This document shows, piece after piece, positions 1 to 64,000 of a DNA stretch of 64,000 bases. Numbering within the stretch: the stretch's first letter is position 1; each line of letters begins with the position of its first letter. Position numbers and translations under genes: made by a program. The notes below the pieces were generated by a model. The model was given only the letters and a program-made list of their open reading frames with translations, did not search any database and was not told the DNA's origin. The stretch is from Liolophura sinensis (taxonomy: Eukaryota; Mollusca; Polyplacophora; Chitonida; Chitonidae), in contig NC_088303.1 in NCBI RefSeq assembly GCF_032854445.1, positions 21,583,501 through 21,647,500 on the forward strand. Direction: 5' to 3'.

Positions 1-955
1 AATGGGTGCCTTAAAATGCTCCTGATGCTCCTGGGGCCAAACACGCAGGATCCGTATACAAACCTGTTACAGTATTGATCACGTGTATAGTAGACTTCCG
101 GAAGAAGGCAATACTGGGAACGAACAATTCGGGGCCTGTGAAGAGATGACAGCTTGTGACAGATGATGACTTGAACGCGATTGCGGAACTCATTTTAAAA
201 CTTCTCAACCAGTATGTTCACCACTCTTGAATTATCGATAATAAGTTAAGGTATAAAGTCCCAAAGTTCGCATCATCAGATTAGCCGTGCCTGCAGTGTG
301 CGAGTGGTCAAACCGAGCATCCCCGGTTGAAGTAATTAGTGCATATTGAATAAAATTTGCCTTATCTCCCCTGAGCACTTCAGCTCTTGTTGCATGACAG
401 CGTCCCAGACGCAATCCTTAATGGATCGTTTGTTCATTGACCCACCTAACTTTGTTTGAAGTAGTGCCTCTTCAAACCTCCTTATCTCTCATCAGCTTAA
501 CTGTCAGTTTGGGTAGATAGATGTACGATCAAAAATAGTGGTTCAACGGTCGTTGATATATTTTATACCAACGACAATACTGGCTGAAAGGTTTGGTCAT
601 ATTTCTGACCCAGTTCCACCATTAGAGAATCTGTCCACGCCAGTTGACCTTGAGTCCGGGCCATGTAAGAGTCTTCAAACCTTTAGGAGAAAATGTGGAG
701 AAGAGCATGAGTATTGAGTAATATCACAAAACCAAAGTTATCGTCAGAAAAATGTATTGAAACATGTGTCAGAGGAAAATGATATTGGAAAGCGAGGGCT
801 ACATGTATAAAATGCCCCAAATGTAATTAGGCTTGAAATAATCTCTAAAAAGGGAACATTTTTCATTATTCACCAAAGCTGGCAGTGTAGAGAATTTATA
901 TGTTCTTTCTGTAGAAAATTCTGATAGGCCTACTTTTAGTTTTACCAGCGTGAAG
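1..955. other. no gene recognised
   Basis: Only short, stop-interrupted frames are present on both strands. I see no exon with a convincing acceptor and donor and no repeat that recurs elsewhere in the window. An old, decayed coding or transposon sequence cannot be excluded. Confidence 0.4.
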
Positions 956-1205
956 AGGGACCTCGGCGCTTGGGAGGGTTAAAATGATGGCTTGCTCCAG
1001 GTGTCAAGCCCTTGCCCATTGAGATCGCGTGATCGAATCCAGCTCTCGCTCCTTCTGCTGGGACTTCAAGTCAAAAGCTTGGCCAGGTATACCTGGTGAA
1101 GGCAAATGATTTCCTCCGTTTCCCCCGTTCATAAACCTGACTACCGACATGTAAGTAAAATCTTCTGTAGGGTATGGTTAAACACCACCCAAATAGATAA
1201 ATGAA
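956..1205 (+). repeat. tRNA-derived SINE relic, variant head
   Basis: A B-box-like GATCGAATCC lies at 1031-1040. The 3' end at about 1170-1205 reads GGTTAAACACCACCC followed by an AAATAGATAAAT tail, which resembles the tail of the main SINE family here (TAAAACACCAATCAAATAAATA). The head differs from that family, so this is a separate SINE subfamily or a chimera using the same tail. Confidence 0.45.
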
Positions 1206-1559
1206 TATATGCATAGAAATCCTTATCCTCTCATACGTTTAGACAAGACTTGTAGGAACTCGGGCTCATGTTAGCAAGATTGCCTCTAGTTTCAGCGAAA
1301 TACTGAACCCAACAACCTGTCCCGCCCACAATACCATTTTTATAACAATGTAGTTGTAACTGAATACAATTAGCATCGTGGATGGTAATGTTATCAATAA
1401 AAAACTTAACTCGGGTTTTTTGTCTGTCGACGTCAAGCAATAGGTTGGTGATTAAATGAATTCCCTTCATTATTTTAGTTCATTTTCAGGACAAAGATTC
1501 AAGTTTCATTCGTATCAACTTCATTACTGTGAAATAATGTCCGTATGCCATGCTTTTTG

Positions 1560-2065
1560 TAACAGTACCAAGTAGTTGTATGATGAATTGTTAAAACTCC
1601 TAGCAGTTGTACGGCTATCTCGCAACAATTCCCAGTACTTGTACGGTTGAGTGGAATCAATGGCCAGTTGTTGTACAGTTGAGGCGTAACAATTCTCAGC
1701 AGTTGTAAGGCTAATTCACAACAATTACCAGCAGTTGTACGGCTAACTCGAAACAATTGCCAGTAGTTGTACAGACGACTGGTAAAAATTGCCAGCAGTT
1801 GCAAGGTTGACTCGTAACAATTGCTAGCAAATGTACGGCGGTCTCGTAATAAGTGTCTGCAGTTCTACCGTTGATTCGTAACAATTACCAGCAGTTGTAC
1901 GCTTCACGCCTAACAATTACCAACAGTTGTATGGTTGGCTTGAAACAATTGCTAGCAGGTGCGCGGTTCACTCACACAATTACCAGTAGTTGTACGATTG
2001 GCTTGAAACAATTGCCAGCACTTGTCCGACTGGCTTGAAACAACTGCCAGTAGTTTTAAGGTTGA
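1560..2065. repeat. degenerate 32-bp tandem array
   Basis: About 16 diverged copies of a 32-bp unit of the form CCAGCAGTTGTACGG / CTAACTCGAAACAATTG follow one another. Successive CCAG starts at 1760 and 1792 fix the period at 32. Because 32 is not a multiple of three, the short ORFs seen across it in both directions are by-products of the repeat. Confidence 0.85.
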
Positions 2066-2181
2066 CTGAAAAAAATTTCGAGTTCGAACTCTTTTGTCGT
2101 TAAAGGTAGGAACAGTCATACTGTATCATGTGACGTGTAGAAAACATTAGGCAACCATTGTTGACATAAATTCACCAATGA

Positions 2182-2438
2182 GGGGCCTCCGTGGCTCAGT
2201 TGGTTAGCGAGCTAGCGCAGCGTATTGACCCAGGAATCTCTCACTGATGCGGTCTCTGTGAGTCCAGTTCGTGCTGGCTTCCTCTCCGGCCGTAAGTGGG
2301 AAGGTCTTCAGCAACCTGCGGATGGTGGTGGGTTTCCCCGGGCTATGCCCGGTTTCCTAACACCATAATGCTGGCCGCCGTCGCATAAGTGAAATATTCT
2401 TGAGTACGGCGTAAAACACCAATCACATAAATAAATTA
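2182..2438 (+). mobile_element. SINE, main family, full length
   Basis: The tRNA-like head has a perfect A box (TGGCTCAGTTGG) and a degraded B box near 2260. A conserved body follows (GGTGGGTTTCCCCGGGC, AATGCTGGCCGCCGTCG). The 3' end is TTCTTGAGTACGGCGTAAAA, then CACCAATCACATAAATAAAT. The 8-bp direct repeat ACCAATGA flanks it (2174-2181 and 2439-2446), as expected for LINE-assisted retroposition. This is the reference copy for the many fragments elsewhere in the window. Confidence 0.85.
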
Positions 2439-2522
2439 ACCAATGACTTTGTTCCACCGTGTTACATAGGCACAAATGACATCTTTTTCCTGTAGAAACT
2501 TCTCAAGTTCACAAATGTTCGG

Positions 2523-2915
2523 CTACTCAATTTCTCCATCGTTCCTCTGCTCTAAATTACTTTCTGTGAAACCCATGTTATGGTTGCCGAACGTTTTTGA
2601 CAGGTCACATGATATGATAGTACTTTGCTCATATATGATACACTTGATGCATTTCACGTAACTGAAAACTCTCTGACGAGCTTCATCCCTTGATGGAAAA
2701 TGTTTTACGTTGTCGAACCGAACATCATGGGTGACTCGCACGCATGGCTTTTCTCTAGGAGTTGGCTGACTTGCAAATGCCCTGGAATCCTCATACCTAC
2801 TGACTTCATTTATATCAAATGTGGAATCGTTATCATCTGAGTAACTATCACTTTCCTGGTCGCTGACGTCTCTGTCTTCAACAGAGAGTTGCCGATTCAT
2901 TTTAGCCAGCCTCAC
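2523..2915 (-). CDS. hypothetical ORF, possible gene or transposon exon
   Basis: An open frame of 130 codons starts MRLAKMNRQLS. The N-terminal third is acidic and Ser-rich (DQESDSYSDDND). A segment RFDNVKHFPSRDEARQR and a CxxC pair (YVKCIKC) follow. That order loosely recalls the zinc-ribbon end of piggyBac-type transposases, but a DDE domain is not visible and the resemblance is weak. Upstream on this strand a good acceptor (TTTTTACAG, then GTGAGGCTGGCTAAAATG) sits just before the ATG, so it may be an internal exon. The first part of the ORF is repeated in the adjoining 95-bp array. It could also be a chance frame. Confidence 0.25.
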   Translation of the reverse strand: MRLAKMNRQLSVEDRDVSDQESDSYSDDNDSTFDINEVSRYEDSRAFASQPTPREKPCVRVTHDVRFDNVKHFPSRDEARQRVFSYVKCIKCIIYEQSTIISCDLSKTFGNHNMGFTESNLEQRNDGEIE

Positions 2916-3367
2916 CTGTAAAAACTACAGTAATATCTGCACACTATTGCTAATATTACAAATAGTGCCTACGTGTATGTCACTGACCGATTCATTTTAA
3001 CCAGCCTCACCTGTAAAAACTACAGTAATATCTGCACACTATTGCTAATATTACAAATAGTGCCTACATGTATGTCACTGACCGATTCATTTTAACCAGC
3101 CTCACCTGTAAAAACTACAGTAATATCTGCACACTATTGCTAATATTACAAATAGTGCCTACATGTATGTCACTGACCGATTCATTTTAGCCAGCCTCAC
3201 CTGTAAAAACTAAAGTAATATCTGCACACTATTGCTAATATTACAAATAGTGCCTACATGTATGTCACTGACCGATTCATTTTAGCCAGCCTTACCTTAA
3301 AAACTACAGTAATATCTGCACACTATTGTTAATATTACAAATAGTGCCTACATGTATGTCACTGACA
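2892..3367. repeat. 95-bp tandem array, five near-identical copies
   Basis: CCGATTCAT recurs at 2892, 2987, 3082, 3177 and 3272, an exact 95-bp spacing, and the copies differ by only a few bases. On the minus strand each unit ends with TTTTTACAG followed by GTGAGG and an in-context ATG, the same sequence that starts the ORF at 2523-2915. The array looks young and seeded at an intron-exon boundary. Confidence 0.95.
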
Positions 3368-4639
3368 CAGAGAGGTAAATGAAAAAAGAATATATCAAGT
3401 TTGTAAGGTATTTACATATAAATATTTGTGATAACTTTCAGCGTCACTGTATCTCCTGTTGCATATCAGTGCCCATTGTAGCATATATGATACACGATGC
3501 CACGTGGCCATTACCTCCAAATGTGCACTGTTGCTCACTGAATCATATACAGGATTTATAATGCAAAATATTTCTACAAAAGCAATAGATCTGTTTGTCT
3601 ATATTAGACCGTTTACACCTCTTTTAGTAAAACATCTATTATAAGGCTGCTAAACTTACAGTTCAAAGGCGCGGGCGTCATCCACAATCCAATTTCGTGA
3701 CGTGCTCTCGATGAAAGCTACCATTTTGAACTATCCCACAATTCTCATCAACTAGTGAGTATATAAAAAATTACAACCAAATGACAAAAGCTGGAGAAAA
3801 AACTAATTAATAAAATAATTTTTCGCATCTGTATCAGTTTCATTCAAGTTTTTCACAAACTAGAAAGAAGTGTATCATATATGATACAGGCGGCACTACA
3901 GAGTTAACTCGAAACGTCCCTGTTGTCAGCAGTTGTACTCCTAACAATTGATTCCTGACACTTGTCACTAGTTGTACCAGTAACTCTTAACAATTGACAG
4001 TAGTTGTCTGGATGACTCGTAACAACGTGTTATATGAACGTGTTGTGTGGGTAGTTCGTTGATAAGATCAATATTTTAGGAACTGAGTGGCGTTGAGAAA
4101 GTCAATATTTCTTGCAGCCAGAAGGACGAGTGGAGATATCCATTTTTTTCCACGAAATAGCAGCCTCACGCCCACACAACACACCCGTATAATGAATTTA
4201 TCACAATGTAGAGCATTTCGAAAAACTATTTTTAAGGTCATACTGGTACTTAAGCCAACGCACGCTGTGTTTTCATGGACGTTATCACGCTGTGGGACCA
4301 AAACAGACGTCACGGCTGAAAAGATGAGAAGAAGAGCCTTGGCAGGTTCGGGATCTTGCTTGAGCTGAGAGTAAACACTTGCCTCATGTGAACTGTTAGA
4401 TAGTCATTTTCGATCAAATTTCCAAGGGTGTGCAGTTTAATTGTCACAAAAAATGATACAAGAAGTTTCTCAACGTGTTGTTGTTGTTAACTGCCGAATC
4501 AATAGAACTCTTTTCAAACTGAAACCAAGAAAAGTCCTAATTTATATATTTGGAGCACTAATGTGACTGCAAAGTTAAAACATCAAAATTTTGAGTTGAA
4601 AATTGAGATATCGGTACATACACATGTAACATGCCCAAG
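3368..4639. other. no gene recognised; second patch of 32-bp-type repeat
   Basis: Positions 3905-4025 contain three or four diverged units like those at 1560-2065 (CAGCAGTTGTACTC, CACTAGTTGTACCAG, CAGTAGTTGTCTGG). The motif ATATGATAC recurs near 2633, 3486 and 3878. A 93-codon plus-strand frame at 4087-4368 shows no family motif and is not called. Confidence 0.5.
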
Positions 4640-4890
4640 ACACGCTGCAAGGCGTCATGTGCATTTTGAGTAATTCTAGACCAGTAACGTGTAATACTAG
4701 TAAATTGCAATTAACATCACTGCATTTTCCCCCTATATTGATTAAGCCATGGTGCAAGGGGGCTTGTACTTTGCTACTATTCATTCAAAAGTTAGAATAA
4801 AAACCCTAACTGAGGTAAACTTACAAGAGGCCGTATTTCACCAGTTTAGTGTGACCAGTTGCCAGATATGATGCAGTCGTCGTTGCCATG
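4640..4890 (+). repeat. interspersed repeat, copy 1 (partner at 48040-48290)
   Basis: The order of matching blocks is the same in both copies. Examples are TTGCAATTAACATCACTGCA, a GGCCGTA(T/C)TTCACCA block and a TTGCCA.. block ending near CAGTCGTC / ACGTCATC. The two copies lie 43 kb apart in the same orientation and are diverged with indels. I do not recognise the family. Confidence 0.6.
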
Positions 4891-4929
4891 GTTTTGTGAC
4901 TTTGTGAAATAAAGAGTTTCGTTAGTCTC

Positions 4930-5480
4930 CTCTTAAGCAGGATAAAATTGCATGAACTAGAGCTGGGTGACTCAGGTGTTACTCATCAGGCCCATATGGC
5001 GGCAGGCAACCTGTCAGCATGAACGCCTCACATCTAAGGGTTTAGGATTAGGAAAAGAAAAGACGAGAGAAGTTCTGTTTCATAACCGAGTGATATCACA
5101 ACAATGTTGATCCCACACACCTGATTTTCTCTTTCCAGATAATACATTTTTTATTCAGAAAAAAAGAGCCTCAATATTTCAAAAGCATCGAGGCTTTCAA
5201 ACTAAAAGCGTGCATGGCTTTTGTTAAAACACCTAACAGCAAAAAAAGTCCACGACTATTTTTTTGTTCTTGAAAATGCAAATTCCATTAAGTATTTTAT
5301 TGCATAAAAGAGGTTCCATGTAGGCCTAGATAATGTGGTCGGCGTCCGCCTCGGAGTCCAGCAGGCAGCAGGATTCAGTAGTACATGTGGAAGTCTATTA
5401 AGGAATGTCTCAATAAGAATCTTCTCCTTATTGAAACACAATAAGATGTGCAAACCAGAAAATAGATAATGCAACACAGG
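4930..5480 (+). repeat. diverged interspersed repeat, copy 1
   Basis: Blocks here recur in order at 6250-6760: GGATAAAATT..AGAGCTGGGTGA, GTGTTACTCAT, CAGCATGAACGC, AGTAGTACATGTGGAAGT, and a C-rich stretch before it. Spacing differs by tens of bases. It may be an old duplication or two insertions of one unknown element. Confidence 0.5.
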
Positions 5481-6249
5481 CTAGGCAAATGTCCAAGCCA
5501 AGTCATGAATGTCTAAATACATCCATAACCATATAACGATTGTTGGTGTCGGAGACACATACCATCTTGGATGCCTTTAACGACAGTCTTTGTTGTTCAT
5601 TTTTAGAATTTATCAGTATTTCTCATCTACTTTATGTGCATTTAGAACAGACCAATAATATTTATCGAACAAATGTCTTCACTATGTACTGAACAGCACC
5701 TAAACACACAGGGAAATTTATCTTCTTTATTGATCTGCATAGTTTTCATTTTCTGTTTAGTCTCAAGATGTTTTCTTATCGCGCCCGATTTTGGCCTTCA
5801 GTGAGTGGTATCCACACAACAATCTGATTATTATTTGGTGATGGGTTTCAACAAAGAGTAGTTGGAAGTTTTTACTTTCAAAAGTGTCTGCTCTGCATTT
5901 TCCACGACTGTGACTATATGATGTTTTTTGGCTTGGCATGACATTCAAATGAAAAAAACACTGTAAATAGAATGGTTTTGACGGCGTACTGCTTGAAGGA
6001 GACAGTGTCGTGATACCATAATCACAATGATCACCGAGCCGATTGCTCATTCCACCAGACTAATAATTAACCATCGACAAAGAAACTTGTGTCTAGCCAA
6101 GGTAAAATTCAGTTGATAAAATCTCCTAATTTACATATCATGAAAACTAATTTGGCCAAAAACTTGGATATGAAGTTGACTAACTGAGGAAACATGCCTC
6201 AGACACTCAGTAAGCCGTACAATATGCATGTGCAAAAAATCTCCTCCAA

Positions 6250-6760
6250 TACTGGATAAAATTAGAAGAAGTACAGCTGGGGTATTCGCGTGTTGCTCAT
6301 TGTGTCCAGATTGTCAAGCACAACGTTTCAGCATGACCGCTTGGCGTCAAATGGATAAGGATTACACGTTGTGTTCCATAACGTCGAAACTCTTTTTGCG
6401 ATTTTACAAGAACGTTTATTCCCTGCTTTTTTCTGTAAAAGTACCCAAGGAATACAGCTAGTCATAAAGATAATAGATTTTGGCCTAAAAGCGAACCGGA
6501 TAATAAAACACAAAACGGGAAGATTCTCATGGCGCACCAGTTATGTGCGTGCTTTCTTCCTGAAAACCCAACAGCATTGAGCATTTTTATTGCCTAAGAG
6601 AGATTATGTGTACTTTATGTGGCGACAACCGTCGTAAGACAGAAGCAGGTAACAGATGGAGTAGTACATGTAGGAGTTTATTCAGAACCATCTCCATACG
6701 GACCTTTTGCTGACTTACGCAGAATCATACACAAACTGTGACACAAACTGGACAAATCTG
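6250..6760 (+). repeat. diverged interspersed repeat, copy 2
   Basis: This is the partner of 4930-5480, with matching blocks GGATAAAATTAGAAG..ACAGCTGGGG, GTGTTGCTCAT, CAGCATGACCGC and AGTAGTACATGTAGGAGT. Short frames in it (77, 69 and 69 codons) overlap on both strands and have no coding support. Confidence 0.5.
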
Positions 6761-8669
6761 CAGTTTAGTCATGTCAACACTTCAATGCATCGATGATCAA
6801 GTAACAAGTTTTGCTGTAAAGAAGATTCTATCCAGCATGCTGTCTTCTTTTTTAATAATGAGGACGTTACATGACGCAATGTGTTCTTTATGCAAAAATC
6901 AAGGTTATGGAGTTTAACGTTATGAATTAAGTTTTCTAGGTGCAGTTTCATTACAATAATACGTTCGTCCAAGATCAATGTGTAGAGATTGTTGTTTTGC
7001 GTATCTATGTTTCGAAACAAAAATTTGTATACCAACGGTCAACCAGTAAAGACGTTCCAGGTGAATAATCGCGGGGTCAATTCCCAAAACGATGTATAAC
7101 TCAAATCACCAAAGAACTAAGAAAATATGTAAAGTGCGAAACTAGGGCGGAATCATGCAAAGTGGAGCCGTTTTTAATGTTGGGAAGACTCAAGGTATTT
7201 CTAAGCGACTGAGTGAAATTAGTATACAATCCATTTACCATGCTAGAATATAAGTTGTCGATAACAAAATATGTATCTCAGTTGCGCTTTGATTGTAACT
7301 ATTCATATGTCCACCGTGGTGATATAATTCAACACAATGAATATACAGCCCCTAAACGTCAATTTTGATGGTGTGTATGAGTTGTCTAACAGAAGATTGG
7401 ATACAGGCAACAAGTGGAAAGAAACATTATGTATTTTGTCAGAGTAAAAACACCTTTTTCAAACTAAAACGCATGAAGTCCTTGTTCGTCACGATACATT
7501 CTCGTATCCAAGCATTAGTCCGTCAAATAGGTCTCTTTATTAGGAGAAACAGATTGCCCACTCCAAGGAAATTGTTCACATTAACATCGACCATTGCGAG
7601 TTATAATGGTAAAAGAGGCTTATGTAAGCAGTACTATGTCAAGACTTTAGGATATGTCACTTGTGTGAGGTCTGTCAAATGCGTGCTTAATCAAATATGT
7701 GTCTTGCATTAACAAGTCAGTTACTTGATATAACAGTATATATTAGTATTGGCATCAAAAGTCGTGTTTATTAAATTTTAGATTGTGATCTAAAAGCAGT
7801 TGATACTACTATTGTAATTATAAAGTGTATCAGTTGAATTGGTTAAATCCCAGTGTCGGATACGGAATGTTTTATATCTTCGTGCTTCTATTGTTATCAA
7901 TACATTCATTTCAGACGTCTCTGTGAACGAAGGCCTACTGAAGGTTACAACATACCGCGAAGGAACTTATCACGCCAAAGCACGTGGGATGGCTGCATTT
8001 ATATCCCCAAGCGAAAAACTGCTTAATACTCATGAGCATTGTTTTGTTATCAAACAAAATTACAATTCATATAAATCAAACCATGCCATCGGCAATTTGA
8101 GCTAGACATTCTGTCTACTTTATCAATTTTTCAGACATCAGCCTAGAAACTTTGTTTTATGTCAGCGGCTGTGCCCAGTTAATGTTCTGACTACTGAAAA
8201 AATCGCGAATTACCGTTTGACAAATAGTGTGTCAAGGAGCAAAATGCTATTTTGATACACCAAATGCTCTTTCTTCGACAGAGGTGATCGGAAAAAATAC
8301 CTAAGCTACCTTAAGTTTTGTCCCCAGCGACCAAATATCGCCACTATAGGATCACCAATAACAGAGAACAGCTATACAGTACGTTTACTATATAGTAGAT
8401 CTAACGATGCTATGCCGACCTTTAGCCTAGTATTGCCTAACAGGTAAGTAATTGTTTATGATAAATATTGGTTAGATCCTTTTGCGGTATTTTGGCATAA
8501 TTTGATTTGCTTTTCTCGGTGACGTACGACATTCACTTGTATAGAAAAGTGTCAACTCTTCACGCATGTTGTAATTATGATAAAATGTCAACTCAGGCTA
8601 CAAACACTTGTCTATTGTCATCGATACTAATATGACGTTTCCCAGTGTCTTTTATATTTGGGTAAAATA
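6761..8669. other. no gene recognised
   Basis: This is A+T-rich sequence. The longest plus frame, 7365-7712 (115 codons), is basic and Cys-containing but matches no family I know and lacks a clear splice context. I see no repeat shared with other parts of the window beyond a short similarity near 7460 to 5190. Confidence 0.4.
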
Positions 8670-9225
8670 AATGAAAGCACACCAAGCCTGGAGAAAACAA
8701 AACGAAACACCAAGTATGGGGAAAGCAAAACGAAACCACACCAAGTATGAGGAAAACAAAACGAAACCACACCAAGTCTGAAGAAGACAAAACGAAATCA
8801 CACCAAGTCTGAAGAAGACAAAACGAAACCACGCCAACTCTGTGGAAAACAAAACGAAACCATACCAAGTATGGGGAAAACCAAACCACGAAAGTCTGAG
8901 GAAAATAAACGAAACCACACCAAGTATGGGGAAAAACCAAAAAACGAAAGTCTGAGGAAAATAAACGAAACCACACCAAGTATGGGGAAAAACCAAACCA
9001 CACCAAGTCTGAAGAAGACAAAACGAAACTATACCAACTATGGGGAAAAGAACAAACCACGCAAAGTATGAGGAAAATAAACGAAACCACACCAAGTGTG
9101 GGGAAAAAAACGAACCACACCAAGTCTGAAGAAAACAAAACGAAACCACACCATGTCTGAAGAAGACAAAATGAAACCACACCAAGGTTGGTGAAAACAA
9201 AACGAAACAACACCAAGTCAAATGT
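8670..9225. repeat. 31-bp tandem array
   Basis: About 18 copies of a unit such as ACCAAGTCTGAAGAAGACAA + AACGAAACCAC are present. Starts at 8711/8742 and 8771/8802 give a 31-bp period. On the minus strand each unit reads TTTTGTCTTCTTCAG, an acceptor-like string. The long Phe-rich minus frames (217 and 189 codons) are the array read in successive frames. Confidence 0.9.
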
Positions 9226-12200
9226 GACTGCTTCCGGTAACAACAATGCCTGTCGGACAGTCTTTTCTTTGTCAGCTTGCAGTCAGGTTGTTTAATAAGG
9301 TGTTATATTCGTGTCAAAATGGCGATAATGTGGAGTAGGCTTGTCATGTCACTGCACAAATCATTATAAATTCCTTCAGTTTTAAATCTAATATATTTAA
9401 ATGCTTCTTCTTTCGTTATCTTAGACCCACGTGATATTCTTTATATTTCTTCCTGCAACAATGGAAACGTTGTTTTCTACAAAATGAAATTGTATTTTTC
9501 AATGAATTATGACTTTTTTAACAAAATTTAGATGGTCTTGTGTTGTACAACAAACAAACATAAATGCTACCATCAGTTAAATACATACCAACATTTCTTT
9601 CCTTGTGTGTTCTATTTAGTCTAATTTGTTGTTCACTGCATACATTACGCACCGCGTAAAAAAGCACATGACTACTTTACATAGAACAATATTGCCGAAG
9701 AGGCTATAAGCGATAATTCTTCGTTCAGGATTCATGCAGCTTGATACAAGAACGATTTCGTACGTAAATATGATAAAATATTTCTAAAACTGACACAGAG
9801 TTATTGAAGATTCCAAGACCAGGGTGCTTCACACGGTGTGTTTAGTAATCGCTTTTTAACTGTGCCTCAATATGTCGCATCTGTTGTGCTAATCATTCCC
9901 AGACATCCGACATGTTTTTATGAAGAGGAAAGATATTATAAGCTTTAGTGATTATGTCTGGACACAAGTAAATATCCATACGTAAGGCTTCCATAAGGCT
10001 AACGATCTGTTGTCGCCAGCACAGATAAGAAGGACATTAAGGACATTCAATTAAGATAAGAATTTTAGACATTCCGGTAACCATAAAGCTTAACCTCCAG
10101 CGTACGGTATAAATGCTCTTACGTAGTCAAGAAGTCAATATGTGGTCGAAACAATAAATATTTGCGAGACCATTGGTTGTCCAGAAACCTAACTATTGAT
10201 TAAAAGTATATGTTGGAATTCTGTAATCTTTAATAGTCTATCTTCGCACAAGTACATGCATGACACAGTCTATTTGTATGTACATACCTTTAATCCATCT
10301 GGATGCGTGTTGACGTCCAATAACCCATTTCATTCACAGGCTGTAACATTAAGTGCTATCCGGATATTTGCATGCTGGTCCAGTCCTTCGCGATAGATGA
10401 ACTGCAGACAGTGCCTGCTTTCCAATGGAAGGCTTTTAGGTTCTCCCTTATATTTAGGAGTTGAATATAAGTAAACAGGTGCACAGAAGATATAAATATA
10501 CATTGCTTGAAATAAGACAGTGGAAAGAGCGAGCTGTCAGATATGGATTCTGAGAGCGCGGGTCGTGGTCGAGTGGTTAACATGTACCTCTTTCAATAGC
10601 TGGAATTCACCAAAGTGGGCTAAAAACCGGTTTGTGGCAATTATCCAGATTTCAAAGCTCTTACTGTTATTTTGATATCTGTGACAAAAAAAGCGGTCGA
10701 TGACGCTCGTATAACGGATTTTGCAATGTAACGTTCGTTGAAGGTTGTCTTGTTTTTTTTTGTCGGTACTCTCGCTTTCTTGCAACCGTAAAATTATCGT
10801 ACACGTGACAATTTCCTCCTTTTGGGGATAAGCAAGAAACATTCACGAAACCATTCAATCAGAACATTATACAACGATGTTATATTACATTTTTGATGTG
10901 GTTGTAAAGCCAAATGACATTTAAGACAACCGAGTTGGGGATGTATAATGGTTTCTGTGGTCTATCCCAAGATCATGAATACCGACTTGAAAGGTGAGAC
11001 CTTATTTTTCTAGCTGGAAGTTCTGCATGGTGTTCGGCTAGACTATCCAATAAACTACATGACAGTTTTTATGTAAATGTGATCGTCGGTTTCCCCCTGA
11101 CCCTGCCCGGTTTCTTCCCACCACATTGTTGGTCGCCATCGTATAAGTGAAATACGATCTTGAGTACGGCCTAAACACCAATAAAATAAATAAATTTTAT
11201 CTTCATGTGTCTTTAATAAAAGCAGAATTGTTTTCTAAGTGTCAGTTTTGTGGGAATTATTAGTTTGTTCCTGTGACAAAGAAATGCTACGAATGTACAA
11301 ATCGATGTTGGGAACCTGCCATGTCTTCATCTTGTGAAATGCCATATCCTGTCACATCACGCCCTCGCAAGTATATGTTTCAAACATTCACTTTGGGAAT
11401 GGAACTAATGCATTGACAAGACGCTTTGGCCATGAATTTATCCACTTTTCATACCTTTCTTGGCAGCTTTTTATATTCCGAAAAATATCATAAAGCAAAA
11501 GCCCTCTGGGATATTTATAATATCTCTGATCATTTACAAAGTAACTATAAAACCCGTATAAGTTAATCGCGTTCAAAGCAGAGCGGTTGCTTCCCGCCTG
11601 AAGGACCCAGTGTTCAGTTTGTTGTAACCTTCCTCGTTTCCATAATGCAGTTACCACGAAGCCAGGGACATTGAATTAGGACAACAGTTTGAGGCTTTCG
11701 GCGTGCCTTTAACCAGACATCCGAAGAGATTAACGCTAGTTTGCTGGAACTGGCAACATACCAAAACGTTTGATCGAGTTTGCCAAAATAAAAGGCTGCT
11801 GTAATTCCCGAAAGCTAATGCTAGGCTAGTGTGACAAAATTTTGTGAAGAGGGAAGATAACTGAGGTCATCGATAAAGCACTCAACCAATCCGGCCCTTG
11901 ATAGAAAATGTAACAGCGGGGAATATGATGTGATCGGTAATCGGGTTGCGGTGAAGTCCATAAGCCTCTGCCCTTATGTCACTGTCCAGCTGTACACAAA
12001 GAGAACGGTAGGCATTGAAGAGGTATGGGTGATAATAGGGTTAGGCAGATCAGCGAACAAACCAACCTTCAGGATGTCGTCTGGGACGCCTACAGTCGAA
12101 TGGAACGGAATCACTCCGGGAAGATTGGGACAGGACTTCAGTATTGCTTTATTCAATGTATAATGATTAAACCCTTCAGCACACGTCTGTTAACGACTGC

Positions 12201-13413
12201 AGCCTTTTGTATGTGACTCTTCTTTGGGGCGATGGGAGTTTATACCTGAATTGGTAGTGCAATGTTCGCTTCCCATTTACCTCATCATACGTGAAAATAT
12301 TGGATAACACGTTTGAAATTGAATTATATCTCACTTCAGAAGAATGATCACTTTTTACAGTCACTATACGATCTGTTACTCTACATTTTAGTTAAGGGAA
12401 CAGGGTTTATCATTCTCCATATAGTTTCCAGGGCATTATACGACCTGTGAAATTAAAATACGCTGTAAAGTATCTAAATATTCCTCTATTTATGTGTTTG
12501 TGTATTTATTCTCTTCCCAAGGACTGATTCCTGGTAAAGCAGGAGAATCAACTAATGTCGCAAACATTGTATGCATGGAATATAAAGTTTAACGCATTTT
12601 AAAACTGACCATGGAATATTTCAACGTTCATATGCGGTTTGGGTTTTGCGTTCTATCACAAATTCCTCAAGTCTGTCAGACTTGAATAATTGATTGCTCA
12701 CAAGTAAACTTGAATGAATGACTGCGAGCTTCACAAGTCCGTCACTCATATTTATAATTTAACGTACAGAAAACTCTGGATGGTTTCATCGTAAACATGT
12801 TTACAAGAACGATGCATATTTTCGGAATGTATACCCTATGTACAATGACACTAAACTCATAAACACCGAAGCCTCAAGAACGCTCGACTGAATTACAGTG
12901 TAGGCTATAAGGTAAACGAAGAGGAAAATGTAGGTCAGACATTGACCTGATAAAATAAAAAAATATACATCTTAACATATATCTATAATAACGTGTTTAT
13001 GGTGTGTGGAGTAATCCTCCCATTATTGGAAACTGATTTTTAAATATTAATATATGTTATTTGCTTTAGATGTCATCAGGACTGGAACCCATTGGCATTA
13101 TACTGATTGAGGCTAGTGTGGGATGGGACAGAGAAGCGATTTTGAGATGCGCGTTCAACATCACTTGGCGAGATTATCAGTCTGTTAATCCAATAAGCTT
13201 ATAGCATAATGAAAAAGCAAAGATCCTCCGAAAATAACTGAGAAGTCACATATTTGACGTTTTAATATTTCGACAAATTGTTATTTGTCATCTACAGGAT
13301 ACGTAAAACGTCACACTAGTAGCTGGTATATATACCAGCTAAAGAATTGCAATTGTTTAGATAAATATTACCGTCATATATATTCAACTGTAATTTATAT
13401 GTATGCTTATCTG

Positions 13414-13415
<2 letters not shown>
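9226..13415. other. no gene recognised
   Basis: Apart from a SINE fragment at 11085-11205 I see no defined feature. A slightly G+C-richer patch at 11920-12165 has overlapping open frames on both strands (77 and 60 codons) without motif or splice support. Confidence 0.4.
11085..11205 (+). mobile_element. SINE fragment, 3' part
   Basis: It carries the main-family body and tail: GGTTTCCCCCTGACCCTGCC, TATAAGTGAAATACGATCTT, GAGTACGGCCTAAACACCAA and an AATAAAATAAATAAAT end. The tRNA-like head is missing (5' truncation). Confidence 0.8.

Positions 13416-13469
<54 letters not shown>
13416..13469. repeat. (CT)n microsatellite
   Basis: An uninterrupted CT dinucleotide run of about 54 bp directly abuts a SINE fragment at 13470. 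It produces Ser-Leu and Arg-Glu repeat frames on the two strands that are not genes. Confidence 0.97.
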
Positions 13470-13471
<2 letters not shown>

Positions 13472-13560
13472 CCCCGCCCGAGCCATTATACTGATACGGG
13501 TCAACCAGTCGTTGCACCATCCCCTTCATGCTGGATGCCAAGCGAGGATATTTAAAGCCT
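13470..13560 (-). mobile_element. second SINE family, internal fragment
   Basis: This matches 27978-28058 almost base for base: CCGCCCCGCC(C/T)GAGCCATT, ACTGATAC(G/A)GGTCAACCAG, TCGTTGCAC(C/T)ATCCCCTTCA. Only this internal piece survives, joined to the (CT)n tract. Confidence 0.85.
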
Positions 13561-16179
13561 ATTTCCTTCGGCTTACCAATTAAGTTTGGTGTCTATTGTC
13601 TCTTGTCTTTGCCCCTTACAACATATCAGTAACCCGTAGCCAATAAAGCCTGGGTTATCAACCCAACACGATATTTAACTGTTTAACTTATAATGTCAGC
13701 GTACCGTGACATATCTTTCAATCTTTCAACATTGAGGGAACGCCGTCTTATATTTTGTCAAAACACGGCGTTTGACAGGGATATCAGTAAATCAAAGGTC
13801 ACAAGAAAGAATCTAATTAAGTTGAAAGTATGAAAAGTTAAGAATGTAGAGCGTCATGGAAATTCTAAAATTATAAGCATTGTCAACAGAACCCAGGTCT
13901 TCTCGTCGTTGTTGCATTTTGAATATGGGTATTAACGTCTGGAGGTTCGGGACGAGGCATCCTTTCTGTTGTTATCTACATACAGGGGTCTATTGCAAAA
14001 AATACCAACACATATTTGAAGTGTGCAAAAGTGTAAAACCAAAATCTGAAGATCAGCTTTCTCTGTAAAACTCAAGTCTGTACAGACAGTGGAAGTCGGT
14101 CGGATGCCGACAATTGCTGAGTCCCCGCATCGCTCAAGGCGGGGGAGAAATCTTCTCAAGACGGAGGTTAATTGAATTAGATTGGCCTCACGCTTGATTG
14201 TTGGAATTGCGCTGCAGGACAATAAAGTCTGGCCAGATCTACCTAATTCTCATTAACCCAACCCATATAAAACCATCCCCTGGGCACAAGAACGCCAACT
14301 ATTTTAATCCCTTCTTTCCCTACCTTTGAGGTAAATGCATCTTAAAGTTTTAAAAGCCCTTACAAGTCTCAATTGTTCCATTTCAATTTACTGCGTCAGG
14401 CCATAAAAACATAGATGTATGTCCATGTATAGTGAGAGCAAAGAACTGAGGTTTTTGACGAACGAAGGAACACGGCATCCCAGGCATCACATTGGTGGGT
14501 TGCTATCAGCAACCCATTATCACCACAATAAGTGTAAACACGAAGATCAAAGGTGGCTTTGTCCCAGATATCTTCTCCCTTGGGAGATTGAACAAACCAC
14601 AAAGAGAGTCATAAATGGAAACGAAAAAATGCCCAACAAAGACAAGGCTGTGATTTACAGGCGTTGATAGGACGATGCGTGGGCTTTATCGAGAGACTAT
14701 AGCAGTACGATCACCCATGAATACGCTCGTTTGCGGTTCATTATACTTTCGCCAGTGGCATTTTGCTGCTCAACGTACAACGTGCATTCTAGGTACAAAG
14801 CAGGGGAGATAACCATAAGAGGTGATAAGACTTGACGCAAGTTCCTTTTGATAGTAAACCTCTAATGCCATACGGTAGCAGTACGTAGTTTTCAATATAT
14901 TTGGCTATGCAGAGTTGGTAAACCGTAGTTCACAATCATTCATATAAATTCAATAATTCAATAAATGCATATCATTCTCAGCATGCCACGCTGCATATCA
15001 GTCTGAATGACTGCGTAATGATTTACTGATGGTTCATGGTAGCTGCATAAAAACGGACTGTCTCCATGAAGACACATCATTGCCCCCGCCTCCCTTCCCG
15101 TCACCACTGCCACTGTTGCTGTTACAGTGTTTTTACAACATCAGCAAAAATTAATTTTCGCAGCCGGAGCACAATTGTAAAGCTGTCCATATTGGTTTGA
15201 TTATCGTGCAAAGGGACATAGTTGTGACATCAGCCTGACCCGGTGAGTTAGACAGGCAACACCGACGTTCGACTGGCCATTCAAAATCTACTCAGGTCAT
15301 CCATTTCCCTGCTTGACCATGACCATTTCCCAGGCCGTTCTGGTTCTGACTTATAAATGAAGCAGTGTATTTAAATGCAGAGTTTGGTCTTTGTTGTCTC
15401 CGTCATCTTATGCAGAGTCCTGTTCATGGACTGGCACGACATAGCACCATTAGGAGCTAAGCCGGGGCTCATTCGTCCAATTTGTTGTTGGTCCATTTGA
15501 GTCGTTTCACCAGAGAATCACATGGATTCCGGGCTTGCCTCTGTTCAACTCCGACTGCAAAAGCTGTAAATCGATACGTCGAATTCAGCCTCCCTTCTGT
15601 CTTGTCAGACACCAGACTTTACTCAAGCTGGCAATAAGAATCAGCTGAAAGGGTTAAACTAGACTCTCTAAGGGCAATAGGTTCCAACGCTGATTAACCA
15701 GGGAAATACAATGAATCAGTTAGCTCAGGTATTAAATGTCGGTGATTCAGCCTTGAGCAGCCTTTGCTTGAAGTTGTTAGTACGGCAGTAGAAAACAGGA
15801 AGTGTGCCTGATGACAGTCAAAAAGTTTAGCGTAGCAAGTGAAAAATCAAATCCTGCAAATATAGGCCTATCATTCGGTGGTTACGAATGACAAACAGCA
15901 AGAATTCGGTTGTGCTTACTTGCAAAGTTAGGAGGTTTCCTCGGAGGTCGGCCCAATTTTCTCAAATAAGCACTCTACCAACAAACCTCACCATCGTGGC
16001 CACGTGTACTCTCCATGATGTAGTCTTTTCATATCCATGTAACTGTAAGATACTTTGTAGCCTAAGGTCAACAAATAAATAAAATACTACTTAAGTAAAA
16101 ACATCATGCGTATAGCGTCAAGCTGTCAAACCTGGAAATAATGCTTCAAGGAGAAGAAAACTTCTCTCAGAAGCGTGTT
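13561..16179. other. no gene recognised
   Basis: There are mixed short frames on both strands, the longest 96 codons (minus, 13932-14222). None has a motif, a splice context or a shared repeat. No function can be assigned. Confidence 0.4.
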
Positions 16180-16460
16180 GCCTCTCAGCCAATGAGAGTC
16201 GTTAAAACTGCCGGCTTAGTCATGTGAACTCGGAACCTACGTCAAACATTCCGGTTTCCCGATCGTCAAGCGGAAAACGAACTGTACTGTTCGCTACCTT
16301 CTGGAGTTCTACCGGAAATGTACGTACTGCACCTCTGCGGTTTCCGACGGCAATTCTCCTCCTAACAGAGAACTTCAGGATTAGTTCTTAGGCAAAATGG
16401 AGTCGCCCACAGCGGATGTTGGCGCTGACTTCATTTATAATTTATCAGCTTGAGGTACGT
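16180..16460 (+). promoter_or_regulatory. candidate promoter / first exon
   Basis: The stretch is richer in CpG than its surroundings and contains a CCAAT sequence in AGCCAATGAGAG near 16186. An ATG in good context (CAAAATGGAG, 16397) opens an 18-codon frame beginning MESPTADVGADF and ends in TGA just before a donor-like GAG/GTACGT at 16454. It could be the 5' exon, with a short upstream ORF, of an unseen plus-strand transcript. No downstream exon was found. Confidence 0.2.
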
Positions 16461-16646
16461 TACAATTTTTTATGTCATGCACCTGTGAGGAAATACATTT
16501 TCTTTTCAGTGGTATTTGTTTGATATTTAAATTTCCTTCTCCTTTAAGTTGGTGCAGGACATAATGGCCAGTCTTCCAACTATTCGCGTTGTTACAATAG
16601 TTGCGTCATTTCCATGGCAATTATGAATTGTACTAAATAGTTACTT

Positions 16647-16834
16647 ATTTGATTGGTGTTTTACACCGTACTCAAGAATATTTCATTTATACGCTGATGA
16701 TCACTCGTCATCGTGGGACTCACGACCATCCGCAACGGGAGAGAAAGCCAGCATGAGCTGGACTTGAACTCACGGCGACCGCATTGGTGAGAAGCTCCAG
16801 GGTCATTGCGATCCCCCTCCGCCGCGGAGGCCCC
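16647..16834 (-). mobile_element. SINE, main family, minus orientation
   Basis: Read on the minus strand, the head is at 16834 (GGGGCCTCCGCGGCGGAGG), then a B box AGTTCAAGTCC, and the tail ends ACACCAATCAAATAA at 16647. The A-box region is altered and part of the body is deleted. Confidence 0.8.
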
Positions 16835-17298
16835 TAATAAAGAGTTGGTCTCAAAATAGTGTTTGGTGCAGGACATTGTACTTGTTCGGTTCCTTATTTC
16901 CAGGATGGCAGGAACAATCGAATAAATAAATGTCTAAATATATTCTTTCCCCACATATACAGGAATTTGCTCACAAAAGCAACAACGAACAACATACATG
17001 TACTTTACATCTTAGGTCCCAGATGCTTTTGCCGGGAAAGGTACCCATGCATTAGAAGACATCAAACGATTTAACCTTTCCAAGCAAGCAGCTTTCACAT
17101 GATCCATTACATGTTCTTATATTATCGTGTTTTTCGCCCTATTTTCACACCATCAAATACGCAGGCTACATCAACAGGGTGATTACAATGTCTCCAAACC
17201 CAACTGCATTGCAGTAGGCATAAAAATAAATAAGTTGCGTCAACAACAAAGAATGGAAAGAAATGGACTGCTCAAACTATTCAATGTGATAGGACATG

Positions 17299-17313
17299 TT
17301 TATTATGTTTATT
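17299..17313 (-). terminator. candidate poly(A) signals of LSG1
   Basis: Two AATAAA hexamers on the minus strand (17308-17313 and 17299-17304) lie 100-115 bp past the LSG1 stop codon. This is a normal 3' UTR distance. Confidence 0.5.
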
Positions 17314-17413
17314 CAAGAACCAACTGCAGCCTTTGCAAATTGGTACACCATTGTTCTCACAATATACTATATTATACATTATAGTACTGTATTAAGGTCG
17401 ACCGGTCAAGTCA

Positions 17414-20400
17414 TCAGTCCAAATACCCATGGACACGTCTGGATTTCTCCTTCTTATTACGATTGTTGTGCTTTTTCCAGGGCTTGCCCGTCAAATTGAG
17501 GCTGCTTCCAACAGTTGCCGCACCGGTCTCAGATGGAATATGCCGACCTGACGTGCTGGTGCGAACAAACCCAGAAACACCGTGCACACCTTTGGAGTGG
17601 ATTCTTGTGTCTTGCTGTTAGGGTGAAGGTAAATCAATTTACTCGTAAATATATATTATATCATATTAGGTGAATGTATTTTTGTGAATATTAAAGGCAG
17701 TTTTAGCTCAGTTTCAAACTGATACCTAAAAACCGACATTTATCTCTATATCAGGTACATGTATGTTAAAAGGTACACATAACTTGTCACAAAGGCAAAC
17801 TTTCAAATATGGTTATCAGACAGGGTCAAGCTCCACTTCAAATTTAATCTTGTTTTTCACTTGGAGATTGTCATGCCAGATTCACAAGTTGAACAAAAGA
17901 AGTCATCAGTCTTGAAGATCATATTTCAATACTCACTGCACATGGTATTTAATTATACTTTATTATATTTAATGATCATTCATTTGATTGGTGCCTTACA
18001 TTATACTCAAGAACTTTTCACATATATACAATGGCAGCCAGCATTAGGGTGGGAGGAACCCGGCTGAACTCAGGGGAACCCATGACGATCCGCAGCTCCC
18101 CGGCAGACCATCCCATATACGACCGCAGAGAAAGCCAGCAAAAGCTTCAAAGCAACTACATTGGTGGGAGGTTCCTGAGTGACTGTGCTATTCCAGCACA
18201 TGTTAACTACTCGGCCACAGAGGCCCCCAGGTGGTATTATAGTATTGTTCATGTAATTAAATGTATCTAATACTGTCACACCAGAAAGTAACATTTATTT
18301 CTCACCTTCTTAAAAAATTCTTTATCAATGCTGCTTTCCACAACCATGGGAACCTGATAACAGAATCAATTTCTTATTTAATTATTTTCATCTGAAATAA
18401 TATCGAATAAAACATCCATAATTCACTTGTGCTAACGACAATGGAATTAGGTTAACCTGTGTTACAATGTGGGACTCCTGTGGAGAGGAAATTCCTGTAC
18501 TCAAAAAATCTCAAAACCAGCTAACCTGCCAACAGCACTCAACTAGGCAACGGAATCAGAATAAAGATAAAAGTTGTAAAGTGTTGTGGTAGTAAAGACG
18601 TCAATTTGTGGGGAGTTCGTGCATAAAACTGAGGCAGTGGTCTTTGATATGCAAATTGTGAACTGCATGCGGCAATTCGTGAACAATTCCAACGCTGTGA
18701 ATGGCTGAGCAAATGTTGAGCTATGGTAGCAAAAAACACTTCAATGTGGGATGTTCGGGTACCACCTTGCTGGGTGGTCTTTGATTTGCAAATCGCTTCC
18801 CATGACTGGCTATCTGCGCACTATGGGTGGCTGCAGCACTTTGTTTGGCTGAGCAAATACTCAGCTGACAACAGTCACTGACTGTGTGGACAGTTTCAAC
18901 ATTCCATCACAGTACAGGAAGGCACATACATCAGCTTGTCATTGGCTCCTAGTATTAATACAGATGTGGAAAGCTTTCTACAGATACTATGTCTGATGAT
19001 ACCAAATAAATTGGTATACACCAAGGTAAATTCTTACACTCTACGAATCTGGTAAAGTAGCTAGAGAGACAAAAAGCTTGTCTGTTTTCTAGGCAAGCAG
19101 GCAGTTTGCCTCCAGGTTTTGTTTTTGGGAGTCTGAAGTTTGATAAATGAATATAACAGCAGCGAAATTAAAACCTTCTTTGCCATATCTGAACATTAAT
19201 GAGCGACAATGATTTGCTATAAATGATTTGCTATAAAAGCTTTTTCAGTTTTTTGTTCAAGGACTGAACATTGAGATGTGTGCCATTCAGGACTTCAGGC
19301 CATTGAGATCCAGTGGTATTCATCGTGGAAAAAAGTGACATTTCATTGATACATTAAGTAGCAGTGTATTTTAACTCTCTACACATGTAGTCTGTCTATT
19401 CAAAGATCACTGTACTTAATACTCCACGGGGTAATTCACTATTTCTGTGTTTTTTCTTTTTTCCATTACCAAGAGCTGATTTTTGCGGTAAATTTTCTGT
19501 GATCAGTACCCTGTCAATAAGTCAAATCAGGCTTTGTTTTGAACTGCTTATGTTGATTGAAATCTTTGTTTATTTTGATGAGTAAGGAAAATATTTCAAG
19601 AGAATTTAGATAATGCACAGCACAATCATCTGGAAACACTAATCAAATTAGTTTCTTTTTTTTTCTTTATATCATTTTTGAAATGTCCTTTTAGTATTTA
19701 CAGACTGAGATTGACATCCACACATTCCATGAACCATGAATGCATGACCATTCTATCTTGATTCGCGACTATTATTATTTGTTTCTTCATGTTGTGAGTT
19801 TCAGTCAGTTTTGACCCATGCTCTAGGTTGTAAGCTTCACACTTCACACTGCCTATATAATAGGCCAGCTTGAATTCATATATAGGCAGTGATAATTACT
19901 TTAATCAGTGAGGGATGACAAACCACAAAAATATTTGATTTAAGTATCTCAAACAGTCAGTCAAAATAAAAAAATAAAAATCAATTTCAGCTGAAAGAAA
20001 GCTCAATTTCACCCAGAAAGTGGTGGTCAGTACATGGAAAAATGACTTCTATGAGCTCCTACACTCCACCTCGCCGCCACCAACCCGTCTCACAATATCT
20101 CGCCTTACTTTGTACAGGCGAGCTAAAAACACCTTTCTTAGATCAACAGAACTTTCAAAATCAAACCAAATGAGTAGTTTACATGTGTAGTCATGGAGAA
20201 GTTTTAAGTCAAAAACAACATTTGTTTATATGTTATCTGTCTAAAACCTTTGAGTTGTAATTCTAACTATCTCACTGGATGGAGGTCTAGGCAAAGTCTG
20301 GTAAGAGGATATCTTATTATCTCACTAGGTCCATGTACCATTAGACAACCCAACCTGACTGGTAAGGACTAAGTAGTCCCATGTCATGTCCCAACCAATG

Positions 20401-23400
20401 TTTCAGCTTACTATAGATCTCTGAGTGTTTTACGATATCTAGTTGAAGGAGAAAACACACAAACCTCTAGCTCGTCTTTCTGGTCAGTGGGCTGATCACT
20501 GTGCTGATGCCTTCTGTGGTCAAGGGTATCTTGACACTGAAACTCTAGCTGGTCAACCCCTGGGGGAGGGTGGCAGTACAGCAGCTTTCCCTGGGGCAGG
20601 GATAAAGCTGACATTAGATACACAACAGGCTACCAATTTGGGGAAGATGTTAAGATTAGGCATGGTTACTCCACACAGAGCAGATAATGGTATATTTCGT
20701 AATGAATCATCTAGTTCGCAGTCAAGTCCTTCTTTTGTTACATGTACCATGTAATGTACCATGACATCACAAAAAACACAGACTCTGATCTTAGTAAAAT
20801 AACCATCTGAAAAATATTCCTGATAAAAAATAATTTAATAAGAATTCTATAGACCCAATACACTGAACATGCATCTACTGCTCTGAAAACCTTTGCGACA
20901 GTACTATATGTGACAAATATTACCCAAAATTCATGTCGAAATACAGTCCTCTGAGGCCTTGCTTTGATTTATTTACTTCCTTCCTTTGTGTGTCAGTTAC
21001 ACATTAATCAAGAGTATTTTACCACTAACCATGGGTGAGAGATGGAAGACAACCATGCAAAACGGAAATACATTTACAAACACATGCATTTTCTGACCAG
21101 AGAGAGGATGAGACAGAAAGAACTGGCTTTGAACTCATGACCACAAGCACTAAAGTGTCACATCTCTACATCTTGACATTATGTACTCACATTCACATAA
21201 TCTTTGAGAATGTAACGCGCTGATCTGGGATTATCAGGGACGCCTTTAGATGTCATATATCCTCTCATATCTGTCACAAACAAACATACCATTTATGTAC
21301 CTCATAAATCAACACAGTGAAAGCATCAACCCATGGTGTAGTTTTACAGCTACATCTACCATTATTATCCAAGACCCTTGACAATCAAAAAACAGTTTGA
21401 TAAAAAAGTTGTTTTGCCTTTCAAACATGTCAAAGTTTCAGCATTTCAAATGTCTGCCTCTGAAAGGTGTACAAAACTCTATGTTATTCAATATCTAAAG
21501 ATGCATCACTTAAAGACAATGAAAAAAGTCAGATTTTTTTTCTTTTGTTATTTTTTGTAGTGTTTGTTTTGTTTTTTTGTAATTTTTTCGTAACATTTCA
21601 ATGTGGTCCACAGTTCAGTGTCTATCCCAAAACCCTCCATGAAAACTACAGTATTTACCTGTGCTCAGACATCTGAATTAAATAAAAGAAGCTATTTACC
21701 AGGTCATTAAAAGTCAGCCAAATTGTAATTATAACAGTTGTGTTTAGCAGATGGAAGAAAAAAAATTCAGTTTTATATGTTCATTCAAGTGATGACCGAC
21801 ATAAAATATGGATGGCATGAAAATGAGAGATGACCTACATCCATGAGCATTGAGAAGTTCCGGCGCTGTGGGAGGTCGAGTTTCATCCTCACCCTCTCCA
21901 GGCTTGGGGATGTTGATACCATAGGTGTTCTCCAAAACTTCCCGTGGGATACGCTGGCATACGTGCATGTGGTGTTAAGGACTACACACGCCACATTCAA
22001 TAATCAGACGTATTTATTTCTTGGGCTGTTCATTTTTTTTCATATCCAATATTAATGATTTAATGGGAAATTTGACAGACAGAGTTGGGGAAACCTAATT
22101 TCCTGATACATGCTGATCCACACCACTTATTTCCAGATAGAACACTGCAGTAATGTGGAATGAATGAATGATTGTTGTTAAACACTAACAGCAAAAGTGA
22201 TTGAATGAACAATTTTTGGTTAAAATCAACCGAAAAAGGGAGTTATAAGGCCATCCGCCATAGCAATAACAAAATGTCACGACAATGGGATGCAACAGAG
22301 GGAACAAGATCAACTAAATCCACAGCAGTAGTTTATAAACATGTACTACAGCAGTCAGCAGTAAGTAGGTTGTGAAGGATATAACAGATACAGGAGGTAC
22401 GTGGTTCCTCATCTGGTCAATAGGCAGGATCCCGTTCACTACCAGGTCAGCTTTGGTCGTGACAAATGATGGGAACACCAGGCCTGGACAGTCACACAAC
22501 ATCAGATCTTCATCCACAATCAGTGTCTGTACAAACACAATACAGACATAGGCATTTACAAGTAGTCCGTGATCACTGTATTTTCAAGTCTAGTTCATGC
22601 TGGTTTTGTTTCTGATCCACGCTCGTCTAAATGGTGGTGATGATGATGATGATGTGGTAATGGGATTAAACCTGTGGATGGTTAATGGGTTTCCCCAAGG
22701 TTCTACCAGGTCTCATCCAATCATAATGCTGGCCACCGTTGCACTAATGAAATAGTCTTGAGCACCGTGTAAAACTCCAATCCAATAAATAACATAAATA
22801 TATGTGTTGTCCTCAATAATACACCAGAAATCAGTCTTCTATCTGTATTCACAGATTCCACATTTTACTGTAATTCTTCAAACTTTTCGCATGTTTGCAA
22901 CGTGTTTATTCATGCATATTCTGAGAACACTATTCCACACACACTGATAAAATTATGTTTTTTGTGAAGTCCTGCAATTTGTCAACCCAGCAAATGCAGT
23001 TTTGTCTCGGGAAGCAAATTAAAAGGTGCATTACTCTGGCTGAAAGCTACTCTTTCATATGAGAAAATTTTGACGAATTTGGGTATCTCAGATTTGTTGT
23101 ATACAGATTCCAGCAAACTTCTCACAGTATCTACATGTATGATGTATGTAACTGTTCTCGCACCCAGATAGCAGAAATGGCTGCCTTACTCACCTGGAAA
23201 TGTTTGGTTCTTCCAGGAGTAGCTGACACAGGAACTTTTTTTATCTTTAAGATGGCATTGATTGTTGAGCTTTTACCCACATTTGGATAGCCCACCTAAA
23301 ATGAAAAGGCATAGCCACATTTATTATTTCTTATACACTGTGAAAGGCTGGACTGTGATAGATATTTCTCTGAATAAAAGACTACATTAAGTTACATTCA

Positions 23401-26400
23401 GTTTCATTTGTGTGTTAAACAACTTTTTTGAAGTGGCTGAGTGGTTAGCGCGCCAGTGCAGCACCTCATGCAATAATGCAGTCGTTCTGAGTTCATGTCC
23501 AGCTCATACTGGCTCCCTCTCCCGTCGTCTTATAAGTGAAATATTCTTGACAATAGCTTTCAGACTTCAGTATATAAATACAGAACTGTTAATCAAAAGA
23601 AATTGTCCAAAACCCCAGATATTGCTACTTGGCTACTAAGTCATGCCATGTATCTCTATATACACTGTCTCAGTATAATCATATCTACCAAACTTTTTTT
23701 CTTAATATTAATGTGAAAAGAACATATTTTACTCAAGAAGCAATATATGGTTTGCAATGATACAAAGCAGACAATCCTTTTTAAAACGAACGAAACATTA
23801 GTTAAACCTCAAAAATGATAATATTTTTGTAACACATATGTAATCTGGAAAGCTGAATGTTCATGTATGTATGCTTGGGGTTTAACATCATACTTTAACA
23901 GTTTTCAGTCATGTGACGATGAGGAGCCATTATGAGTGTGTACATGTACTCTTTTCTTCTGGCAGCGTGAGTCCATGCCGCCGAAGTGCTGCCCCCACCG
24001 AAGTATCATGCCAAAGATACCGAACATGACACCTAATCCGATCATATTATACTAACACCGGGCCAAACAATCATGTTTCCTCGTTCTAACCTCCCAGTGC
24101 TGAGTGTCAACTGTAGAAAATACAGTTTTTAAAGTCTTTAGTATGACCAATCCGGGTTTGATCCCTGGGCCTGCGGACTCCCGACTTCAATAAGCTCTAA
24201 CCATTAGGCACCTCACGCAGTCGAAATTTATATATGTATACGTATACACATGTAAATATAATAAAGGCAAACTATACTTCACAATATCGTCGAATAGGCC
24301 TCAAGTATTTAATGACAGCATCGCGACCTATGGGATAGTGGGTACCACATAGGGTCCAATGATGACCATAGGAACAAGCCATGTGCTTCCTGCGGGAGCC
24401 AGAATAAGCGAGCTTTAATAACTAGACATTTGTCATTTCCACCACCACATATACCCTCTCACTCAAAAAACAATGCACTTCTGAAGATACTCACCATTCC
24501 CACTGTAGTGTGAGGTTTGTCCCCAACTCTGTTTGTGTGTAAAGAATGAAACAATTCCAGCAGTTCTTCTCCTGATAGCACTCGACTACTGTGCATGGGT
24601 ATTTTTGAGGAAATGCTACTTGTTGCTGAACAAACTTTGTTTTCAACCTGACAAGTCCTCTCTGTTTCATCAACTTCACTAGTATTTGCACACATAACTT
24701 CACCTTTGTCACTGTTCTTCACATCCATACCATCAGACCTTAGATCATCATTTTTATCACAGTTTGTAGTATCCATGGCTACTTCTGAGCTGAATGCAGA
24801 GGTATTACAATCTGACAAGTGTGCTTCTGTTAGGTCTGAGTTGTCTCCCCTCGCAAATGCGGCAACGGAGTTATCCCCCCTTTCAAGATTAGTTTCTCTG
24901 GAATCCTCATCCGACTCTTCCTCACTTGCCCCGTCCTCCTCATCAGTTACAACAACATTGTCTTCCTCTGTCTTATCCACAGTAACACCCTGTAAAACAT
25001 TTGAAATATAAGGGTAAAATGTTCGTGGAAGAGGCATAAAAGAAGACAATGTAAATCATTGTGAAAACATTAGAACATTCAATTTTAGCTAGTTTCTCGC
25101 TGATACCATATGTTCCACATTAACTATAAATGGGTCTACAGAGCACAGAATAAATACCTCACGACTCATGTTTGTGGTAAAACTAAATGTAGTGCTTGTA
25201 AAACAAGGTCCACGGAGCAGACCTATTTCCAGCAGGCTACAACAGGAAGTGTGTCACATATTTTGTCTCTTGATAGTGAAAGAAGCACCCTTTACACTAA
25301 CGTTTTCAAACAACACACCAGTTCTGATCACAATCTAAATAATGGCAAAACTCACACCACCACACCACAGAAAGAACAACTGATATCAATGCTATCTTAA
25401 GTCTGTCTATTGTTTAACATTTAACAAACAGTAGTCCTACATGCATGTACCTTACCTTACTATATACTCTAAACTGAAATAGTCTGCAAAAAACATAATC
25501 AGGGGTACATCAATGGCAATAACTCCTGAAGTAATTTTTTTCCAAAACTGTTGATTCTTGATAACCACCAAATGTGTCTTTTTACCTGTTTATTGGTTTC
25601 CTCCAAAGCTGACCAAAATGCCACCATCACACCTTCTTTCCTGAAGTATTCTGACCAAGCTTCCCTAAGAAAGAAACCCACATAATGTTCAGCTCTTCTC
25701 AGGCTAATCTCAGAACAATCAGGGAAACGATGAACACATTATTTTAATTGCAAAAAATGTATATACTGGCCAATTATTATAACTCAGAAATTAAATCTTT
25801 CCATAAAAGACAATGACATTATTATTTATTTATTTATTTATTTGATTGGTATTTTACACCGTACTCAAGAATATTTCACTTATACAATGGGGGCCAGCCT
25901 TATGGTGGAAACCGGGCACAGCCCAAGGCAAACCCACGACCATCCGCAGGTTGCTGAAAGACCTTCCCACTTACGACAGAAGAGGAAGCCAGCATGAGCT
26001 GGACTTGAACTCACAGCGACGACATTGGTGAGAGGCTCCTGGGTCATTACGCTAGCGTGCTAACCAACTAAGCCACGGAGACCCGCCCAATGACATTATT
26101 AATCTTTTAATGTCTAACATTTCCAATAGTATGTTATCAGATGTCTCTTGGACACAAGCATCCTCTCTGGTCAAGCATGTATGTACAATACTACATATAA
26201 GTACGATTCGGGTTTTATGTTGTATTTAACAATATTTCAGTAATATGATGACGAAAAGTCCATCAGTGTGTGTATATGTGCTGTGTCTTCTTGTGCCAGA
26301 GTGAGTCCATGCCGCCAAAGTGCTGCTGCCACTGAAGTATTATGCCAAAGACACAGACATTATCGCCCAGTGACATTATAATGACACCAGGCCAATCAGT

Positions 26401-29400
26401 CCTTCCCCTAACCTCTCAGTGATGAGTGCCAAGAGAGGCAGCAACAGGTATCATTTTTGAAGACTTTGGTATGACCCTACCGGAGTTTAATCCAGCGTCT
26501 CAAGATTTCCTCTCTCTTGTGTGGTTCCTGGTGCTCTAAACACTGTTATAACCATGTATCTAGTAGTTTTTATAACAAGCAGAGTATGAAACACCATATC
26601 GTTTTCATTTATTGATTAATTTATTTATTTGGTAGGTGTTTTATACACTGTACTCAAGGATATTTCCTTTATCCAACGACAGCCAACATTATGGTGGGAG
26701 GAAACCAGACAGAACACAGGGAAAACCCACAACCATCCACAGGTTGCTGGCCCTATCATTTTTATATAGTGTGACACTTCAGATCATTTTCCTAATATAA
26801 CAGCAACAAGCTGGATTATAACACTCAGATAGAGAGGAATCCAGAGAAGCTATTTGACAGATTAACAATGGACCAAATACATGCACTATAAAAACGCAGG
26901 ATACATAATGAGCAAAAAACACATTCACCATACCTCTGCTTTTCTGTCAAATAATCGGCCTTGTTTATCAAAATCAGATTGACTTTGTTTGGGTCCACTT
27001 CCTGTACATATGTCTCCAGGTCCGCACACCGAAACAGTAAGGGATTGCGCGCGTCTACGATCTGTACAACAACATCACTGAATGGAAAAAATCGAAAATA
27101 TAAACACTTACGTCGACACACATTTATTCACAACTGTCCAAGTTTATGTAAAATTCCCAGCACTGTCTTTATAAAGTCAAAATGATATCAATAACTGTAC
27201 TGTACAAATTTGAACAGAGATGATAATTTATTCATTTATTTATGTTTGTGTTAATAAAAAGCGCTAAAATGAAGTATATATCAGACGAAAGACTATTAAA
27301 CACTGCCCATGAAAAAAAACCACTGAAGAATCCCACGTTTAAAATACAGTTCTTGGGTTGAAAAAAATGGTCAAGTTATAAGTTAAGTTATTTTATGGAC
27401 AGTGTATCTGAAATATACTTCACATTAGTGATTTCTTTGTCTTTAAGTGTAAAGGAAACAAGAGTGCATATGGCAAACCACCATCATTTGACAAGTCACT
27501 GATGAAACTAAAAGTTCACTGGCCATGGAGACAATAATGTTATTGTTTGTTATGCCTGGCATTCTTTTATGTATTATTTATCTGATTGGTGTTGTATGCT
27601 GTACTCAAGAATATTTTTCACTTAATAGATGGCGACCAGCCTTTGATGAGAGGAACCTGGGCAGAGACCTGGGGAAGTGTGGTAGTTTTGCATACCAGTA
27701 TGTTAATAGGTTGAGTCATGTAGGTTTATTCAGACTTTATGCATTCTAAAAGTGAGATGAACTTACTGCCTCCGTTGAGATTACATCTCTAATACACTTG
27801 GGTGAGTGAGTGCTTGGGGTTTAACGTCGTACTCAACAATTTTTCAGTCATATGACGACGAAGGAATCATTAGGGTGCATGTACGTGTAATGTGCCTCCT
27901 TGTTGCAGGACGGATTTCCACCGCTCTTTTATTTAGTGCTGCTTCACTGAGACGATTTACCGAAGGCAAGTAAGCCGCCCCGCCTGAGCCATTATACTGA
28001 TACAGGTCAACCAGTCGTTGCACTATCCCCTTCATGCTGAACGCCAAGCGAGGAAGTTACCACTTCCTCTTTTAAAGTCTTAGGTGTGACTCGATCAAGG
28101 ATTGATCCTGGATCTACTGGTCCCGAAGCTAATACACTTGGGCGCCATACTTTTAACAACATCGACGTCGAAAGCGAGTCTGGTGCATTATGTCATCTGA
28201 TCTGAGATGACTACTTTCTCTTTATATAAGTAACTGCGCTTGATGGCGAACGTACCAAACTTTTGAGCAGTGTGATATTAACAGGCGTTCGTTCATGGGT
28301 ATTATCATCATCATGCTCAAGCTGAACCATGGCAATTTAAATACATTTACACACTTACCACTTGAAACTGCATAACCAAATTCACAGGGGACACAAAAAT
28401 ACTAATCGTGATTCATTGTGCTCTCAATGCGGGATAACCCAAGGCGTAAGCGGACACACAAGATGTTTACCATGCCCACTCGGTTAGACTGCAATGACAT
28501 CTCTTATCTCACATGCTGCACGAAGAGCGGTGACCTGCTTTGCCTTTAACTCTATAGAAACGCCACCGCTGGCCTTGGCATACGCGATTACTTCTTCTAA
28601 CTCTCTTTACATGCCGTCTTCCGTGGGCGCCACCAAGTGAATATTCATTACCTAATATATGAGTAATTAGTTCATTTCTATTTTGGATGTTTTTGATTAA
28701 TTCAGATGCCGGTAGTTGCTTAATTTTATACCACTGATACAGATTTAGACTCAAGGAATCTGAAAATACTTATTTCATATCTAATACTCCTCTATCAACA
28801 ATTATCCCCAAATTTTGGGGGAGATCACTGAACTGATGGCGCCCATCTATACACGAGCCTTGTCTCAGTACCGCAGGATCAAGTAAAAGGGGGCGTGATT
28901 TTGAATAAGACTTTATGCAGACTTTTCTAATTGCTGAGTTGCAGAGTTAACTCCCCTTACCTTCTTTCAATAACTCTCCACAACTGCCTCCAGAAATCAA
29001 GATTTTTCTCATAGGGTGTTAGGTGAATATTCTCTACTTCCTGCAGTCTTTGGTGAGAGATAGGAGAGAAAGACAGTATCATTTATTTATGTGAACATCT
29101 GAATTTAAAATCAATGCATCAAATGATAAGTGACCCAATGAAAGTGTCATCAAATGAACCATTAATCATTTAATACAGAACATTATTCCAAATATGATCT
29201 ATCTATTTTCTATTATAAAAAAAATCTTCAGATAACAATCTAATGAACATCAACCCAAAAAATATGCATGGATTACATTTTTCAGATATTTTTTCTTAAC
29301 ATGTTCTTCAACATGCTGTATGGATAAACCATAGAAAGAGGAAAACAATACTCCTTTAACAAAGTGTCTTTGAGATAAAAACCTTGGACTGCAAATGGTC

Positions 29401-30598
29401 GTGGGTTTCCCGCGGGCTCTGCCCATTTTCCTCCTCCTTAAGGCTGGACACTGCCATATAAGTGAGATATTCTTCAGTTTGGCATAAAACACCAATCAAA
29501 TAAATAAATAAAAATCTTAGGCATACTCAGCTAAACCCCTTCTCCATGTGAGAAATGTATGCCTCTCCCTGGCATCCAGCTCTTCTGCTGTTGTTGTCAC
29601 ATCCCATGCAGGTCTGAGAACAAACAAAAACAAGACAACTGTCTAATTTATCACATATGTAGCACAACCACAAAATATATACATCTGAACGCATGAAGCA
29701 TGGAAGTTATCCACAAATCAAAACACTGAAAAAAAAGATGTCTGCACTAAATCTGGACTGAAATTTATGATAAGTCCATGATGTCGGTAATTTTGATCAG
29801 ATACATACCTGCGGGGAATTCGTAAAAGCTGTCTATGCCTGTCCTGAGCATCCTTAACCTGCTGGAGCTCGTCTTTAGACAAGATACCACTATTTCTTGC
29901 GGGGTCCACAAAAGTTACATTCAGTTTCTCTAAAAAATTGAAACATATAAACATATAAAGAATTTAATATGATATATTAAGAATTTAAGAATATATAAAC
30001 ATTTAAACATGAGCAAATAAATCCAAAGCAAAACGGAATGAAATGCCGTGACATCTAGTAAGACAATGTTTCGCTTGAAAGAAGTTTGTCAAAACAATTT
30101 CACACTTACACACTAAAAGCGTTTGGATGTTATGATACAAGATATATTCTACATTATTTTCAATGCTCTTATCACCTTCCAGAATGTAGAAGATTTGTTC
30201 CATCAGTAAGCATTTCACAGTATAGACCAACTAGCATGATTGGCAGACAACGTTCTGCCAGTCAGCAAATCAGACTTTTTACGCCTAAACCACTAAAATA
30301 CTTTCACATGAAAAGCTTGATAAGACAAAAATAGATTTTGTTTTCAACAATGTGGTCAGGCTTGACTTTAATGAAGTTGTAAAGTGGTAGAAGCCAGCAG
30401 TCATGTGGACATCTTGCTACATCAATCCAGCTAATGTATGTACATGCTATTAAAGGAGACTATATACTCACCAGCAGTAAACTCTGTTCCTGCCAACTCT
30501 GCGGTAGCCAGAAAATCGTCCAGGTTACTCTGTTCAGTCACTGATTGCAAGTTGAGCCGTCCCCAGTCATATCCATCAGATAATTCACTGGTGTGCAA
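17414..30598 (-). CDS. LSG1: LSG1, large subunit GTPase 1 (first exon not found)
   Basis: LSG1 is a cytoplasmic GTPase that drives release of the export adaptor NMD3 from pre-60S subunits. Fourteen exons join in frame (5' to 3'): 30598-30472, 29929-29809, 29613-29527, 29047-28961, 27077-26934, 25664-25586, 24989-24495, 23295-23194, 22526-22383, 21962-21839, 21270-21191, 20590-20465, 18353-18306, 17614-17414. They give 654 codons plus TGA. The circularly permuted G-motif order is visible: G4 NKAD (exon 27077-26934), G5-like FWSAL (25664-25586), G1 GYPNVGKSS (23295-23194), G3 DCPGL (22526-22383). The 495-bp exon encodes the acidic Ser/Glu insert typical of the family. The C-terminus has GKPWKKHNNRNKKEKSRR, close to the human tail. 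Human LSG1 is 658 aa, so about 34 N-terminal residues are missing; no exon for them was seen up to 32.3 kb. All introns are GT-AG except the AT-AC intron at 21963-22382. Confidence 0.95.
17978..18231 (-). mobile_element. SINE, main family, in the last LSG1 intron
   Basis: On the minus strand it runs from GGGGGCCTCTGTGGCCGAG (18231) through the body (TTCCTCCCACC-type region) to a tail AGGCACCAATCAAATG at about 17980. It is diverged, with B-box decay. Confidence 0.8.
18590..18870 (+). repeat. diverged direct duplication, about 165-bp unit
   Basis: GTGGTCTTTGATATGCAAAT .. TGGCTGAGCAAATGTTGAGCT is followed by GTGGTCTTTGATTTGCAAAT .. TGGCTGAGCAAATACTCAGCT. It lies in an LSG1 intron between exons 20465 and 18353. 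Confidence 0.65.
19847..19891. repeat. inverted repeat, 13-bp arms
   Basis: CACTGCCTATATA (19847-19859) and its exact reverse complement (19879-19891) enclose a 19-bp loop. It lies in an LSG1 intron and no role is evident. Confidence 0.7.
21000..21180 (-). mobile_element. SINE relic
   Basis: On the minus strand a B-box-like GAGTTCAAAGCC precedes a diverged body. The far end has TGGTTAGTGGTAAAATACTC near 21010-21030. It is too decayed to place in a subfamily. Confidence 0.35.
21963..22382 (-). other. U12-type AT-AC intron in LSG1
   Basis: The reading frame of the flanking exons joins as PPVSV/VCQRIPRE, matching human PPVSLVCQNIPRH in length, only if this 420-bp segment is removed. It begins ATATCCTT (22382-22375), the U12 AT-AC 5' splice consensus. 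It ends GCAC/ (AC at 21964-21963), and TCCTTAAC, the exact U12 branch-site consensus, lies at 21981-21974 with its last A 12 bases from the intron end. No AG acceptor lies in the right frame: an in-frame TAA precedes the required codons. The intron has no GT donor that restores the conserved residues. Confidence 0.92.
22580..22797 (+). mobile_element. SINE, main family, decayed, with (GAT)n
   Basis: Body and tail are recognisable: TGGTTAATGGGTTTCCCC, CATAATGCTGGCCACCGTTG, AGTCTTGAGCACCGTG, AACTCCAATCCAATAAAT. A short GATGATGATGAT run at about 22637-22653 sits where the B-box region should be. Confidence 0.75.
23420..23552 (+). mobile_element. SINE, main family, internally deleted
   Basis: The A-box region reads TGGCTGAGTGGTTAGCGCG. 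A B-box GAGTTCATGTCC and TGGCTCCCTCTCCCGTCGT follow, and the sequence then jumps straight to TATAAGTGAAATATTCTTGA. The middle of the element is missing. Confidence 0.75.
23870..24215 (-). mobile_element. second SINE family, nearly full
   Basis: On the minus strand the tRNA-like head is at the high end (TGCCTAATGGTTAGAGC, then GGGATCAAACCC as B box). The body contains ACTTCGGCGGCATGGACTCA, and the tail ends ..GTTAAACCCCAAGC near 23870. The same body occurs at 26205-26535. Confidence 0.75.
25825..26087 (-). mobile_element. SINE, main family, full length with 14-bp target duplication
   Basis: On the minus strand the element runs from the head (GGGTCTCCGTGGCTTAGTTGG at 26084-26064) through B box GAGTTCAAGTCC to an (ATAA)n-type tail at 25825. 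The direct repeat CAATGACATTATTA flanks it (25811-25824 and 26088-26101). It lies in an LSG1 intron and reads in the same direction as the gene. Confidence 0.92.
26205..26535 (-). mobile_element. second SINE family, diverged copy
   Basis: It shares the internal blocks of the 23870 copy: GTGAGTCCATGCCGCC(G/A)AAG, GAAGTAT(C/T)ATGCCAAAGA, CAGTG(C/A)TGAGTG, and TTTGGTATGACC. The tail side is GGGTTTTATGTTGTATTTAA. It is older than the main family copies. Confidence 0.7.
26622..26751 (-). mobile_element. SINE fragment, 3' part
   Basis: It contains the tail and body of the main family on the minus strand: CCAGCAACCTGTGGATGGTT at the high end and CACCTACCAAATAAATAAAT at the low end. It is 5' truncated. 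Confidence 0.8.
27575..27680 (-). mobile_element. SINE fragment, 3' part
   Basis: The tail (ACACCAATCAGATAAATAAT on the minus strand) and adjacent body are recognisable. The element is cut off before the head. Confidence 0.7.
27803..28128 (-). mobile_element. second SINE family copy with 14-bp target duplication
   Basis: CTAATACACTTGGG flanks the element (27789-27802 and 28129-28142). The low end is the tail side (GTGAGTGAGTGCTTGGGGTT on plus). The high end carries GGATTGATCCTGG, remnant of the tRNA-like B box. The internal part contains the GAGCCATTATACTGATAC block also found at 13470. It lies in an LSG1 intron. Confidence 0.9.
29385..29512 (+). mobile_element. SINE fragment, 3' part
   Basis: ATGGTCGTGGGTTTCCCGCG, then ATATAAGTGAGATATTCTTC and AAAACACCAATCAAATAAAT are the body and tail of the main family. 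It lies antisense in an LSG1 intron. Confidence 0.85.
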
Positions 30599-31997
30599 CT
30601 GTCAAAATTGTTAACATTTATACATGTGTTAGGCATTACAACAAAATATTCAGATCCTAGATTTAATTCATACCGTTTCTTCCTTTGTTGTGACATGTTG
30701 TTGTAGTGTACTCCATGTATGGTCAATGAACTCAAAACTTTCAAAAGTTCATGCAGTAAATACTAAAAAAAAAAACACTACACGCTCATTGACTTCCATG
30801 GCTGTTGAACTAGGGAACACTTCCCTTAGAAAGTGTTCTGTCAAAATGTAGTGTAAAGTGACACCTGCTTCCTGATTTGCGCAGAAAACAAAGGGGCATA
30901 ATAGAAATAAAAAAATCTAATGAGGGACCATGCACACATCCCCCAAAACAGAATAATCTCCATTACACTTATAGCTGTAAAGCTAAGACAAACAGCAGTA
31001 AGAATATATGACCCCTTGAACAGTTTGTCTTCTGGCATCCTATTGTCGATATTTCTAAACTAAGGGGCGGAGAAGACAAGATGGGGTAAGACATCTCTTC
31101 TAAATGTCCAATTTCATTCTATTATAACATGTCCTTATTACTGTAAAAATGTATATTAAAGCGTGTCACTTGAAATACCATATCTTTATGCAAGGGTAAA
31201 GGCTCGCACTTTGCAATTCGGGATTGGCCGGAAGTGCCATAAGCCTTCATCGTGACATTCGATGATGTGCAGTAAGGATCTGTAATGCCTACATGTATCA
31301 TGGGCAGATTGTAAACCAACTCCTGACTAAGCTACTAATACTTCTGCCCCAAGACTACCGACCACGTGTGACATAAGCAGTGCGCCCACAATGGCAGGTA
31401 CAAATGAAAGCGTGAACAGAGAAGAGGTTTTAAAGAATCTGTTCATGAAAATATTGTTCAAAATGAGCTTATCATGCAAAAAACAACTAGCTGTGGACCA
31501 CGAGAGAACGACTTAATGTATGGATGTAGGTGAATAAAAAGATACTGTGGGTAATTCAGCGTTAGCAACGTTGTTTGAAAACTCTTAATAATTTTAAATG
31601 GAGCGACATCTGACTAGAACTGCAGCATGCCGTCATGTTTATCACAATATCTGCTGCAAGTCCTAGTCAGACAATTCGGACTAAAAAAATAAACGATATG
31701 CAAAATATACTTACAAATGATTCCCCGGATTTGTTTACATTTTTCCCAAATCTGGACCGAATAATCGATTTTCCTAACTTGGGTCTTGACCTTTCTTTTT
31801 ACCCATATTGTCTCGAGAGTTTGGTGAATATTTCTACAATGGCAGTAGTTAAAAATTATCCAAACTGAAGAAATTCACGTGTTGTTGCACAACCATATTT
31901 CTTGTGTTTTCTTGTCTTTTACTACAGGAGAGCGATATAGAAGGGAAATAACTGCGTGATTATTCTGGCTTTGAAACAATATTAGGCTCCCTGGAAC

Positions 31998-32061
31998 AGT
32001 GTCCTTTTCGGCGATAGTATCAAAATATATATATTTTGATACTATCGCCGAAAAGGACACT
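31998..32061. repeat. perfect 64-bp palindrome
   Basis: The two 32-bp halves are exact reverse complements with no spacer, centred between 32029 and 32030. The outer arm reads AGTGTCCTTTTCGGCG and the centre is an alternating AT run. Symmetry breaks at 31997/32062. It lies about 230 bp upstream of the ATAD3 start. Confidence 0.97.
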
Positions 32062-32159
32062 ATCACAAATTTCTTTATCAGCCATTAATCATAGTTGCAA
32101 TATACACCTTATATAATTACCCCCCAAGGGTAGATCACTGTAATGAACATATTGCTGTG

Positions 32160-32175
32160 CCACCAGAGGCCGCTA
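32160..32175 (+). promoter_or_regulatory. CTCF-core-like motif
   Basis: CCACCAGAGGCCGCTA differs from the usual CTCF core CCACNAGRKGGCGCTA-type consensus at one strongly preferred position. The preceding bases do not extend the match. It sits 114 bp before the ATAD3 start codon. Confidence 0.3.
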
Positions 32176-32288
32176 GTAACTGACCGCCATCACGCATGTG
32201 TCGTGGACTACACGTGAGTTTGGTGAATGTTTGATAGTTGACCGTCACCGATGTTGTAAACAGTTTTTAGGGATAAAACGATAGTTTT

Positions 32289-35200
32289 ATGATGTCGTGG
32301 CTGTTTGGCATGAACAAGGGCCAGCCGGGGGCAGGTGACATACCCGGGTTACCGCTTCCTCCTCCCCCACCCTCGGGGGGAGATGATGGGAAAGGAGGTG
32401 GGGATGCGAAAATCGGAGACAAATCGGGCTACAGATTCGATTCAGCCGCCCTCGAAAGAGCTGCACAGGCCGCTAAAGAGTTGGAGAGTTCTAGTAAGTC
32501 ATACGGTTCACACCACACTGAATAACTGCAGTCTGACGTGCAATTGTGCAAAGATCTGGTGCACTGGGTAGCAAACATTCATCTTACGTCAAACTGACTC
32601 CTTCGTTCCTTGCCAGTCAATGACGTTCTGATGCAATGAGTGATCTTTATGTCCAATGTCATTCATGCATTTTAAAACACAGCATAACAGGACGGACTAT
32701 TGCAGTAATTCAAACGTAGTTTAACTTGTTGAATTTCCACTACTAGCCAGTGTAAAAAGAAATTAAAAAGAGAAAGAAAAGAAAGTAAGTCCCACTGACA
32801 ACATGACCATGTCGTCCCATCAAGATCATTTTGTAGATGGACTTGGTGTGGGATGCAGGTCAAAAAACCTACTAGCCATAAGGCTCACTTTGTGCCCGCT
32901 TGATGTTTGTTAGAATGCCCATTTGTGCATTCTTTACGTTAGTTGACAACTTGACATGTATGGACAAAAATCGCTCTGTCCCGTTACCATGTGTTCACTT
33001 AGCACATAAAGATAATGCAGGAGAGTTGACTGATGTAAGGTGTCCGTTTATGGTCATGCCATATCGCTCTGCTCAGAAAATGTCCCATCACACAATGCGT
33101 TACACGTCATTACATTTCTTAACAGATGAACATAAAAAATGATTTGAGACTGAGCATATCTGCATGCTACACTTGCGTGTATCAGTGGCAAGCAGACGTG
33201 AAAGATAAAGTGAGAAGGTGTAAGAAAATGAGCATCAGTAGATGATACTACAGCTACAGTGTAATAACTGGGAATTACAGCATGTGAAGCAACAAAAAAA
33301 TGTGCAAAGCGTGCATAAATTTTTATTGTCAGAAAAATGCCGTTTTTGACTTATTAAGCAGAATTTTATATTAATTTTCACGTTATTTAATGGGGGGTTC
33401 CTTGGCCTGGTGGTTTAACAGTGTGCTAGCACAGCACAGTGACTCGGGAACCTCTCACCATTGTGATCGCTCTGAGTAGCCCAGTATGTGCATACTTTAC
33501 ACATAAAAAGAATGCAGTTGCTGGCACTTTGACTTAATATATTAGCTCGTTTCGATAGGGGAAGGCCTACATTCTCGATGTGCTGCTGCAAAGGTATGAT
33601 GTTAACTAATGTCTTGATGAGTATTTGAATTTAAAGTATTTGTAAAGCATTTTCAAACTTGATGGACCAGTCAACATACTGAAATACAAGTAACAGTGAT
33701 CGTATGTGTGTTTCCAAGTTTAATTGCAACAATTTTTAATTTGTTTTAATCCTATTGTATGAATCTCACTCAGTATGAAACTGTACCTATTAAAATATTT
33801 GTGTATTTTTAATTGGTTTGATATAATTGTGAGTATGTTTTACGTTTTTCCCTTTCTTTCCAGAACACGCGAAAGACGCACTGGAATTAACTAAACTGCA
33901 GGAGCAGTCAAAACAGTTGGAATTCCAAGGCAAAATAAAGGTACAAAAAATCAGTGGATAGAAAAATTTGAAACTAATGACAACACCTATAATTGTGATA
34001 TTAAACTCAACCCTAAACTGTGTTATTTATCCAGGCTATTTAGGATGAAGGAATCATTAAATAACATGTTAGTTTTAACAGTCCCAAAATGTGTGCAATA
34101 TTTTAGAGAAAGGGATTAACTGAGAAGAATTATTAGAAGCTATTTGAGTAGTATCAGTATGTCGTACAAAAATTGAATTCTTTTCCATATGGCCTCGGCA
34201 TATTTGGGTTCACATTGCATATTCATCATGTGGTCAGTTGATAATGTGCTTCACTGAGATTTCCAGTCCACGTGGTACTGTCTTATATAAAATATATTAT
34301 CCTCAATGACCATGTCTTTAAGAAGGTACAGAACAGTAGAGCAGCTATGTCGGACACAGTCCCGGTTGCCAGTCCCAGCAATGAAATTGTGTGAAATACT
34401 TGGACGGGTTTGATAAGGATGATTTTCCAATAATGTCTACTGGCCTTGATAGGGCCACAGCTGCCTCAAAACACTTCACCATAGACGTAAAACCTGCCAC
34501 AGACCCTAAACTGACCACAGGTCTGCGGAAAAAGTTCTCTTTGTCACCCTCAAAGAAGGGCAAGCAAAGCATGTGCTGGAAATTTTATCTCTAATACTCT
34601 CGCACAAAGACCACATGGTGTTGAGAGTTTGATTGAAGGGGACATGTTGACTCTCCCAAGAAAGACTCGGTGTGCGCTCTTCGTAGAACAAATTGGATAG
34701 GTCACTAGAGTTTACTTTGCCAGAGCAGGCAAGCTGCGATGCATTTAGCGAGGCCAGCTCTGGCTTTGAAAAGCTGCTTGAGCTTTGTATCGAACTCGGA
34801 CATGATGACTTATTTGCCATAGGTGTGTTGAAGTTGAATAACGAGAACTGTTTGGATTTTAGAGATATTTTTACAAATATTCTAAGCGAATGGAGCTCCC
34901 TTAGGTTCATAGAAAAAGCTGTAACAAGACACACCAGTGTGCTTATGCTCATTGAGCAACATACCAGGGACTGTTACAAAGTGGTTGTTGCATTGGGGTA
35001 TCAAGGATCCAACTGGTAACGGGTGATCTGCAATAGACAGAAGGTCTGTGAGGTTGTACATGGTGTATGATAGTCAGATACTAGTAGTCCTGATCAGTAA
35101 ACCAGCAGTATGGTTCCCTCCCTACTCAATGACAACAGAATTTTTCGTTGAACAGACGTGGTCATTGAGACGAACATGGTTTATACAGGACAGTAGCACA

Positions 35201-38200
35201 TGGACCAGAAGTCTTGAAGAAGCATGTTATCAGCTGACTGCATGATGAATATGTAATGTGACCCGCAAGGCCGCGGCCTTGTGTACTCAAAGATTTCCTC
35301 TCATCCTGCACACCTCTCCCGAGATGCTGGTATGAGAGGGGAGATTTTCTGCTTGATGTCACCCTACAACACACTGATAAGGTATAACCCCAGATGTTGC
35401 TGTATTGTGACACTTGGGCATCTTTCTAGCAAATCTGCTCGATTCAGTGCTACTACAGGAATTTTTAGCTCACCTATACAAAGTACAAGCGTAGCTAATG
35501 TCATACCCTGAGCATCAGGGAAAAGAAATGTTAAACAAAATCGTATGGGTGCTATCTTGCAGGTATTGAGGTCAGGGTTTGCACCCATATGTAGAGCACA
35601 ATAAAACAAGGTACGGGGGGAATGGGGTGTATTCCATGGTTTATTCAGTGTGTACATTTTAATTACTGTAAATTACCAAATTCACAATTGCAGTACTTTA
35701 TGTATTGAGCTGAAGTTTAGCATTCGTGTCTCCTACAGGTTGAGCTTTTTGGTAACTTTGCTACCAAATCTAAGTTTCACCTTATCTTACCCAAACTGAA
35801 CCACATATGCCTAATATAATAAAGTTTTTCATATATTTTAGAAGATTTTAATATCACTTCTATGCAAATTAGAAAATCCTGTTAAGCAATATGACTTATA
35901 TATATTATAAAAGTATAATTTATGCTGAAACCAGAGATGGTCGTGGGTTTCTTGAGCCAGATTTCCTCCCGCCATAAGGTTGGGTGCCATCATAGAAGTG
36001 AAATATTCTTGAGTACGGCGTAAAACACCAGTGAATTAAGTAAATAAATAATTTACGCTGATTTCAGGAATATGAAGCTCATATGGAACAGCTCAAGGTG
36101 GAGCAAGTCCGTGCTGCCCAGGAAGAGAAGAGAAAAACACTGGCAGAGGAAACTAAACAACATCAGCAGAGGGCGCAGTATCAAGATCAGTTGGCACGGA
36201 AACGATATGATGACCAGCTCATACAGCAGGTTAGTTTGCTTGATTATCTCCCTTTGCTGGTTGGAGCATTTGCATTGCATTGTTGACACATGTGGTAAAT
36301 TCTTCCGAGCTCTGCCTTGTTTCCTCCACACATAAGTACAAAAAAAGTTCTGGTAGATGGTTTTAATAATAACTCTTATAAAATAAGTAAACAGGCTGTT
36401 TGCTTAGTCATTGTGTGACAGATTGTTCTTCTCATTTAGGCTAGGATGCAGGAAGAACAGCTCAGAAAACAGGAGGAATCTGTCGCCAAACAAGAACAGA
36501 TGCGCAAATGTGAGTTCATTAACCACTCAGAGGGCATAGATCCCTTGTGGCTCTGTAGTTGTTAGCATGAACAATAATTCACTTGATTACAGTTATTACA
36601 TGCAGAGGATTGCAGACTATTTTATACAGTATCTGATGTGCAGTGATAAAATCTAAAAGACAGAAGGTGCATGTAGGCAAAACAGTGGCAGTGTAAACAG
36701 AGAATAGGATTCAAACAGAGCAAAGTTTTGACTAAAAAACTACAAGCAATCTTCATACTTTTTGTCACTTTGAAGAAGCTTTTCTGTCCTCATGTTTGAA
36801 AATTTATTTTTTGAGAATATTACACTCCCTGTAAGATATGTACAGTTTGTGCTTTTCTAGTATATTTGTTTTTATTTATTTTTTATTTATTTAATTTTTC
36901 TTTTTAGCCACAATGGAATATGAAGCAGACTTGAAGCATAAGAATAAGATGAAGCGAATTGAAGCCGAGTTACGAGGGAAGGCTCAGGTGGATCGTGAGA
37001 ACCAGGACCTAATCCGAGAACAAATCCGCCTCAAGGCCGCGGAACATCGACAAACAATCCTGGAGTCCATTAAGTAAGAGACACTATCTTTAACAGACAG
37101 GGTTCTGTGTTCAAAAGTCAGCGGTTTAAAACAAACTGATCTCAAAGCATTCCCTGTTCTCTATGAATTGTTGAATATTTGTATATTTGATTGTTGAAGC
37201 ATTATTGATTGCCTACTGTATGAAAAAGACATAGAAACAACGCTAAAGCCAATCACAATTCATTTTGTTCCCTTTTAATTTTGTGAATAACTAATATATA
37301 TGTGTATATATATATCAGCTTAATGACTTGTATACAGTACATGCATCCAGAAAAATGCTAAATGTATGTTTTCTGCAAGACAGAATATAAATATTTACAT
37401 CTTAAGGGGAAAAAATAAATATCCTCCACAAATTCAGTAACATAATTCATAGTAGTTTGAAGACTGAAATGATTTTGTTGGAGGAAAAGACCTTGAGGTA
37501 TAAAAATAGAAGTATGCATCACTAAATAGACCACTTAAAACTATGCAGAAATATACATTCATTTATTTTTTTAGATTTTGGAGAGGAGAGTTAAAGGCAT
37601 TCAAACATTTGAATTCTAAGGTGGGCTTCATGGACCATACTATCAGAGTTTAGGAACTCTGACGTCACAGGGAGTTTTTCCATCTCTAATAATGACACTG
37701 AACGTTGGAATAACCCTTTTCACTCATGATTAAAAGATTCCCAAAAATTCCTTCTGTCTGGTGAACATCACGTAAAAAGGTGATGTGACATCAGAGTTCC
37801 TAAATACGGTCCATATGGCTCATAAAACTCAACTTACTATTCGGATATTTGAATGCCTTTCAACACTTTTTAAAGAAAATCTGAAAAAATCAGTGAAAGT
37901 ATTTTTACACATAGTTTTCATTTGTTGGTATGGTGCTACTTCACATTTTAGCTTTCTTTTACTTTAAGGTTGGGGAACATTTGAACTTCAGAGAAGTTAT
38001 AAAATAACGCTGTCCGAATCAGGTAACATTCCTCTAATATGTCAGAACAAGCACTGTCTGTGGTCTAATACATGTATGGATCCAGTGTATAACCTTTAGC
38101 TTGAGGTAGCTGTAAGATTTGACATCACTCAGTGCCCATTGTCTGTTTATCCTTCAGGACAGCAGGCTCAGTGCTTGGCTCCGGCTTTCAGACCTTCATT

Positions 38201-41200
38201 TCAGACTGGGACAAAGTCACTGCAACTGTAAGTCACGTGATTGGACACCATTCTAAGCTGTTCTGTCTTTAGAACCCACTATATGTGCACAGAGAATCTC
38301 ATGTGGGTAAAACATTTCTCTTGGCGCAGACCAATGAGGTGGTGAGTTTGAATCCAGATCTTCATGCACTTGTTGGGCTATAGCTTTGAGTCAGTGTTAT
38401 CATGGCAGAGAACAGTTTTTGTGAATCTTTTCTTTTTTAACCCTGACTGATGTTATAGAAGTGCCATATTCTCAAGTATGGTATTGAACCCTGGTCAGAC
38501 AAAGAAATTTTTGTGCAAAAGTTTTGCTTTCATTTAGTATTTATCAAGAATTTGAAGGTAGGTTTGTGCATTAATTTTCATATTTAAAAATTGCCCTTTT
38601 TCACTACCTTATCCTGGAAGAAAGATTAAAAGCTGAATTAGAGATGAGATTCAAATATCTGTGCAAAGTTTATTATGTCAGGTGGTTTGTCAAACACTTG
38701 TGGGTCCTGGTATTCTCCAACCATAATCCTTTATGCAGTCATTAAACTCCCATACTCCTGAGTATTGTATGAAAAATTCCAAACAAATCAGATCAAAGAA
38801 TAGTGTTGTTTGTGTCTGTGAACGAAGAATCTTCTGGAATTTCTTCCTTTTGATGAGTCTCTTTTCGTTACCATTCTGTTAAATAAATCGAGGACATAAA
38901 CTATTGAAAAGATTATGTTATCTTATGAAATACGTCTAATGAAATAATGACGGATGAAAATTTTTATCTCATCAGCCAATTTCGGCTGACTCAGGGCAAA
39001 TCAGGATTTTCAGAGCCTCTACTGTTTAACCAAAATGGCCAAAACTGATCAGTTTACCAATGGGGATCAGCGAGTAGAAGAAATTTCAGCTGATTTTCCA
39101 GGAGATGTGTGAATTGAATGCTACATGTATAACACAAAACTGTAATGTTTCAGGCAGGAGGTTTGACTCTACTGGCTATTGGTGTATACGCAGCCAAGTA
39201 CGGGACAGGGGTCGGGGCAAGGTACATCGAGGCACGCCTGGGTAAACCTTCCCTTGTCAGGGACACTTCAAGGTTAACTGTCCTTGAAGCTGTCAAACAC
39301 CCAATCAAGGTATGCAGACGCATTATACTCTTGAAGTGCATGAAGCACCATCAACATCTTTGGAATGAAATATCGTGTAGATAAATGGATTTTAACAATG
39401 ATGTAGAATATAAACATAAACAGTTGTTTGAATTTGTTCTTTTTGTGTTTTTAGACAGCGAAACGGTTGTCAAGCCAACCTCAAGATGCCTTGTCTGGAA
39501 TCATCTTAAAGGTAAGATTTGAGTACAGTAGTATTTCGGGATCACCTTCTTTTACACCCCAATTAAGTAAAAGAATGTGGGAATGTTACAGTCAAGTTTG
39601 TCTAAAGTAAACAACAACATTATAAAAAGTATGCATAGAAAATGTCCTGCAGTGAAGGACAATTATGTTTCATGACTGAATCTTTGTGTAAATTTTATGG
39701 CAGCAAGTTTATTGAATGTTTTGGAAACAAGCTTTCTATCAACTCATTTTGAAGCATTTATTTCAAACTTCAAAATTACATACTTAATAAAGCAGTTATC
39801 CTCTGTCAGTAAAGAAATAAATGTTGTCCATGTTCTCAGCCAGAGCTGGAAGAGAGGCTGCGAGATATCGCCATAGCAACCAGGCACACCAAAAAGAATA
39901 AGGGTTACTACAGAAATATTTTAATGTATGGCCCTCCAGGAACTGGTAAAACCATGTTTGCAAAGGTAAGAGCAAGTGCAGTGAATTGCTGTACACTGGA
40001 ATACATGTATGGGAGGTAGGTTGTGGCCGAACAGAAGAGATGGTTGTCATTGCTTAGTTATATAATGCAGATTTAAACCTCTCTGTTGTAGCATATGTGA
40101 TCTAAAAAGTTACTTAACATCTTTGACATGTCACTTGGTAAAGGAGGACTTTCTTTTACATTTGTTGATAAGGGTTTGAACTCGAAACGTCTGGAAAGCT
40201 GGTATCTGCCATTAAATAGTTTAAATGAGTTGTTCACTCTTCATAATTTGGGGGTGGTGAAAGATTTTTTCTCCTTTGAAGAATGTGTAGCATTGTGGTT
40301 TTGATTTCCTGTTGGTTCACAGAGTCTTGCGCAGCATTCAGGAATGGATTATGCCATTATGACAGGTGGGGACGTGGCCCCTATGGGCAGGGAAGGGGTA
40401 ACAGCCATGCACAAGGTCTTTGATTGGGCACAGGCTAGCAGGAGAGGGTAAGTAGGAAGTTTAAAACAGTGAGTGAAGCTAAAATCCAAAATTTTACTAT
40501 TTATCTGAAACACACAACCATCACAGGGGCCTGCGTGGCTCAGTCGGTTAGCGAGCTAGCGCAGCGTAATGACCCAGGAGCCTCACAACCATCACTAAAC
40601 AAGAAGCTTCTTAAGAATTTTATGAGAACTTTAAGTGAGGAGTGACAGAGACAGAAAGCCGTTTTTAACACTCATACACATGTACATGGAAGAAAATGTA
40701 TCAACGACAGTTCTGAAACTTGGTGATAATTGGGATCAAAAACAATATAGGCTTTCTTAGTGCTACATATACATGGTGTTCTGTGTTGGTCTTTATGATC
40801 TGCCTGATTTACAGAGCTTCTCTCTTTCAGAGTACTGTTATTTGTGGATGAAGCAGATGCATTCCTGAGAAAGCGAAGCACGGAGGTGATCAGTGAGGAT
40901 ATGAGAGCCACATTAAACGCTTTCCTCTACAGAACTGGGGAACAGTCCAATAAGTAAGCTTGAGACTACTACAGAACTGGGGAACAGTCCAATAAGTAAG
41001 CTTGAGACTACTACAGAACTGGGGAACAGTCCAATAAGTAAGCTTGAGACTACTACAGAAATGGGGAACTGTCCAATAAGTTAACTTTAAACTGTGGAAC
41101 AATCCAGTAAGTAAGCTTTAGACAAGTACAGAACTGGGGAACAGTCCAATAAGTAAGCTTTAGACTACAACAGAACTGGGGAACAGCCCAATAAGTAAGC

Positions 41201-43114
41201 TTGAGACTACTACAGAAATGGGGAACTGTCCAATAAGTAAGTTTTAGACTGTTGAACAATCCAGTAAGTAACTACAGAAACGGAATAGTCCAAGAAGAAA
41301 GCCTTAGACCCTATATAACTACAGAAATGGGGAACTGTCCAATAAGTAAGCTTTAGACAACTGTGGAATCAGAGAACAGTCCAGTAAGAAAGCTTGAAGC
41401 AAAAACAGAACCGAGGAACAGTCCAATAAGTAAGCTTTAGTTAACTGTGGAATCGGAGAACAGTGCAGTAAGAAAGCTTGAAGCAAAAACAGAACTGAGG
41501 AACAGTCCAATAAGTAAGCTTTAGATAACTGTGGAATCGGAGAACAGTCCAGTAAGAAAGCTTGAAGCAAAAACAGAACCGACGAACAGTCCAGTAAGTA
41601 AGCTTTAGACATTGCTACAGATTTCCTTATCTCTGGAAAATTTGGCCCAAAAATAAGATACCTATGGACCTTTTGTGAACATGTTTTTTGCACTGGGAGA
41701 GAAAGTGGCACATTTTTTGCTGTTTGAGGATGATTATGGGGTGTAAAACAAGTAGAAAATGTACAGTGTATATCAGTCACTCCTGATATAGTCATCCCAG
41801 AATGAAAAAGAAAACTATGAAAATATAAAGAATAAGCATAAGCTGTATTTTTGGCTTGTGAATGTTCTCATGACATTTTACCTCTGCCCTCAGGTTTATG
41901 TTAGTACTAGCCAGTAATCAACCAGAGCAGTTTGATTGGGCGATCAACGATCGTCTGGATGAAATGGTGGAGTTTTCAACCCCAGATTTATCAGAGCGTG
42001 AGCGAATGGTTCGTCTGTACTTCGATAAGTATGTCTTGAAACCTGCCACAGAGGGCAAGAGGTAAGAGTTTGGGCTACACAAAATGATCTTTTCATTTGC
42101 TTTATAATTACTCAGGAAACATAAGGCTGGCACCTTTGTTTGACTAATTGTCTGAATTGCCCTAAATTATATTGAAAGGCTCAGACCAAAGGTTCAGACC
42201 AGCTAGTTGGATAGCAACTTTAAGCCTGGGTGGGTTGTCAGTTTCTTGCCAAAAGCTGCACGTTTAATCTAAATTCTGCCTGTTAGATTTTCCTCCCATG
42301 AACGTGACCACTAATCAGATTAAGTATTTTATTGCATTTCTATTTAAAAGTGGAAGCCTTAAAAACAGTTTAAATTGTAAAAAGCAAGAAAAAAAATCAG
42401 ATGTATACTGACATTATTGTGTGAAAAATTTCTACAAAATTTATGTAAAGAGGATAATGCGAATGTTTTTAACATGGTTGACAGACGGCTGAAGATTGCA
42501 CAGTTTGACTATGGTGCCAAGTGTAGGGAAATAGCTGCCCGTCTAGAGGGTCTCTCTGGGAGAGAGATCGCAAAGTTAGCCGTTGCCTGGCAGGTAAGTT
42601 CTTGGGCCCGCCAGTGCTAGAGCTCAAAGTTACATTATGGTGGTGTCTGTTAACATCTCTCCGCTGATATATGCACTAGGTATGGTGTTCAAGTGAAAAA
42701 CGTTTAAAGTAATTTTAAATGAAAGCTTCAATAATAATGTTATTTTTGGGTACACAATGCATAAAATGATAAAATGTTCAATTGAAAATAATCATTTAAA
42801 TACAACAAAATAGTTTTTTAACATGCATATTGTTTTGTGTGTTAGCTACAAACCAGCAAACTGATTGATAAGTGAAGCAGCTATCAGTTGATATATGTAA
42901 TTTTTTGGAACTACAGGCTTCTGCATATGCGTCTGAGGATGGAATCTTGACTGAAGAGATGATCGATGAGAAAGTGTCTGACGCCGTCAAACAACACTCC
43001 AAGAAAGTCCGCTGGCAGCAGGAGCAAGATGTGAGATTGCTGGGCAACCTGAAGGACTTCAAGACTGCCAAAGACGCTTCCACGTTCACGCCTCCTAACT
43101 CAATAGCCAGTTGA
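32289..43114 (+). CDS. ATAD3: ATAD3, mitochondrial AAA+ ATPase, complete
   Basis: ATAD3 is an inner-membrane ATPase of mitochondria linked to nucleoid organisation and membrane contacts. Fourteen exons join in frame: 32289-32493, 33864-33940, 36068-36229, 36440-36509, 36908-37073, 38158-38227, 39154-39309, 39455-39511, 39840-39965, 40323-40447, 40831-40953, 41894-42061, 42485-42593, 42917-43114, giving 603 aa. The order is: MMSWLFG start with a Gly/Pro-rich segment (second Met fits the family start MSWLFG), a long charged coiled coil (about 75-227), a hydrophobic membrane segment [15 protein letters not shown] (251-265), and the AAA+ module. That module has Walker A GPPGTGKT (352-359), Walker B LLFVDEAD (407-414), sensor-1 Asn454 in LVLASNQ, and an arginine finger candidate Arg466 in INDRLDE. 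Length matches animal ATAD3 (human isoforms about 586-634). All introns are GT-AG. The donor of exon 11 is followed by a tandem array. Confidence 0.97.
33393..33480 (+). mobile_element. SINE head fragment
   Basis: GGGGTTCCTTGGCCTGGTGG, GTGTGCTAGCACAGCACAGT and ACCTCTCACCATTGTGATCG match the tRNA-like head of the main family with changes. No body or tail follows. It lies in ATAD3 intron 1. Confidence 0.65.
34345..35250 (+). pseudogene. decayed coding block of unknown identity in ATAD3 intron 2
   Basis: Three plus-strand frames follow one another with shifts and stops. They are 34391-34594 (contains [20 protein letters not shown]), a short +1 frame to about 34697, and 34693-35019 (108 codons, contains [20 protein letters not shown]). 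The composition is protein-like and the segment is richer in G+C than the flanking intron. A 148-codon frame on the other strand overlaps it, so the coding strand is not proven. I recognise no family; a retroposed gene copy or a transposon ORF are both possible. Confidence 0.3.
35465..35800 (+). repeat. interspersed repeat, single copy (relatives at 46150-46830)
   Basis: Blocks shared with the 46-kb copies include ATTGAG(G/A)TCAGGGTTT, CAGTGTGTACA(T/C)ATT, GTAAATTACCA and the end block TTTGGTAACTTTGCTAC(C/A)AAA + TCTAAGT. It lies in ATAD3 intron 2. The family is unknown. Confidence 0.65.
35930..36050 (+). mobile_element. SINE fragment, 3' part
   Basis: GATGGTCGTGGGTTTCTTGA, GAAATATTCTTGAGTACGGC and AAAACACCAGTGAATTAAGT belong to the main family body and tail. 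It ends 18 bp before the acceptor of ATAD3 exon 3, in the same orientation as the gene. Confidence 0.85.
37491..37969. mobile_element. fold-back (long-TIR, MITE-like) element, copy 1
   Basis: The two halves are imperfect inverted complements almost to the ends. The left half has AAAGGCATTCAAACATTTGA and TTTAGGAACTCTGACGTCAC. The right half, read in reverse, has AAAGGCATTCAAATATCCGA and TTTAGGAACTCTGATGTCAC. The termini are CCTTGAGGTA and, reversed, CCTTAAAGTA. There is no ORF. A second copy lies at 62091-62556. The ends and target duplication are not certain. Confidence 0.8.
40525..40583 (+). mobile_element. head-only SINE insertion with 12-bp target duplication
   Basis: Only 59 bp of the tRNA-like head are present (GGCCTGCGTGGCTCAGTCGG through GACCCAGGAGCCT), ending before the B box. 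CACAACCATCAC flanks it exactly (40513-40524 and 40584-40595). It lies in ATAD3 intron 10. Confidence 0.88.
40929..41612 (+). repeat. 42-bp array duplicating the end of ATAD3 exon 11 and its donor site
   Basis: ACAGAACTGG starts at 40929 (inside the exon), 40971 and 41013, an exact 42-bp period. The first units are almost perfect and later ones diverge to about 41612. Each early unit holds CTACTACAG / AACTGGGGAACAGTCCAATAA / GTAAGC, that is an acceptor-like AG, 21 bp of exon and the 5' splice site. In the exon's frame the array meets a stop at once (AAT AAG TAA). Confidence 0.95.
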
Positions 43115-44716
43115 TGATCAGTGCTTTGTTAGGTTTAGCTTCAGTAATAATTTGTTTTAACACCAGGCAAGGATACGAGGTTTGGTTCTGGTGTTTTGAG
43201 ACATAAAGTGCCATAGTTTGTCAGAGTGATTGCAGAATATTGAAGGCACAAGAAAGTGGTTGATTTTGCTGCCCATTGGTCACCTGTTTTAGGGAGAGGT
43301 AGCAAAAGTTAAGCTGTAATTTTTGCCCCGGAAGGTCATTCATTTTGCCTATGTAGGGATATGTCTGATACCTCACTGTCAGAGGATTCAAAGAAAATGG
43401 CATATGTGTTTATCATTAAGGACTGTGCTTAAATGAGAATAACAGTTGACAGCATCATCCGACTTTTTTTGGACAGTGGACAGCAGACTAGATGACGACA
43501 GGCATTCAGGGAGAAGAATCCACTGCTTATTGCATTTTCTTGTGTATAATATATCATTTTACAGACATTTAAGTTAAGCATGATACTGCCATTTGCAGTG
43601 GTACTAGGTACATAGTCTGAAGTTGTTTAGAATTATATGTACATGTAGGTATAATACAAAAGGTTAAGTGAGAGGAGGCTGTGTGGCACATTATTCAGCA
43701 CTGTACTGGTAGCCACTTTCGGGATTCAGTTGTATGTACATTTACAGAGACCTTGATATCTGTACAGTGAAATTAGAATGGTTAAGTTACTACTGGTAAT
43801 GCCCAAAAGATGGGGTCTGTTTTCATATTAATATTTAATATGTAAAATGTATGGAAGTAATTCGCTTCCATTACGTGTGTGGTTATTCACGATAAACCCC
43901 GGCTGAACTGGTTGTGTGGACAAGATGTTACTTGCAACAAGTAGTGGATTTGTCCCATCGTGCTACACCACACGAATCAGTTTCGATCAACAGTTGCAGG
44001 CATGTGTTGTTAAATTATTCCATTTGCAGTGTTCTAAACTGCAGCTTGTGAAAAATTCTCTCCATTAATGCATATATAATTGGTCAGGCAGTGTGATATG
44101 GACAAGTTCTGTATGTAGTTTGATTTGTGGATATCTAATACATCGTCATCTTTTCAGTATTCATCAATTTTTTACTATTTTTTATCGTGGTTTAATGCTG
44201 TACTCAAGAATATTTCACCTTTATGACAGCAGTCAGGTTTATGAGTGAGATAATACTGGGCAGAGCCTTGAGAAACTACAGCCCTTATTTGCTACAGTAC
44301 ATGCATATGTACCCTGAGCTGTAGTCGCTGAATTTGACAGCGCAACCTCCTTGGTCAGTGAGCTACAGCGAGAACTGTGAACTGACCTGTGACCTTTACA
44401 TAGATTAAGTTGTCGGGTGCAGTTTGACCAGTTTCGTAATTTGGCAGTGTGTCATAGTGTTAATGGCTCAGTAACAAAGCTGAAATTCGGTTACAATTCT
44501 CAGTTTTGTACAGCTGGAATCCATTAAATATTCCAGTGTGTGTTCTGTTACATGAGTGAATGTTTGTTATTGATACCGCTGCTATCAGGCAATTGTGGAG
44601 AGTGTCACATTCTGTTAAAGGCCTATGCCACTTACACAAGCAGTGATAGATGTGAGTGGTACCATGTAAGATGTGTGCAGTGTGGAGAGTCTTGCATTAA
44701 GCAGTAGTCAAATAAA
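43115..44716 (+). terminator. ATAD3 3' UTR and candidate poly(A) signal
   Basis: AATAAA at 44711-44716 is the first good plus-strand hexamer that I favour after the stop at 43114. It implies a 1.6-kb 3' UTR. A decayed minus-oriented SINE 3' part lies at 44185-44290 (GTGGTTTAATGCTGTACTCA). Confidence 0.4.
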
Positions 44717-45043
44717 ACTGATTGTTTGGATGCCATGGGTTTTAATGTTTCACAATAGCGAGTTAATGTACACAGATACATGTATGTGTAACTACACATA
44801 CAGGCAAATTTATAACTCTTTCTGGAGCAATTATGAGTGAGAAAGAAATTATATATACAGATAAAATAAAGAAAGAGTCCATCATAATCATCACTTTTAT
44901 GTTATGTTTTTGTCTTTAGTGGTTTTCTTTTTTAAAGTTTCACGTGTGAACATATGTACATACTGGCCACTTTTGACCCATTTCTTTGTACTGGCCAATT
45001 CTGTTGTACGGAAAACCATTTCACATATCAGAAGATAGTAGGG

Positions 45044-45540
45044 GCAGGCTGTGACCAGTGGTTAAAGCGCTTGCCTTTCCATCGCTTTAAAAGCAACACC
45101 AAGCAAGAAGCAATCAGTTTTCATTGATTGGACACATTTTGGGAAAGCAGGCCTTGGTCCAGATGCCTTGCATCGTCAGTGATAAATGACCTCGATCATT
45201 TCATTTCCGCGTGGTAACTTGCGAGTATGCTGCCTATTAGTCATGTTCATCAGTCCGTTAAGGACCCACAAGACTAGATAGTTATTCCAGCACATTTACA
45301 GTAGTCAGTTCAAGCCAGTTTAGGAAGTGGGATGTGTGAGAGAGGTTAAGTGAGTCACTTCTGTTCACTGGCATTTGGACTTTGGGTTTAGTCCTGTCCT
45401 TGTACATGAAAGGTCAGTAACTTGCCGATGGCCAGATGCACTCTGATTTCATCCACCCATAAAACAGATTGCCATCAAGTGTACATCACTGAATATTTCT
45501 TGAGTAAAGCGATAAACAACAGTCAAGCAAAAGTTAAGTA
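45044..45540 (+). mobile_element. long SINE-like element with a different head
   Basis: The start resembles a tRNA (GTGACCAGTGGTTAAAGCGC, TTGCCTTTCCATCGC). The end, GAATATTTCTTGAGTAAAGC then GATAAACAACAGTCAAGC, is a decayed form of the main SINE tail. The 500-bp length and the unrelated body separate it from the main family. Confidence 0.45.
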
Positions 45541-46149
45541 AAGCAGTAAATATTGTGATGTTTTGTTTTTTCTCCTAGAAGAGATCTATTTAGAAAAGTC
45601 CATGAGGAGAGAAAAAGTTAAGTACTATACCGGTAATCAATCCACATTTTTGCACATAAAAAAGAGCAACTTTCACCGTGATTTATTCCACTTTTTTCAT
45701 TTGATTCTAGAGCTATTTTATATTGGTTGGGTTGGTCAACTTCAGGACTTCACAAAAATTACGATTCTATCAACCAAGACAGAATATTGCTCTGAGAATG
45801 TGGTTGCATAAATATTTGCAAATATGTATTTGAAACGGTTGAAGAATTACAGTACTGGTATCAAAGATTTGAAAAAAAAAACTAGTTCAAACCTCTTTTT
45901 CTCCCTATTAAGTGAAGAGATTTGTCAGGTTCATAGTTAAGTGTGATAATTTACACCTAGACTCTATCCAGAAGCTTGAACACTATCGTATTAGTGAACA
46001 GGTACAAACAGTCAACCAGATAAGGTTTCGTGTCAACTTGCATACAGGCCCACTCCTCCTACCCCATATGAAGCATCAGTGTTTTATGATCGAAAATGTC
46101 ACAAATTAAATGGCAGAACTGATGAACAGAGTGATCGACAAACTTGTTC

Positions 46150-46830
46150 ACACACCTGTATATAGCACATGTACAGGCGTAGATTATGTCGTATGCCTGT
46201 GTCCAATAACAGGGAAAGTAGTGCTTAACAAAATGTTAGGGGTGTTATCTTAAAAAGTACTGCAGGTATTGAGATCAGGGTTTTCACACAGGTAACCCAA
46301 TAACACGAGGGTATTCCACAGTGGTTTTGGTGTGTACACATTAAATACCGTAAATCACTGAATTCCTGACTTGGTGTATTGTGTGCTAAAATCAAAGTTA
46401 AACAAAATGTTAGGGGTGTTTTCTCAAAAAGTACTACATTTATTGAGCTCAAGGATTGCACACATGTACAGCACAGTAACACGAGGAGGGTAATCCATCA
46501 TTCATACAGTGTGTACATATTAAAAACCGTAAATTACCAAAGTTCTGACTTGTCTGTTGTGTTTTAAAATCAAAGTTAAAAAAATGTTAGGGGTGGTATC
46601 TAAAACATTAAAGCATGTATTGACCTAAAGTTTTACCTGCGTATGAAGCACAATGACACAATGTGGATGTTCCATTGCTGATGCTCTGTACACATTAATT
46701 TTGTAAATTACCAGTTTCATGATTTTAGTACTTTATGTATTGAGCTGAAGTTTTGCATTCATGTGTATTCTACAGGCCAGCTCTTTGGTAGCTTTGCTAC
46801 AAAATCTAAGTCTAGAGCTGCTTACTGCAG
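46150..46830 (+). repeat. interspersed repeat in three to four partial tandem copies
   Basis: Units of roughly 170-180 bp each begin AAAATGTTAGGGGTG(T/G)T at about 46230, 46403 and 46583. They contain ATTGAG.TCA.GG.TT.CACA and CAGTGTGTACA. The last copy ends CTTTGGTAGCTTTGCTACAA. The single-copy relative is at 35465-35800. Confidence 0.75.
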
Positions 46831-48498
46831 CTCAAATGTTTCTGATACAGCCTTCAACCCAATTCAAATACAAAAAATAATTCTCACCAAGTTGAAACCA
46901 CTTAATGGTGTTTTATTTGTTGTGTAACACAAGTTAGCATGGTTCACCATTTATTGTTGACTAATATTATAAAAATATCAGAACATGTTAACAATGTTAT
47001 GTATGAAATAAAAGACAAAAATCATTCCACATTATATTATCAATGGTAAAAGCTTAGCATATATCACAATTGTATATCACAATAGCTTACAATAAATGTA
47101 TAAAACAACTCTTCAAAAAGCAGCAATAGTAAAAACCTATAAACAAATCCTCTTGTACAGTGTAAGTGCTTTTTTCTTATTGAAAAAAATTTTTAAAAAG
47201 TTCATGGGACTAAATAGGTAATTTAGCAAATCACATTCAATAAAATTGCATCTTCAAACGGAAATACTGTTATAAAAAAATGACCATACATTAAAGTCTA
47301 TGGGTATGAAAAAAAACTGATAGAAAAATGTAATGTTAAAAATAGTCAACTTCTTAAACTTCAACTCTTGGTTTATGTATATGTATATTATACAAGGACA
47401 TGTGATGTGTAGCTCTGTATCCACTACACACATGTGGGTTGAGCAGAAGACCCACAAATACAGATGAAATAATCTGACGTGTAATGGGAAACCTTCCACT
47501 GCAATTTTTCGGTTTTCGTTAGATCCAAGCCAAAATGGACAACTTAATGTTAATATATATACTTTAATACCAACTTTATAACTTAGCCAAAATATGGAAA
47601 AGGCATTCAAAGGATCCAAATTATTTCAATGGAAACTCTAAAATTGTAAAATTTATGTACCTCACTTGAAAATAACCTCTTTGCATTCATGCATTCATTC
47701 AAATGTTTTCAACAAACCATACAGTTATTCAAGATTGCACAAGATCCTGTCATACAAATCATTTAAAATATTAAAAAGTTAGAAAAAGCTTTTTATATCA
47801 CATTTAAAATACTTAATTGGTACACTGCAACAATTATGTGTAGCTCAAACAACTCATGGATAGATCTGCCCATTTGGCAAATATCAGAATTTGGATAACA
47901 AATACAAAGGACCGTTCCCATAGCAAGATCTGAAGAGAGGCAATTCTTCAAATATGTCAAATACAGTACTGACGAAAAGAAAACCAATGTAAATGTATCA
48001 CAAAAGGGTCATATGAACTTTAAGGTGATGTGATTGTGATGTGATAACGTAGCAGTTTGAGTCATTCTAAACCAGTGATGTCTAATATATTGCAATTAAC
48101 ATCACTGCATTTTTTTCACCTAATTCTGTTTAAGCTAAGGTGCTAAAGGGCATGTAAATTTCTGCTCCCAAAGCATTTACATGAGTTGTTAAAAAACCCT
48201 TCATGTAATTAAGATAAAATGACAGCAGGCCGTACTTCACCACTTAACTGTTACCATTTGCCAACTATCACAACGTCATCCCTGCTCTAGGTTTACTCTT
48301 TATGCTGTACATCTTCTGCAATCTTTCAACAGGCTTCTGTTTTGCTGGTATACGTTAAACCACAAAAGGTGGTAAACATTTATCAAATGAGTGAAGCATT
48401 TCTGTAGATAAAGTAGTAATACGACACAAGGAATGAGGGAATACAAACTGGAAACGGCTTAGGAGTAATGACACCACCTACATGTAGTTGTTTGCAGT
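46831..48498 (-). other. probable 3' UTR side of the armadillo-repeat gene
   Basis: A+T-rich sequence without exons lies between the last repeat and the stop codon at 48499. The nearest minus-strand AATAAA that I favour is at 46912-46917, 1.6 kb past the stop. A 121-codon minus frame (47254-47619) is A+T-driven and not called. Confidence 0.3.
48040..48290 (+). repeat. interspersed repeat, copy 2 (partner at 4640-4890)
   Basis: It shares TTGCAATTAACATCACTGCA and the GGCCGTACTTCACCA block with the copy at 4640-4890, in the same order. Confidence 0.6.
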
Positions 48499-51400
48499 TC
48501 ACTGTTCTTTTTTAACATTAGAGGTAGAGCTAAGAGAACTACCACTCCCGCCGGACTGGAGAGAAGTACGAGAACCAAACGAGCGAGAGTTCTCTCCCAT
48601 TCTTTTAACCTTCTCTAGCGTTGAGAGGGAAGGAAGGTTCACAAGGCCTTCATCTTCAGAGTTCATTACTTGCAGCCCTAGGGAGAAAATAAATGAAAAA
48701 CATGGACATTATGGCTAGATAACCATACATCATCTACATGTATATAAAACACAAGCCCTAGCTGAGGGATATTTAAAGCTAGCACTTACTTGCTATGACC
48801 GTCAGGGCCTTGATTAACAGGGATGTGTGTTCAAGTCCAGCTCTTGCTGCTTTCACCGTGTCTGTATGTTAGACACGTTTATCATCATTCATCAGGTACC
48901 TGATGAAAGACGATGGCTTCTTCGGGGCACTTTTGATTCCTCCTCCCATATACATGAGCCTAATACCTTATCAAATTTTAAGTTAAACACCAATCAATCA
49001 ATCTACACAATATGCCAGGAATATACCAAACAACAACCAAATTCACAGCTACATAATGTTGAAAAATTCTAAGCTGTAAATGCTTCAGTGTCATGTTAAA
49101 TATGTGACATCATAAAATCAAGCATTTACCTTGATCTGCCATATCCCAGCATTCCCTGTCAGCAGGATTTGCTTTGATCGCCGTCAAAATCTCATCCAAT
49201 TTTAACTCTCGCGCCTGCAGTCTGAAAACACAAAGAGAATGATAACAACTGGTGAACCTGCATGTCAGCCTTCATCAGCACAAAACATGACTCTTCAGCA
49301 CAAATCCATATTCTGGTAAAGATTTTTCTTTGTCAGAAAATAAAGGCACTAAGCTTTATGAGTTTCGAGAATACTTTCAAGGACATATTCACAAAATGTG
49401 GGGAAACTGGAATTACACTGACTGTTTGAATCATGCAGTTGAAGAAGACATGCTAATAATATCAGCTGTATATTTAGTATGTGCGATGTTAAATTTAATC
49501 CATACACAGGGGGCCTCTGTGGCTCCAGCTCATGCCGGCTTCCTCTCCAGCTGTAAGTGGGAAGGTTGCAGCAACCAGCGAATGGTCGTGGGTTTCCCCC
49601 GGGTTCTGCCCGGTTTCCACAACACCATAATGCTGGCCGCCATCGTATAAGTGAAATATTCTTGAGTACGGCGTAAAACACCAGTCAAATAAATAAATAA
49701 ACAATCCAGACTGAGATCTTGCAGCAACTTGCTGATGGTCGTGGGTTTCCCTCCAGCTGTACACTGTTTCCTTCCACCATACTGCTGGCCATCATCGTAA
49801 AAGTGAAACAGTCATTAGTCTGGCGTAATCACCAATCAAATAAATAAATACATACATATTCATGGAATGAAAGTTTGCTTACAGATAAAACATTTGATCA
49901 GTTTACAAACTCTGGTTTTTCACTAAGGCTGTGTCTGTTAAAAAATATGTATTTCCCGTCCTTAAATTTAGTAAATTAAACAGTATGGCAATTACTGATA
50001 TTGAAATGTTAACAAATATCGGTTTGGCATTTTCATGTCACTTTAAAGCCTTCACCTACTTGGTGTGTTTCTTATCCAGGGTACAGAAAATGACCTTGGC
50101 AATGACCTTCTGTAAGATCGGGTTTTCACTCCTAGCAAACGTGCTCAAACATTCCCTCAGCTTCTCCTGGTCAAGCATCTTCTCACAGGTCTAAAAAAAA
50201 GAGCATTGTAATACATGTATCACTGTTTGTCATCTGATGTGTGCATATACTTCGCAAACATCACAGTCATATTGCTGCAAATTGTCAAAACAACACATAA
50301 CATGAAGTATCAAGAAGGCCTATTTTAAAATCTTATGTATGACCCAAATGAGGATTGCCTGCCAAATCTCATTCTAAAGCTAAGAAAAAAAATGCTTCTT
50401 TTGCAATTCAGACTAACATTTCATTTCTAAATGTCACTGCACTGTTCACTGACTACGATGACTGTTAAAATTTATTTATTTGATTGATGTTTTAAGGTAA
50501 CACGGATGAACCTCTGCCATTGTTTCCCCAGTCATCATAAGGATCCAAATAAAGTTTGTTAGCTATTTCACTTCATTCACATTCAGTCTATTTATCTGGT
50601 AGCCCAACGGGATCCAAATAAAGTTTGTTAGCTATTCACTTCATTCACATTCAGTCTATTTATCTGGTAGCCCAACGGGATCCAAATAAAGTTTGTTAGC
50701 TATTCACTTCATTCACATTCAGTCTATTTATCTGGTAGCCCAACGGGATCCAAATAAAGTTTGTTAGCTATTCACTTCATTCACATTCAGTCTATTTATC
50801 TGGTAGCCCAACGGGATCCAAATAAAGTTTGTTAGCTATTTCATTTCATTCACATTCAGTCTATTTATCTGGTAACCCAACGGGATCCAAATAAAGTTTG
50901 TTAGCTATTTCACTTCATTCACATTCAGTCTATTTACCTGGTAGCCCAATGGGCAGCATGCTCTCAATTTGCAGTAGCCCCCCCCCCCCCCCCCCCAAAA
51001 AATCTGGTTGTCTCAGGACGTCAGCCAAGCAACTTTGCGAGCCCTACTGGTAAATGAACCTACTTGTTACATACATTTATATTTAACTGAAATATCAAGG
51101 TCTCTTATGCTTCCGTCATAATAACGATATATAATATTTCACATTATTCCATCAAAGCTACAGTAACAATATTTGATTTTATTTATTTGATTGGTGTTTC
51201 ACGTTGTGCTCAAGAATATTTCACTCATACGACGGTAGCCAGCATTATGGCGGGAGGAAAAAGGGCAGAGCCCGGGGGAACCCATAACCATCTGCAGGTT
51301 GCTGACAGACCTTCCCACTTACGGCCGGAGAGGAAGCCAACATGAACTGGACTTGAAATCACAGTGACCGCATTGGTGAGAGACTCCTGGGTCATTACGC

Positions 51401-54400
51401 TGTGCCAGTAACAATAGGTCAAACAATAAACCATGAGACACATTTGGTTTCACTTCTTGCTCCAACTATATGTACAGCTAGCAACTGTAATTGTTCAGTA
51501 ACCCCTACAGTGGTAATCTTACCTCTGGGTTTTCAGCATAATATAGAAGTATTTTACCCGCTAACAGATACAACCTCTCTTCTACTGTTACTAAGGGGAG
51601 ACAAATCAGTAGCTCCAAAAGTTCTTCCTATGTGAAATGAACAAAACATAGTACATTATTAAGAGACTGAGACAGAGTGTGGCAGAGATAGAGAGTGTGC
51701 AGCCTTGTCAAATATGTATAAACAAGTCTTCCGTATAATATTTATTTAAATGGTTAGTACTTTCCTGTCACATAGGTTGAAATAAAACAACACAACCTAC
51801 AAACAAAATTTTATTAACTTCTTCAACCTTCAATCAATTTTAGTAACTTCTTCACCATACAGATAAAATTATCCACGCCATTTTAACCCTACTAATTTTG
51901 AGATATAACATTCGAGAAATTATACCACAGTGATAAAAGTTTCTGAGTGGTGGAAATTGGGCAGTCCCAGAGGAAACTACATGCATGTATGCGCCACTAC
52001 TGCAGCTCACCAGGTAGCGGACAAACCTCCTAACCAACCAAACCAGTGGACAATAGATTAAAACATACATATATACATGTATGTATGTGCCACCTGAGTC
52101 ATTGTCTGACAAGGGCAAGAGAACATTCCAAAGAAGCCATCAAAGGCTGTACCGCTACTGTGTAGAATGATATCAATGATCAACTACCAGTTTACATACC
52201 TGAGCATAGATCAGTTCTGGACTCTCTATGGCCAGAAGCTCTAAGGTCTGGAGTGAAAACCTCAGGGTCATGGGGTCTTTACCCTTACAAAGATGTATCA
52301 AGGCTTGAACTATAATACAGGAGAATGTCACATAGTAATACAAAGGAATTGTCACAATATAAGGAGAAAGCCATACAGTTATACTGAGAATAATACAAGG
52401 GGAATTGTTACATTATAATACAGGATAATGTCACATTGTAATAAAGGAGAATGTAACATTGTAATACAGGGAAATTGTTACACTGCAATACAGGGGAATG
52501 TCACACTGTAATACTGGGGAATTGCTACATTGTAATAAAAGAAAATGTCACATTGTAATGCCGGAGAATGCCACAATAGTAATACAGGGGAATTGTTACA
52601 ATGCAATACAGGGGGATGTCCCAATAGTAATACAGGGGAAATGTTACAATGCGCCACAGGGGGATGTCCCAATAGTAATACAGGGGAATTGTTACACTGT
52701 AATACAGGAGAATATCACATTGTAATACTCGAGAATGTCACAATAGTAATAGAGGGGAATTGTTACACTACAATACAGGGGAATGTCACACTGTAATACA
52801 GGGGAAATGTTACATTGTAATACAGGAGAATATCACATTGTAATACTCGAGAATGTCACAATAGTAATACAGGGGAATTGTTACACTGTAATACAGGAGA
52901 ATATCACATTGTAATACTCGAGAATGTCACAATAGTAATAGAGGGGAATTGTTACACTACAATACAGGGGAATGTCACACTGTAATACAGGGGAAATGTT
53001 ACATTGTAATACTGAAGTCAAATAGTCATACAGGGGAACTGTCACATTTTATAAGAGAAAGTCACACAGTAATACAGCAGAATATGTCACACTGTAATAC
53101 AGAAGAATTGTCACATCACAGAAACAAAACTGATTTTAAACTAACTTGGTTTATTACAGCCGTGTTTACACAGTGCAACATTTCACAGGAATTCATAGAC
53201 TTTGACAAATCACACTGTGTGATTGTGGCTTTAGAAACAATATTACATCTATTTTTGTTTCACTACTCAAATTCAATGAGTCAATAAAACAAATCAAATC
53301 ATGTGAGAAAAGTATCTTAGTAATGTCTTAAATTCACTACACAGTAATCACACAAATTCATATGAAAATGTGACGTTTTGGTTAAATGTGTTTATGATTA
53401 CTTAAACTCACCAGGGATATTTCTAGCTGCCATGGCTACACGTATTTCAGAATTAAAAGCCAACTCCAGGTAAATACTGGCCACCATCCTCTGACAGGAC
53501 AGTGATCCGTGATAGGCTGCATGAGCCAAATCTTCTAGTCTGCAAAGAGTAAACGGAGGCTAATCAGGGCAGTAAATACTGGCATTCACCTTGTGACAGG
53601 TGAGAACATGTATGTTTATATGTATACTGACGATAATGAGCTCTGTGAGGCAGATCTTCTAATTTGACAGAGATATAAACACTCTGTAGCATGTGAGTAT
53701 ACTGCGATGAGCTACATGTGTATGTACATGTAGGGAGATGTATTGTGGTAAGTCTGAGATAAGTGCAGACTAAGGGAGTTAAATCTACCTGACCATTTTG
53801 TAAGTGGAGAGTATGCTGAGATCAGTGACAGGTAAATCAGGTCTTTAGGCTGACTGGAATAAGCAGACAAAAAGCACCAACGATCATGATAAAGCAGGTG
53901 ACGAAACAGAAATTGTAATAAAAGACTGTCTCACTGAGGTTAAACAGGAGTTAAATACTGGCAACTGTATCTCTTAATAAAACAAGGTAAGATAGCAAAA
54001 CTTGAGTTGCTCCTTGACTCAGCTACAGGTGTTTACTTAATTAACTGAAGTAAACACTTAATGCCGGTCATCAAGTTTCGGTGAGGAGGAAACCAGAGTG
54101 CCTCAAGTAAACTACCTGGAGATACTGTACAAACCTTCCAGCTTAAAAGTGCAGCTCAAATGGTTGGAGCTGTATTCAAACAGGAAAACTCATTTGTCAA
54201 TTGTATGTAAGCTGCATGTGGTAGCCGTGGTAAGCTAAATGTGTGCATGTATTAACATGTTCAAAAGATAAAACCATAACGACAGGACCTACCCGTGTTC
54301 TGCAATAACTGCGCCTTTGTTCTCCTCAGAGTCTGACACGACGACGTAGAGAGCCATGGCAGCCTCCTGTGAGACACGAGGGTGGGGGGAGTGGAGAAGA

Positions 54401-57400
54401 GCAGTCAGAGTACGAACACCACCCGTCTCCACAAATGCATCCTGTCATAAACAATACAACATCAATCAAACCGTTCCTCTCCACAAATGTATTCTGTCAT
54501 GAACCATACCACACTTATCAAACCACCCATCTCTACAAATGTATCCAGTCATGAAACATACCACACCGATCAAACCTCCTGTCTCCACAAACGTATCCTG
54601 TCATGAACCATACCACACCTACACTGATGAAACCACCTGTCTCCACAAATGTATTCTGCCATGAACCATACCACACTGATGAAACCACCTGTCTCCACAA
54701 ATGTATTCTGCCATGAACCATACCACACTGATGAAACCACCTGTCTCCACAAATGTATTCTGCCATGAACCATACCACACTTATCAAACCCCCTCTCTCC
54801 ACAAATGTATTCTGCCATGAACCATACCACACTGATCAAACCACCTGTCTCCACATACGTATCCTGTCATGAACCATACCACACCTACACTAATCAAACC
54901 ACCGGTCTCAACAAACGTACTCTGTCATTAACCATACCACACTGATCAAACCATCTGTCTCCACAAAGGTATCTTGTCCTGAACCATACCACATCTACAC
55001 TGATCAAACCACTTGACTCCACAAAAGTATCCTGTCATGAACCATACCACACCTACATTGATCAAACCACCTGTCTCCACAAATGTATTCTGCCATGAAC
55101 CATACCACATTGATCAAACCCCCTGTCTCCACAAACATATCCTCTCATGAACCATACCACACCTACACTAATCAAACCACCGGTCTCAACAAACGTACTC
55201 TGTCATGAACCATACCACACTGATCAAACCATCTGTCTCCACAAAGGTATCTTGTCCTGAACCATACCACATCTACACTGATCCAAACACCTGACTCCAC
55301 AAACATATCCTCTCATGAACCATACCACACCTACACTAATCAAACCACCTGCCTCCACAATGTATTCTGTCATGAACCATACCAAGCTGATCAAATCACC
55401 CGTCTCCAAAAAACGTATCCAGTCATGAACCATACCACATCTACACTGATCCAACCACCTGACTCCACAAACGTATCCTGTCATGAACCATACCACATCT
55501 ACACTGATCAAACCACCTGTCTCCACAAATGTATTCTGTCATGAACCATACCACACCGATCAAACCACCCATCTCTACAAAGGTATTCTGTCATGAACCA
55601 TACCACACTGATGTCATGCCATCATACTCTAAGAATAGGAAACTACTTGTGATACTAATGTCATGTATCTTGCACACAACAGGCTTCTGCTCCTGACTCA
55701 TATGGGACGGACAAGTTCTGACCTGCAACAAGCATGTTGAAGGAACAGTAGGAATTTCTTGTCTGCATAGTGGAAGATCTTGTCTGTATGGTGGAAATTC
55801 TGGCCTGTGTAAAGAAAACAGTGAGTTTTGGCATATGTGGGGAAAACAGTGAGTTCTGACCAGTATAGAGAGGACAGTGAGTTTTGGCATATGTAGAGAA
55901 AACAGTGAAGAGAACAGTGAGTTCTGGCGTATGTCGAGAAAAACGTCAGTTCTGATCAGTATAGAGAGGACAATGAGTTCTGACCTGCATAGAGGGAAAA
56001 GTAAGATCGGAACTGTATTTAGGGAATGGTGAGAAGTTAACATGTAAAGAGTGAATGGTAAATCTGACCTGTATTGAGGGAATGGTGCGAATTTTTGACC
56101 TGTCCATGTATAGAGGAATGGTGAGAAGTTAACATGTAAAAAGTGAATGGTAAATCTGACCTGTATTTAGCGAATGGTTGGAAGTAGTGCCCCGTCCATG
56201 TATAGAGGAATCGTGAGAAGCTAACATGTAAAGAGTGAATGGTAAATCTGACCTGTATTGAGGGAATGGTTGGAAGTTCTGCCCCGTCCATGTATAGAGG
56301 AATGGTGAGAAGCTAACATGTAAAGAGTGAATGGTAAATCTGACCTGTATTTAGCGAATGGTAGGAAGTAGTGCCCCGTCCATGTATAGAGGAATGGTGA
56401 GAAGCTAACATGTAAAAAGTGAATGGTAAATCTGACCTGTATTGAGGGAATGGTGCGAATGTATAGAGGAATGATGAGAAGTTAGCCTGTACAGAGAGAT
56501 TGGCAAAATCTGAGCCTGTTGTAGAGATCAAAATTTGCCACCTGTATTGCTCTTGTGTATGTCTAGGAAAGTAACGCTTTACACCATGTTTTGTGGCTAA
56601 ATTTACCTCTATCTATGAACGTTCTTATGATGTTTGTGTGTCAACGTTAAATGAGAATATGTGCTCCGACAGCTATAGGTACAAGTAAAGGGAGATAACT
56701 CCATGTGAATTGCTGAATTGTAAAGCAGCATTTTGGGTAAATTCTAAAACTTATCTTGTTTCTTGCTTTCAGTCAAACTGGCATGGATATTGACACTGAT
56801 ACAGAAAATATTGATTCATATTGGATTGTGGTCCAAGATAAAAGGATGGTGTAATGGTGTAAAATGGATGGCACTAAAAATAGATTACTAATATCTATAT
56901 CAACATTGGTGTAATTTCTGGTTATTGAGTCTACACCTGTAATGAGGGAATGGTGAGAAATTCTGACCTGAACATGTATAAAGGAATGATGAGAAGTTCT
57001 GACATGTACAAGGATAGAGCAATGTTAGAAGATGACCTGTTCAGAGTGATTGATGAAATCTGACCTGTATTGAAGGAATGATGAGAAGTTCTGACATGTA
57101 CAAGGATAGAGCAATGATGAGAAGCTGACCTGTACAGAATGAATGATAAAATCTGACCTGTATTGAGGGAATGGTGAGAAGTTCTGACATGTACAAGGAT
57201 AGAGCAATGATGAGAAGATGACCTGTTCAGAGTGAATGATGAAATCTGACCAGTATTGAGGATAGAGCAATGATGAGAAGATGACCTGTACAGAGTGAAT
57301 GATGAAATCTGACCAGTATTGAGGGAATGATGAGAAGTTCTGACATGTACAAGGATAGAGCAATGATGAGAAGCTGACCTGTACAGAATGAATGATGAAA

Positions 57401-60400
57401 TCTGACCAGTATTGAGGGAATGGTGACAAGTTCTGACATGTACAAGGATAGAGCAATGATGAGAAGATGACCAGTTCAGAGTGAATGATGAAATCTGACC
57501 TGTATTGAGGGAATGATGAGAAGTTCTGACATGTACAAGGATAGAGCAATGATGAGAAGATGACCTGTTCAGAGTGAATGATGAAATCTGACCTGTATTG
57601 AGGGAATGGTGAGAAGTTCTGACATGTACAAGGATAGAGCAATGATGAGAAGATGACCTGTACAGAGTGAATGATAAAATCTGACCTGTATTGAGGGAAT
57701 GGTGAAAAGTTCTGACATGTACAAGGATAGAGCAATGATGAGAAAATGACCTGCACAGAGTGAATGATGAAATCTGACCAGTATTGAGGGAATGGTGAGA
57801 AGTTCTGACATGTACAAGGATAGAGCAATGATGAGAAGATGACCTGTACAGAGTGAGTGGTGAAATTTGACCTGTATTGAGGGAATGGTCAGAAGTTCTG
57901 ACAAAGCCTCAATGGCATGCTCTTGAATCGTCTGGTCATGTCCCAATGCCATAGAGTTGAGAACGTCCAAACTGCAAAATAGTTAAGCGAATGGTAAAAA
58001 GACAACACAGAAATAATTTCCTATTTCATGGTGAATAAGAAACCATGAAAGTATTTCTTTCCAAAAGCAGTTTCACACATAACTCGACAACATCAAATTA
58101 ATCAACATTCAAAGCTGAATGTAAAGTTCCTTTAAATGGAATACATCTATGTGAGTTTCTTGTCATCTGATTTGATGCTGGTAAAATCTGAGAAATCTTG
58201 AAACAATCATAAATTTGTCACAATTTCTGAATTGTGAATTCTAACAACTACACTTCATCTACGCCATTTTTTCGCCTTCAATTTACAGGATTCATACCCG
58301 CCCTCTGCCACGATCCGGAATTTGTTATCATCACCAGACGCCGCCATGCCCGCTAACTCGTATGCCGCTGTACGCTTCTCTCTCAGCCTAAAAAATCAGA
58401 GAAATAAACAAGGTATCAACTTTGATATCTGAATAAAACCTTACGCTGTCAGACATGGACAGAATTCATCACACACACAGTAGAAAAAAGTTTCTCACAC
58501 CATGACACATATTTATCAACTATAAAAAATACATCCAATAGATTTTTAATATTTTTGCATTTGCTGTTGGCAGGATATGTACGACTCTTACAAATTAGCA
58601 CTCTGATGATCATGCTGATAGCAGGAAATCTTATGTACGTACTTGCCAAACTTTGCTGCATGCATCACTTTCTCTATGTCGCGTTCTTGAACCAAATATT
58701 TTTCCACAAGGTCTCCGTTCTGGATAGTGTACCCACATGTGGAAGGAAAATAATTTACATGACTAAACATTCACTGTATAATCCTTCTCAAACATCCTTC
58801 ATCTCTGTTCCTGTGTTACAGTTTTATGTGTATTTCAAGTGGACAAGACACTTGACGTTCACTGTATAATCCTTCTCAAACATTCTTCATCTCTGTTCCT
58901 GTGGTACAGTTTTATGTGTATTTCAAGTGGACAAGACACTTGACGTTCTTTTCTTTTTAAATATTGTAATTCTTCTTATTTTAAGTACAGATTCATGTAT
59001 TAGTATAGTGCTTATAAAAGGATATAAATGATAATATACGACAAGGGATTTTTTTTATTCATTTACGTGAAAAACAATGAATGTCAAGTACATGAGATCC
59101 ACTAACTACCAATGTCGTTTGTAGAGAATTTTCTCTTTCAGAGATGCAGGGCTAATCTATTAAAATATCCAAGTACATCAAACATATTTATAAGTATGGA
59201 TTACCTGAGTGTGTCCAAAATGACTAAGTACTATACATACCCTGAACTTGAAATTCCAAAGGAGAACCCATATTATTATGTCAGATAATACCAAAACCAC
59301 AGCCCACAGTGTGAAAAAGACAGCTGTGAAAATAGTCTTTGTTGAGCAGTGCCCTGTGGCCTCCCATTCTGGACAACCATTGTTCTGTGATGAAAAACAA
59401 GTAGCAAATTGCATCTGATTAGTGCTGTAAGCTACATTTCAAATACATGATACTGTATCTTGACTCACTTTACCCAACAAAGAAAGGTATAGCAGTATAG
59501 CCTAATGCATGACTACAGTGCATATTACAATCAATATCTGGCATTACTCTTTTATAAGCACTTGTTCAAATAATTGTGTTCACAGCAAGAAACATAAAGC
59601 GGACCCTGATAATACATTGCTTCATAAACAGACTCTAGTAATTGGTCATGTTTATGGCCGTATGAAAAGACAGCCTGACAATATATTCATATCTCTGATA
59701 GTATAGGCTATGAAATAAACTTCCCTTAAACTAAATTGGGCCATCTCTCGCCGTATGTGGGAAGGTTGTGGGTTTCCCCAGGTCTATGCCTGGTTTCATC
59801 CCACCAAAATGCTGGTCGCCGTTGTATAAGTGAAATATTCGTGAGTAAGGCGTAAAACACCAATCAATAAATAAATAAATAAAGTAAATTGCGCTGCACG
59901 TAGATAATTAGTTTGCACTGAACGCTTATTGGTGGGATCTTTTGAACAGGTGCATGTGATTGGTCAAACACTGACGTCTTCATAAAAGCCGCCACCATTA
60001 GACAAATTCATCTGTCATCGAGTGGACGGCTATTTCAAATGCGACAGATTTGATTTCCTTCTCATCACTGATCCAAACTACGTAGCTGTACTGACCACAG
60101 TGGTTATAGAGAGGATGGGTACATACCACATACTCACTGCTATGCTGGCTAGATGTGGTTAATCACATGAATAGATGTATGGCAAAGTAATTATTAAAAC
60201 TTTGAACAGGGCAAAGTCAGATCTGTGCGGTGTCACATGATGTTTATTAGGCTACACCTTCCTTTTGCTTCCATGTACATGTACTACTACAACATTGTGG
60301 GATATGGACTATGGCCTCCAGTGATCAACCGTAAGTGGGAAGGTTTGCCAGCAACACGCGGATGGTCGTGGGTTTCCGCCGGGCTCTGCCTGGTTTCCTC

Positions 60401-63400
60401 CCACTTTAATGCTGGCCGCCGTCGTATAAGTGAAGTATTCTTGAGTACAGCATAAACACCAATCAGACAAATAAATAAATCAAATCCAGTGACCAATATT
60501 TACAATTCCAACACTGACTATTCAAAGCTTAATTGTATGAAAAGATGTACAAGTTAGCAAATATTATCACCAGAGCGTTAAGAAAGAGGTGATATGCTTT
60601 TTAGTCTTTTTTTTTAGTCAACAGAGTCCCACCTGAATGGAAATCCAGTGTATACTGGCCAGTGTGACAGCTGCTCCAAGGTTGAGAAGCCCGTAAACAC
60701 CATAGACGACACAGAAAACCTTTCTCCTGACAAAACATAAACAAACAGCATTCTGATGTTAGGCTGCATGATCATACAACCCACTTCCCACTCACAGACA
60801 ACACTACCTTTGGTAAGGATAACTGCATCAAACAAAGGCAGCATGAGCTAAACTTGAATTCACAGTGACCGTATGGGTGAGAGGATCCTAGGTCATTACG
60901 TTTGTCACTGTGACTAACAAGTGTAAACAATTTACTCATTTATTACAACCTTTATTCCTTTGCTATTACATGTGATCAAAACTTACACATAAAGTTTTAC
61001 AAAACTTTATTTGTAAGTTTTCATATAGAAAAACAAAACCTCAGCATGACAAAGTACTCCAGAATATTCCACTCATATGACAACGGCCAGCATTATGGAG
61101 GCAGGAAACCAGGCATCAACCTGAGGAAATGCAGTATTTAAGAATATTTCACTCATATGACAACAGCCAGCATTACGGTGGGAGGAAACCAGGCAGAACC
61201 CTGGTTAAACACAGTGCTAGAGAATATTCCACTCATATGACAACAGCCAGCATTATGGTGGGAGGAAACCAGGCAGAGCCCTGGAGAAACACAGTACTGA
61301 AAAATATTCCACTCATATGAAAACGGCCAGCATTATGGTGGGAGGAAACCAGGCAGAGCCCTGGAGAAACACAGTATTCAAAAATATTTCACTCATATGA
61401 CAACAGCCAGCATTATGGTGGGAGGAAACCAGGCAGAACCCCGGGGAAACACAGTACTAGAGAATATTCCACTCATATGACAACGGCCAGCATTATGGTG
61501 GGAGGAAACCAGGCAGAGCCCTGGAGAAAAACAGTATTCAAGAATATTTCACTCATATGACAACGGCCAACATTATGGTGGGAGGAAACTGGACATAGCC
61601 TGGGGGAAACATTATCTGTAAGTTTTCAAATAGAAAATCAAAATCTCAACATGACACAGTATTGAAGAATATTTCACTCATATGACGACGGTCAGTGTTT
61701 TAGTGGGAGTAAACTGGGCAGAGCCCGAGGGTACCAATGACCAATCATGACATTTTAGTACACATGTCAAATACATGCAAATTCATATTCCAGTTTTCCA
61801 GTTTCATGGATGGAACTGTTGTAAATATTGGTACATGTCCTTGCTTACTGAAGTTCAGTGCTGCCAACAAAACCAGACACCTGAGTGTACTGAGGGGCAT
61901 AGAAAATGCCAAGCAGATCAAGGGGTACAATCCAAAATACAGAGTACCAGTAATCGGTGAACACAGACAGAAAGGATGCTAGAGCATGAAGCTGTAACAA
62001 GGTCTGAAACAGAAAAAGTTATAAGCTATGATGACAGTGCTTTTTCCAATCTGACAGTATAACAGAGAAGTATGACTTTAAACGAAAAGACCTACAAAAA
62101 ATCGAACTATGCATCACTAAGCAGACCACTTAAAACTATGCAATAAATATACTTTCATATATTTTCTTAGATTTTTGTGAAGACTTAAAGGTGTTCAAAC
62201 ATTTAAATTCTACGGTGGGCTTTATGAACCGTACTATCAGAGTTTAGGAACTATGACATCATAGGAAGGTTTTCCAACTGTAATCACAACACCTGAATGT
62301 TCGAGTAACTCTTTTTACCCATGAGTAACAGATTACTGTTAAAAATTCCTTCCTCCTGATGAACATTAGGAAAACAGGTGATGTGACACAGATAGTCAGT
62401 ATGGCTCATAAGGCCCAATGTACTATTCAAATATTTTGGTGCCTTTCAATACACTTTAAAAAATCTGAAAAAATAATTGAAAGTATTTTTACGCATAGTT
62501 TTCAGTTGTCTGTAGGATGAACCTTACTTCACATTTTAGCTTTCTTTTACTTTAAGCAACAATCAAATAATTAAATAAATATGACAGAGGCACAGTGGAT
62601 AGGGAGTGACCTACAGGAGAGAATGACATTCATTGTAAAATATAACATTAAAAGACAATCTAGATCAGAATTTTCTGCATTGGGGTTTGAATGACTTACT
62701 CAGAAATAAACTGTAAGGCATGACAAGTTTAATGAACACAGTGCTCATAATGTTTTCACGAAATATGTCAGGTTAACTTCAAAAAATTTCTTGATGACAT
62801 TACATTAACATTCTGCCTGAAAAACTTTCATTCGGACAAGTACACACATTCTGACATTTGCTTCTAAAGTCTGACCACAAGTTCTACAGGACAATTTTTA
62901 TGGCATACATGAACATATTTCCAGTTATTATAGCATAATTTAGATATCATAGTGCCAAAATGATAGACAAGGAACCATACACTGTATTTATAACCGTGTA
63001 CAGCGGTATGTTGTTTTACTTCACTGGTAAGAAAATTAACGCTACCATTAACATAGATTTGACAACACTTAAATTTTTTTTAAAAGTTTTAAAAATTTGA
63101 CATTAATTTGTAAAATGAGCCTACAGGGCTCTTTCACTTCTCGTTGCTTCTGATCTTGCCATGTTGATAAATTCAGCAGATATTTTGGAGCTTTAGAGTA
63201 CTGTTTTCACATAACATAATTTGTAAGAAATATTATATCATGTTTTATTTCATATTCTTCTAGTCTTACTCTGAAATCCATCACCAATCGCTCTCGTCTC
63301 CTGAAGATGTTGATTTCCTTCTGTAGAGCATCAATGATGCCCTCTGGCTGTCCACGTCCTAAGTCCTCTGCTGATCCCAGGCTGCTGTGAGAGCCTGGAT

Positions 63401-63413
63401 CAGCTACCACTGA
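48499..63413 (-). CDS. membrane-anchored armadillo-repeat protein, C-terminal 565 codons (5' end outside window)
   Basis: Fourteen exons join in frame (5' to 3'): 63413-63270, 62003-61849, 60726-60633, 59384-59241, 58719-58643, 58387-58298, 57971-57872, 54441-54293, 53539-53412, 52309-52200, 51627-51523, 50190-50060, 49221-49130, 48677-48499, all GT-AG. The visible protein starts with a charged segment (QKEINIFRRRERLVMDF). About four hydrophobic segments follow (roughly fragment residues 50-68, 69-84, 103-127 and 149-174, the last IFTAVFFTLWAVVLVLSDII). An acidic linker and helical repeats come next (206-475), with armadillo-type signatures such as AAYELAGMA, AIEALSELL, GGVRTLTALL, EAAMALYVVV, LQTLELLA. 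The tail is Ser/Gly-rich and ends VKKEQ. The architecture suggests a protein held in a membrane with an ARM scaffold facing the cytosol. I do not recognise an orthologue or a function. Three arrays sit on its splice junctions. Confidence 0.88.
48800..49000 (+). mobile_element. SINE relic, variant head
   Basis: A B-box-like GTGTTCAAGTCCAGCTCTTG at 48828-48847 and the tail TTAAACACCAATCAATCAAT near 48985 bracket a body unlike the main family. It resembles the element at 956-1205. Confidence 0.55.
49509..49702 (+). mobile_element. SINE, main family, A-to-B-box segment deleted
   Basis: GGGGCCTCTGTGGCT is joined directly to CCAGCTCATGCCGGC, deleting about 70 bp of the tRNA-like head. Body and tail are well conserved (GTATAAGTGAAATATTCTTG, CACCAGTCAAATAAATAAAT). 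A second fragment follows immediately. Confidence 0.85.
49703..49855 (+). mobile_element. SINE fragment in tandem with the previous one
   Basis: CAACTTGCTGATGGTCGTGG through AATCACCAATCAAATAAATA repeats the 3' two-thirds of the main family, more diverged than its neighbour. Both lie antisense in one intron of the armadillo gene. Confidence 0.8.
50541..50952. repeat. 68-bp tandem array, six copies
   Basis: GGATCCAAATAAAGTTTG starts at 50541, 50610, 50678, 50746, 50814 and 50883. Spacings are 69, 68, 68, 68 and 69, and copies are nearly identical. Each unit contains AATAAA on the plus strand. A 19-C run follows at 50978-50996. Confidence 0.95.
50978..50996. repeat. poly-C run
   Basis: Nineteen consecutive C residues; a likely site of polymerase slippage and of sequencing error. 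Confidence 0.95.
51180..51405 (-). mobile_element. SINE, main family, nearly full
   Basis: On the minus strand the head side starts GGCACAGCGTAATGACCCAG, the B-box position reads GATTTCAAGTCC, and the tail ends ACACCAATCAAATAAATAAA at 51180. The very 5' end with the A box is missing. It has the same orientation as the host gene. Confidence 0.85.
52310..53115 (-). repeat. about 21-bp array continuing from the acceptor of an armadillo-gene exon
   Basis: The intron upstream of the exon 52309-52200 ends CTCCTGTATTATAG on the minus strand. The same motif then recurs about 35 times outward (CCCCTGTATTACAG, CTCCTGTATTAC) alternating with GTGACATT / GTAACAATT. Higher-order copies of about 150 bp are visible (52690-52840 against 52845-52990). 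Each unit with TATTACAG looks like an acceptor. It ends at a simple boundary near 53115. Confidence 0.9.
54417..55615 (-). repeat. 52/58-bp array duplicating the start of an armadillo-gene exon and its acceptor
   Basis: The exon 54441-54293 begins GATGCATTTGTGGAGACGGG. Upstream in the intron, units with ATACATTTGTGGAGACAGG recur about 22 times. Spacing is 52 bp in the cleanest part (54661, 54713, 54765, 54817) and 58 bp where a CACCTACAC piece is added. Units carry GTTCATGACAG or GTTCATGGCAG, the same acceptor sequence, before the exon-like piece. Confidence 0.93.
55740..56530 (-). repeat. degenerate part of the donor-side array
   Basis: Variant units with GAGGGAATGGTG, AGAGTGAATGGTAAATCTGA and CATGTATAGAGGAATGGTGA recur at about 90-125 bp. 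They are related to, but more mixed than, the 93-bp array at 56935-57899. A non-repeated stretch (56531-56934) separates the two. Confidence 0.75.
56935..57899 (-). repeat. 93-bp array duplicating the end of an armadillo-gene exon and its donor
   Basis: GTATTGAGGG occurs at 57409, 57502, 57595, 57688, 57781 and 57874, an exact 93-bp period, the last inside the exon 57971-57872. On the minus strand each unit holds AGAACTTCTCACCATTCCCT then CAATACAG/GTCAGA. That is 28 bp of exon plus the 5' splice site, preceded by CATGT-CAG. The period is 31 codons, and the exon's frame stays open through several units. Confidence 0.95.
58771..58946. repeat. 88-bp tandem duplication
   Basis: Two near-identical copies start TCACTGTATAATCCTTCTCA at 58771 and 58859 and end at GACACTTGACGT. 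They lie about 50 bp upstream (minus strand) of the exon 58719-58643. Confidence 0.92.
59745..59882 (+). mobile_element. SINE fragment, 3' part
   Basis: It contains GTGGGAAGGTTGTGGGTTTC, ATGCTGGTCGCCGTTGTATA and AACACCAATCAATAAATAAA. It lies antisense within an intron of the armadillo gene. Confidence 0.85.
59930..60050 (+). promoter_or_regulatory. promoter-like cluster in an intron
   Basis: Within 60 bp on the plus strand are GTGATTGGTC (inverted CCAAT), a CRE-like TGACGTC and CATAAAAG (TATA-like), followed by GCCGCCACCATTAG, a Kozak-like string with ATT in place of ATG. No gene follows, so this is speculative. Confidence 0.15.
60310..60485 (+). mobile_element. SINE, main family, head missing
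   Basis: GTAAGTGGGAAGGTTTGCCA, CGGATGGTCGTGGGTTTCCG, TGCTGGCCGCCGTCGTATAA and AAACACCAATCAGACAAATA follow family order. It is 5' truncated. Confidence 0.85.
60835..60902 (-). mobile_element. SINE head fragment
   Basis: On the minus strand CGTAATGACCTAGGATCC, then GTGAATTCAAGTTTAGCTC (B-box region) match the tRNA-like head. No tail is attached. Confidence 0.6.
60978..61021. repeat. near-perfect hairpin
   Basis: Arms of 21 bp (60978-60998 and 61001-61021, one mismatch) are separated by 2 bp. The left arm starts AAAACTTACA. It directly precedes a second sequence that recurs on the far side of the 80-bp array. Confidence 0.9.
61060..61640. repeat. 80-bp array derived from the SINE 3' region
   Basis: ACTCATATGA starts at 61071, 61151, 61231, 61311, 61391, 61471 and 61551, an exact 80-bp period. 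The unit (AATATTTCACTCATATGACA, GCCAGCATTATGGTGGGAGG, AAACCAGGCAGAGCCCTGG) is the SINE region beside the tail, in inverse orientation. The tail itself and the head are absent. The motif TGTAAGTTTTCA(T/A)ATAGAAAA occurs before the array (61011) and after it (61617), and one more unit-like piece follows at 61660-61730. Confidence 0.93.
62091..62556. mobile_element. fold-back element, copy 2
   Basis: It aligns along its whole length to 37491-37969: TATGCATCACTAA(A/G)(T/C)AGACC, GACCACTTAAAACTATGCA, ACTATCAGAGTTTAGGAACT and TTTTAGCTTTCTTTTACTTT. The inverted symmetry is weaker here because of point changes and a deletion in the right inner arm. Confidence 0.8.
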
Positions 63414-64000
63414 CTACAGAAGAGAGCAGACAAAAAATAAAATAAAACATATGTTAAGTGTATGTTACAATGGTCAATGTTATCATAAAATTATCCATTC
63501 TGTACATTGTTCTGATGATTTGTGCCATACTCAGCAATACATTTATCCATGTCAGTATGTAACTAAGTCTAAATTTATTCTTGATATATTCAACCTTACA
63601 AATTCACATGCTCTTAACATCATTCCATTGAAACATATCAGATCACAAACATTACAGTTTGCAATATACCTAACTACAAAGCATATACTTCAGAAATGTT
63701 ACTATTTTACAAAAGTTTCAGAAATTCACTTTAATGAGTCATGTCCCACCAATTCAGATTAATAAATGTTCTTTTTCTAGATATGGAATAATTTCAAAAA
63801 TTTGTGTGAGCTTGGGGTTGATCAAATTAAAATTTTTATCATGTTTTTTTTTTTTACGTTTCACTGAACAGAAGTTCTACAAAATACATTTTAACCTGAA
63901 CACAATCACGCATACTGAGTGCATATCATTAGTTAAAAAAACTCACACATCAAACCCCTCGATCAATTCACACACATATACTGTTTGAATGTACAAAGAA
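63414..64000 (-). other. intron of the armadillo gene, no exon seen
   Basis: A+T-rich intronic sequence upstream of the exon 63413-63270. That exon opens in phase 0 (TCA GTG GTA) behind a clear acceptor (CTCTCTTCTGTAG), so at least one more coding exon lies to the right of the window. Confidence 0.6.

Follow-up and report, generated by a model that had tools for sequence, protein, structure and literature searches.

The window analysed here, a stretch of 64,000 nucleotides on contig NC_088303.1 (positions 21,583,501 to 21,647,500) from a chiton assembly that was first published as Liolophura japonica, a name later corrected to L. sinensis, contains an ATAD3-like gene on the + strand and an armadillo-repeat gene on the − strand, and in both genes tandem arrays lie at exon-intron junctions. 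The exons and arrays concerned are as follows.

2892..3366, − strand: array with a 95-bp unit, covering a candidate acceptor and a start codon, exon unconfirmed (TRF)
40831..40953, + strand: ATAD3-like exon with donor 40953/40954 (AATAA/GTAAGC), in one open frame with its neighbours, AAA domain
40927..41611, + strand: array straddling the ATAD3-like donor, 42-bp unit, 84-bp in its outer part (TRF)
52200..52309, − strand: armadillo-gene exon with acceptor at 52309 (TTATAG/TTCAAG), joining in open frame
52310..53115, − strand: array adjoining acceptor 52309, units of about 21 bp (TRF for 52391-53012 and 53061-53115; remainder, including the exon-nearest part, by eye)
54293..54441, − strand: armadillo-gene exon following the 57872 exon, acceptor 54442/54441 (GACAG/GATGCA); open frame, Pfam, armadillo protein matches
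54418..55609, − strand: array straddling acceptor 54441, 52/58-bp unit (TRF)
55751..56480, − strand: continuation of the 93-bp array in diverged form, at 76-80% identity to it (blastn)
56947..57903, − strand: array straddling donor 57872, 93-bp unit (TRF)
57872..57971, − strand: armadillo-gene exon with donor 57872/57871 (ATACAG/GTCAAA); open frame, Pfam, armadillo protein matches

The five joined exons of the ATAD3-like gene contained no stop codon (18 and 17 in the other two frames), and the AAA stretch found by Pfam (2-111) crossed the 40953/41894 splice. The seven joined exons of the armadillo-repeat gene were likewise free of stops (19 and 13 in the remaining frames); solved armadillo proteins matched residues 14-143, across the 57872/54441 splice at residue 89/90, and the Pfam Arm stretch (90-120) started directly after this splice. 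In both genes, taking the exon-proximal site keeps the joined exons in frame. Pfam searches with nine single ORFs of the window named nothing useful, and it was the joined exons that gave domain matches. Each 42-bp unit at the ATAD3-like donor contained 27 exon bases, each 93-bp unit at donor 57872 contained 32, and each 52-bp unit at acceptor 54441 contained 24. Arrays accounted for 658 of the 940 bases of the ATAD3-like intron after 40953, 2823 of the 3430 bases of intron 54442-57871 and 806 of the 1101 bases of the armadillo intron at acceptor 52309, in agreement with the intron growth that a sequence-only reading of the window had listed among its possible explanations. That reading had described at least four arrays at confirmed exon edges, with the splice site in every unit. 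All of the arrays it named were recovered by TRF (the exon-nearest part of the 52309 array by eye), and three of the four straddle their junctions, at 40953, 57872 and 54441, with the frames joined; the fourth, however, only abuts 52309, with no exon bases in its unit, and, many of its units lacking AG at that place, it does not carry a splice site in every unit. The array that had been placed at 2892-3367 as a further example contains a candidate acceptor, TTTTTACAG, and an ATG (2892-3366), but it is uncertain as a junction array because the putative exon has no Pfam match.

Exons were then sampled across the genome, independently of the window. Five Pfam families gave 358 exon matches, of which 242 were taken forward, leaving out rows with an internal stop and some very long rows, an omission that may hide arrays inside coding exons. 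Length removed 2 of these and overlap 35, leaving 205, of which 198 were kept and 180 fetched, so that the final sample comprised 180 conserved exons with 360 junctions. Because the automatic exon edges were poor at many loci (a score of at least 3 for the acceptor in 89/180 and for the donor in 111/180), 18 loci and 14 further array edges were read by eye, the remaining loci keeping their automatic edges. By this reading, two arrays classed as straddling or touching became intronic (L019 and L051), one intronic array became straddling (L056), and L038 and L106 received corrected exon depths.

Arrays straddled 13 of the 360 sampled junctions, and L146, a diverged straddling case, stands outside this count; the recurrence of junction arrays in unrelated genes, as claimed from the window, was thus borne out genome-wide. 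In 18 of 76 arrays, the likeness of the junction 50-mer to the other copies of its own array exceeded every null score, as against 1 of 76 when the opposite junction was used (of 77 arrays, one had too little sequence left after masking), and the resemblance of junctions to their own arrays is therefore more than chance. In a random genome sample of 20 pieces (68,600 bases), arrays occupied 10,799 bases (15.7%) and were present in 12 pieces, and in intron 300-540 bp from the 360 junctions they covered 12-15%, dropping toward the junctions to 3-5% at the edge. Under uniform seeding with a local baseline, 9.6 straddling arrays were expected against the 13 observed (P 0.13), or 8.6 with one common unit length (P 0.06), while baselines of 200-400 bp gave 5.1-7.0 (P 0.001-0.014). 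Depending on the baseline, straddling arrays therefore reached 1.4 to 2.6 times the uniform expectation, significantly so against more distant intron only. As to enrichment at splice sites, whose absence genome-wide the sequence-only reading had named as its refutation, this 360-junction sample came close to such an absence without quite reaching it: there was no significant excess with the local baseline, but a two- to two-and-a-half-fold excess stays possible.

The sequence-only reading had offered breakage or an R-loop process at splice sites among its explanations. Junctions would then be true hotspots, where arrays are seeded by breaks or re-replication associated with splicing or with R-loops, or by a donor-like, duplication-prone motif (CAGGT). 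The 1.9 to 2.6-fold excess with baselines of 200-400 bp speaks for such hotspots, and so does the motif. CAGGT is close to the donor consensus, and sequence like it makes up the core of a donor. It was the most over-represented 5-mer in array units away from junctions (19 observed vs 6.6 expected), an excess noticed post hoc and marginal after correction for 512 5-mers, and it showed a small replication in the arrays of the random sample (5 observed vs 1.38 expected). However, the excess occurred on both strands (12 sense, 7 antisense), and an excess of splice motifs limited to the sense strand of non-junction units was accordingly rejected. Moreover, the local-baseline counts, the lowest coverage at the junctions themselves, the arrays filling 15.7% of random sequence and the uniform register described below all argue against the hotspot, which we consider rather unlikely and have rejected, as unneeded, for the main cause.

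The anatomy of the units was similar across loci. Straddling arrays had unit sizes of 30-125 bp, and the exon depth was less than one unit in 16/16 of them (13 sampled and 3 in the window), a rule seen in exons chosen as clean domain matches, a choice that may conceal arrays within coding exons. The ratio of exon depth to unit was uniform (mean 0.51, KS P 0.26; P did not change when two of the window arrays were entered with 30 and 31 exon bases in place of 27 and 32), and nothing thus points to cutting at one set position. The decoy sites in the further copies retained GT/AG in 130 of 153 cases, with 109 expected from neighbouring base pairs, although picking decoys for their resemblance to the site taken as used tilts this count a little towards retention; selection against decoys was not seen in the GT/AG retention of these 153 copies. 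Decoys resembled each other more than they resembled the used copy in 5 arrays, less in 9 and equally in 1 (15 arrays with at least 2 decoys), a comparison biased by the same choice. Exon-nearer decoys were more like the used copy in 9 of 12 arrays with at least 5 decoys (mean rho −0.25), a sign of growth polarity too weak to use.

The retained GT/AG could also be taken as a sign that the arrays are functional or adaptive, supplying new mini-exons or alternative donors. There is a precedent in the human IFI6/G1P3 minisatellite, which supplies multiple splice donors (Turri 1995, as cited in the available text of PMC4526556) and, like the chiton arrays, is a tandem array over a donor in which several units hold a donor site. 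As that text describes it, downstream units serve as donors in the human gene, whereas chiton decoys would mostly break the frame if used. In 9/13 sampled straddling arrays the first decoy, if used, would shift the frame, and in 9/13 a stop would fall within the inserted piece, in exons that encode conserved domains (motor, chaperonin, adaptin or SNF2); in 3/13 (L033, L106 and L171), splicing at the next donor would insert a piece free of stops and in frame. Homogenisation of the arrays would predict decoy retention equally well. We saw no evidence for the birth of mini-exons that the earlier reading had envisaged, and regard a functional role as very improbable.

The units are largely locus-specific. 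When 132 unit consensus sequences were compared between loci (between loci only, the window arrays not being set against one another there), only 3 pairs matched at E 1e-4 or better, and these came from neighbouring fetches on a single contig, interpreted as the same array seen from either side. With the ATAD3-like array as the genome-search query, its own locus alone was listed, and with the 93-bp armadillo donor array only the array itself and its continuation. Recurrence at many loci, together with four weak matches (69-73%) elsewhere in the genome for the L088 query, might suggest a mobile element or introner that distributes units among junctions, yet with separate loci sharing no unit match at E 1e-4, and the two window queries confined to their own loci, descent from a shared element was rejected, and such an element appears extremely improbable. 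An assembly artefact, or heterozygosity that has been collapsed, is a further candidate, tandem arrays being a well-known cause of assembly errors, but the HiFi reads (mean 8,347 bp at 14x) exceed the array lengths, copies within arrays differ among themselves, and the anatomy is repeated at the 13 sampled junctions and L146; another chiton genome was 9.21% by Tandem Repeats Finder (in the accessible part of PMC11545220). We give this explanation next to no credence.

Close counterparts, termed 'mirages', have been described in the lancelet genes for Adh3, globin, troponin C and PGBD5, where exon-intron boundaries are duplicated in tandem in the manner of a minisatellite, with units of 10-72 and 150-160 bp, inner units homogenised and the boundary unit excluded, regular splicing undisturbed, and a length that varies between alleles or somatically (available portions of PMC3087553 and PMC3902484). 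As in those accounts, the chiton units span a donor or acceptor, are of similar size, occur in unrelated genes and carry splice signals in their intronic copies. Unlike the lancelet mirages as described there, they have a mollusc host, and their frequency comes from a random draw of exons and is compared with how densely arrays fill the genome; the lancelet reports also cover RNA and the lengths of alleles, whereas the chiton arrays are known from one haploid assembly. Mollusc-directed literature searches listed no report of a mirage-type structure in a mollusc, and the available text of a paper on Conus introns describes microsatellites in introns, with no junction repeats. Internal tandem repeats at exon-intron boundaries in human segmental duplications (available text of PMC2812944) are similar in that minisatellite expansion at exon edges alters gene structure, but those concern recently duplicated genes with transcript support, while the chiton arrays concern conserved-domain exons seen in genomic DNA. 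In the model of Rogers for intron gain by tandem genomic duplication, in which a duplicated stretch holding AGGT gives new splice signals (PMC3443670, as far as its available text goes), the duplication is of a similar kind; there, however, a stretch of exon is turned into a new intron whose two sites stem from a single duplication, whereas in the chiton existing introns appear enlarged, and the two ends of intron 54442-57871, the one intron compared in this way, carry unrelated arrays (no blastn match between its donor and acceptor arrays).

Overall, these results favour mirage-type minisatellites, that is, pervasive tandem duplication in situ that is tolerated as long as the copied segment brings a splice site of its own, which we hold to be the probable explanation. 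It is based on the unit anatomy, the largely locus-specific units, the presence of less than one unit in the exon, the uniform register, the near-background frequency and the retained GT/AG of the decoys, and it calls for neither hotspots at junctions nor the birth of exons nor a mobile element. Tandem duplication of pieces of about 15-130 bp is very frequent across the whole genome, and where a first duplication by chance spans an exon-intron junction, every copy carries a splice site. The exon-proximal site would keep serving while the further copies become intronic decoys, and since the protein would be unchanged, the event would be tolerated and the array would be free to lengthen on the intron side through slippage or unequal exchange. 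Duplications adding a whole extra unit to a coding exon would be purged by selection. Alongside this explanation there may be a mild junction preference, given the excess over the 200-400 bp baselines, to which L146 would add. It is distinctly unlikely, in our estimate, that duplication is motif-directed, with CAGGT-like sequence as the preferred seed, so that junctions would be the meeting point of a genome-wide process with genes and many introns would grow outward from their own splice sites.

These data extend to a mollusc a structure known from a few lancelet genes, and they give it a rate, about 4% of the sampled conserved-exon junctions in a genome where about 1 base in 6 of the 68.6-kb random sample lies in minisatellite. 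The rule of less than one unit in the exon tells tolerance from targeting, and the arrays represent one route of intron lengthening. They are also natural experiments that pit a splice site against as many as two dozen neighbours resembling it, while a conserved protein constrains the outcome.

Joining exons by phase gave a single open frame for five exons on the plus strand of the window and for seven on the minus strand. The plus-strand product, which we take to be ATAD3-like (database matches give an AAA protein only), matched Pfam AAA (E 8.7e-13) over residues 2-111, spanning the 40953/41894 splice. The minus-strand product matched Arm repeats (PF00514, E 6.7e-9) over residues 90-120, a stretch that starts immediately past the 57872/54441 splice (residue 89/90), and solved armadillo proteins matched its residues 14-143, across the same splice. 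The arrays associated with these genes, and one further array, are as follows.

Tandem arrays at exon edges in the window (for the first three, array edges from Tandem Repeats Finder, TRF, and exon edges from frame joining)
Donor between 40953 and 40954, plus strand: 42-bp array, unit with 27 exon bases and GTAAGC
Donor 57872, minus strand: 93-bp array, unit with 32 exon bases
Acceptor 54441, minus strand: 52-bp array, unit with 24 exon bases
55751-56480, minus strand: diverged part of the 93-bp donor array, 76-80% identity (blastn)
Acceptor 52309, minus strand: adjoining array of ~21-bp units, 0 exon bases
2892-3366, minus strand: array covering a candidate acceptor and ATG, exon without protein support (Pfam)

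The sequence-only reading had placed arrays in or at exon edges, and those at 40953, 57872 and 54441 indeed straddle the junction; the 52309 array only adjoins it, and the 2892 array covers the acceptor and ATG of an exon that remains a candidate. The 57872 and 54441 arrays sit at opposite ends of one intron; array sequence makes up 2,823 of its 3,430 bases, and blastn between the two arrays gave no match. By eye, pieces at 40530-40600, 51170-51410 and 61049-61589 look like one dispersed repeat that lies in introns in either orientation, part of which appears to have expanded in tandem to form the 80-bp array at 61049.

An independent sample of junctions was taken from 358 exon matches to five Pfam families (myosin head, kinesin, adaptin, TCP1 chaperonin and SNF2); 242 of these rows were used, from which 198 were picked without knowledge of the sequence; 180 loci were then fetched with 560-bp flanks. 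TRF (period at least 15, score at least 90) detected 77 merged arrays, distributed over 62 of the 180 loci. With edges read by eye, 13 arrays straddled one of the 360 sampled junctions, at donors (L001, L010, L033, L038, L043, L056, L106, L152 and L171) or acceptors (L041, L088, L103 and L138). When each array was compared with junctions, the junction itself being masked, its own junction outscored all null junctions for 18 of the 76 arrays scored, compared to 1/76 for the opposite junction and 1/76 for the exon centre; the latter, among the matches listed, was L152, whose array extends to the exon centre. The masked comparison added a diverged donor copy at L146 and arrays near the junction at L019, L051, L120, L155 and L169. 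Taken together, the 13 straddling arrays and the masked comparison indicate that the junction-array pattern characterises this genome, being present at ~4% of sampled junctions, confirming the recurrence first noticed in the window. In one random genome piece (L185, 1375-2222), the unit of a 73-bp array resembles by eye the end of a coding exon with GTAAGG directly behind it; this may be a further array that straddles a donor.

Tandem growth had also been described as common, and 15 arrays occupied 15.7% of bases in 20 random pieces (68.6 kb). On the intron side, array coverage was lowest at junctions, with 4.6% for the 20 bases following a donor and 3.3% for those preceding an acceptor, and climbed to 12-15% at 300-540 bp. 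Assuming uniform exon-side array edges, the 13 straddling arrays compared with 9.6 expected when density was taken within 100 bp (P 0.13), 7.0 within 200 bp (P 0.013), 6.8 within 300 bp (P 0.014) and 5.9 within 400 bp (P 0.004). When every array was assigned the same median unit length, the expected numbers became 8.6, 6.1, 5.9 and 5.1, respectively (P 0.063, 0.0049, 0.0045 and 0.0012). The excess is 1.4 to 2.6-fold, set by the baseline chosen, and including L146, left out of the 13, would lift it slightly; the larger figures may come from short original introns. A special process at junctions, as initially proposed, would make them true hotspots that seed arrays; the excess at the 200- to 400-bp baselines speaks for this, while the local comparison (P 0.13) and the minimum of coverage at junctions speak against it, and we consider it unlikely.

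All 16 straddling arrays (13 sampled and 3 in the window) carried less than one unit in the exon, and the exon fraction of the unit was evenly spread (mean 0.51, KS P 0.26). Random placement of visible-length arrays across the junction would leave all 13 sampled arrays at less than one unit with a product probability of ~4e-11. This value is rough: the fetched stretch truncates the visible array lengths, the exons are short, and only clean domain matches had been selected as exons. Evidently, a whole extra unit in a coding exon is rarely tolerated, and any register against the junction is. This pattern is the prediction of selection on an otherwise random process; it is unlike that of a hotspot created by cutting at the splice site, to which an even spread of register is contrary. 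Pervasive in-situ tandem duplication plus tolerance is probably the best explanation of the straddling arrays: duplication would be frequent genome-wide, and tolerated where the copied piece brings its own splice site.

Across loci, 132 unit consensus sequences were compared, with the window and the random pieces contributing several per array. Matches at E 1e-4 were confined to three same-contig pairs of adjacent fetches, which we read as probably one array each, seen from both sides; units thus appear largely locus-specific. In genome searches (609.46 Mb, 632 contigs), the armadillo donor unit and the ATAD3-like unit found only their own arrays among the matches listed, and the L088 query had four matches of 69-73% elsewhere, again among those listed. 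The L138 array is ~1.26 kb long, and two neighbouring exon matches at L088 are separated by 2.4 kb, of which matches of the L088 array fill ~1.6 kb. Locus-specific units and these extents therefore suggest growth in place. Slippage or unequal exchange, the established mode of minisatellite growth, would be the means. This mode is touched on in excerpts of the lancelet work (PMC3087553).

The 16 straddling arrays held 153 further splice-site copies (at least 17/28 bases alike to the splice-site surroundings), 130 of which kept GT or AG, where the other base pairs nearby in those copies predict 109. Mini-exon birth, an earlier suggestion, fared poorly: splicing at the first such decoy would put 9/13 sampled arrays out of frame, and would give an in-frame, stop-free insertion in 3/13 (L033, L106 and L171). 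Either the exon-proximal site would be strongly preferred, or decoys would be used at a level doing little harm. The L033 chaperonin-family exon, whose donor lies at position 749 of the locus on the gene strand, has seven further donor copies. Splicing at the first of them would extend the product in frame by 22 residues without a stop, which makes this exon well suited to testing whether several donors are used.

Among 64 non-junction unit consensus sequences, CAGGT (either strand), first noticed by eye and counted afterwards, was the most over-represented 5-mer (19 vs 6.6 expected; Poisson P 6e-5, ~0.03 after correction for 512 5-mers), and the excess recurred in 15 random arrays (5 vs 1.4). 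A small part of it arises because array units are richer in G+C (41% vs 38% in the background). CAGGT/ACCTG was enriched on both strands in array units of L001-L200 (sampled loci and random pieces), including arrays off the sampled junctions. If confirmed, the excess would tie duplication to the splice consensus by sequence, a connection that we regard as very doubtful.

As excerpted from the published accounts, AGGT duplication is an accepted way for introns to arise (PMC3443670), human IFI6 has a minisatellite holding several donor sites (PMC4526556), and boundary repeats are known in human duplicated genes (PMC2812944). The chiton arrays resemble lancelet mirages, likewise tandem duplications of exon-intron boundaries, which vary in length and reportedly leave splicing undisturbed (PMC3087553, PMC3902484). 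A mollusc-directed search of mainly open-access literature found no report of junction arrays among the papers listed, and searches on minisatellites and junctions in general listed lancelet and human work. For the chiton assembly that appeared under the name Liolophura japonica (PMC11068029), with the species corrected to L. sinensis (PMC12441733), the repeat table lists 0.08% as "other (simple repeat, microsatellite, RNA)" and a further 14.04% as unclassified, compared to the 15.7% of our random sample (L181-L200) in minisatellite arrays; many minisatellites may lie within the unclassified share. Another chiton assembly attributes 9.21% of the genome to Tandem Repeats Finder (PMC11545220, in excerpt), and therefore a high tandem-repeat load may be common in chitons.
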